In this document: one piece after another, positions 1 to 34,859 of the stretch
Layout of the letters: each line of letters opens with the position of its first letter
Position numbering within the stretch: position 1 is the first letter of the stretch
NCBI GenBank assembly: GCA_944386975.1
Contig: CALXDC010000030.1
Span: 1 to 34,859 of the forward strand
Origin: an uncultured Oscillospiraceae bacterium
Lineage (GTDB): Bacteria > Bacillota > Clostridia > Oscillospirales > Oscillospiraceae
Direction: 5' to 3'
Length of the DNA: 34,859 nucleotides
Made by a program: the position numbers and the translations under genes
Notes under the pieces: model-generated
The model's input: only the letters and a program-made list of their open reading frames with translations
Database searches by the model: none
What the model was told of the DNA's origin: nothing

Positions 1-370
1 CCAACGTAGTAGTGCTCTTTCTCCATCTGCAAATTAGCCGATTCCTCTACGCCATTTTTACGCCATTTCCGCGTGGGACTGCATAGAGAAATATGAAGTT
101 ATAATTTGGTTGGTTTTGCGTAAAACCGCGCTGTATCAGGCTTCAGCGGCGTTTGTGGAGTAGTATGGAGATATGGAATCCGGCGTGTGAACGCCGATAC
201 CTAATTTCATATATCTTTACATCTCCTTTTATTTCCGGCAAAGGGCGCGCCCGTCCGCTCCGTCCCGAATCGGAGGGACCCGGCGCGGCGGCCTCAAAAG
301 CCGCAAAAGGCGCGTTCCGCGTGATAGTACATTATAGCACAAGGGGCCCTGCTTTTCAATGTCGAAGAGA
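1..370. other. Non-coding left edge with a tandem TACGCCATTT pair
   Basis: I see no supported gene in this stretch. Two direct copies of TACGCCATTT lie 11 bp apart (48-57 and 59-68). Read on the minus strand they give AAATGGCGTA twice, which resembles the AATGGCTACCC pairs at 5884-5982. Pairs of short repeats one helical turn apart resemble tyrosine-recombinase arm sites, but nothing here proves that. Positions 1-26 on the minus strand could begin a very short reading frame running off the edge; it lacks a convincing ribosome-binding site. Confidence 0.5.
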
Positions 371-1336
371 TCAGTACCCCCGGCGCCGGTTGGGGGTATA
401 CCGCAGGGGCGCGCCGGCGGCATACCGCTCCAGATTCTCCAGGAACATGTCCACCACCCGGTCGCAGGTGTAGGCAAGGGCCATATCCCCGGCGCAGTGG
501 GGGGTCAGAATCAGCCGGGGCGTCTGCCAGAGAGGATGCTCCGGCGGCAGAGGCTCCGGCGTCGCCACGTCCAGGGCCGCGCCTCCCAGGCGGCCCCCCC
601 GCAGGGCGTCCACCAGGGCCTCCTGGTCCACCGCCGAACCACGGCCCACGTTCACCACCACCCCGTCGTCGGGCAGCAGCTCAATCCGGGCACGGTTCAG
701 AATTCCCTCCGTCTCCAGGGTCTCCGGCAGACACAACACCAGGGCGTCGGTATCCGGCAGCAGCTCCTCCAGCTGCCGGATGGCACAGATGCGGTCAAAG
801 GCCGGGTCCGCAGGCTTCCCCACGTCCCGCCGCACACCCGTGACAAAGGCCCCCATGGACCGGGCCAGCCGGGCCACATGGGTCCCCACATCCCCGGTGC
901 CCAGAATGGTCAGCCGCAGACCGTGGACGGACCGGATGTGCTCCACCCGCCGCCAGTCCCGGCGGCGCATCCGCCGCTGCACCTCCGGCATCTGCCGCAG
1001 CAGCATCAGCAGCACCATGATCACATGCTCGGAAATGGCCACCCCGTAGGCCCCGGCGGCGTTGGTGAACAGACAGTTGGGGTTGGCCCAGGCCCCGTCG
1101 GAGAGATAGGGGTCAATGCCCGCATAGGAGCAGGCAAACCACTTGAGATTCCGCCCCCGGCGGGTCACCTCCTCCGCGTGGTGGCCGAAAAAGATCTCAT
1201 AGTCGTCCAATACCGGCAAGACCTCCTCCGCCCGGGGGAAGTAATCCACCAGAAACCCCAGCCGGGCGGCGGTCTCCCCGATGCGCTCCTTGTGCTCCGA
1301 GGTGAGAAAATCATCCATGACCGCAATCCGTCTCAT
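371..1336 (-). CDS. D-isomer-specific 2-hydroxyacid dehydrogenase family protein
   Basis: This 321-residue protein has the layout of NAD-dependent D-2-hydroxyacid dehydrogenases, which reversibly reduce 2-keto acids in the cytoplasm. The nucleotide-binding motif GTGDVG is at residues 146-151. The family's active-site Arg, Glu and His are represented by GRGSAVD (R232), TPEP (about E261) and TPHCAGD (H280). The length is normal for the family. Its ATG overlaps the stop codon of the upstream FAD oxidoreductase by four bases (ATGA), so the two are probably translationally coupled. The substrate cannot be told from sequence: the N-terminal half, which sets specificity, matches no single well-known enzyme that I recognise. 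The family assignment is secure. Confidence 0.9.
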   Translation of the reverse strand: MRRIAVMDDFLTSEHKERIGETAARLGFLVDYFPRAEEVLPVLDDYEIFFGHHAEEVTRRGRNLKWFACSYAGIDPYLSDGAWANPNCLFTNAAGAYGVAISEHVIMVLLMLLRQMPEVQRRMRRRDWRRVEHIRSVHGLRLTILGTGDVGTHVARLARSMGAFVTGVRRDVGKPADPAFDRICAIRQLEELLPDTDALVLCLPETLETEGILNRARIELLPDDGVVVNVGRGSAVDQEALVDALRGGRLGGAALDVATPEPLPPEHPLWQTPRLILTPHCAGDMALAYTCDRVVDMFLENLERYAAGAPLRYTPNRRRGY

Positions 1337-2928
1337 CGCAACTCCTCCAAGATTTGTTCCGCCACGTGGATGCCGTCGCTGGCGGCGGACATGATGCCCC
1401 CAGCGTAGCCAGCCCCCTCGCCGCAGGGGTAGAGTCCTTCAATGGCAGAGCAGTACCGCTCCCTGTCCCGCAGAATCCGCACCGGGGCGCTGCTGCGGCT
1501 CTCCACCGCCGTCAGCACCGCGTCGCTCTGGCCGTAGCCGGGAATGGGCCCGGCGTCGATCTCCGGCAGGGCCTGGGCGATTGCCCGGGCCACAAACTCC
1601 GGCAGGCACTGGCGGAGGTCCGTGAAGCGGACGCCGGGGCGGTAGGTGGGCTTCACCTTTCCCGGTCCCTCTGAGGGACGGCCTGCCAGGAAATCCCCCA
1701 CCCGCTGGGCCGGCGCGATGAATCCACCGCCCCCCAGGCGGTAGGCCGTCTCCTCCAGCCGCCGCTGGAAGGCGATGCCCGCCAGGGGGTGGGTGGAGCC
1801 GAAGTCCGCCGGGGTAACGTTCACCAGCAGCCCCCCGTTGATGTTCTCCCCGTCCCGGGCGTAGAGGCTCATGCCGTTGGTCACCAGCCGCCCCTCCTCC
1901 GAGGCGGAGGCCACCACCGTCCCTCCCGGGCAGACACAGAACCCGAACACCGTACGTCCATCGTCCACATGGCGGGAGATGGTGTAGCTGGAGGCGGGGA
2001 GGCCGGGCCGTCCAGCACATCTGCCGTACCGGGCGGCGTCCATGTCCCGCTGGAGATGCTCGATCCGCACCCCCACAGCGAAGGGCTTGGCCTCCATGGG
2101 CACTCCGCGATGGTAAAGCATTTCCACCGTATCCCGGGCGCTGTGCCCGAGAGCCAGCACTAAGTGCTCCACAGGCAGGGCGGAAAGGCCTTCGGGCCCC
2201 CGGACGGTGATCTCCTTCACACGACCGCCCTCGATGGTCACATCCGTCATCTGATGGTGGAAGCGGATGTCCGTCCCCAGCTCCAGCAGCGCCCGCCGCA
2301 TGTTCTGCAGGGCGATATGGAGCATATCGGTACCCGCATGTGGCTTGGCGTCGATCAAGATGGAGGCGGGAGCCCCGAACTCCACCAGCTTGCCCAGAAT
2401 GTACCGGTGGCGGAGGTCCCGGGTGCCGGTGTTCAGCTTCCCATCGGAGAAGGCCCCGGCGCCCCCCTCCCCGAACTGGACGTTGGAGGCGGGGTTCAGC
2501 TTCCCGCTGCGCCAGAAGGCCTCCACATCCCGCTGCCGCTCCTCCACAGGCGCCCCCCGCTCCAGGAGAATGGGAGGCACCCCGGCCTGGGCCAGAATCA
2601 GCGCGCAGAAAAGGCCTGCGGGCCCCGCCCCCACCACCACCGGCCGGAGAGCGGGGGATTTGGCCCCCTTCGGCGGATGGTACTTCTCCTTGACCGCCTT
2701 GGTCACCCAGCGGGAGCGGCACTTTTTCAGCACCCGCCCCTCGTCCTCCACCACGGCGTGGACGGTGTACTCCCACACCGCCTCCTCCCCCCGGGCATCC
2801 AGGGACCGGCGGACCGGATGGAGGGAGCGGACGGCCGCCTCAGGCACGTGGAGGGCCCTGGCGGCCAAGGGCAGCAGCTGCTCCTCCGGCACGCCGGGAG
2901 GCAGTCTCAGCTTCTCGATCTTCAGCAT
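1333..2928 (-). CDS. FAD-dependent oxidoreductase (COG2509-type)
   Basis: A 531-residue FAD-dependent dehydrogenase of the large, poorly characterised COG2509 group. The dinucleotide-binding motif GAGPAGLFCALILAQAG lies near residue 100, after an N-terminal domain of about 95 residues typical of this group. A second flavin-contact motif near the C-terminus reads YPCGEGAGYAGGIMSAA. The frame is open up to 3024, but I start at 2928: there the ATG sits 7-8 nt after AAAGGAG and the protein begins MLKIEKLRLPPG, as homologues usually do. A sigma-A-type promoter precedes it (2996-3024). It is the first gene of a two-gene unit with the hydroxyacid dehydrogenase. The physiological substrate of this family is not established. 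Confidence 0.88.
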   Translation of the reverse strand: MLKIEKLRLPPGVPEEQLLPLAARALHVPEAAVRSLHPVRRSLDARGEEAVWEYTVHAVVEDEGRVLKKCRSRWVTKAVKEKYHPPKGAKSPALRPVVVGAGPAGLFCALILAQAGVPPILLERGAPVEERQRDVEAFWRSGKLNPASNVQFGEGGAGAFSDGKLNTGTRDLRHRYILGKLVEFGAPASILIDAKPHAGTDMLHIALQNMRRALLELGTDIRFHHQMTDVTIEGGRVKEITVRGPEGLSALPVEHLVLALGHSARDTVEMLYHRGVPMEAKPFAVGVRIEHLQRDMDAARYGRCAGRPGLPASSYTISRHVDDGRTVFGFCVCPGGTVVASASEEGRLVTNGMSLYARDGENINGGLLVNVTPADFGSTHPLAGIAFQRRLEETAYRLGGGGFIAPAQRVGDFLAGRPSEGPGKVKPTYRPGVRFTDLRQCLPEFVARAIAQALPEIDAGPIPGYGQSDAVLTAVESRSSAPVRILRDRERYCSAIEGLYPCGEGAGYAGGIMSAASDGIHVAEQILEELR

Positions 2929-2995
2929 GACGGCGTCTCCTTTTCTCCCGGCGGGGAGGGAATTCCGCCGGATTTTCTCGCAGATCTTTTCTATT

Positions 2996-3024
2996 ATTAT
3001 AAAGGTGTTTTTCAGGAAGGGCAA
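2996..3024 (-). promoter_or_regulatory. Promoter of the FAD oxidoreductase operon
   Basis: On the minus strand TTGCCC (3024-3019) is followed after 17 bp by a perfect TATAAT (3001-2996), about 70 bp upstream of the chosen start codon at 2928. The -10 element supports starting the gene at 2928 rather than further upstream. Confidence 0.6.
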
Positions 3025-3079
3025 CCAAATGTTAATGAGATCTGCAAAATTTCTTCATACTTTGGACATAATCCTTCCG

Positions 3080-3085
3080 TATAAT
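3080..3085 (+). promoter_or_regulatory. -10 element for the HtrA gene
   Basis: A perfect TATAAT lies 41 bp upstream of the HtrA start codon. No good -35 hexamer stands 16-18 bp before it, so the promoter may need an activator or be weak. The region is shared with the divergent FAD oxidoreductase promoter. Confidence 0.45.
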
Positions 3086-3126
3086 GCAACCATAGCAAAC
3101 AGGAACTCTCACAGGAGGTTGATAAT

Positions 3127-4542
3127 ATGAGCTTCAACAATGATTACGATTCCTTCTATCGTCCCACTCGCAACCAGGACCGGCAGGACCCCTTCCATGA
3201 CGACAGTCAACCCCTCACCGGACAGGTGATTGACAGCCAGCCTCAGGGCGGCCCCGGCAAACGGAAGTCCCGCCGGGGTGTGAAGGTACTCGCCTTTGCT
3301 CTGTGCGGCGTGCTGGTATTCGGCGGCGTTTTCGGCTTGGGCTACGCGGCGCAGGATCTGATCCGGTCCGTAAGGGGTGGAGAGACCAACATCTACGTCA
3401 GCAACCGGGAACCGGTGGAGGTAAACCCGGTGGCGGTGGACGGCAAGACTCTCATGAGCTACACGGAGCTCTACGCCTCCAATGTCAACAGCTGTGTCAG
3501 CATCAACGTGTCTGAGACTACCAACATCTTCGGCCAGCAGGCCCAGGTGATGGCCTCCTCCGGCAGCGGCTTCATCATCACCACGGACGGCTACATCGTC
3601 ACCAACTACCACGTCATCGCCGGCAGCGGCACCAGCGGCGTTTCCACCGATGTAAAGGTGACCCTGTACGACGGCACCACCTACGACGCAGAGGTCATCG
3701 GCGGCGATGAGGACTTCGATATCGCCGTTTTGAAGATCAATGCCGACGAGGAGCTGACCCCCGTAGTCATCGGCAGCTCCGATGAGCTGCAGGTGGGCGA
3801 CGACATCGCCGTCATCGGCAACCCTCTGGGTGAGCTGACCTTCTCCATGAGCGAGGGCATTGTGTCCACCACCGACCGGCTGATCAACGTGGACGGCACC
3901 CCCTTCAACATGATCCAGATCACCGCCGCGGTGAACTCCGGCAACTCCGGCGGTCCCCTCTTCAACATGTACGGCGAGGTGGTGGGCATCGTGTCCGCCA
4001 AGCTGTCCAGCAGCTCCTCCTCCGAGGCCTCCGTGGAGGGTCTGGGCTTCGCCATCCCCATGGATGACGTTCAGTCCATGATCACCGACATCATCACCAA
4101 CGGCTATGTCACCAACAAGCCCTATCTGGGCATCTACGGCTCCGATTTCAAGCAGAGCTATATCCCCAACAGCGTCGTCACTGAGGGCGTGTACGTCTAC
4201 TCCGTGGAGGAGGGCGGCGCCGCCGACCAGGCGGGCATCCGGGCCGGAGATGTGATCACCAAGATCGGCGATGAGGACATCGCTACCATGGACGATATCA
4301 CCACGTTGCGCAAGAGCTACGTGTCCGGCGACACGGTGACGGTGGAGTTCTACCGCAGCAACGAGAAGATGACCACAGAGCTCACCTTCGGCAGCATGCC
4401 GGAGCAGGATGAGACCACGGAAACCAGCAGCAACGCCCAGCAGCAGACCCCCTCCCAGGATCAATACTATGATCCCTACGACTTCTTCAACGATTTCTTC
4501 GGCGGCCGCTATTTCGGCAGCAGTTATCAGACTGCGGCATAA
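3127..4542 (+). CDS. Membrane-anchored HtrA/DegP-family serine protease
   Basis: A 471-residue S1C serine protease with one PDZ domain, expected to degrade or refold damaged exported proteins outside the membrane. Residues 1-50 are hydrophilic and charged (cytoplasmic). Residues about 53-73 form a single membrane segment. The trypsin-like domain then carries the catalytic triad H162 (TNYHVIAG), D198 (DFDIAVL) and S274 (NSGNSGGPL). A PDZ domain follows at about 330-420. The tail is unusually rich in Tyr, Phe and Asp (last 40 residues), which I do not recognise as a domain. AGGAGG stands 8 nt before the ATG. It is transcribed alone and ends at a strong hairpin shared with the convergent neighbour. 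Which of the several Firmicute HtrA paralogues it matches cannot be decided here. Confidence 0.93.
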   Translation: MSFNNDYDSFYRPTRNQDRQDPFHDDSQPLTGQVIDSQPQGGPGKRKSRRGVKVLAFALCGVLVFGGVFGLGYAAQDLIRSVRGGETNIYVSNREPVEVNPVAVDGKTLMSYTELYASNVNSCVSINVSETTNIFGQQAQVMASSGSGFIITTDGYIVTNYHVIAGSGTSGVSTDVKVTLYDGTTYDAEVIGGDEDFDIAVLKINADEELTPVVIGSSDELQVGDDIAVIGNPLGELTFSMSEGIVSTTDRLINVDGTPFNMIQITAAVNSGNSGGPLFNMYGEVVGIVSAKLSSSSSSEASVEGLGFAIPMDDVQSMITDIITNGYVTNKPYLGIYGSDFKQSYIPNSVVTEGVYVYSVEEGGAADQAGIRAGDVITKIGDEDIATMDDITTLRKSYVSGDTVTVEFYRSNEKMTTELTFGSMPEQDETTETSSNAQQQTPSQDQYYDPYDFFNDFFGGRYFGSSYQTAA

Positions 4543-4596
4543 GGCCCCTTGACTTTACTATCTCTCTTTTCTCTTTCCTTTCTTTCTCTTTCAACG

Positions 4597-4635
4597 CCAG
4601 AGGGCCCTCCGGGATTTTCCCGGAGGGCCCTCTGG
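4597..4635. terminator. Perfect 18-bp hairpin between convergent genes
   Basis: An exact inverted repeat with 18-bp arms and a 3-nt loop sits between the HtrA stop and the stop of the convergent nucleotidyltransferase gene. It is followed on the plus strand by a pyrimidine run (TCCTTCCT) rather than a clean T-tract. Its position suggests termination from both sides. Confidence 0.75.
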
Positions 4636-4659
4636 TCCTTCCTGAGAAAGCAGCGGCTG

Positions 4660-5394
4660 TCAGCCCTGGCGGAGAAGCTCCTCCTCCACCATCTTCAGCT
4701 GCTCCACGGTGTTCACGCCGATGAGCTCCGCCCCCTCACAGGCGCAGCAGGCGTCCACCCGGCCGCCCTCCCGGCGGAGGATGGCGGGTACGTCGGTAAG
4801 GTAGTACTCCTTCTGGGCGTTGTCGTTTTTCAGCTGGCCCAGGGCGGCAAAGAGCTTCTTGCAGTCAAAGACATAGACGCCCACGTTCAGCTCCCGGATG
4901 GCCTTCTGCTCAGGGGTGCAGTCCCGGTCCTCCACCACGCCCTGGAAATTGCCCGCAGCGTCCCGGAGGATCCGGCCATAGGGCAGGTCCCAGTCGCAGG
5001 TGCCGGTGAGGAAGGTGCAGGCGTTGCCCTGGCGGACATGGGCATCCAGGAGGCTCTCGTAGGTGCTGCGGCGGAGGAGGGGCATATCGCCGTAGCAGAT
5101 GAGGATGGGGCCTTCGTAGTCTCCCACCGCCTCCTTGGCTACCGCCACGGCGTGGCCGGTGCCCAGCTGCGGCTCCTGGACGGCATGGGGGTAGTCGCCG
5201 AAGACCTTCAGCACGTCCTCACGGTGATAGCCCACCACCAGGACCGTGTCCTCCTTAGGCAGAAAGCTGAGATTCTGGAGCACATAGTGGAGGAGGGGCT
5301 TGCCGTTGGCCTCCCGCATCACTTTAGGCAGGGTGATCCCCTCGGTCTGCAGCCGGGTGCCCTTCCCCGCCGCCAATACGATTGCTTTATACAT
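4660..5394 (-). CDS. GlmU-type sugar-phosphate nucleotidyltransferase, single domain
   Basis: A 244-residue NTP-transferase-fold enzyme. The N-terminal signature LAAGKGTRL and the following LPKVM lysine are those of the uridyltransferase half of GlmU, which makes UDP-GlcNAc from GlcNAc-1-phosphate. Further family features are QLGTGHAV, the metal-site region CYGDMPL and the ELNVGVYVFD stretch. GlmU is normally about 450 residues with a C-terminal left-handed beta-helix acetyltransferase. Here the gene ends after the first domain with no frameshift remnant, so it is a genuine single-domain enzyme; the activating sugar phosphate is therefore uncertain. The gene is monocistronic with its own promoter (5432-5459), and GGAGG precedes the ATG. 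Confidence 0.85.
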   Translation of the reverse strand: MYKAIVLAAGKGTRLQTEGITLPKVMREANGKPLLHYVLQNLSFLPKEDTVLVVGYHREDVLKVFGDYPHAVQEPQLGTGHAVAVAKEAVGDYEGPILICYGDMPLLRRSTYESLLDAHVRQGNACTFLTGTCDWDLPYGRILRDAAGNFQGVVEDRDCTPEQKAIRELNVGVYVFDCKKLFAALGQLKNDNAQKEYYLTDVPAILRREGGRVDACCACEGAELIGVNTVEQLKMVEEELLRQG

Positions 5395-5431
5395 AGGACG
5401 TCCTCCGTTCGTAGTTTGGTCTGGTGCTTCG

Positions 5432-5459
5432 ATTATATCATAACCTTCATAAAAGGCAA
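5432..5459 (-). promoter_or_regulatory. Promoter of the nucleotidyltransferase gene
   Basis: On the minus strand TTGCCT (5459-5454) and TATAAT (5437-5432) are separated by 16 bp, 37 bp before the ATG. Confidence 0.6.
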
Positions 5460-5481
5460 CCGGGAATCCTCCCCGGCGGCC

Positions 5482-5510
5482 TTGACAACGGCGGAGAAAT
5501 TCCCCATAAT
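5482..5510 (+). promoter_or_regulatory. Promoter of the DUF1294 gene
   Basis: TTGACA (5482-5487), 17 bp, then CATAAT (5505-5510), 27 bp upstream of the start codon at 5538. It lies back-to-back with the promoter of the divergent nucleotidyltransferase. Confidence 0.7.
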
Positions 5511-5537
5511 GAGGCGGGATACAAAGGAGGGTCGGAT

Positions 5538-5837
5538 ATGCGGGACGTTTTGCTCACGCCATTGGGGCTGGCTATATGCTATCTCCTGGTCATCAATCTC
5601 ATCGCCTTCTGCATGATGGGGTGGGACAAGCGGCAGTCCAAGCGGGCGGGCGCCCGGCGGACGCCGGAGAAGCGGCTCTTTCTGGCGGCTTTTCTGGGGG
5701 GCAGCGTGGGGGCCATTGCGGGCATGTTTCACTTTCACCACAAGACCCGCCACTGGTATTTCCGCTACGGCCTGCCCGCCATTCTGATCTTGCAGCTGGC
5801 GGCGGCGGGAGGAATCTGGTACTGGCTTGGGCGCTGA
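5538..5837 (+). CDS. DUF1294 small membrane protein
   Basis: A 99-residue protein of the DUF1294 family, of unknown function. It has a hydrophobic segment at about residues 7-28, the conserved MGWDKRQSKR motif, then RTPEKRLFLAAFLGGSVGA, a family hallmark, the HHKTRHWYFRYG motif and a final membrane segment near the C-terminus. The frame is open further upstream to a GTG at 5424, but AAAGGAGG sits 7 nt before the ATG at 5538 and a good promoter lies at 5482-5510, so the shorter form is right. It is monocistronic and ends just before a hairpin terminator. Confidence 0.85.
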   Translation: MRDVLLTPLGLAICYLLVINLIAFCMMGWDKRQSKRAGARRTPEKRLFLAAFLGGSVGAIAGMFHFHHKTRHWYFRYGLPAILILQLAAAGGIWYWLGR

Positions 5838-5883
5838 TTTTTTTCCAGATATTTCCACCGCTTTACCTCTTATGTTTATCGAT

Positions 5884-5982
5884 GGCTACCCAATGGCTAC
5901 CCACCCGGAGCCCTTGCGCTGCAAGGGGTTCCGGGTTTTTTTCTTTTTCTTTTTTCTCAATTGGCTACCCAAATGGCTACCC
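5884..5982 (+). repeat. Two tandem pairs of GGCTACCC flanking a hairpin
   Basis: The octamer GGCTACCC occurs at 5884-5891, 5895-5902, 5963-5970 and 5975-5982. All copies are in the same orientation, 11 bp apart in the first pair and 12 bp in the second. The pairs bracket a GC-rich hairpin and T-tract. Evenly phased short direct repeats around a palindrome resemble an attachment site with arm-type recombinase sites, but this is inference. Confidence 0.55.
5903..5942 (+). terminator. Terminator after the DUF1294 gene
   Basis: Arms 5903-5917 and 5921-5935 pair with small internal mismatches around the loop GCT, and a run of seven T follows, continuing into a T-rich tract. Confidence 0.75.
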
Positions 5983-6056
5983 TTCGTGATTTTGAAGCGC
6001 CGCAATTCATTGCGCCCCAGGGGATTGCGTAATCTCTCCTCCTAAACCTAAGGGGC

Positions 6057-6062
6057 GATAAT
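6057..6062 (+). promoter_or_regulatory. Putative -10 of the first SLH gene
   Basis: GATAAT lies 104 bp before the ATG within TAAGGGG-C-GATAATAC. The same block (TAAGGGG-A-GATAATAC) stands at the same distance upstream of the second SLH gene, although the surrounding sequence differs. That conservation, more than the hexamer itself, argues for a promoter. No consensus -35 is visible at either gene. Confidence 0.45.
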
Positions 6063-6166
6063 ACGCCTCTTTTGGTGAATTTTTCGAATGCAAAAATCGA
6101 CATTTTTCACAAAATACGGCAAAAAATCGAACTTTATCGCAAATTCAAAAGGAGGAAAATCCAACC

Positions 6167-8791
6167 ATGAGAAACTTGAAAAAGGTTCTCGCGCTGGTGC
6201 TGGCCCTGGTCATGAGCCTGAGCCTTGTCACCATCGCAAACGCGGCTGATTTCACTGACAGCAATGATATCAGCTACGAGGAAGCTGTTGACGTGATGAA
6301 CGCCATCGGCGTCCTGGAGGGCTTCGAGGACGGTTCCTTCCAGCCCAGCGCTACCCTGACCCGTGAGCAGGCTGCCAAGATCATCTGCACCATGCTCCTG
6401 GGCGACAACGCCGAGAAGCTGGCCGGTACGACCAGCGCCTTCTCCGACGTGGCTTCCACCCGCTGGAGCGCTCCCTACATCGCTTACTGCGCTTCTCTGG
6501 GCATCGTTGCCGGTAACGGTGACGGCACCTTCAACCCCACCGGCACCCTGACCGGCTATGCCTTCGCCAAGATGCTGCTGGGCGCTGTGGGCTATGACTC
6601 CACCATCGAGGGCTTCGTGGGCGCCGGCTGGAACCTGAAGGTTGCCTCCATGGCTTCCAAGGCCGGCCTGCTGAACAACCTGCAGAGCTTCGTGGGCTCC
6701 GAGTCCATCACTCGTGAGGCTGCCGCTCAGATGGCTCTGAACACCATCAAGGCCACCCTGGTTGAGTACGACGGCACCACCATCGACGTCTCCACCGGCG
6801 ACGCCAGCGTGTCCATCGGCAACACCAAGTATAGCTATGTCACCTCCAACAACGGCGACATCAACAAGAACATCGATGCTACCACCCAGGGCAACACCGC
6901 TGCCTACTACACCCTGGAGTTCGGCGAGCAGTACTTCCCCAACCTGAAGCTGGTCTCCACCAACACCACTGACGACTTCGGCCGTCCCGCCAACCAGTGG
7001 AGCCTGTCCAACGTGACCATCGGCAAGTATGCCAAGGCCCCCGCTTTCGTTTACACCGCTGAGGCCTCCGGCAACACCACTGCCGAGAAGGTCAAGGCCA
7101 TGGGTCTGAAGGACTTCAAGGTCGCCAGCAGCTATGACGCTGAGACTGAGACCAATACCTACGTGCGTGCCATGATCAACGGCGCTGATGACAGGACCAA
7201 GACGATCAAGACTGTCAGCGACATTCCTCAGTATACCGCCAACGGCACCCAGGTGCTGGTGTATACCTCCGAGCAGACTGCTGATCTGATCATCGCTGTT
7301 GTGGTCATCAAGACCCAGCTGATGCAGATCAACTCCGTGAAGAGCGAGTCTGTCACCCTGAAGCAGGTGGATAAGGAGCAGGATGTGGTTGCCAACGACG
7401 AGCGTCTCTACGCTGGCTTCATGAACGTGGCCGCTGTCGAGGATGACGACGACTGCTATGAGACCCTGGCCGCCATGAAGGCTGACGATTACGTCCTGGT
7501 GACTCCTCTGTGGAACGGCACCAACTACAACGTGGCCGCCGTTGCTGAGCCCACCGTTGTCTCCGGCGCTCTGACCAAGATCAACACCAAGAGCACCGAC
7601 CTGAAGGTGAAGTCCATCGTTGTGGACGGTACCACCTATGCTATGTCCGCTCTGTGGTCCTCCAAGGACGGCGAGCTGAACCGTAAGACCGTTCTGAGCA
7701 GCACCGCTATCACCAACGTGTATGTGGATAGCTTCGGCTACGCCATCTACGCCACCGACGTCATCTCCTCCAACAGCGTGATCATCATTGACGAGATCTA
7801 CAGCTCCCTGGTGAACGGCAAGATCGTCAAGTACGCCCAGGGCTGGGATGCCAACGGCAACGAGGTCAGCCTGAACCTGGGCACCAGCCCCAAGTATCCT
7901 GGTGTGAATAATGATGAGACCAAGGTCCAGGGTATGGTCTTCGAGTATGAGAGCTACACCGCCAACGGCGCTGACTATCAGTTGGTTGCCCAGAAGACTA
8001 CCGCCGATTGGGAGGCTGGCGATCTGGTCTATGTGACCGCCGTCGACACCGGTGTTGCCGCCGGCGCCGGCAAGGCCCAGGTGAAGGGTGCCGATGTGTA
8101 CTTCGACGCCAACGTGAAGTTCATCTTCCTGAGCAAGAACGGTAACGATGTGACCGGTATCACCGTGAACGACGGTGCGAAGGAAGTCACCGCCATTGAG
8201 GAGGAATCTCTGACCTACGTCCTCAACGGCGATGGCACGAAGATCATGGCTGTTGTGATCCCCAACGATAACGACGCCGCCAACACCGCCAACCTGTTGT
8301 ATGTCTCCGCTGTCACCGGCTACGTGATCAACGCCAACGGCGCCCGCGTGCCCGAGTTCACCGCTTACATCAACGGTGAGAAGGTGGAGAACTGCGTGTA
8401 CAACAAGAGTATCACCAACCCCAACGAGCTGGCCAACCAGTTCTACACCTACAGCGAGAGCGACGGTGTGTATGCTCTGAATAAGTACACCAAGACCGAT
8501 AATGCCACTTCCGTTTCCAGCGGCACGATCTACACCATCACCAACGACACCTACTTCAAGATCTACGAGGACAACAATCAGGGTCCCGACTACAACGCCA
8601 AGAACGCTGTGGTGATCGACCTGGTGACCGATGATGGTATCACTTATTACTCCCTGAAGGATATGGCTGACGGCATCAAGGATAAGACCAACCCTGTTCA
8701 GGGCTTCACCGTGTCCTACATCTACAACGGCTCCGACAACGCCGGTGCCAACACCGTCTCCTACATCTTCATCACCGGTAACAAGTATTAA
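6167..8791 (+). CDS. Secreted S-layer-homology (SLH) protein A
   Basis: An 874-residue exported surface protein. Residues 1-27 are a signal peptide (basic start, hydrophobic core, cut after about ANA). SLH repeats follow at about 28-78 and 90-142 (FSDVASTRWSAPYIAYCASL, then GDGTFNPTGTLTG), with a weaker third at about 150-200; SLH domains anchor proteins to secondary wall polymers. The rest (about 205-874) is acidic and rich in Thr, Asn, Val and Asp, and I recognise no domain in it. Codons are heavily restricted (CTG, AAG, AAC, ATC), as in very highly expressed genes, so this may be a main S-layer protein. GGAGG sits 9 nt before the ATG. Residues 1-243 are identical to SLH protein B; beyond that the two differ by many substitutions and indels. 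Confidence 0.92.
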   Translation: MRNLKKVLALVLALVMSLSLVTIANAADFTDSNDISYEEAVDVMNAIGVLEGFEDGSFQPSATLTREQAAKIICTMLLGDNAEKLAGTTSAFSDVASTRWSAPYIAYCASLGIVAGNGDGTFNPTGTLTGYAFAKMLLGAVGYDSTIEGFVGAGWNLKVASMASKAGLLNNLQSFVGSESITREAAAQMALNTIKATLVEYDGTTIDVSTGDASVSIGNTKYSYVTSNNGDINKNIDATTQGNTAAYYTLEFGEQYFPNLKLVSTNTTDDFGRPANQWSLSNVTIGKYAKAPAFVYTAEASGNTTAEKVKAMGLKDFKVASSYDAETETNTYVRAMINGADDRTKTIKTVSDIPQYTANGTQVLVYTSEQTADLIIAVVVIKTQLMQINSVKSESVTLKQVDKEQDVVANDERLYAGFMNVAAVEDDDDCYETLAAMKADDYVLVTPLWNGTNYNVAAVAEPTVVSGALTKINTKSTDLKVKSIVVDGTTYAMSALWSSKDGELNRKTVLSSTAITNVYVDSFGYAIYATDVISSNSVIIIDEIYSSLVNGKIVKYAQGWDANGNEVSLNLGTSPKYPGVNNDETKVQGMVFEYESYTANGADYQLVAQKTTADWEAGDLVYVTAVDTGVAAGAGKAQVKGADVYFDANVKFIFLSKNGNDVTGITVNDGAKEVTAIEEESLTYVLNGDGTKIMAVVIPNDNDAANTANLLYVSAVTGYVINANGARVPEFTAYINGEKVENCVYNKSITNPNELANQFYTYSESDGVYALNKYTKTDNATSVSSGTIYTITNDTYFKIYEDNNQGPDYNAKNAVVIDLVTDDGITYYSLKDMADGIKDKTNPVQGFTVSYIYNGSDNAGANTVSYIFITGNKY

Positions 8792-8823
8792 TCTGAGCTT
8801 ATCTTTGCGATAGGTTTCAAACG

Positions 8824-8859
8824 AAAAGAGATCCCGGGGTTATCCCGGGATCTCTTTTT
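8824..8859. terminator. Bidirectional terminator between SLH A and its partner
   Basis: Fifteen-bp arms AAAAGAGATCCCGGG (8824-8838) and their complement (8844-8858) with a 5-nt loop give T-runs on both strands. A near-identical copy lies at the other end of the cassette. Confidence 0.9.
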
Positions 8860-8875
8860 GCATCATTTCGGAAAT

Positions 8876-9418
8876 CTACTTCATTCCCCAGAAGGTGAAC
8901 TTGGAGCCTGCGGAGATGTAGTAGCGGTCCATGGTGGCCACAAGCTGGAGGGTGGAGATATCCTGATAAGCGGGACCCTTATTGCTGTAGCAGAGCTGAC
9001 TGCCCATGCTGACGGATTGGGCGGGGAGGGCGGCGTTTTTCCCCACAAAGAACCAGCACCACAGATAGCCGGACATAAACATATTGGCAAATCCGTCCCC
9101 CGATCCGGAGGAACTCGACAGGCGGATATAGGAATACTCTGTAGACCCATTGAACCGCAGGTCGCAGTCCCCGTAGCCGTTCAGCTCCGCGTCCATCAGC
9201 ACATACCGGTAGGCCCCCCAGTCGATGCCGCTGATATCCAGCGTCACATTCCCGCTCTGGGCCGATACCGTGACCTCCTTCAATTTGATGAACAGGGATT
9301 TCTCCGCCAGGCCCTGTAGGGCCTGATCCACCTTGCTGCTCAGATCGTTGAAGTCCGCCATCAGCACCCGGTCTGTGGCCACCCACTGAGGCAGCTGATA
9401 ATTTTCCGTATAATTCAA
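8876..9418 (-). CDS. Uncharacterised 180-residue protein, copy A
   Basis: I do not recognise a named family. The frame is open upstream to 9637, but the paralogue at 15079 shows the real start: a TTG at 9418, preceded by AAAAAGGAG with 8 nt spacing. The N-terminus (NYTENYQLPQWVATDRVLM, then ADFND) resembles openings I associate with phage tail or baseplate-linked proteins (LPQW...DRVLM.DFN). The remainder looks like a compact beta-rich domain ending YYISAGSKFTFWGMK. There is no signal peptide or membrane segment. It is convergent with SLH A across a shared terminator, and the pair is duplicated together, which suggests a functional or mobility link. Function unknown. Confidence 0.72.
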   Translation of the reverse strand: MNYTENYQLPQWVATDRVLMADFNDLSSKVDQALQGLAEKSLFIKLKEVTVSAQSGNVTLDISGIDWGAYRYVLMDAELNGYGDCDLRFNGSTEYSYIRLSSSSGSGDGFANMFMSGYLWCWFFVGKNAALPAQSVSMGSQLCYSNKGPAYQDISTLQLVATMDRYYISAGSKFTFWGMK

Positions 9419-9442
9419 CAGAAATTCTCCTTTTTGTTTTGA

Positions 9443-9448
9443 ATTATA
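9443..9448 (-). promoter_or_regulatory. -10 of the 180-residue gene, copy A
   Basis: TATAAT on the minus strand, 24 bp upstream of the TTG start, conserved in the second copy. No clear -35 is visible. Confidence 0.5.
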
Positions 9449-9509
9449 CCGTCTTTGCAGGGCCGCTTGCCTATCTCTTTCGGGAAGAAGATTTTTCGGA
9501 GCCTGACAA

Positions 9510-9543
9510 AAAGCCGGTACACCTGTCATGGTGTACCGGCTTT
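9510..9543 (-). terminator. Hairpin with 14-bp arms upstream of copy A
   Basis: AAAGCCGGTACACC and its complement flank a 6-nt loop. On the minus strand it is followed by TTTTTGTC, as in an intrinsic terminator pointing toward the 180-residue gene. It may insulate that gene. The same hairpin with the same loop is present in the other arm. Confidence 0.65.
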
Positions 9544-9545
9544 CT

Positions 9546-9565
9546 GTTGCACATCGTTGTGCAAC
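9546..9565. repeat. TTGCAC-N6-GTGCAA palindrome, copy 1
   Basis: GTTGCACATCGTTGTGCAAC marks the inner end of the left arm. Two more sites of the same form occur at 14911 and 18673. Each lies just beyond a strong hairpin. Confidence 0.7.
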
Positions 9566-9599
9566 CAAAATTCTTCCCTTAAGAATTCTTAACGAAATC

Positions 9600-9629
9600 T
9601 TTACATCCGTCTGATTTTTCCTGTATAAT
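9600..9629 (+). promoter_or_regulatory. Promoter of the sodium:solute symporter
   Basis: TTTACA (9600-9605), 18 bp, TATAAT (9624-9629), 63 bp before the ATG at 9693. A TTAAGAATTCTTAA palindrome lies shortly upstream (about 9580-9593) and could be an operator. Confidence 0.65.
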
Positions 9630-9692
9630 AGTGCCATCCCCCGCCATACCTGTCACAGGAACTATTCCGAACTGGAAAGAAGGGAGAATCGT

Positions 9693-11147
9693 ATGAAATT
9701 TAATCTAACCGTCACCGCCATTGTGGTGGTCTACCTGCTGATCATGCTCTTTATCGGCTGGTACTCCTCCACAAAAATCAGCTCCAACACCGATTTCATG
9801 GTGGCCGGCCGCCGCCTGGGGCCCTTCCTCATGGCCGGCACTCTGGCCGCCACGGAGATTGGCGGCGGCAGCTCTCTGGGCGTGGTGCAAAACGGCATGT
9901 CCGGCTACGGCATCAGCGCCGCCTGGTACATCATTACCATGGGCCTCGCCTTCGTGGTCCTCACCTTCCTGGCACCCAAGTTCCGGGCCGCCACAGTGAA
10001 AACCGTTCCGGAGTATTTCCGCCGCCGCTATGGAAAGAGCGCCGGTCTCGTCACCGCCATCATTATGCTGCTGCCTCTGGTGGGACTCACCGCCGGACAG
10101 TTCATCGCCTCCGCCGTCATTCTCTCCACCATGCTGGGCATCAACTATCAAGCCGCTGTGATTGTGGTGGCGATGGTGGTTACCATCTACTCGATTATGG
10201 GCGGCCTGTGGAGCGTCACGCTGACGGACTTTGTGCAGGTGTTTCTCATCATCATCGGTATGATCATCGCCATTCCCTTCGCCATTCAGCTGGCCGGAGG
10301 CTGGGAGGCGGTCACCTCCAACGTACCCGCCGAGACCTTCGACCTCTTCTCCGGCTATAGTCTCAGCGGCATTCTCTCCTTGACGGTTATGTATATCGCC
10401 ACCTTCACCGTGGGGCAGGAGGCGGTCTCTCGGTACTACGCCGCCAGGGACGGCAAGGCTGCCCGCCAGGGCTCTGTGCTGGCCGCTCTTCTGAACTTCA
10501 TCTATGCCTTCGTCCCCGCCGTGCTGGGCGTCATTGTGCTGGCTCTCATCAACATGGGCCGCTTCAGCGCCGCCGACTTTGAGAGCGTGGGCGCCCGTTA
10601 TGCTCTGCCGGTGCTGGCCATGGAGGCCATGCCTGCGGTGATCTGCGGCCTGCTTTTCGCCGGTATTATTTCCGCCACCATGTCCTCCTCCGACTCCGAC
10701 CTGCTGGGGGCCGGTTCCATTTTCGCCAACGATATTTACCATGCCATCCTGAAGCCGGACGCTACCAGCGCCCAGGTCATGCGGATGACCAAGCTGGTGA
10801 TGGGTCTGGTGGGCGTCGCCTCCATGTTTATTGCCCTGTTCAACACCTCCAGCATTGTCAATCTGCTGATGTTCTGCTTCACTCTCCGGGCGGCCGGAGC
10901 CTTCTTCCCCTACGTGCTGGGACACTACTGGAAGGGCTCCTCCCTGGCGGGTACCATTGCCTCCCTGATTTCCGGGTCTATTGTGGTGGTGTATCTGGAG
11001 AAAATTTCCGGCGGGGTGCTGTTCGGCATGAAGCTGAGCCAGCCGATTATTCCGGGTCTGGTGGTTGGGCTGGTGTTTTTCCTGTTGTTCTCGCTGCTCT
11101 TCCCGCCCAAGGAGAAGACCACTGAGCTTTCCCCTGAAGAGGAATAA
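9693..11147 (+). CDS. Sodium:solute symporter (SSS family)
   Basis: A 484-residue, very hydrophobic protein with about 13 membrane segments, the usual size and topology of the SSS family, which couples sodium entry to uptake of sugars, amino acids or organic acids. The family-typical first helix is followed by FMVAGRRLGPFLMAGTLAA and then TEIGGGSSLG. The SATMSSSDSDLLGAGSIFANDIY region matches the conserved helix-8 neighbourhood. GGGAG precedes the ATG. It is monocistronic with its own promoter and terminator. The substrate cannot be assigned. It is the first gene of the 5.3-kb core between the inverted arms, so its orientation relative to outside genes would flip if the cassette inverts. Confidence 0.9.
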   Translation: MKFNLTVTAIVVVYLLIMLFIGWYSSTKISSNTDFMVAGRRLGPFLMAGTLAATEIGGGSSLGVVQNGMSGYGISAAWYIITMGLAFVVLTFLAPKFRAATVKTVPEYFRRRYGKSAGLVTAIIMLLPLVGLTAGQFIASAVILSTMLGINYQAAVIVVAMVVTIYSIMGGLWSVTLTDFVQVFLIIIGMIIAIPFAIQLAGGWEAVTSNVPAETFDLFSGYSLSGILSLTVMYIATFTVGQEAVSRYYAARDGKAARQGSVLAALLNFIYAFVPAVLGVIVLALINMGRFSAADFESVGARYALPVLAMEAMPAVICGLLFAGIISATMSSSDSDLLGAGSIFANDIYHAILKPDATSAQVMRMTKLVMGLVGVASMFIALFNTSSIVNLLMFCFTLRAAGAFFPYVLGHYWKGSSLAGTIASLISGSIVVVYLEKISGGVLFGMKLSQPIIPGLVVGLVFFLLFSLLFPPKEKTTELSPEEE

Positions 11148-11171
11148 GTTTTCCTCTCTTCCCTCTCTTTT

Positions 11172-11207
11172 GGAGCGGCCGGCATGGACCGGCCGCTCCC
11201 TTTTTTT
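11172..11207 (+). terminator. Terminator of the symporter gene
   Basis: GGAGCGGCCGG (11172-11182) pairs with 11189-11199 across a 6-nt loop, followed by seven T. Confidence 0.9.
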
Positions 11208-11321
11208 CTTCCGACGGTATACCTTTTGCGTCAGGAGGAAATATAAGGAAGTCTTTATGCTTATGCGGTAAAATTTTTTATAGCGGTTTTTATTCAACTA
11301 TCGCATGATTATTTTGAGAAA

Positions 11322-11350
11322 TTGCAAAATTGTGAATAATTCGCTACTCT
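11322..11350 (+). promoter_or_regulatory. Possible promoter of the recombinase gene
   Basis: TTGCAA (11322-11327), 17 bp, TACTCT (11345-11350) in a markedly AT-rich stretch (about 11270-11360) that contrasts with the GC-rich surroundings. The AT-rich block also holds a loose inverted repeat (about 11308-11342) and could equally contain recombinase binding sites. Confidence 0.35.
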
Positions 11351-11397
11351 TATCTTAATCTCCCTGCAACATTCGGATAAGAAAGGAAGAAACTACC

Positions 11398-12552
11398 ATG
11401 TCAAGGAAAACTGTTGCACCCAATATCTCCTATGACGACAAGAAAAAGCGCTATTATGTGACCGTCAGCTGCGGCATCGACCAGGCTGGAAACCGCATGC
11501 GCCAATCCCGGTGCTTTCCCACCTTGGAACAGGCTCTCATCATGCGTGATTCCTTTCTTCGTGAAAAAAGCATGCAGGGCCAGATTCTCCCTGCCGGTAC
11601 GACTCTGGGCAGTTGGCTGCACTACTGGCTGGAGTATGTGGTCCGGCCTCATCGGGCTGTTACCACAACCTACGGCTACGAAAAAATGATTGAAAATCAT
11701 ATCCGTCCTGCCCTGGGCAACATCCTTCTCTGCGAATTTTCCGCCGTACAACTGCAGCAGTACCTGTCCCGGAAGCTGGCGGACGGGCTCAGCAACAATA
11801 CGGTGCGTAAGCACTACACCCTCATCAGTTCCGCCCTGCATCTGGCGGTGAAGCAGGAAATGCTCTCCCGCAACGTGGCTCAGGCAGTAACACCGCCCCC
11901 CAAGATCTCTCCCCACCACAGCTTTTATACCGCTGAGCAGCTCCAGACCCTTTTTACCCTGGCGGAGGGCAGCGCCCTGGAGCCGGTGGTAAAGCTGGCG
12001 GGATACCTGGGGATGCGCCGCAGCGAAATCTGTGGCCTCAAGTGGGACAATGTGGATTTTCAGCAGGACGTTCTCTATATCTGTGAGGCGCGCACCGCCG
12101 CCAACGGTGTGGCGGTGGACAAGGGACCCAAGAGCGTATCCTCCGTTCGGCGGCTGTCCTTTGCCGGCAATGAGGATCTGCGGGAGCTGCTGCGGCGGAT
12201 GGACAGCACCAACCGCTCCCGGCGAGAGCGGTTGGGAGAGGACTACAATCCCCACGGCTTCGTGGTGACCCACGGCCGGGGACAGCCCTATGCACCCGAC
12301 TATCTCTCCGGCCACTTCACCAAGTTTGTCCGTCAGTGCCAGCTGCCGCCCTGTACCCTTCACGGCCTGCGCCACAGCTTTGCAAGCATTGCCAATCAGC
12401 AGAAGGTGCCCATGTTCAGCATCTGTAAGGCCCTGGGACACAGCAACACCGTCATCACCAGCCAGATCTATATGCATCTTTTTGACGACACCCATCAGGA
12501 TGTGGTGGATCTGGTGGGCCAGGCCATCCGTTCCGCTCCGCCGGACTGTTGA
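11398..12552 (+). CDS. Tyrosine recombinase / phage-type integrase
   Basis: A complete 384-residue tyrosine site-specific recombinase. An N-terminal arm-binding-like region (residues 1-60, SYDDKKKRYYVTVSCGID) precedes a SAM-like core-binding domain (about 65-160) and the catalytic domain (about 175-375). The full catalytic set is visible: R207 (GMRRSEICGL), H322 and R325 (LHGLRHSFA), H348 (LGHSN) and the nucleophile Y358 (QIYMH). GGAAG lies before the ATG. There is no excisionase, repressor, relaxase or phage structural operon beside it, and its flanking genes are ordinary metabolic genes. It therefore looks solitary rather than part of an intact phage or ICE. It sits near the middle of the segment bounded by the inverted SLH arms, so a role as a DNA invertase is possible but unproven. 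Confidence 0.92.
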   Translation: MSRKTVAPNISYDDKKKRYYVTVSCGIDQAGNRMRQSRCFPTLEQALIMRDSFLREKSMQGQILPAGTTLGSWLHYWLEYVVRPHRAVTTTYGYEKMIENHIRPALGNILLCEFSAVQLQQYLSRKLADGLSNNTVRKHYTLISSALHLAVKQEMLSRNVAQAVTPPPKISPHHSFYTAEQLQTLFTLAEGSALEPVVKLAGYLGMRRSEICGLKWDNVDFQQDVLYICEARTAANGVAVDKGPKSVSSVRRLSFAGNEDLRELLRRMDSTNRSRRERLGEDYNPHGFVVTHGRGQPYAPDYLSGHFTKFVRQCQLPPCTLHGLRHSFASIANQQKVPMFSICKALGHSNTVITSQIYMHLFDDTHQDVVDLVGQAIRSAPPDC

Positions 12553-12570
12553 CTTTCTGCTTTGTCGCGG

Positions 12571-12599
12571 TTTACAATGTCGCGGCATCGTGGTACAAT
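12571..12599 (+). promoter_or_regulatory. Promoter of the birA-chromate transporter unit
   Basis: TTTACA (12571-12576), 17 bp, extended -10 TGGTACAAT with TACAAT at 12594-12599. A second overlapping option is TTGACT (12549-12554), 18 bp, TACAAT (12573-12578). Both lie between the recombinase stop and the BirA start. Confidence 0.65.
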
Positions 12600-12628
12600 G
12601 CCAAAGGAAGTCGGGAGGAGGAGTGAAT

Positions 12629-13630
12629 ATGAGCAAGGATCAGGTATACACGCTGCTGCGCCAAAGCGGGGGACAGCACCTGTCCGGCGAGGAGATCAGC
12701 CGACGTCTGGGCATCTCCCGGGCGGCGGTGTGGAAGGCGGTGGACGCTCTTCGGAAAGCGGGATATACCATTGACGCTCGCAGCGGCCTGGGCTACGCCC
12801 TGGTGGAGACGCCGGACGCACTGACGGAGCGGGAGGTGCGGCGGTGCATGGAGGAGCGGGAAATCCCCTGTACCCGCCTCTATTGCTTTGATAAGGTGGA
12901 CTCCACCAACTCCTTCCTGAAACGGGCGGCCCTGGAGGGCGCTCCCCACAACGCGGTGGCAGTGGCCAACTGCCAGACCGGCGGCCGGGGACGGATGTCC
13001 CGCACCTTTCAATCCCCTCCGGACCGAGGGGTATACCTGTCTATTCTGCTGCGTCCGGCTCTGCCTCCGGCGGAACTGATGCCGGTGACGGCTATGACAG
13101 CGGTGGCCATGTGTGACGCCGTGGAGGCCGCCTGCGGCCTCCGACCGGGAATCAAGTGGACCAACGATCTGGTGGTGGGGAAACGGAAGCTGGGCGGTAT
13201 TTTGACGGAAATGGCCCTGGAGGGAGAGACCGGGCTGGTACAGTACCTTATCAGCGGCACCGGCATCAACGTGCTCCACACCCGGGAGGACTTTTCCCCG
13301 GAGGTGGCGGCCATGGCCACGTCCCTGCTCCAGGAGCTGGGGCGGCCTGTGTCCCGCCCTCTGCTGGCCGCGGAGATGATCCGGGCCTTCCAACGGCTGG
13401 GGGAGGACATTGGGGGCGACCACAGCCGGTATCTGGCGGCCTACCGTCGGGACTGCGTCACCCTGGGCAAGCAGGTGCAGCTTCTCTGGCAGGAGGACCG
13501 CCGGGAGGTGGTGGAGGCCCTGGATGTGGACGATCAGTTTGGTCTGGTGGTCCGGCATGCCGATGGCCGCACCGAGGTGATCCGCTCCGGCGAGGTGTCG
13601 GTACGGGGCATGTACGGATATATCGAGTAG
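12629..13630 (+). CDS. birA: BirA bifunctional biotin-protein ligase / repressor
   Basis: A 333-residue biotin-[acetyl-CoA-carboxylase] ligase with an N-terminal winged-helix domain (about residues 5-60, EEISRRLGISRAAVWKAVDA), so it can both biotinylate carrier proteins and repress biotin genes. The catalytic domain shows the ATP/biotin loop GGRGRMSRTFQSP, the KWTNDLVV motif with the catalytic lysine region, and GTGINV; a C-terminal SH3-like domain follows. The start is set by GGGAGGAGG 7 nt before ATG 12629; the frame is open much further upstream without support. It is the first gene of a likely operon with two chromate-type transporter halves 21 bp downstream. No BirA operator is evident here. 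Confidence 0.93.
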   Translation: MSKDQVYTLLRQSGGQHLSGEEISRRLGISRAAVWKAVDALRKAGYTIDARSGLGYALVETPDALTEREVRRCMEEREIPCTRLYCFDKVDSTNSFLKRAALEGAPHNAVAVANCQTGGRGRMSRTFQSPPDRGVYLSILLRPALPPAELMPVTAMTAVAMCDAVEAACGLRPGIKWTNDLVVGKRKLGGILTEMALEGETGLVQYLISGTGINVLHTREDFSPEVAAMATSLLQELGRPVSRPLLAAEMIRAFQRLGEDIGGDHSRYLAAYRRDCVTLGKQVQLLWQEDRREVVEALDVDDQFGLVVRHADGRTEVIRSGEVSVRGMYGYIE

Positions 13631-13651
13631 AAAAAGGAGAGAAAATCGAAC

Positions 13652-14215
13652 ATGATGAAATTGTTGCTGCAGCTGTTCATCACCTTTGCCAAGGTGGGGG
13701 TGATGACCTTCGGAGGCGGCTACGCCATGCTGCCCATTCTCCAGCGGGAGGTGGTGGAAAACCGGGGCTGGTGCTCGGAGGAGGACCTGACGGACTACTT
13801 CGCCATCGGTCAGTGTACGCCCGGTATCATCGCTGTGAACACGGCCACCTTTGTGGGCCAGAAGCAGGCGGGGACGGTAGGCGGCATCGTGGCCACCTTG
13901 GGCATCGTCTTCCCCTCCCTGGTGATCATCACCGCTCTGGCCAGTATCATTGAAAAGATCAGCCATCTGGCAGTGGTGCAAAACGCCTTCGCCGGGATTA
14001 ACGTGTGCGTAGGCATTCTGATCCTCAACTCTGTGGTGAAGCTGTTCAAAAAGGCGGTGGTGGGGAAGGGCACCCTGGTGATTTTCCTAGTGGTAACGAT
14101 TGGGGCGCTTACCGCCAACACCCTGCCCAATGTGAACCTGTCGCCGGTGGTGTTCGTGCTGATATCCGCTCTGGCGGGGATTTTGCTGAAGAACTGGGGG
14201 GCGAAGAAGGCATGA
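13652..14215 (+). CDS. Chromate transporter family protein, half 1
   Basis: A 187-residue membrane protein made of a single CHR domain. Signatures are FAKVGVMTFGGGYAMLPIL near the N-terminus and the FAIGQCTPGIIAVNTATFVG motif, with about six membrane segments. Long ChrA proteins hold two such domains in one chain; short ones occur as tandem pairs with opposite topology, as here. The next gene overlaps its stop codon by ATGA, so the two halves are made in equal amounts and presumably form a heterodimer. The family exports chromate by known examples, but many gut homologues probably move another oxyanion. AAAAAGGAG precedes the ATG. Confidence 0.88.
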   Translation: MMKLLLQLFITFAKVGVMTFGGGYAMLPILQREVVENRGWCSEEDLTDYFAIGQCTPGIIAVNTATFVGQKQAGTVGGIVATLGIVFPSLVIITALASIIEKISHLAVVQNAFAGINVCVGILILNSVVKLFKKAVVGKGTLVIFLVVTIGALTANTLPNVNLSPVVFVLISALAGILLKNWGAKKA

Positions 14216-14805
14216 TTTACTTACAACTGTTCTACGAATTTTTTAAAACCGGACTCTTTGCCATCGGCGGCGGCCTGGCCACTCTGCCCTTCCTCTACAA
14301 CCTCTCGGACAAGACGGGGTGGTTCAGCCACACGGATCTCACCAACATGATCGCCGTCAGCGAGTCTACCCCAGGCCCCATCGGCATCAACACAGCCACC
14401 TATGTGGGCTTTACGGTAAAGGGACTGCCGGGGGCCATTGTGGCCACCCTTGGGCTGGTAGCGCCGTCCATCATTATCATCCTGATCATCGCCTATTTTC
14501 TGAAGGCCTTCCGGGACAGCCGCCTGGTAGACGCCGCCTTCTACGGCCTGCGGCCCGCCTCCACAGGGCTGATCGCCGCAGCGGGTATTCCGGTACTGAT
14601 CACCTCTCTGCTGACGGTGGACAGCCTCTATGCCCTCCTCAGCGGCGGCATGACGGCGGGGATGATCAAGTGGCCTGCAGTGGCGCTGGCGGTGGTGATT
14701 TATGTGCTCACCAACTTTGTAAAGAAGACCAAGGGGCTCCACCCCATTTTGTTCATTGCCTTCGCGGCGGTGGTGGGAATTGTGTTCCGCCTGGGAGGCG
14801 TGTGA
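14212..14805 (+). CDS. Chromate transporter family protein, half 2
   Basis: A 197-residue single-CHR-domain protein, partner of the gene before it. It has the matching signatures FFKTGLFAIGGGLATLPFL and IAVSESTPGPIGINTATYVG and about six membrane segments. The start is the ATG inside the upstream stop (ATGA); the longer open frame back to 14005 only overlaps the first half-transporter and is not used. The gene ends shortly before a strong terminator and is the last gene of the core segment. Confidence 0.87.
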   Translation: MIYLQLFYEFFKTGLFAIGGGLATLPFLYNLSDKTGWFSHTDLTNMIAVSESTPGPIGINTATYVGFTVKGLPGAIVATLGLVAPSIIIILIIAYFLKAFRDSRLVDAAFYGLRPASTGLIAAAGIPVLITSLLTVDSLYALLSGGMTAGMIKWPAVALAVVIYVLTNFVKKTKGLHPILFIAFAAVVGIVFRLGGV

Positions 14806-14856
14806 TCGCATGGGGAGCGGAAATTCTTCTCGCTCCGGTTTCCCTATTTCTTTTGC

Positions 14857-14891
14857 GGCGGCCTCCGATGTCCGGAGGCCGCCCGTTTTTT
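14857..14891 (+). terminator. Terminator of the birA-chromate transporter unit
   Basis: GGCGGCCTCCG (14857-14867) pairs with 14873-14883 across a 5-nt loop, followed by CGTTTTTT. Confidence 0.88.
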
Positions 14892-14910
14892 AACGGGATT
14901 CTGAAAAAAG

Positions 14911-14930
14911 GTTGCACAGCGGCGTGCAAC
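14911..14930. repeat. TTGCAC-N6-GTGCAA palindrome, copy 2
   Basis: GTTGCACAGCGGCGTGCAAC marks the inner end of the right arm. Its six central bases differ from those of copies 1 and 3. Confidence 0.7.
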
Positions 14931-14932
14931 GG

Positions 14933-14969
14933 AAAGCCGGTACACCATGACAGGTGTACCGGCTTTTTG
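14933..14969 (+). terminator. 14-bp-arm hairpin upstream of copy B
   Basis: AAAGCCGGTACACC (14933-14946), loop ATGACA, complement 14953-14966, then TTT. It is the exact counterpart of the hairpin at 9510-9543. It backs up the terminator at 14857 and shields the 180-residue gene from readthrough. Confidence 0.7.
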
Positions 14970-15048
14970 TCAGGCCCGCTGAGGAGAGAGGCCTTTCCTC
15001 TTTGGGGAAAGGTGGCGCGAAACGCCGGATGAGGGGAGACGAAGCTGG

Positions 15049-15054
15049 TATAAT
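15049..15054 (+). promoter_or_regulatory. Extended -10 promoter of the 180-residue gene, copy B
   Basis: TGGTATAAT, an extended -10 element (TATAAT at 15049-15054), stands 24 bp before the TTG start; the upstream -35 region has no match to consensus. Confidence 0.55.
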
Positions 15055-15078
15055 TTAAAACAAAAAGGAGAATTTCTG

Positions 15079-15621
15079 TTGAATTATACGGAAAATTATC
15101 AGCTGCCCCAGTGGGTGGCTTCGGACCGGGTCTTGATGGCAGACTTCAACGACGCCATGTCCAAGACCGATCAGGCCCTTCTGGGTCTGGAGGAAAAATC
15201 TCTGTTCACCAAATTGAAGGAGGTCACGGTACCTGCTCAGAGCGAAGATGTGACATTGGATATCAGCGGTATTGACTGGGGGGCCTACCGGTATGTGCTG
15301 TTGGACGCGGCGCTGAACGGCTACGGCGACTGCGAGCTGCGGCTGAACGGTTCCACCCAGTATTCCTATGTCCGCCTGTCGGATTCCTCCGGGTCCGGAA
15401 GCGGCTTTGCTCTCATGTTCATGCCCGGCCATCTGTGGTGCCGGTTTTTCGTTGGGAAAGACGCCTCCCTTCCCGCCCAATCCGTCAGTATGGGGAAATA
15501 TCTCTGCTATAGCAATGAAGGTCCTGCCTATCAGGACATCGCCACCCTGCAGCTTGTGGTATCCTATGACAGATACTATATTTCTGCAGGCTCCAAGCTT
15601 ACCTTCTGGGGAATGAAGTAG
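15079..15621 (+). CDS. Uncharacterised 180-residue protein, copy B
   Basis: Paralogue of the gene at 8876-9418, of exactly the same length, with no indel and substitutions spread along the chain. Both keep the TTG start, the AAAAAGGAG site 8 nt before it and the C-terminal FWGMK. Conserved blocks include TLDISGIDWGAYRYVL, LNGYGDC and ALPAQSVSMG-type segments (LPAQSVSMG here). Conservation with mostly conservative changes suggests both copies are under selection. The LPQW-then-DFN opening suggests an evolutionary tie to phage tail-associated proteins; the rest matches nothing I recognise. Convergent with SLH B. Confidence 0.72.
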   Translation: MNYTENYQLPQWVASDRVLMADFNDAMSKTDQALLGLEEKSLFTKLKEVTVPAQSEDVTLDISGIDWGAYRYVLLDAALNGYGDCELRLNGSTQYSYVRLSDSSGSGSGFALMFMPGHLWCRFFVGKDASLPAQSVSMGKYLCYSNEGPAYQDIATLQLVVSYDRYYISAGSKLTFWGMK

Positions 15622-15636
15622 GTTTCCGAAAATATA

Positions 15637-15674
15637 TAAAAAGAGATCCCGGGATAAACCCGGGATCTCTTTTC
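15637..15674. terminator. Bidirectional terminator between copy B and SLH B
   Basis: Arms 15639-15653 and 15659-15673 (AAAAGAGATCCCGGG and complement) with a 5-nt loop; counterpart of 8824-8859. Confidence 0.9.
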
Positions 15675-15705
15675 GTTTGAAACCTATCGCAAAGACAAGC
15701 TCAAA

Positions 15706-18270
15706 TTAATACTTGTTTCCAGTGATGAAGATGTAGGAAACAGTCTTGGCGCCGGCGTTGTCGGAACCGTTGTAGATGTAGGACACCTCGAAGCCCTTCA
15801 CCTCGTTGTTCTTGATGCCGTCAGCCATCTCCTTCAGGGAGTTGTAGGAGATACCGTCGTCGGTGTACAGGTCGATCACCACAGCGTTCTTGCCGTTCAG
15901 GTCACTGTTGTGGCCGTTGCTGACATAGTCGCTGAAGTAGGTGTCGTTGGTGATGGTGTAGATCGCACCGGAGGCCACGGAGGTGGCGTTGTCGATCTTG
16001 GTGTACTCATTCAGAGCGTACACGCCTTCGTTCTCACTGTAGGTGTAGAACTTGTTGGCCAGCTCGTTGGGGCTGCCGATGCTCTTGTTGTACACGCAAT
16101 CCTCGACCTTCTCGCCGTTGATGTAAGCAGTGAACACGGGCACGCGGGTACCGCTGGCGTTGTTCACATAGCCGGTCACGGCGGAGACGTACAGCAGGTT
16201 GGCGGTGTTGGCGGCGTCGTTATCGTTGGGGATCACAACGGCCACGATCTTATCGCCATCCTTGTTGAGGACGTAAACCAGGTCATACTTGGTGGTGGTG
16301 GAGCCAACCGCCTTCACACCGTCGTTGACAGTGATGCCGGTCACGTCGACGTTGTCATTGCCTCTGCTCAGGAAGATGAACTTCACATCGGAGTCGAAGT
16401 ACTTGGTCTGGCCGCCCACGGTAGCGCTGGCAGCACCGGCGACGATGTACTGGTTCTCCTCGGTGTAGACCATATCGCCCGCGGCGAAGGTGTCGGCCTG
16501 GGCAACCAGCTTGTAATCAGCGCCGTTGGACACGTTCTTGCTGGTGTACTCGAAGGTCTTGCCCTGGATGGTGCTCTCATTGTAGCCCAGGTAGTTGGGG
16601 TTGGTACCCAGGTTCAGGCTGACCTCGTTGCCGTTGACATCCCAGCCCTGAGCGTACTTGACGATCTTGCCGTTCACCAGGGAGCTGTAGATCTCGTCAA
16701 TGATAACCACGCTGTTGGAGGAGGTAACGTCGGTGGCGTAGATGGCGTAGCCGAAGCTATCCAGGTACACGTTGGTGATGGCGGTGCTGCTCAGAACGGT
16801 GTCGCGGTTCAGCTCGCCGTCCTTGGAGGTCCACATAGCGGACATGCTATAGGTGGTGCCGTCCACAACGATGGACTTCACATTCCGGTCGCTGCTCTTG
16901 GTGTTGATCTTGGTCAGAGCGCCGGAGACAACGGTGGGCTCAGCAATGGCAGCCACGCTGTAGTTGGTGCCGTTGTACAGAGGAGTGACCAGGACATAGT
17001 CGTCGGCCTTCATGGCGGACAGAGCCTCGTAGCAGTCGTTGTCGTCCTCGACAGCAGCCATGTTCATGAAGGTGATGGAAGCCTTATCCTGAACATCGTC
17101 CACGGTCTTCAGGGTGACGGAATCACTCTTCACGGAGTTGATCTGCATCAGCTGGGTCTTGATGACCACAACGGCGATGATCAGATCGGCAGTCTTCTCA
17201 GAGGTGTACACCAGGACCTGGGTGCCGTTACCGGTGTACTGAGGAATGTCATTGACTTTGTCAATGGCGGCGCCGGGCTTGCCGTTCACGGAAACATTCA
17301 CGTTGTCGGCAACATCAAAGTCCTTCAGGCCCATAGCCTTGACCTTGTCGGCGGTGGTGTCGCCGGAGGCAGCAGCGGTGTAGGAGAAGGCGGGAGTCTT
17401 GGCATACTTGCCGATGGTCACGTTGGACAGGCTCCAGCTGTTGGCGGGACGGCCGAAATCATCGGTGGTAGTGTCGGTGGTGGTCAGCTTCAGCTTGGGG
17501 AAGTACTGCTCACCGAACTCCAGGGTGTAGTAGGCAGCGCTGTTGCCCTGGGTGGTAGCATCGATGTTCTTGTTGATGTCGCCGTTGTTGGAGGTGACAT
17601 AGCTATACTTGGTGTTGCCGATGGACACGCTGGCGTCGCCGGTGGAGACGTCGATGGTGGTGCCGTCGTACTCAACCAGGGTGGCCTTGATGGTGTTCAG
17701 AGCCATCTGAGCGGCAGCCTCACGAGTGATGGACTCGGAGCCCACGAAGCTCTGCAGGTTGTTCAGCAGGCCGGCCTTGGAAGCCATGGAGGCAACCTTC
17801 AGGTTCCAGCCGGCGCCCACGAAGCCCTCGATGGTGGAGTCATAGCCCACAGCGCCCAGCAGCATCTTGGCGAAGGCATAGCCGGTCAGGGTGCCGGTGG
17901 GGTTGAAGGTGCCGTCACCGTTACCGGCAACGATGCCCAGAGAAGCGCAGTAAGCGATGTAGGGAGCGCTCCAGCGGGTGGAAGCCACGTCGGAGAAGGC
18001 GCTGGTCGTACCGGCCAGCTTCTCGGCGTTGTCGCCCAGGAGCATGGTGCAGATGATCTTGGCAGCCTGCTCACGGGTCAGGGTAGCGCTGGGCTGGAAG
18101 GAACCGTCCTCGAAGCCCTCCAGGACGCCGATGGCGTTCATCACGTCAACAGCTTCCTCGTAGCTGATATCATTGCTGTCAGTGAAATCAGCCGCGTTTG
18201 CGATGGTGACAAGGCTCAGGCTCATGACCAGGGCCAGCACCAGCGCGAGAACCTTTTTCAAGTTTCTCAT
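15706..18270 (-). CDS. Secreted S-layer-homology (SLH) protein B
   Basis: An 854-residue paralogue of SLH protein A, in inverted orientation. Signal peptide, SLH region and linker (residues 1-243) are identical to A; the first difference is residue 244 (Ser here, Thr in A). After that the two proteins stay alignable to the end (both finish YIFITGNKY), with clusters of substitutions and short indels, for example around residues 325-350, 560-610 and 780-800. The frame opens at 18366, but ATG 18270 is preceded by the same GGAGG and leader as A and starts the signal peptide, so it is the real start. Codon use is equally restricted. A and B could be alternately expressed surface proteins. Confidence 0.92.
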   Translation of the reverse strand: MRNLKKVLALVLALVMSLSLVTIANAADFTDSNDISYEEAVDVMNAIGVLEGFEDGSFQPSATLTREQAAKIICTMLLGDNAEKLAGTTSAFSDVASTRWSAPYIAYCASLGIVAGNGDGTFNPTGTLTGYAFAKMLLGAVGYDSTIEGFVGAGWNLKVASMASKAGLLNNLQSFVGSESITREAAAQMALNTIKATLVEYDGTTIDVSTGDASVSIGNTKYSYVTSNNGDINKNIDATTQGNSAAYYTLEFGEQYFPKLKLTTTDTTTDDFGRPANSWSLSNVTIGKYAKTPAFSYTAAASGDTTADKVKAMGLKDFDVADNVNVSVNGKPGAAIDKVNDIPQYTGNGTQVLVYTSEKTADLIIAVVVIKTQLMQINSVKSDSVTLKTVDDVQDKASITFMNMAAVEDDNDCYEALSAMKADDYVLVTPLYNGTNYSVAAIAEPTVVSGALTKINTKSSDRNVKSIVVDGTTYSMSAMWTSKDGELNRDTVLSSTAITNVYLDSFGYAIYATDVTSSNSVVIIDEIYSSLVNGKIVKYAQGWDVNGNEVSLNLGTNPNYLGYNESTIQGKTFEYTSKNVSNGADYKLVAQADTFAAGDMVYTEENQYIVAGAASATVGGQTKYFDSDVKFIFLSRGNDNVDVTGITVNDGVKAVGSTTTKYDLVYVLNKDGDKIVAVVIPNDNDAANTANLLYVSAVTGYVNNASGTRVPVFTAYINGEKVEDCVYNKSIGSPNELANKFYTYSENEGVYALNEYTKIDNATSVASGAIYTITNDTYFSDYVSNGHNSDLNGKNAVVIDLYTDDGISYNSLKEMADGIKNNEVKGFEVSYIYNGSDNAGAKTVSYIFITGNKY

Positions 18271-18375
18271 GGTTGGATTTTCCTCCTTTTGAATTCTGCG
18301 ATAAAGTTCGATTTTTTCCACAAAAGAAGCGAAACAATAGCGATTTGCGCACAAAAAGTTCGCCATCAGCGGAGT

Positions 18376-18381
18376 ATTATC
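18376..18381 (-). promoter_or_regulatory. Putative -10 of SLH gene B
   Basis: GATAAT on the minus strand within TAAGGGG-A-GATAATAC, 105 bp before the ATG, matching the block at 6057 upstream of SLH A. The flanking sequence is unrelated to that of A, so the two genes have separate regulatory regions. Confidence 0.45.
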
Positions 18382-18672
18382 TCCCCTTATCTTTTTGTCG
18401 GAACGTCCGCACTTCGGAGGGATACTTCACCGGAGCACATACCGTGGCATGCCGGTCCCGTATCTGTCCCGGGGGTATCTCTCCCCCGCACTTGGTTCCG
18501 CATGCTTAATATACACGCACGTCAAAAGAATTGCAAGAGGTTTTCCGCCTTTGTAACATACTTGTAACAAAGGGCTCAGAGCTTTCCAGAAGGGCCAGAA
18601 CCTGGGGAAACAGGGGTGTTTGGGGGAGTTTCAGAACATATTGCACTATTACCGATTGGAAGCGGGCCGTCT

Positions 18673-18692
18673 GTTGCACGGATCCGTGCAAC
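18673..18692. repeat. TTGCAC-N6-GTGCAA palindrome, copy 3
   Basis: GTTGCACGGATCCGTGCAAC is a perfect 20-bp palindrome lying just outside the right arm, next to the terminator at 18705-18746. Confidence 0.7.
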
Positions 18693-18704
18693 CCCTCCCC
18701 CCTT

Positions 18705-18746
18705 TTTCAAAAAACTGCTCCCGCCAAAAACAGCGGGAGCAGTTTT
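18705..18746 (-). terminator. Terminator of the SCIFF operon
   Basis: AAAACTGCTCCCGC (18711-18724) pairs with 18733-18746 across an 8-nt loop. On the minus strand a T-run follows, directly after the stop codon of the decarboxylase-like gene. Confidence 0.88.
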
Positions 18747-20068
18747 TATTCCAGGACCACCGGTATCTCCGATACGCCGCAGCGCTCCAGAACAGCCAGA
18801 GCGTCCTCCGCTATCCTCTCGCCGCAGACCACCGCCGCCACGGCGGGGGGACAGGATACGGCGGGGACGGCGCAGATCCGCCCCAGAGCTCTCTCCAGTG
18901 GGACCGCCTCCCAAGGGGACAGCAGAGCCTCCCGGATGGAAAGGACCTGTTTCGGCGGCGTAAGGGTCAGGGGACCGGGAGCGGCGGGGCCCGGGCAGGG
19001 CAGGAAGGCCGCCTCCAGGCGGGCAAAGTCCGCCTCGGTGTTCCCCGGGCCGGTCATCAGCACCAGGTAATCCGCGTCGGCGTACTCGCACTCGATCCCC
19101 GCCTTCCGCAGAAGGTCCGCCAGGGCCGTTCCCGGCAGGCCCTCCGCCGCCTCCACCACGATCTTCAGGGGCTCCCCCTCCGGCACCCGCCAGCCCAGGC
19201 GGCGCAGCCGCGCCTTTGTCTCCGCCGTCCGTGCCGCCGCCCGCTGGAGCTTTTCCGGGCCCTTCCCCGCCAAAAAAGCATTGCAGCGATCCAGAGATTC
19301 CAATATTAAATAGGAAGGGCTGGTGGAGCCGAAGAGACCCATGGCCTCCCGGGCGTAAGGGGCGTACCGCTCCGCCGCGGTCTGGGACAGGTGGAGGCAG
19401 GCCCCGCCGGTGAGCACCGGCAGCGTCTTGTGGCCGGAGTCACAGCAGAGATCCGCCCCCAGGTCCATGGGGTGCATCGGCTCCTCCAGAAAATGGAGAT
19501 AGGCCCCGTGGGCGTTGTCCACCAGCAGAGGCACGCCGTAAGCGCGGCACACCGCCGCCAGCCCGCCCACGGGCTGGAGATGGCCCAGATAGTCCGGGGA
19601 GGTGAGAAACACCGCCGCCGGGAGGGGGTCCATGGTCCGGAGCGCCTTCTCCAGCCCCTCCGGGCTGACCGGGCAGCGGAGGAGCTGGTAGTCCCCCTCG
19701 GGCCACAGCCATCTCACATCCAGGTCCAGCAGCCCCGCCCCCTGGAGGAAGGCCTTATGGGCGTTCCGGGCGGCCAGAATGGTGGTCCGGCCCTTCGGGC
19801 GGCGGATGAGCGCCAGCATGGCCTTCAGGCACTGGGAGGAGCCTCCGGCGGAGTAGAAGGTACGCCCCGCACCGAAGAGGGCGGCGGCGTTCTCCTCGCT
19901 CCGGGCAATGATGCCGTCGGCTTCATAGAGGGAGTCGGCCCCGTGGATTTCCGTCAGATCCAGGCTCTCCCAGCCCATAGGACCTCTTCCCTTGTGGCCG
20001 GGCATGTGGAACCGCACGGTACCGCTGTCGGCATAGGAGCGGGCAAAGTCGAAGACAGGGGTATCCAT
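18746..20068 (-). CDS. PLP-dependent Orn/Lys/Arg decarboxylase-family protein
   Basis: A 440-residue fold-type I PLP enzyme of the basic amino-acid decarboxylase group (compare YaaO). It opens with FHMPGHKGRG, continues with the EIHGADSLYEADG motif and AGGSSQC, and has the PLP-lysine motif DSGHKTLPVLTGGACLH in mid-protein. At 440 residues it lacks the N-terminal wing domain of the large (over 700-residue) E. coli-type enzymes and resembles the short Gram-positive forms, whose substrates vary (arginine, lysine, ornithine or none known). Its ATG overlaps the stop of the SCIFF maturase (TGATG), so it is co-translated with it. Whether it has any part in SCIFF biology or is just a passenger is unknown. 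Confidence 0.85.
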   Translation of the reverse strand: MDTPVFDFARSYADSGTVRFHMPGHKGRGPMGWESLDLTEIHGADSLYEADGIIARSEENAAALFGAGRTFYSAGGSSQCLKAMLALIRRPKGRTTILAARNAHKAFLQGAGLLDLDVRWLWPEGDYQLLRCPVSPEGLEKALRTMDPLPAAVFLTSPDYLGHLQPVGGLAAVCRAYGVPLLVDNAHGAYLHFLEEPMHPMDLGADLCCDSGHKTLPVLTGGACLHLSQTAAERYAPYAREAMGLFGSTSPSYLILESLDRCNAFLAGKGPEKLQRAAARTAETKARLRRLGWRVPEGEPLKIVVEAAEGLPGTALADLLRKAGIECEYADADYLVLMTGPGNTEADFARLEAAFLPCPGPAAPGPLTLTPPKQVLSIREALLSPWEAVPLERALGRICAVPAVSCPPAVAAVVCGERIAEDALAVLERCGVSEIPVVLE

Positions 20069-21444
20069 CACAGGTCCTTTTCCGCAATCTGGAGCATAAT
20101 GGCGCACTCGATGCGTTTTTTGAACAGCTCGCAGCCCTGGCGGTACACGCCGCCGATGGAGCCGGTGGCATGGTAGGCGTTGGCGGCGCAGCCGCCGGAG
20201 CAGTAAAGCCGGGCCCAGCAGTCCCGGCACTCGGGCCGGGAGTAGGCATTGCAGGACCGGAATTCGCTGCGGACCGCCTCGTTGGTAACGCCGGTCCAGA
20301 TGTCTCCCAGCTTGTACTGCTCCTCTCCCACGAACTGGTGACAGGGGTAGAGATCGCCCCAGGGGGTCACCGCCACGTACTCCGTGCCGCTGCCGCAGCC
20401 GGACAGCCGCTTGTGGATGCAGGGGCCGCCGGTGAGGTCCAGCATGTAGTGGTAGAAGGTGAAGGGGCGGCCCTCCTTTTTCCGCTTGAGCATCTCCTGG
20501 GCCAGAATCTCATACTGCTCCAGCACGATCTTCACGTCCTCCTCGGTGAGAGCGGCAGGGTCGTCGGGGGCGCAGACCACCGGCTCCATGCTCAGCCGGT
20601 CGAAGCCCAGGTCCGCCATGTGGAACACGTCCTTGGTAAAGTCCGGGTTGGCGTGGGTGAAGGTACCCCGCATATAGTACTCCTTGTCCCCCCGGCGGCG
20701 GACAAACTCCTGGAACTTGGGCACGATCCGGTCGTAGCTGCCGTTGCCGGCAAAATCCACCCGCAGCCGGTCGTGGATCTCCTTCCGGCCGTCCAGGCTC
20801 AGCACCACGTTGTGCATCTCCCGGTTGCAAAAGTCGATGACGTCGTCGTCAATGAGCATACCGTTGGTGGTGAGGGTGAAGCGGAAGTGTTTTCCCGTGT
20901 CCTTCTCCCGCTCCCGGGCGTAGGCCACCAGGTCCTTCACCACCTGCCAGTTCATGAGGGGCTCGCCGCCGAAGAAGTCCACCTCCAGATTCCGCCTGGT
21001 GCCGGAGTGTTCGATAAGGAAGTCGAAGGCCCGCTTGCCCACCTCATAGGACATGATGGCCCGCTCCCCGTGGTATTTGCCCTGGCTGGCGAAGCAGTAG
21101 GAGCAGTTTAAGTTGCAGGTGTGGGCCACATGGAGACACATGGCCTTGATGACCTGCTCGTTTTTCTCCTTGAACCGGCCCGCAAGCTGGGCAAACTGAT
21201 CCTCGCTGAAGAGCTTGCCCTGGGCCTCCAGGGTGCGGATATCATCGAGACAGGCCCGGAGCTCCGCCTCATCGACCCCCTCCAGATGGCCCCAGCGTTG
21301 GAGCGCGTCGGCGATCAGGGTCTCCTCATCGGTCGTTTTGTACCCGGCGATCAGGTCATAGGCCACCTCGTCCACCACGTGAATGGAGCCGGAGTTGGCG
21401 TCCAGGACGATGTTATAGCCGTTGAGTTTGAATTGATGTACCAT
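20068..21444 (-). CDS. SCIFF peptide radical-SAM maturase (thioether-forming)
   Basis: A 458-residue radical-SAM/SPASM enzyme. The radical-SAM motif CNLNCSYC places C110, C114 and C117 on the [4Fe-4S] cluster that cleaves S-adenosylmethionine. A Cys-rich SPASM region holding auxiliary clusters fills the C-terminal third (CGSGTEYVAVTPWGDLYPC, then CNAYSRPECRDC and YCSGGC). Residues 1-90 form the peptide-recognition region. Enzymes of this family install Cys-Thr thioether bonds in SCIFF peptides, and the precursor gene lies 96 bp upstream, which makes the assignment firm. GGGAGG precedes the ATG by 5 nt. It is separated from the precursor by a hairpin likely to reduce its expression. Confidence 0.95.
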   Translation of the reverse strand: MVHQFKLNGYNIVLDANSGSIHVVDEVAYDLIAGYKTTDEETLIADALQRWGHLEGVDEAELRACLDDIRTLEAQGKLFSEDQFAQLAGRFKEKNEQVIKAMCLHVAHTCNLNCSYCFASQGKYHGERAIMSYEVGKRAFDFLIEHSGTRRNLEVDFFGGEPLMNWQVVKDLVAYAREREKDTGKHFRFTLTTNGMLIDDDVIDFCNREMHNVVLSLDGRKEIHDRLRVDFAGNGSYDRIVPKFQEFVRRRGDKEYYMRGTFTHANPDFTKDVFHMADLGFDRLSMEPVVCAPDDPAALTEEDVKIVLEQYEILAQEMLKRKKEGRPFTFYHYMLDLTGGPCIHKRLSGCGSGTEYVAVTPWGDLYPCHQFVGEEQYKLGDIWTGVTNEAVRSEFRSCNAYSRPECRDCWARLYCSGGCAANAYHATGSIGGVYRQGCELFKKRIECAIMLQIAEKDL

Positions 21445-21497
21445 GCCGTCCTCCCAAAAAGGTATGGGCCCCTGGGGCCCGGTATGTGGTCCAAAGA

Positions 21498-21524
21498 AAA
21501 GGCCGCCTCATTCCGGCGGCCTTT
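21498..21524 (-). terminator. Hairpin between SCIFF precursor and maturase
   Basis: AAAGGCCGCC pairs with GGCGGCCTTT across a 7-nt loop. On the minus strand it is followed by TTCTTT, a moderate T-tract. It probably acts as a partial terminator, giving much precursor and little enzyme. Confidence 0.7.
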
Positions 21525-21540
21525 CGCTTTTTTGCTGGTT

Positions 21541-21687
21541 TTACTTGTTGGCGTTCTCGCACTTCTGGTTGGCCACGCCGCAGGAGGTCTTGCAGGCGGA
21601 CTGGCAGGAGGTCTGGCACTCGCCGCAGCCGCCCTTCTTGGCGCTCTCGCAGAGGTTGCGGGTCTCGATGGTCTTGATTCTTTCCAT
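21541..21687 (-). CDS. SCIFF (six-cysteines-in-forty-five) precursor peptide
   Basis: A 48-residue ribosomal peptide precursor. It begins MERIKTIETRNL, as SCIFF peptides do, and its C-terminal half carries the invariant spaced cysteines C21, C24, C28, C32, C36 and C43 in the pattern CGECQTSCQSACKTSC, then KC. Threonines between cysteines (T26, T34) are the expected acceptors for the thioether made by the adjacent maturase. A seventh cysteine, C13, lies in the leader part and is not part of the canonical six. GGGAG stands 8-9 nt before the ATG, and a near-consensus promoter precedes it. The family is nearly universal in Clostridia, and the role of the mature product is still not settled. Confidence 0.96.
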   Translation of the reverse strand: MERIKTIETRNLCESAKKGGCGECQTSCQSACKTSCGVANQKCENANK

Positions 21688-21768
21688 ATTGAACATCTCC
21701 CAATATTCGGTGGATTTGTTCCCATCCGCCGGGCTTCTCCGGTGGAGAGGTCACATTCTTACTTCATG

Positions 21769-21797
21769 AGCATACCACGGGCCTCCGCCCTTGTCAA
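21769..21797 (-). promoter_or_regulatory. Promoter of the SCIFF operon
   Basis: TTGACA (21797-21792), 17 bp, TATGCT (21774-21769) on the minus strand. The -35 hexamer overlaps the stop codon of feoB (21794-21796), so SCIFF transcription starts right at the end of the iron transporter gene. Confidence 0.75.
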
Positions 21798-24250
21798 GCC
21801 CCCAGCAGCACCGCCAGGTGGTAGACGATGACGCTGACCACATAGGCCACCGCCAGCTGCCATCCCAGGCACACCGCCGTCCACCGCTTGCTGTTCATCT
21901 CCCGGCGGATGGTGGCGATGGCCGCCACACAGGGGGTATACAGGGCACAGAAGGCAATGAAGGCCAGGGCCGCAGCCGGAGAGAATGTCGCCGCCATGGC
22001 CACGCCTGCTCCCGCGTAATCCGTCAGGGAGAAACCGTAGAAGAGGCTCATGGAGCTGACCACCGCCTCCTTGGCAATGAGACCGGTGAGAAGGGCCACC
22101 GCCGCCTGCCAGAAGCCGTAGCCCATGGGGGCAAAAACAGGGGCGATCACCCCGCCGATGGAGGCCAGAATGCTCTGATCGATGCTCTCCACCATCCGCA
22201 GGCCGGTGTCAAAGTTCTGCAGGAACCACAGCACCACGCTCATAGCCAGGATGATGGTACCCGCCCGGGTGAGGAAGTCCCGGACCCGCTCCCACACATG
22301 GAGCCAGATGTTCTTCAGCGTGGGCATCCGGTAGGGGGGCAGCTCCAGAAGGAAGGGAGCGGGTTCCCCTTTGAAGAGGGTATTCTTCATGACGATGCCG
22401 CTGATGACGGCCATCACCAGACACAGCACATAGATGGAGAAGACGATAAGGCCGCTGTAGGCGGGGAAGAAGGCGGCGGTCATCAGGGCATAGATGGGCA
22501 GCCGGGCCCCGCAGGACATGAAGGGCACCAGCAGAATGGTCATCCGCCGGTCCTTCTCATTCTCCATGGTCCGGGCCCCCATCACCGCGGGCACCGTGCA
22601 GCCAAAGCCCATGAGCATGGGGATGAAGGCCTTGCCGGAGAGGCCGAAGTGGCGCAGCGTCCGGTCCATGACGAAGGCGGCCCGGGCCATGTAGCCCGTG
22701 TCCTCCAGCATGCTGAGGAAGAGGAACAGCACGGCGATCTGGGGCAGAAACACCAGCACGCCCCCCACCCCGGCGATGATGCCGTCCACCACCAGCCCCT
22801 GGACCCAGGCGGGGGCCGATATGGCGGAGAGCCACCCGGCCACCCCCGGCGTCAGCACGCCGTCAATGAACCAGGCCATTCCATCCCCCAGCCACTTGCC
22901 GGGGCCGGAGAAGGTGAAGAGGAACATCACCAGCATCATGAGAAGGAATACGGGGATGGCAAAGATCTTGTGGGTCACCACGTCGTCGATCCGCTCAGTG
23001 ACCGTCTTCTTCCCCTCCCGGTTGGGCTTCTGGACGGCGTAGCGCACCGCCGCCTCCACAAACCGGTAGCGGCTGTCGGCGATCATGGTCTCCCGGTCCC
23101 CCAGAGGAGCCGCCGACTCGTACTCCTGGGCGATCTGCTCAATGCGCTGGCGGGTGGTCTCCCCCAGCCCCAGGGTCTTTGCCACATCCTCATCCCCCTC
23201 CAGCAGCTTGATGGAAGCCCAGTGGGAGGGAATCCCGACGCTATAGCACCGGTCGTGGATGATCTCGGTGATCCGGTGGTGGATGGCGTGGGTGAAGTCG
23301 TCGTAGAGGTCGTCGGGCTCCAGGGTGAGTCCGGTGTGCATCATGTGGTGGGCCCGGCGGACCAGCTCGTCGATGTTGTAGTTGTCCCGGGCGGAGATGG
23401 GAATCACCGGAATCCCCAGCCGTGCCGACAGCCGGTCACAGTCGATGGTCACCCCCTGCTTCTCCACCTCGTCCATGAAATTGAGAGCCAGCACCGTGGG
23501 CCGCTCCAGCTCCAGAAGCTGGATGGTGAGATAGAGGTTCCGCTCCAGGTTGGTGGCGTCTACAATGTTGATGATGGCGTCGGGCTTTTCATCCAGAATG
23601 AACCGCCGGGCCACAATCTCCTCCATGGAGTAGGGGGAGAGGGAGTAGATCCCCGGCAGATCCACCAGGGTGAAGCTCAGCTCCCCCACCTTGGCGATGC
23701 CCTCCTTCTTTTCCACCGTCACGCCGGGCCAGTTGCCCACGTACTGGTTGGAGCCGGTGAGGGCGTTGAAGAGGGTGGTCTTCCCCGCGTTGGGGTTGCC
23801 CACCAGGGCCACCTTCCACTGGTGCTTGTCGTGCTCGGTGGCGTCGTACTGCCGGGGGTGCTGGCGCTGCTCGTGGATGTGGGAGCGGCGCATGGCCTCC
23901 AGAGCGTCCTTCTGCTCACAGGCCATGGCGCACTTGCCGCAGTCCCCGTGGCACTTGCCCCCCAAGTGGTAGGCCGTCTCCGGCACCGCCTCCGGCCGCT
24001 CCCCGTCCGGAGCGGGCTCCACCAGAATCTGGGCCGCGTCCTCCCGCCTCAGGGACAGCTCATAGCCCCGGAGGGACACCTCCAGGGGGTCTCCCATGGG
24101 GGCCACCTTCACCAGCTTCACGGCGGTGCCGGGGGTAAGTCCCATGTCCACCAGCCGCCGCTTCACCGCCCCCCGCTGGTTGCCCACCTGGCGGATCATG
24201 CAGCACTCGCCCACCGCCAGGGCATTCAATGTCATGTTGTCTTCCTTCAT
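21794..24250 (-). CDS. feoB: FeoA-FeoB fusion ferrous iron transporter
   Basis: An 818-residue membrane protein for GTP-dependent Fe(II) uptake. Residues about 6-78 are a FeoA-like SH3 domain (LNALAVGECCMIRQV, VDMGLTPGT). A linker of about 65 residues carries C100, C104, C107 and C111. The FeoB G domain starts at about 145, with G1 GNPNAGKT (151-158), G3 DLPG (197-200), an NFMDE motif at G4 and SAR at G5. The membrane domain with two Gate motifs fills the rest (GFGCTVPAVMGARTM, then FMSCGARLPIY). The fusion replaces the usual separate feoA gene. ATG 24250 has GGGGAG 7 nt before it; the alternative ATG at 24235 begins MTLNALAVGE and also has a purine-rich site, so the start is uncertain by five codons. 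Confidence 0.95.
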   Translation of the reverse strand: MKEDNMTLNALAVGECCMIRQVGNQRGAVKRRLVDMGLTPGTAVKLVKVAPMGDPLEVSLRGYELSLRREDAAQILVEPAPDGERPEAVPETAYHLGGKCHGDCGKCAMACEQKDALEAMRRSHIHEQRQHPRQYDATEHDKHQWKVALVGNPNAGKTTLFNALTGSNQYVGNWPGVTVEKKEGIAKVGELSFTLVDLPGIYSLSPYSMEEIVARRFILDEKPDAIINIVDATNLERNLYLTIQLLELERPTVLALNFMDEVEKQGVTIDCDRLSARLGIPVIPISARDNYNIDELVRRAHHMMHTGLTLEPDDLYDDFTHAIHHRITEIIHDRCYSVGIPSHWASIKLLEGDEDVAKTLGLGETTRQRIEQIAQEYESAAPLGDRETMIADSRYRFVEAAVRYAVQKPNREGKKTVTERIDDVVTHKIFAIPVFLLMMLVMFLFTFSGPGKWLGDGMAWFIDGVLTPGVAGWLSAISAPAWVQGLVVDGIIAGVGGVLVFLPQIAVLFLFLSMLEDTGYMARAAFVMDRTLRHFGLSGKAFIPMLMGFGCTVPAVMGARTMENEKDRRMTILLVPFMSCGARLPIYALMTAAFFPAYSGLIVFSIYVLCLVMAVISGIVMKNTLFKGEPAPFLLELPPYRMPTLKNIWLHVWERVRDFLTRAGTIILAMSVVLWFLQNFDTGLRMVESIDQSILASIGGVIAPVFAPMGYGFWQAAVALLTGLIAKEAVVSSMSLFYGFSLTDYAGAGVAMAATFSPAAALAFIAFCALYTPCVAAIATIRREMNSKRWTAVCLGWQLAVAYVVSVIVYHLAVLLGA

Positions 24251-24375
24251 ACCAAGTCTCCCCTGCCGGCCCTGCCGGCTCTCTCACAATCTCATAGAAT
24301 TAGCATAGGCAAACAGCCCCTCCCTGTCAAGCGTACTTTTTGCCAAATTTCGGGGATTTCTCCAGATACTTTGTC

Positions 24376-24405
24376 TTGCTCCCGCCCTGTTTCCCACGGT
24401 ACAAT
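24376..24405 (+). promoter_or_regulatory. Promoter of the cell-wall amidase gene
   Basis: TTGCTC (24376-24381), 18 bp, TACAAT (24400-24405), only 22 bp before the ATG, so the mRNA leader is about 15 nt and just covers AAAGGAGG. Confidence 0.5.
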
Positions 24406-24427
24406 ACCGCCGGAAAGGAGGCCCTCT

Positions 24428-25240
24428 ATGAAACGACTATTTTCCCTTGCCATGGCCCTGGCAATCACCATGCTGCTGATGCTCAGCGTATCCGGCAGCG
24501 GTGGCCGCAGGGTTGTGACGGTGGTGCTCAAAGGGGAGACCGTAACCTTTGACACCCCGGCGTACATCGAAAACAACCGCACCATGGTGCCTCTCCGGGC
24601 GGTGGCGGAGGCCCTGGGGCTGGAGGTGACCTGGGACCAGACCAGCGCCACCGCCTGGCTGTCCGACGGAAGCTGGTCCCCCTCTCTCCGGGGCCGCACC
24701 ATCGTGGTGGACCCGGGCCACGGCGGCGCCTCCACCGGGGCGTCCTACGGCGGGGTCAGGGAGAGCGCACTGAATCTGTCCATTGCCCAGGCGCTGGCGG
24801 AGGAGCTGCGGTCCCTGGGAGCCAGCGTAGTAATGACCCGCAGCTCCGACAAGGACATCTCCCTTGCCGACCGGGCGGCCATGGCCAACCGTCTGAAGGC
24901 GGATCTGTTCCTCAGCGTCCACTGCAACGTCAGCCCCACCAATCCCTCCGCCAAGGGGGTCTACACCGCCTACCACGGCGGCAGCGCCCAGAGCCGCCGG
25001 GCGGCGGAGCTGTTGAAAAACGCCATGGTGTCCTTTGCCGGGGTACCGGACATGGGGGCCCACGACCGCAGTGATCTGGCGGTGCTGCGGCTGACGGACA
25101 TGCCGGCAGTCCTGCTGGAGTGCGGATTTATGAGCACTCCGGAGGAGCTGGCCCTCCTGCTCCAGCCGGAGCACCAGAAAGCCCTGGCCCAGGGGGCCGC
25201 CTACGGCGCCGCGCTCTTCTTCAGCCCGCCGTCTTTATAA
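24428..25240 (+). CDS. Exported N-acetylmuramoyl-L-alanine amidase (Amidase_3)
   Basis: A 270-residue secreted peptidoglycan hydrolase. A signal peptide (about 1-24) is followed by a short copper-amine-oxidase-N-type domain (about 28-80; hallmark NNRTMVPLRAVAEALGLEV), which in Clostridia serves as a wall or surface adaptor. The zinc amidase domain covers about 90-265. Zinc ligands are H98 (VDPGHGG), E112 and H165 (LSVHCN), and the catalytic glutamate is E231 (LLECGFM), so the enzyme should be active in cutting the bond between MurNAc and L-Ala. AAAGGAGG lies 7 nt before the ATG. It is monocistronic and ends at a long hairpin facing the convergent ArsC-like gene. No SpoIID- or SPOR-type sporulation domain is present. 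Confidence 0.9.
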   Translation: MKRLFSLAMALAITMLLMLSVSGSGGRRVVTVVLKGETVTFDTPAYIENNRTMVPLRAVAEALGLEVTWDQTSATAWLSDGSWSPSLRGRTIVVDPGHGGASTGASYGGVRESALNLSIAQALAEELRSLGASVVMTRSSDKDISLADRAAMANRLKADLFLSVHCNVSPTNPSAKGVYTAYHGGSAQSRRAAELLKNAMVSFAGVPDMGAHDRSDLAVLRLTDMPAVLLECGFMSTPEELALLLQPEHQKALAQGAAYGAALFFSPPSL

Positions 25241-25246
25241 AGCAAG

Positions 25247-25287
25247 AAAGGATCCGGCAGGGAGACCGCCTCCCCGCCGGATCCTTT
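25247..25287. terminator. Bidirectional terminator, amidase / ArsC-like gene
   Basis: AAAGGATCCGGC (25247-25258) pairs with 25276-25287, and an inner GGGAG/CTCCC stem closes most of the spacer. It lies between two convergent genes. Confidence 0.75.
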
Positions 25288-25314
25288 CCGCCTTCTCCAA
25301 TGGTGCCCTTCCCG

Positions 25315-25686
25315 CTACCGGGCACAGCCGTCCTCCAGGCCCGGCAGCGCGCTCCACTGCTCCTCCCGGAACCCGACGGCCACAAAGCTCTCCCCCACCA
25401 GGATGGGCCGCTTGACCAGCATCCCATCGGTGCTGAGCAGCCGCAGCTGCTCCTCCTCGCTCATCTCCGGCAGCTTGTCCTTCAGTCCCAGGGCTTTGTA
25501 CTGCAGCCCGCTGGTGTTGAAGAATTTCTTCAGCGGCAGGCCGCTTCTCTCCACCCACCCCCGCAGCTCCTCATAGGTGGGGTTCTGCTCCTTGATGTCC
25601 CGGTACTCCGGGACAATTCCCCGGTCCGCCAGCCATCGCTCCGCCTTGCGGCAGGTGCCGCACTTGGGATAGCACAATAACAGCAT
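25315..25686 (-). CDS. ArsC/Spx-family thioredoxin-fold protein
   Basis: A 123-residue protein of the ArsC/Spx superfamily. The N-terminal PKCGTCRKA gives a redox CxxC (C9, C12), with another cysteine at C5. The family-typical blocks NPTYEELRGW, FFNTSG and LVKRPILVG follow. True Spx regulators have CxxC plus an RPI motif and about 130 residues; arsenate reductases share both features, so sequence alone does not decide between stress regulator and reductase. No ars genes are nearby, which favours the unspecific annotation. It follows the small Smr gene by 13 bp and is probably co-transcribed with it. Confidence 0.88.
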   Translation of the reverse strand: MLLLCYPKCGTCRKAERWLADRGIVPEYRDIKEQNPTYEELRGWVERSGLPLKKFFNTSGLQYKALGLKDKLPEMSEEEQLRLLSTDGMLVKRPILVGESFVAVGFREEQWSALPGLEDGCAR

Positions 25687-25699
25687 GGGTCCATCCTCC

Positions 25700-25945
25700 T
25701 CAGTATTCCCGCAAAACCAGCTCCGTGGCCCCCGGGTTCAATCCGATCTCCACCCGCTTCACCCTGGGGTGCCGGGCGTAGACCGTCCGCACCATGTCCC
25801 GCAGGGCATTGCCGGCGTGGTAGCCGTGGATCACCTCCAGGCGGTAGACGCTCCTTCCCGCCCGGCGGAGGGCCGCGTCCACCGCCGCCCGGGCCTGGGC
25901 GCAGTTCATCCCGTGGAGATCAATGGTGATGGTGCCGCCCGTCAT
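25700..25945 (-). CDS. Small stand-alone Smr-domain protein
   Basis: An 81-residue protein consisting only of an Smr (MutS2 C-terminal) domain. The two signatures are IDLHGMNCAQARAAVDAAL at the N-terminus and VIHGYHAGNALRDMVR in the middle; the usual second motif is HGxGxGxLR, and here the first glycine after HG is replaced by Tyr-His. Smr domains are nicking or RNA-cleaving endonucleases or nucleic-acid binders; a stand-alone copy without MutS2 has no established role. It is the first gene of a two-gene unit with the ArsC-like gene. Confidence 0.82.
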   Translation of the reverse strand: MTGGTITIDLHGMNCAQARAAVDAALRRAGRSVYRLEVIHGYHAGNALRDMVRTVYARHPRVKRVEIGLNPGATELVLREY

Positions 25946-25992
25946 GGCCCTCCCCCCTTTCGTCCCCCACAGGATACCACACCGGCGCCGTC

Positions 25993-26021
25993 TTTACAAG
26001 AGCGCCGCCCTGGGGTACAAT
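25993..26021 (+). promoter_or_regulatory. Promoter of the Nudix-DUF523 unit
   Basis: TTTACA (25993-25998), 17 bp, TACAAT (26016-26021), 41 bp before the ATG at 26063. Confidence 0.7.
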
Positions 26022-26062
26022 AGGCCCAAACACGCCGTACCGGCGGAACAGGAGGCCCTTGG

Positions 26063-26548
26063 ATGCCGCACGACTATTTCAACTGCACACTGTGCTATCT
26101 GGAAAACGACCGGGACGAGTACCTGATGCTCCACCGGGTGAAGAAGAAAAACGACGTCAATCAGGACAAGTGGATCGGTGTGGGAGGCAAATTCGAGGAG
26201 GGGGAGAGCCCCGAGGAGTGCCTGCTCCGGGAGGTGTGGGAGGAGACAGGCTACACTCTCACCCGCTACCGCCTCCGGGGGATCGTCACCTTCCAGGCGG
26301 ACCCCTGGCCCGGGGAGTACATGTTTCTCTACACTGCCGACGGCTACGAGGGGAGCCAGCGGGAGTGCAGCGAGGGGGATCTCCAGTGGGTGTCCAAGGA
26401 CCGGATGGAGGAGCTTCCCATCTGGGAGGGGGACAAGATTTTCTTCCGCCTGCTCCGGGAGGACCGGCCCTTCTTCTCCCTGAAGCTGGTCTATCGGGGA
26501 GACGAGCTGATCCGGGCGGTGCTGGACGGGGAGGAGATGGCCCTATGA
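26063..26548 (+). CDS. Nudix hydrolase (MutT/8-oxo-dGTPase-like)
   Basis: A 161-residue Nudix enzyme that hydrolyses a nucleoside diphosphate linked to another group. The Nudix box is complete from G42: the GKFEEGES start, the spacing to LREVWEETGY and the metal-binding glutamates all fit GX5EX7REUXEEXGU. The N-terminus (TLCYLENDRDEYLMLHRVKKKND) and the DKWIGVGGK stretch resemble the 8-oxo-dGTP diphosphatase group, so sanitation of oxidised nucleotides is likely but not certain. AGGAGG lies 7 nt before the ATG. Its stop codon overlaps the start of the next gene (ATGA). Confidence 0.9.
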   Translation: MPHDYFNCTLCYLENDRDEYLMLHRVKKKNDVNQDKWIGVGGKFEEGESPEECLLREVWEETGYTLTRYRLRGIVTFQADPWPGEYMFLYTADGYEGSQRECSEGDLQWVSKDRMEELPIWEGDKIFFRLLREDRPFFSLKLVYRGDELIRAVLDGEEMAL

Positions 26549-26979
26549 AGGAGAAACTGCTCATCAGCGCCTGCCTTCTGGGGCGCAACTGCAAGTATAA
26601 CGGCGGCAACAACTACCACCCCCTCACCGAAAAGCTCCGGGAGCGGTACGACCTGGTGCCGGTGTGTCCGGAGTGCTTCGGCGGCCTCCCCATTCCCCAC
26701 GACCCCTCGGAGCGGGTGGGGGACAGGGTTCTCTCCAGATCCGGGGCCGACGTCACCGCCGCCTTTCAGAAGGGCGCGGAAAAGACGGTGGAGGCCGCCC
26801 GAAAGGCCGGAGCCAGAAAGGCGGTATTGAAGGAGCGGAGCCCCTCCTGCGGCTTCGGGGCCATCTACGACGGCACCTTCACCGGCACGGTGGTACCGGG
26901 GGACGGGGTAGCCGCCCAGGCCCTGGCGGCGGAGGGGGTGGCCATCTGGGGGGAGAGCCGGATGGAGGAGCTGCTGTGA
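26545..26979 (+). CDS. DUF523 / TudS-family protein (thiouracil desulfurase-like)
   Basis: A 144-residue DUF523 protein. Characterised members (TudS) use a [4Fe-4S] cluster held by three cysteines to remove sulfur from 2-thiouracil. The matching cysteines here are C10 (LISACLLG), one of C41/C44 (VCPEC) and C102 (ERSPSCGFGAIYDG); the surrounding motifs are the family's conserved blocks. The start is set by the ATGA overlap with the Nudix gene. The pairing suggests joint clean-up of modified or damaged bases and nucleotides, and the next operon is for pyrimidine synthesis. Activity on thiouracil is inferred from the family only. Confidence 0.88.
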   Translation: MKEKLLISACLLGRNCKYNGGNNYHPLTEKLRERYDLVPVCPECFGGLPIPHDPSERVGDRVLSRSGADVTAAFQKGAEKTVEAARKAGARKAVLKERSPSCGFGAIYDGTFTGTVVPGDGVAAQALAAEGVAIWGESRMEELL

Positions 26980-27002
26980 ACAGCGAAACCGACCAAAACA
27001 GC

Positions 27003-27035
27003 AAAAAGCAGCGCCCGAGGGGCGCTGCTTTTTTT
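27003..27035. terminator. Bidirectional terminator, DUF523 / pyr operon
   Basis: AAAAAGCAGCGCCC pairs with its complement around a short loop (GAG), followed by seven T on the plus strand and a run of T on the minus strand. It sits between the DUF523 gene and the end of pyrI. Confidence 0.9.
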
Positions 27036-27042
27036 GCAGTGG

Positions 27043-27468
27043 TTACCGGTGGCTCTTCCGCTCGGCCTCGCAGTAGGCGCAGCGGTAGGTCCGCTTCTCC
27101 GGATCGCTGAGGAGGAAGATGGCGTCCAGCTGCTTCTCGTCGGTGGTGATGCACCGGGGGTTCTTGCAGTGGATCACGTTCACCAGCTTCTGGGGCAGAG
27201 CCAGGTGCTTCTTCTCCACCAGATGGCCGTCCTTGATGATGTCCACGGTGATATCCGGGTCGATGTAACCCAGCACATCCAGGTCGATGTCGATGGGGGA
27301 GTCGATCTTGATGATGTCCTTTTTCCCCATCTTGCTGCTCTTGGCGTTTTTGATGATGGCCACCTGGCAGTCCAGCTGGTCCAGCTTCAGGTATTTATAG
27401 ATCTCCATGCAGGCGCCGGCCTTGATGTGGTCCAGCACGATGCCGTTGCGCACGCTGTCAATATTCAT
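27043..27468 (-). CDS. pyrI: Aspartate carbamoyltransferase regulatory chain
   Basis: A 141-residue PyrI, the regulatory chain that binds nucleotides and makes aspartate carbamoyltransferase allosteric. The N-terminal nucleotide-binding domain begins RNGIVLDHIKAG, and the C-terminal zinc domain holds C101, C106, C130 and C133 (CKNPRC and CAYC) that bridge to PyrB. It is the last gene of the operon, 20 bp after pyrB. A PyrI-bearing enzyme is typical of enterobacteria and archaea and is found in part of the Clostridia; Bacillus lacks it. Confidence 0.95.
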   Translation of the reverse strand: MNIDSVRNGIVLDHIKAGACMEIYKYLKLDQLDCQVAIIKNAKSSKMGKKDIIKIDSPIDIDLDVLGYIDPDITVDIIKDGHLVEKKHLALPQKLVNVIHCKNPRCITTDEKQLDAIFLLSDPEKRTYRCAYCEAERKSHR

Positions 27469-27488
27469 TGCGGAACCCTTCCTTTCTC

Positions 27489-28403
27489 TTACGCCTTCAA
27501 ATCCAGCAGCTTCATGATAAGCGCCATGCGGATGAATTTGCCGCAGCGCACCTGCTCAAAATACCGGGCTCTGGGATCGTCGTCCACAGACACGGCAATC
27601 TCGTTGACGCGGGGCAGGGGGTGGAGAATGCACAGGTCCGCCTTGGCGCTCTGGAGCTTGGCGGGATCCAGCACATAGGTGTCCTTCAGGCGGATATAGT
27701 CGGCCTCGTTGAAGAACCGCTCCTTCTGGACCCGGGTCATGTAGAGGATATCCAGCCTGGGCATGGCGTCCTCCAGGCTCTCCGTCTCCTCATAGGGCAG
27801 GCCCTTGCGGCGGAGGGCTTCATTGATATAGGCAGGCATCTTCAGCTCCTCCGGGGCGATGAACACGAAGTGGATGCCGGTGTACCGGGACAGGGCGTTG
27901 ACCAGGGAGTGGACGGTGCGTCCGAACTTCAGATCGCCGCAGAAGCCGATGGTGAAGTTGTTGAGGCTGCCCCGCTCCCGGTGAATGGTAAGCAGATCGG
28001 TGAGGGTCTGGGTGGGGTGGTTGTGGCCGCCGTCGCCGGCGTTGATGATGGGCACCTGGGAGCGCCGGCTGGCGGCGAAGGGGGCGCCCTCCTTGGGGTG
28101 ACGCATGGCGATGATGTCGGCGTAGCAGCTGACGGTGCGGACGGTGTCGGTGACGGTCTCGCCCTTGGCGGTGGAGCTGGAGGCGGCGGAGGAGAAGCCC
28201 AGCACGCTGCCCCCGAGACCCAGCATGGCGGACTCAAAGCTCAGCCGGGTCCGGGTGGAGGGCTCGAAGAACAGGGTGGCCAGCTGCTTGTGGGCGGCCA
28301 CGTCCTGGTATTTGGCGGGGTTCTCCATGATGTCCTCAGCGGTGGCGATCAGCTGGTCGATCTCCTCCACGGTGAGGTCGGTGATGTCGATCAAATGGCG
28401 CAT
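27489..28403 (-). CDS. pyrB: Aspartate carbamoyltransferase catalytic chain
   Basis: A 304-residue PyrB, which condenses carbamoyl phosphate with aspartate, the committed step of pyrimidine synthesis. The carbamoyl-phosphate loop [16 protein letters not shown] is near residue 48, and the C-terminal [10 protein letters not shown] closes the aspartate site. The size matches the E. coli catalytic chain. It sits between pyrE (21 bp upstream) and pyrI (20 bp downstream). Confidence 0.97.
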
Positions 28404-28424
28404 GACAGGTTCCTTCCTTTCTTT

Positions 28425-29060
28425 TCAGTGGATCCAGCTCTCGTCGGAGGGGTTGTTGCGGAAAGCGATCAGCCGCTCCTTGTCCTCGGGGCGGATGTAG
28501 CCCTCCTCCGCGGCCACCTCCACGGTGACGTCAAAGTTGGTGAGGCTCACATTGCGGACGTTGGCTGCGGCCAGCCGGTCCAGTCCCTTCTGCATGCCGT
28601 AGGTGTAGATGCTGACGATGCCCAGCACCTCAGCGCCGGCCTCCCGCAGGGCCTCCACCACCTCGATGCAGCTGCCGCCGGTGGAGATGAGGTCCTCCAC
28701 CACGACCACCTTCTGGCCGCGCTCCAGCTTGCCCTCGATGCGGTTCTGGCGGCCGTGGTCCTTGTTGCCGGAGCGGACATAGCCCATGGGCAGGCCCATG
28801 ATGTGGCCCACGATGGCAGCGTGGGCGATGCCGGCGGTGGAGGTGCCCATGAGGACCTCCACGTCGGGGTACTCCTGGCGGATGGTCTCCGCCAGAGCGT
28901 TCTCCACGGTGTTCCGGGCCTCCGGGGCGGTGAGGATCAGGCGGTTGTCACAGTAGATGGGACTTTTGATGCCGCTGGCCCAGGTGAAGGGCTCCTCCGG
29001 CCGCAAAAACACGGCCTTGATGTCCAGCAGCGCTTTCGCGACGATCTCTTCGGTCTTCAT
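28425..29060 (-). CDS. pyrE: Orotate phosphoribosyltransferase
   Basis: A 211-residue PyrE that attaches orotate to phosphoribosyl pyrophosphate to give OMP. The PRPP motif is VVVVEDLISTGGSCIE. The N-terminal IKSPIYCDNR block is the orotate-site signature. It follows pyrF by 24 bp and supplies the substrate for it. Confidence 0.97.
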   Translation of the reverse strand: MKTEEIVAKALLDIKAVFLRPEEPFTWASGIKSPIYCDNRLILTAPEARNTVENALAETIRQEYPDVEVLMGTSTAGIAHAAIVGHIMGLPMGYVRSGNKDHGRQNRIEGKLERGQKVVVVEDLISTGGSCIEVVEALREAGAEVLGIVSIYTYGMQKGLDRLAAANVRNVSLTNFDVTVEVAAEEGYIRPEDKERLIAFRNNPSDESWIH

Positions 29061-29084
29061 ATTCCAAATTCCTCCTTCGGTGAA

Positions 29085-29783
29085 TTAACCCACAAACTCG
29101 CTGACGCAGCGGCGGTAGGCGGCCACAGGGTCCTCCGCCCGGGTGATGGGGCGGCCCACCACGATATAGTCGGAGCCGATCTCCTTGGCCCTGGCGGGGG
29201 TGGTGACCCGGACCTGGTCCCCCACGTCCCCGTCGGCAAAGCGGACGCCGGGGGTGACGGTGAGGAAGGACTTGCCGCAGACCTCGTGGACCTTGGCGGC
29301 CTCCAGGGGGGAGCAGACCACTCCGTCCAGGCCGGAGTCGGCGGCGTTCTTGGCGTAAGACATCACCACCTTGTCCAGGGGCTGGTCGATGAGCAGTTCC
29401 TTTTGCATCCGCTCCTCGCTGGTGGAGGTCAGCTGGGTGACGCCGATGAGGAGGGGACGGCTGCCGTCGGGCCGGGTGAGGCCCTCCAGCGCGGCGGTCA
29501 TCATGGCGGCGGTGCCGGCGGTGTGGAGGTTGCACATGTCCACATCCAGGCGGCTGAGCACGGCCATGGCGCTCTTGACAGTGTTGGGAATGTCGTGGAG
29601 CTTCAGATCCAGAAAGATCTGATGCCCCCGGGCCTTGATCTCCCGCACGATGGCGGGGCCCTCGGCGTAGAACAGCTCCATGCCGATCTTCACATAGGGC
29701 TTCTCCTCGGTGAACTTGTCCAGGAAGGTCAGCGCTTCCTCCTTGCTTGCGAAATCGCAGGCGATGATAACATCCTTACCCAT
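29085..29783 (-). CDS. pyrF: Orotidine-5'-phosphate decarboxylase
   Basis: A 232-residue PyrF, which decarboxylates OMP to UMP. The catalytic Asp-Lys-Asp array lies in [13 protein letters not shown], and the phosphate-binding end is [25 protein letters not shown] stands 6 nt before the ATG. It is the first structural gene after the leader-peptide attenuator, so it and the three genes behind it should all be controlled by UTP supply. Confidence 0.97.
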
Positions 29784-29836
29784 GCATAACTCCTTCCATA
29801 TTCCTTCGTATCCTACTTGTATGTCCGTTTCAGCGC

Positions 29837-29884
29837 AAAAAAATTCCGGCCCTGTTCAAACTGCATTGTCTGAACAGCCGGAAT
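29837..29884 (-). terminator. Attenuator terminator in the pyr leader
   Basis: On the minus strand ATTCCGGCTGTTCA (29884-29871) pairs with TGAACA-GG-GCCGGAAT (29858-29843; 14 bp, 2-nt bulge) over a 12-nt loop, and a run of seven T begins at the stem's end. The 5' half and loop lie inside the leader-peptide ORF, and its stop codon (29858-29856) is at the loop edge. A ribosome finishing the peptide would block the stem. Confidence 0.9.
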
Positions 29885-29978
29885 CCCTGACACTCACCGA
29901 TACCATAGGGAAAAAGGAAATACCAATGCCACCAAGCATCCGCGCATTCAAAATCTGCCGCTCATATCGCGCGCCCAT
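29856..29978 (-). CDS. Leader peptide of the pyr operon (pyrL-like)
   Basis: A 40-codon ORF that starts with ATG 29978 right behind AAAGGAGG and ends inside the attenuator hairpin. The peptide starts MGARYERQILNARMLGG, and its middle part GISFFPMVSVSV is encoded by a U-rich run (TTTCCTTTTTCCCT on the minus strand, about 29907-29920). In E. coli pyrBI the 44-codon leader also has a U-rich pause run in FFFP codons, and coupling of ribosome and polymerase there decides whether the terminator forms. The layout here matches. The function is inferred; I see no protein homology beyond the FFP run. Confidence 0.8.
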   Translation of the reverse strand: MGARYERQILNARMLGGIGISFFPMVSVSVRDSGCSDNAV

Positions 29979-30017
29979 GGTGGTCCTCCTTTCCTGGTCG
30001 GTGACTCAAATCAATTT

Positions 30018-30047
30018 ATTTTACAGACAACCCCCGCGGCTTGTCAA
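30018..30047 (-). promoter_or_regulatory. Promoter of the pyr operon
   Basis: TTGACA (30047-30042), 18 bp, TAAAAT (30023-30018) on the minus strand. Transcription would start near 30011, giving a leader of about 230 nt before pyrF. Confidence 0.8.
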
Positions 30048-30143
30048 CCGGTAAGTTCCCCAAAAACAGCCCGCGCATTTTGCCTCTTTTGCCGGTTTCT
30101 GTCGAAATTGCAGGGAGGGGCCGCCGCCCCTCCGGCGGCCTTG

Positions 30144-31406
30144 TCAGAGGGGCAGCGTGACGGTGATGGTGAGGACCGCACCGTCAGGGCACTCCGCCCG
30201 GATCTTCCCCCGGTGGGTCTTTACAATGCTGCGCGCAATGGAGAGGCCCAGTCCGTAGCCGCCGGTCTGGCTGCTGCGGGACTGGTCCCCCCGGTAGAAC
30301 CGGTCGAAGAGGTGACTGAGCTTCTCCTGCTCCACCGGCCGGTCTGTGGTGTTGGACACGGTCAGCGCCGCGTTCCTCCCCTGCTTCTCCAGCCCCAGGG
30401 ACAGCCGTCCTCCGGCGGGGGAATACTTCAGGGCGTTGTCCAGCAGGATGGACACCAGCTGGCGGATGGCCTTCTCGTCTCCGGTAAAGGAGAGCATGGG
30501 CTGGATGCGGAAAACAAGCTCCTTTTCCTGCTGCTTGACCGGCGCCCGGAAGGCGGCGGCCATCTCCTCCACCACATCGGAGAGGGGAAACGCAATCCGC
30601 TGGAGCTTGGGCTGGTCCTCCTCCATCCGGGAGAGGTAGATGAGGTCGTTGGTGAGCCCCGTCAGCCGCTGGGTCTGGCGGCGGATGTCGGCCAGCCATT
30701 GATTCTCTCCGCACTCCATCTCCGCAAGATCCGCGTCGGCGCTGATAATAGTCATGGGCGTTTTCAGCTCATGGCCGGCGTCGGTGATGAACCGCTTCTG
30801 CTTTTCATAGCTCTCCGCCACAGGGCGAACAATCCGGCTGGACAGAACAAGCAGCAGCACCAATACCGCCCCCAGCCCCACCGCGGCCAGGAGGAGGCTG
30901 GCCAGCAGGGTGGTGCGGAAATTGGAGAGGGCGCGGCTGCAATCCAGAAACACGATCTGCACGGCGTCTTCGCTGTCGGTGCGGAGGAAGCGATAGCCCT
31001 CCCAAAAGCCGCTGCGCTTCCCGGAGGCGGCCACGCTCCGGCCGTACTCCGCAGCCACCGTCTCGTCCACGGCGGCGATCTGGCGGGTGTCGGTGGCGGT
31101 CACCCGGCCGTCGGCATCCATCTGCACCGAGAAAAACCGGGACTCATAGGGGGTCTCCGGGGAGAAGATCCGCCGGTGGGTCTGGTCTGTCTCCCACGTC
31201 CAGGGCGGCGGCGCCTCCTCCTTGGGAAGGGGCTGCCCCTGGGGAAAGACGCCCCGGTTTTCACTGAGGAGGGAGAGGATGGCGTCGGCGTCGGACACCA
31301 CCTTCTGATAGCTCATGCAGTTGACTCCGCCCAGGATCACCAGCAGCACCGCCGTCAGGGACGCCATGCACACGGCGATAAGCTTGCGACGCAGCCGCTT
31401 GATCAT
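30144..31406 (-). CDS. Sensor histidine kinase
   Basis: A 420-residue membrane histidine kinase. TM1 is at about residues 10-30 and TM2 at about 166-190, enclosing an extracytoplasmic sensor region of about 135 residues that I cannot match to a known ligand domain. The HisKA domain carries the phospho-acceptor H212 (DAGHELKTPMT), and the ATPase domain shows the N box (DNALKYSPAGG) and G boxes near the C-terminus (GYGLGLSIA). The start at 31406 is fixed by the ATGA overlap with the response-regulator gene; a longer open frame to 31508 only shadows that gene. It forms a pair with the OmpR-type regulator. The signal is unknown. Confidence 0.92.
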   Translation of the reverse strand: MIKRLRRKLIAVCMASLTAVLLVILGGVNCMSYQKVVSDADAILSLLSENRGVFPQGQPLPKEEAPPPWTWETDQTHRRIFSPETPYESRFFSVQMDADGRVTATDTRQIAAVDETVAAEYGRSVAASGKRSGFWEGYRFLRTDSEDAVQIVFLDCSRALSNFRTTLLASLLLAAVGLGAVLVLLLVLSSRIVRPVAESYEKQKRFITDAGHELKTPMTIISADADLAEMECGENQWLADIRRQTQRLTGLTNDLIYLSRMEEDQPKLQRIAFPLSDVVEEMAAAFRAPVKQQEKELVFRIQPMLSFTGDEKAIRQLVSILLDNALKYSPAGGRLSLGLEKQGRNAALTVSNTTDRPVEQEKLSHLFDRFYRGDQSRSSQTGGYGLGLSIARSIVKTHRGKIRAECPDGAVLTITVTLPL

Positions 31407-32080
31407 ACCCGCTCCTCCAGGGAGTACCCTACGTTCCGGGTGGCCCTGATCTGAATGTCCGCCTGAAGAGCCGCCAGTTTCTTTCTCAGGTAGGAGATAT
31501 ACACCCACACCACGTTCAGCTCCACGTCGCTGTCATAGCCCCAGATCCGCTCCAGAAACCGCTCGGCGGGAATGATCTGCCGGGGATTGCGCAGCAGCAG
31601 CTCCATCATCTGATACTCCTTGTTGGCCAGGCGGTAGCTGCCCTGGGGGGAGGAGAGCTCAAAGGTGGCCTGATCCAGTGCGATATTACCGAAGGTGAGG
31701 CGGCTGGTGACCTGGCCCCCGGCCTGGCTGCGGGTCATGGCGCGGATGCGGGCCATGAGCTCCGCCGTGGAAAAAGGCTTGGTAAGGTAGTCGTTGGCCC
31801 CCATGTCCAGACCGGCCACCTTGTCCTCCACCTCCGACCTGGCGGTGAGCAGCAGCACCGGCACGGGGTCCCCCCGCTCCCGCAGCCGCCGCAGCACCTC
31901 CAGGCCGTCCAGCTTCGGCATCATGATGTCCAGAATCACGCCGTCGTAGTTTCCCGTCTCCAGGTAGGCCAGGGCCTCCTCCCCGTCGTATACCGCGTCG
32001 GCGGCATAGTTGTTCTTTTCCAGCAGGGCTACCACAGCCCGGGACAGGGAGCGCTCGTCCTCGGCCAGTAAAATACGCAT
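31403..32080 (-). CDS. OmpR/PhoB-family response regulator
   Basis: A 225-residue two-component regulator. The receiver domain has the acidic pair AEDE near residues 6-9, the phosphorylation site D51 (GVILDIMMP) and K101-type TKPFS. The C-terminal winged helix shows RLANKEYQMMELLLRNP and ends NVGYSLEERV. An ATG at 32086 is in frame, but AAGG is best spaced for the one at 32080, so I use that. The neighbouring kinase is its partner. Targets are unknown, and no direct-repeat operator is obvious next to the gene. Confidence 0.93.
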   Translation of the reverse strand: MRILLAEDERSLSRAVVALLEKNNYAADAVYDGEEALAYLETGNYDGVILDIMMPKLDGLEVLRRLRERGDPVPVLLLTARSEVEDKVAGLDMGANDYLTKPFSTAELMARIRAMTRSQAGGQVTSRLTFGNIALDQATFELSSPQGSYRLANKEYQMMELLLRNPRQIIPAERFLERIWGYDSDVELNVVWVYISYLRKKLAALQADIQIRATRNVGYSLEERV

Positions 32081-32245
32081 GGGCATACCTTCTCTCTTCC
32101 GTGTCTTTGTCCTGCAATCAGCATATCCGCCCCGCCTTAAGCCCAGTTAAAAGGAGCCGGTTTCCACTTCCGCAAAAAGCCCCGCAGATCGTCCGCATTG
32201 TGCGCCCCCGGCCCCATACCGGGTCAGCCGCGTCAGGCGGCGGCC

Positions 32246-34612
32246 TCACAGCCATCCGCCCTCCTCCAGCTGACGGATCAGGCTGGCAGCCTGTTGGTAG
32301 TAGGACGAATCGTCAGCGCCGGTCATTTTCTTTCCTGCGGTCTCAAACTCCTCCAGAGCCCGCTGATACTCCCGCTCCGACGGGTCCTTGCGGTCCTCCA
32401 CCGCAATCAGGAGCACAGAGCGCAGCGCATGGGGCACATAGTCCCGGGGAAAGGCAGCCTCATACGCCGCAAGCGCCTGCTCCGCCGCCTGGTAGTCGCC
32501 TTGTTCGTAATAGACGGAGTAGAGATTGGTGTAGAGGTAGTCTTTGACCACCCCCTGCTCGATCACCAACGCAAAGCATTCGGCGGCTTTTTCCAGATAA
32601 TCGTCGGGAACGCCGGGGTCCGTATGGTAGGCCTCAAAGTACGCCAGGGCCAGCATCTCCCAGAGGGTGCTGTCATAGCGAAGGCCGTAGGCAGTGATGC
32701 CGCCGGCCAGCAGCGCCGCCTCTTTTGTGGCAGGCGTCGCAATGGGCGAGGAGCCAGTTCGGGCCAAACCGGAGCATTCCCGGTAGACCTCCGCCAGAGA
32801 GCGCAGCGCCCGTTTCTGCAAGGCGGGATCCTCCGTCCGATCCAAAACAGATTGAAACCCATCCTCCGCCTCCAGATAGTCCCCTTTGGCGAAAGACACC
32901 TCCGCTTGGACATACTCCAGCACATCGCCTTCCGCCCCCGCCTCTGTCATCCGCTCCAACACCTCATCCGCCCCGTCGAGATCTCCCAACCGTCCCAGGC
33001 AAACCGCATAATCCCGCATAGCAGAGGCCGTGATGTCGCCCCCTGCCGTACTCAACCGGAAAAACGAGGCGGCCGCGGCATATTCCCCGGTTTCAAAGTA
33101 GGCGGCTCCCAGAATTTCGCTGAGCTGATTCTGCACAGACAGGTCGTAAGCCTTTCCCATGGCCAGCTCATCTTCAATATAGGCGGTACAGCCCTCATAG
33201 TCTCCGCCGCAATAGAGGGCGTAGGCATAGGCCGTGCAGGCCGCCGGGTCCTCCGGAAACAGCTCCTGCGCCTCCAGCAGCAGGGCTTTTGCCCGCTCTG
33301 CGTCTGTTTCGCAGAGTTCCTTCCCCTCCTGCACCAGCTGCTGGTAGGTCTCCGCCGCCCTCTGCCGGTGCTGCCAATAAAATGCCGCTCCGGCGGCGGC
33401 CGCCACACAACAGAGCAGCGCTGCTGCGCACCGCTGCCACAGGGCCCGTTTTTTTCGGGGCCTCCCTCCGTCCTGCCTCTTCTCCTCTTCCCTCTCCGTC
33501 CACACGGTCTGTGCCTCGGACAGCGGGTCTTTCCGTTCAAGAACGCCCTCCGTCTCCGGGCCGGCGTCAAAGGAACCTCCCCCCATCTCCTCCGCTCCAG
33601 CCCCTTCCCCATCCGGGGAAGCGGACGCCACCACATAGCGATTTTCCGCCAGGATCAATTCGTCTCCATCCGGATAGATGAGTGCCGCATCCTCCTGATC
33701 ATAGCAGATGGCCTCCAATTCCCGCCGCATCTGTGCCGGGCTGGAGTAGCGCTCCTTCGGATCGTAAGCGCAGGCCTTGAGGACAATCTCTCCCAGACGG
33801 CCCTCCCCATAAAACGGCGGCGGAATCGTTTCGCCCCCCAGTCTTCTGGCCAGCGCCTCCTCCCGGCTTTGCGGCGTAATGGGCTGCGGCGCAGGAGGCA
33901 GAAAGGGCGTCCGGTTCTTATTCAACAGCCGGTAGAGCACGATCCCCAGGGAGTAAATGTCCACGCTGAAGCCGTACTCCGTTCCCCGGTACACCTCCGG
34001 CGCCATGTAGTGATAGGTGCCTTTTCGGGAGAGGCCGGAGGCGGTCCGCTCAATGGTTCTTGCTATGCCGAAATCCCCCAGTTTGAAATCTCCGTTGTCG
34101 GACACAAAAATATTTTCCGGCTTGATGTCCCGGTGAATGACATTGTACTTCTGGCACAGCTCCAGAGCACGGCACAGATCAATGCCCAGGCGGATGATAT
34201 CCCGCCGGGCAAAGGGATGTTGGTAGGCGTAGGGCAGCAGGGGGTGCAGCAACTCCATCCGAATCAGGATCTCCCATCCGATCTCCCCCTGACGCCGGAT
34301 CACCATATGGTCCTCATAGCCCACTACATTGGCCGTTCCCTTCAGGCGGGCCATGATGGCAAACTCCCGGACAATATCCTCCACCATGCCGTAAAAATAC
34401 CGCTCCGCCTGGGATTTGGTCATTCCCTCCTCCAGAACGGCCCGAACCTCCTCCTGACTTTGGGGCACAGTGATCACCTTCAGCGCCGCCCGGTAGACCT
34501 GTCCAAAATCCGTCCGCTGGATCTCATAGACTGTGCCAAATCCACCTTTTCCAAGTTGTCGTACAATCGTCCAGCTGCCAAACACTGTGGCGCCAATGGT
34601 GTTGATTCCCAT
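32246..34612 (-). CDS. Transmembrane Ser/Thr protein kinase with TPR-like repeats
   Basis: A 788-residue Hanks-type kinase. Residues about 13-305 are the kinase domain: glycine loop GKGGFGTVY (21-29), K45, HRDIKPEN (H160-N167, with catalytic D162), DFG (180-182) and APE (204-206); all key residues are intact, so it should be active. A charged linker (about 310-390) leads to one membrane helix (394-413) and a helical tail of about 370 residues with repeated A/Y/L patterns such as AYFETGEYAAAASFF, which read as TPR-like repeats outside the cell. Most Gram-positive PrkC-type kinases carry PASTA domains instead, and no PASTA domain is seen. A GGGGGG-rich site lies 4 nt before the ATG. There is no phosphatase gene beside it in this window. 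Confidence 0.9.
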   Translation of the reverse strand: MGINTIGATVFGSWTIVRQLGKGGFGTVYEIQRTDFGQVYRAALKVITVPQSQEEVRAVLEEGMTKSQAERYFYGMVEDIVREFAIMARLKGTANVVGYEDHMVIRRQGEIGWEILIRMELLHPLLPYAYQHPFARRDIIRLGIDLCRALELCQKYNVIHRDIKPENIFVSDNGDFKLGDFGIARTIERTASGLSRKGTYHYMAPEVYRGTEYGFSVDIYSLGIVLYRLLNKNRTPFLPPAPQPITPQSREEALARRLGGETIPPPFYGEGRLGEIVLKACAYDPKERYSSPAQMRRELEAICYDQEDAALIYPDGDELILAENRYVVASASPDGEGAGAEEMGGGSFDAGPETEGVLERKDPLSEAQTVWTEREEEKRQDGGRPRKKRALWQRCAAALLCCVAAAAGAAFYWQHRQRAAETYQQLVQEGKELCETDAERAKALLLEAQELFPEDPAACTAYAYALYCGGDYEGCTAYIEDELAMGKAYDLSVQNQLSEILGAAYFETGEYAAAASFFRLSTAGGDITASAMRDYAVCLGRLGDLDGADEVLERMTEAGAEGDVLEYVQAEVSFAKGDYLEAEDGFQSVLDRTEDPALQKRALRSLAEVYRECSGLARTGSSPIATPATKEAALLAGGITAYGLRYDSTLWEMLALAYFEAYHTDPGVPDDYLEKAAECFALVIEQGVVKDYLYTNLYSVYYEQGDYQAAEQALAAYEAAFPRDYVPHALRSVLLIAVEDRKDPSEREYQRALEEFETAGKKMTGADDSSYYQQAASLIRQLEEGGWL

Positions 34613-34690
34613 TTTGCCCCCCTCGGTCTGTCGGGAAAATCCAGCTGTCTGTGCATCCCGGGCATAAATCTGTCTTTTTCCGGTATTTCC

Positions 34691-34720
34691 ATATTATTTA
34701 GTGTACCTTGATTTTTCCAA
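34691..34720 (-). promoter_or_regulatory. Possible promoter of the Ser/Thr kinase gene
   Basis: On the minus strand TTGGAA (34720-34715), 18 bp, TAATAT (34696-34691), about 80 bp before the ATG, in an AT-rich region. Confidence 0.4.
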
Positions 34721-34796
34721 AAAGTACAGAACTTTATTTCCCTCCATCGCCGACAACGCCGCTGCCTGACTGCCAAATTTCTATACACAACAAGAA

Positions 34797-34829
34797 GAGG
34801 ACCGGGAGCGCTGCTCCCGGTCCTCCTGT
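34797..34829. terminator. Hairpin terminator at right edge
   Basis: GAGGACCGGGAGC (34797-34809) pairs exactly with 34813-34825 across a 3-nt loop. T-rich sequence follows on both strands but no clean run. The gene it serves is probably just beyond the window. Confidence 0.65.
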
Positions 34830-34859
34830 TGCTTTTCTGATACGGGGACTTCGTCCCTC

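Follow-up and report, generated by a model that had tools for sequence, protein, structure and literature searches.

An uncultured Oscillospiraceae bacterium probably carries a DNA flip switch, run by a resident tyrosine recombinase (Int), that would choose which of two SLH genes sits behind a single evident promoter; we put the probability of this reading, which rests on sequence comparison, at about 0.76. The switch appears to be present in this bacterium and in some of its relatives. The window analysed here, 34,859 nucleotides, is the entire contig C30 of a draft assembly of 96 contigs. The locus has opposed candidate sites, two types of flank, a change of linkage at the site, orientations that differ between species and an intact-looking Int gene, features consistent with inversion of the segment, which may be going on today.

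In the mechanism that we propose, Int, encoded within the segment, would recombine two opposed 22-bp sites about 100 bp before the SLH start codons and flip the 12.3 kb between them. The flank on the FeoB side (F) would stay fixed with its promoter and conserved leader, and the SLH gene adjoining it would be expressed; the flank on the HtrA side (H) has a terminator-like hairpin, candidate arm sites and no evident promoter, and the gene adjoining it would be silent. A flip would exchange the two SLH proteins and, in relatives with one F site and several H sites, more than two proteins could alternate. The features of the locus are as follows.

5903..5936, plus strand: hairpin resembling a terminator, downstream of the HtrA-side genes and immediately before H (two in the stretch against a shuffle mean of 1.1, not significant alone)
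5963..5981, plus strand: two GGCTACC direct repeats with a 12-bp period on the H flank, candidate arm-type sites for the recombinase
6050..6071, plus strand: proposed recombination core site A, AAGGGGCG-ATAATA-CGCCTCTT, spacer 6058-6063; an exact match, with the same site before SLH genes across the genus
6058..18380, no strand: segment proposed to invert, about 12.3 kb from one spacer to the other, deduced from the two opposed sites; core orientation differs between species
6142..6896, plus strand: 755-bp identical block, copy 1, from the arm alignment, with the ribosome-binding site, signal peptide and SLH domains
6167..8791, plus strand: SLH gene A (874 aa), adjoining the H flank; as the segment now lies, predicted to be silent
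8876..9637, minus strand: gene X, of no assigned family, convergent with SLH gene A; homologues stand beside SLH genes in relatives
9693..11147, plus strand: sodium:solute symporter (Pfam), a passenger, found among the compared loci only in the window and G007
11398..12552, plus strand: Int, a 384-aa tyrosine recombinase encoded within the proposed segment (PF00589, E 6.9e-20; PF14659, E 5.8e-9)
12629..13630, plus strand: BirA biotin ligase/repressor (Pfam), a passenger
13652..14805, plus strand: chrA and chrB, two chromate-transporter genes (Pfam), passengers
15079..15621, plus strand: gene X', the copy of X duplicated in the arms, also seen beside SLH genes in relatives
15706..18270, minus strand: SLH gene B (854 aa), adjoining the F flank; as the segment now lies, predicted to be expressed
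17541..18295, minus strand: 755-bp identical block, copy 2, matching 6142-6896
18367..18388, minus strand: proposed recombination core site B, AAGGGGAG-ATAATA-CTCCGCTG, spacer 18375-18380; arms palindromic at only 6 of 8 positions
18389..18507, minus strand: F leader with conserved CAGATACGGGACCGGCnnGCCACGGTATGTG, from comparison of F flanks
18508..18536, minus strand: F promoter TTGCAA-17-TATATT at the proposed expression site (9 of 12 consensus positions, weak alone; shuffles mean 0.5)
18550..18571, minus strand: operator-like palindrome TTTGTTACAAGTATGTTACAAA before the F promoter; both TGTTACAA copies are kept in 8 of 8 F flanks

Two facing SLH genes in inverted arms

Comparison of the window with itself places the arms at 6142-9566 and, inverted, at 14910-18295, with 5343 bases between them, in agreement with the first-pass annotation, which had described two facing SLH genes in 3.4-kb inverted arms around a 5.3-kb core. 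The SLH genes are convergent. Identity between the arms is 87.9% over aligned bases and 84.3% once the 755-bp block is left out. Besides the SLH gene, the arms duplicate gene X, which has no Pfam and no PHROG match. Pfam profiles identify the tyrosine recombinase, the symporter, BirA and the two chromate-transporter genes in the core, none of them named in the first-pass annotation. No tRNA was found in the window, and a tRNA attachment site was therefore set aside.

SLH domains are N-terminal in both proteins (6251-6553 in gene A and 17884-18186 in gene B, with ATG codons at 6167 and 18270). The bodies are 76% identical by protein, so the pair is not new. The exact 755-bp identity between 6142-6896 and 17541-18295, with divergence beyond, had been picked out by eye and is borne out by alignment: the first mismatch falls at 6897/17540 and the other end is a one-base indel at 6141/18296, past which identity continues to 6121/18317. 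At the 84.3% background, 755 consecutive matches have a probability of about 10^-56, which rules out chance as the origin of the block. The signal peptide, read by eye, is inside the block, so a swap would alter the protein behind the promoter and not its signal peptide; with the SLH domains N-terminal as well, the earlier idea of an SLH C-terminus fused to the other gene's signal peptide finds no support. The identity may have arisen as a side effect of gene conversion or homologous exchange, with the N-terminal anchor kept uniform as the bodies drift apart. Because an exact repeat of 755 bp is longer than typical short-read inserts, a short-read assembler could have chosen the orientation seen in this draft.

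Linkage changes at a 22-bp core site

The core site, overlooked in the first pass, is a near-palindromic 22 bp (AAGGGGvG-ATAATA-...) about 100 bp before each SLH start. The assembly holds two exact matches, one before each SLH gene, and one further, unrelated match at one mismatch; the reversed pattern, used as a control, gave 0-1 matches per strand per genome. Across 11 genomes of the genus we assembled a set of 38 sites (8 F, 30 H). A pattern search at ≤1 mismatch returned 39 matches, of which 33 were kept; those without flank context and SLH start were dropped (G000:C21, G003:C6, G003:C8, G002:C261, G003:C2 and G004:C112). Five sites standing before SLH genes were added: the F site of G008, G003:C19, G009:C32 and G003:C38 (two mismatches each) and the degenerate G010:C7. 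The two-mismatch matches G002:C262:7261 and G007:C176:1649, as well as G081, which belongs to another genus, were left out of the 38.

To the left of the site, flanks of different genomes were 0.65 alike over 25 bp within a flank type versus 0.36 between types, a difference that none of 500 label shuffles equalled; the shuffles take no account of relatedness among genomes. The 25 bp to the right did not follow flank type (136 of 500) and did follow genome (0 of 500); left flanks followed genome too (0 of 500), since H flanks within one genome are 0.91 alike. The leader between the core site and the ATG goes with the genome and the SLH gene. The change from flank-linked to gene-linked sequence at these 38 sites thus falls at the 22-bp site, and not inside the 755-bp block, where the first-pass annotation had placed the crossover.

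The six-base spacer is the same at F and all H sites in six of the eight genomes having both (GTAATA in G003, ATAATA in the rest), a uniformity favoured by the search pattern, which for most sites contained the spacer (≤1 mismatch). The exceptions are G005, where one of four H sites (G005:C1) has ATAATG versus ATAATA, and G008, where F is unlike H. All four H sites of G009 have GTAATA, and G081 has ATAATG at both F and H. Palindromy of the site arms ranges from 3 to 8 of 8 positions across the 38 sites. G008 and G010 have a broken spacer and no Int orthologue, and the H gene of G008 is a fossil start. No core palindrome common to sites upstream of SLH genes was found in G127, G239, G088 and G060, which belong to other genera; after the F leader, only AAGGGG is kept in other genera, not the full site.

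One flank type has an evident promoter

By eye, all 8 F flanks of the genus keep CTTGnA and TATAnT, TTGAC-type hexamers stand at the F-type flank in most other genera, and no promoter is evident on the H flanks of the genus. At the hairpin position, an exact 6-bp stem occurs in 23 of 30 H flanks versus 1 of 8 F flanks; a CTACC pair 84-86 and 72-74 bp before the site occurs in 28 of 30 H flanks and in none of the 8 F flanks. These flanks suggest that F is on and H off, with a single expression site outside the segment and a silent gene that would be promoterless. Rfam gave no family at gathering score for the F leader, and none up to E=1 for 18280-18620. The leader is present in 19 of 400 family genomes and is followed by AAGGGG in 17 of these, 14 of which have Int at E≤1e-60; no Int at this threshold was found in the two leader genomes lacking AAGGGG. 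Conversely, the F leader is absent at ≤2 mismatches from 54 of 68 genomes with Int.

Orientation differs between species

Comparison of SLH loci in relatives for orientation and breakpoints revealed that orientation of the core relative to the flanks varies by species, the sister included, and that linkage changes at the core site. The SLH gene nearest to Int stands at F in G002 but at H in G006, with 63% identity over 1095 aa; the two share the first 23 gene-side bases, and the flank changes at the site. In the sister G007, an exact 77-bp contig overlap places the chrB-proximal SLH gene on the HtrA flank, versus the FeoB flank in the window; these two genomes have 92-96% identity in the symporter, BirA and the chromate transporters, and opposite orientations. 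The proposal that inversion between the arms pairs each SLH protein with a different upstream region is therefore supported, with orientation differing between species and an evident promoter (by eye) on one flank type; the crossover location given for it is not. The mosaic lies largely between species and could be old.

At the 77-bp fork in G007, two flanks lead to one alpha-type SLH match. This fork, like those between contigs in G005, G006 and G009, is suggestive of switching, although collapsed repeats would produce the same pattern. Several relatives have multiple H sites to a single F site; the G001 draft has six H sites.

The resident recombinase

Int matches chains labelled phage integrase, Int protein and XerA, and PHROG phrog_1 integrase (E 2.9e-62). 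The R...K...HxxR...H...Y motif, the catalytic motif of tyrosine recombinases, is present by eye, and the gene looks intact. Homologues 67-86% identical occur in 6 of 10 other genus genomes, and the gene is kept beside the locus in 7 of 11, window included. The search of the 11 genomes found no Int orthologue in G001, G004, G008 and G010; in G001 and G004, drafts that are 93% and 83% complete, the sites are intact though no orthologue was found. We infer that the resident Int acts on the candidate 22-bp sites.

A constant tie of this recombinase family to SLH genes was rejected: among 40 regions examined out of 72 family matches, 13 had an SLH ORF, a kind of ORF common in these genomes, and 10 had gene X. 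A prophage or integrative element was also set aside, as the core has no phage or transfer genes and no close Int relative was found in viral_contigs. Int matches phage integrase families, and the enzyme may have a phage origin.

Alternative explanations

Homologous recombination in the 755-bp block could flip the segment with the recombinase as a bystander. The block is long and identical, and the SLH genes of G001 resemble one another in their 5' parts, as do those of G005. A crossover in the block, however, would keep the gene-side leader attached to the flank and would not give its linkage to genome and SLH gene; the right-hand sequence follows genome and not flank type, the G002/G006 pair changes flank at the core site, and leaders A and B of the window, between core site and block, differ. 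We regard this explanation as unlikely. An equally improbable account is a fixed inverted duplication whose copies gene conversion keeps alike, its orientation differences being rare old rearrangements with no present switching. It fits the single assembled orientation and the 76% identity of the SLH bodies; it sits poorly with the opposite orientation in a sister whose passengers are 92-96% identical, with one spacer at unrelated flanks in six of eight genomes, with decayed sites in G008 and G010, both without the recombinase, and with the fork in G007, subject to the same reservation about collapsed repeats.

The 22-bp palindrome might instead be an attenuator or terminator hairpin and no recombination site. 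A similar string occurs in eight viral contigs in other contexts, followed in seven by a terminator-like T-run, and TTTT follows 6 of the 38 copies, window copy A among them; the other 32 have no TTTT close by, and a terminator predicts neither uniform loops within genomes nor a linkage change exactly at the site, which makes this very improbable. That a chimeric contig created the inverted pair is hardly credible: the draft is in 96 contigs and 19 of the 38 genus sites lie ≤300 bp from a contig end on the gene side, yet inverted SLH arms recur within single contigs in G005, G081 and G127, and the FeoB and HtrA neighbours are conserved in relatives. A recombinase-run switch at the core sites remains the reading that we prefer.

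Discussion

The kind of switch proposed here is already known; the recombinase and its sites look new. A literature search, with most subscription journals outside its coverage, found no paper on this recombinase/SLH system. In Campylobacter fetus, S-layer genes have 5' ends that are alike and switching is RecA-dependent; the inversion site of Lactobacillus slp is Hin-like, and Hin itself is a serine recombinase that moves a promoter. Like the C. fetus sap locus, the locus described here has one promoter for several S-layer genes; unlike sap, where the promoter is on the moving segment, its conserved promoter lies on the F flank, clear of the segment. The contrast drawn with C. fetus in the first pass holds in part, and a closer precedent, which that pass did not mention, is Lactobacillus acidophilus slpA/slpB.

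Inversion of a 6-kb segment in L. acidophilus (PMC6015585) swaps two S-layer genes, one at a promoter-bearing expression site and one silent and promoterless (Boot et al., 1996, via PMC6015585 and PMC6176008). Our locus likewise has two S-layer-type genes inverted on one segment and, at sequence level, a promoter outside the segment on one flank and none on the other. It differs in its size of about 12.3 kb, its passengers, its own tyrosine recombinase, a distinct core site and arm-like repeats; several relatives, moreover, have two or more silent sites. In Clostridioides difficile, the tyrosine recombinase RecV, whose gene is not near cwpV, acts on a 195-bp element that turns this one gene on or off (PMC2784873). 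The two cases share a tyrosine recombinase, inverted repeats and a Gram-positive gut bacterium as host, and both concern a cell-wall protein, phase-variable for cwpV and proposed to be so here. The present locus would trade entire genes, and its recombinase is encoded within the segment. In that respect the locus resembles the Salmonella flagellar switch, whose hin gene lies within the inverted DNA (PMC2784873).

A broader reading, to which we give somewhat less than even odds, is antigenic variation across the Oscillospiraceae: one S-layer expression site, with a conserved leader RNA as its mark, and several silent SLH cassettes among ordinary genes would be shuffled by a resident tyrosine recombinase via one short core site; switching could then also reorder large stretches of the chromosome, and the window species would have the simplest, two-cassette form. 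Such a switch may account for the frequent breaks in draft genomes at these loci in the group. If the proposal is right, it offers a recombinase open to experiment, with its 22-bp site and 6-bp spacer already defined, and the on/off state would be readable in metagenomes from the leader that follows the F flank. S-layer proteins are the outermost surface met by phages, host and neighbours, and a dedicated switch would explain surface variation in the mostly uncultured Oscillospiraceae of the gut.

An inverted SLH pair bounded by a 22-bp site

The window's contig, C30, belongs to a 96-contig, 2.66-Mb draft genome and carries two convergent SLH genes, A and B, within a pair of inverted arms:

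6050-6071, + strand: copy of the 22-bp site, perfect match
6142-9566 and 14910-18295: inverted arms, 87.9% identical over aligned bases
6167-8791, + strand: SLH gene A, converging with B
8876-9637 and 14911-15621: copies of gene X, one per arm
15706-18270, - strand: SLH gene B, converging with A
18367-18388, - strand: copy of the 22-bp site, perfect match
18389-18507, - strand: F leader, conserved, possibly structured RNA (CAGATACGGGACCGGCnnGCCACGGTATGTG with flanking CCGG pairs)
20068-21444, - strand: SCIFF thioether-peptide maturase (TIGR03974, E 6.5e-230)

The inverted arms and 755-bp identity described in the first-pass annotation are confirmed: the match is exact over 755 bp, and the remainder of the arms is 84.3% identical. 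Its proposed fusion of SLH C-termini to the other gene's signal peptide is not supported; the SLH domains and the signal peptide are N-terminal, inside the identical block. Recent exchange between the arms is the best account of this identity, which ends short of the sites and is dispensable for the proposed switch. Between the arms lie genes for a sodium:solute symporter, a tyrosine recombinase (Int) and BirA, and two chromate-transporter genes. An HtrA-like protease gene stands to the left of the arms, and a PLP-decarboxylase-like gene (weak match), the SCIFF maturase and FeoB to the right; the maturase gene is situated near the proposed S-layer expression flank. Gene X has no match in Pfam or PHROG, and its motif NYQLPQW..DRVLMADFN may be reminiscent of phage tail proteins. 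Many SLH genes of this kind in the genus have it as a neighbour, but others do not, and none was seen by the second gene of G005.

The site was found by aligning the upstream regions of relatives' SLH genes, and has the consensus AAGGGGvG-ATAATA-C..C.CTT, about 100 bp 5' of each start codon. The window's genome holds exactly two perfect copies, in opposite orientation, and one additional match with one mismatch, in an unrelated place; at up to two mismatches the window contains the same two sites only, against 0.21 expected, a count reached by 1 of 100 shuffles. Ten of the 11 genus genomes have a match at ≤1 mismatch; in the remaining one, G010, a degenerate site stands before an SLH gene. One 34.5-kb contig of G001 (C39, L073/L074) carries four sites in nested order (-,-,+,+), a larger multi-site array in which the HtrA and FeoB flanks are near neighbours.

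Two classes of flank

The 38 sites of the 11 genomes adjoin two types of flank, F (8 sites) and H (30). The F flank, on the FeoB side, occurs once per genome in eight genomes (G000-G006, G008) and was not found in G007, G009 or G010. It contains two TGTTACAA copies, a promoter (TTGCAA-17-TATATT) and the leader; since the window's promoter scores 9/12, weak taken alone, its evidence is its conservation. H flanks, the window's HtrA side among them, have no evident promoter, and scanning window positions 5600-6200 revealed no promoter-like site directed at gene A. A CTACC pair is present in 28/30 H flanks versus 0/8 F flanks, and an exact 6-bp hairpin stem farther upstream in 23/30 versus 1/8. 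Three H flanks inspected adjoin ordinary genes (FMN reductase; CO dehydrogenase/acetyl-CoA synthase; glutamate synthase).

Across the family, 19 of 400 genomes have the leader in front of SLH genes, in single copy except for two in G297. It has no Rfam match, and covariation support is thin because the predicted pairs are mostly invariant. By eye, AAGGGG lies between leader and start in 17 of the 19, the remainder of the site differing in the genera to which G241 and G079 belong, and 14 of these 17 genomes have Int at E≤1e-60. The other two, G026 and G297, have the leader without AAGGGG and without Int at that threshold, and resemble a plain, unswitched S-layer gene.

Linkage changes at the site

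The shuffles used here ignore relatedness, and the mosaic numbers are therefore guides: between genomes, the left 25 bp are 0.65 identical for the same flank type versus 0.36 for different types (0/500 label shuffles as large), while right of the site flank type is not followed (136/500) and genome is (0/500). Comparing F with H sites inside one genome gives identities of 0.31 to the left and 0.66 to the right. Genome is tracked on the left too (0/500), because same-genome H flanks are alike (0.91). A tally of 34 sites agreed with these results. The plainest example is an SLH gene adjoining Int-BirA whose G002 and G006 versions, 63% identical over 1095 residues, stand behind F and behind H respectively; right of the spacer (the central 6 bp of the site) the two have CTCCCCTTGGAATTGAACTTTTT in common, and G006's F precedes a different leader.

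Tyrosine recombinases need equal spacers. With 33 of the 38 sites located by a pattern that contains the spacer itself, a single spacer occupies all F and H sites in six of eight two-flank genomes (GTAATA in G003; ATAATA in G000-G002, G004 and G006). All four H sites of G009 have GTAATA, and G081, from another genus, has ATAATG at both F and H. In G005, one of four H sites (L250, G005:C1:39732-40444) has ATAATG versus ATAATA; the SLH frame behind it is short, at 438 residues, and the cassette may be falling into disuse. G008 has ATCATA at F versus ATAATA at H, and the spacer of G010 is degenerate.

With FeoB and HtrA as flank markers, the SLH gene proximal to Int or BirA is at F in G002, G008 and G005 (the last via a 90-bp contig overlap), and at H in the window's genome, G003, G006 and G081. 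The window's genome and G001 have the chrB-proximal SLH gene at F; in the sister genome G007 an exact 77-bp overlap of contigs C129/C109 puts it at H beside HtrA. These orientations differ, so the core has stood both ways within one genus. Compared as the first-pass annotation proposed, relatives' SLH loci do differ in orientation; the linkage change falls at the site, not in the coding block. The symporter, Int, BirA and chromate transporters of G007 are 86-96% identical to the window's, and its SLH gene matches A or B at 46% identity over ~430 residues; SLH bodies have changed faster than the core. In G006:C53 (L076 6459-7139), BirA abuts the HtrA-side gene orf4549 tail to tail with no SLH gene between, possibly by deletion or misassembly.

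On the gene side, 8 of 20 leaders (hand count) and 19 of 38 genus sites have a contig end less than about 300 bp away. Assembly stops at path forks, which either repeated SLH starts or mixed orientations would give. Two flanks lead to the alpha leader of G007 at a 77-bp fork, and that assembly contains one closely similar SLH start. The contig-end pattern and this fork are suggestive only.

Distribution and apparent loss of the recombinase

Int homologues (67-86% identity) occur in six of the ten other genus genomes, each with gene X next to it or, as in the window and G007, with the symporter that comes after X. Family-wide, a relative at E≤1e-60 is present in 68 of 400 genomes (72 matches), and 54 of these 68 are without the leader at ≤2 mismatches. 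Among 40 Int regions sampled, 13 had an SLH ORF and 10 gene X; the Int family is therefore broader than this proposed use. Inverted SLH arms with Int near also occur in G005, G081 and G127. In the last, from another genus, the pair is compact (L158 1578-9400, SLH> X< X'> SLH<) and its arms are 91.6% identical; the recombinase gene lies beyond the pair and diverges from one of the SLH starts, and there are GGCTACC-like repeats but no defined core.

G010 has no Int orthologue and G008 no Int match. By eye, L069 8735-8905 of G008 is a fossil cassette: an H-side site, leader and SLH signal-peptide start, with a stop after 24 codons. The G008 switch seems to have lost its enzyme and decayed.

Precedents and reading

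For S-layer inversion in Lactobacillus acidophilus, the reference cited is Boot 1996. Passages in PMC6015585 and PMC6176008 treat S-layer switching by inversion in that species as known, a title cited in PMC4902306 covers it in Campylobacter fetus, with a moving promoter, and PMC2784873 describes a C. difficile cell-wall protein switched by a tyrosine recombinase. Our literature search found no title describing the S-layer switch proposed here, and an inverton survey (PMC11892184) has no word starting S-layer, SLH or Oscillo in its main text. The sequence itself shows the sites with their flank classes, the linkage change, a core that lies in opposite orientations and a recombinase gene that looks intact. 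We infer from them that Int would act on these sites, that an SLH gene would be on behind F and off behind H, and that flipping may be going on now.
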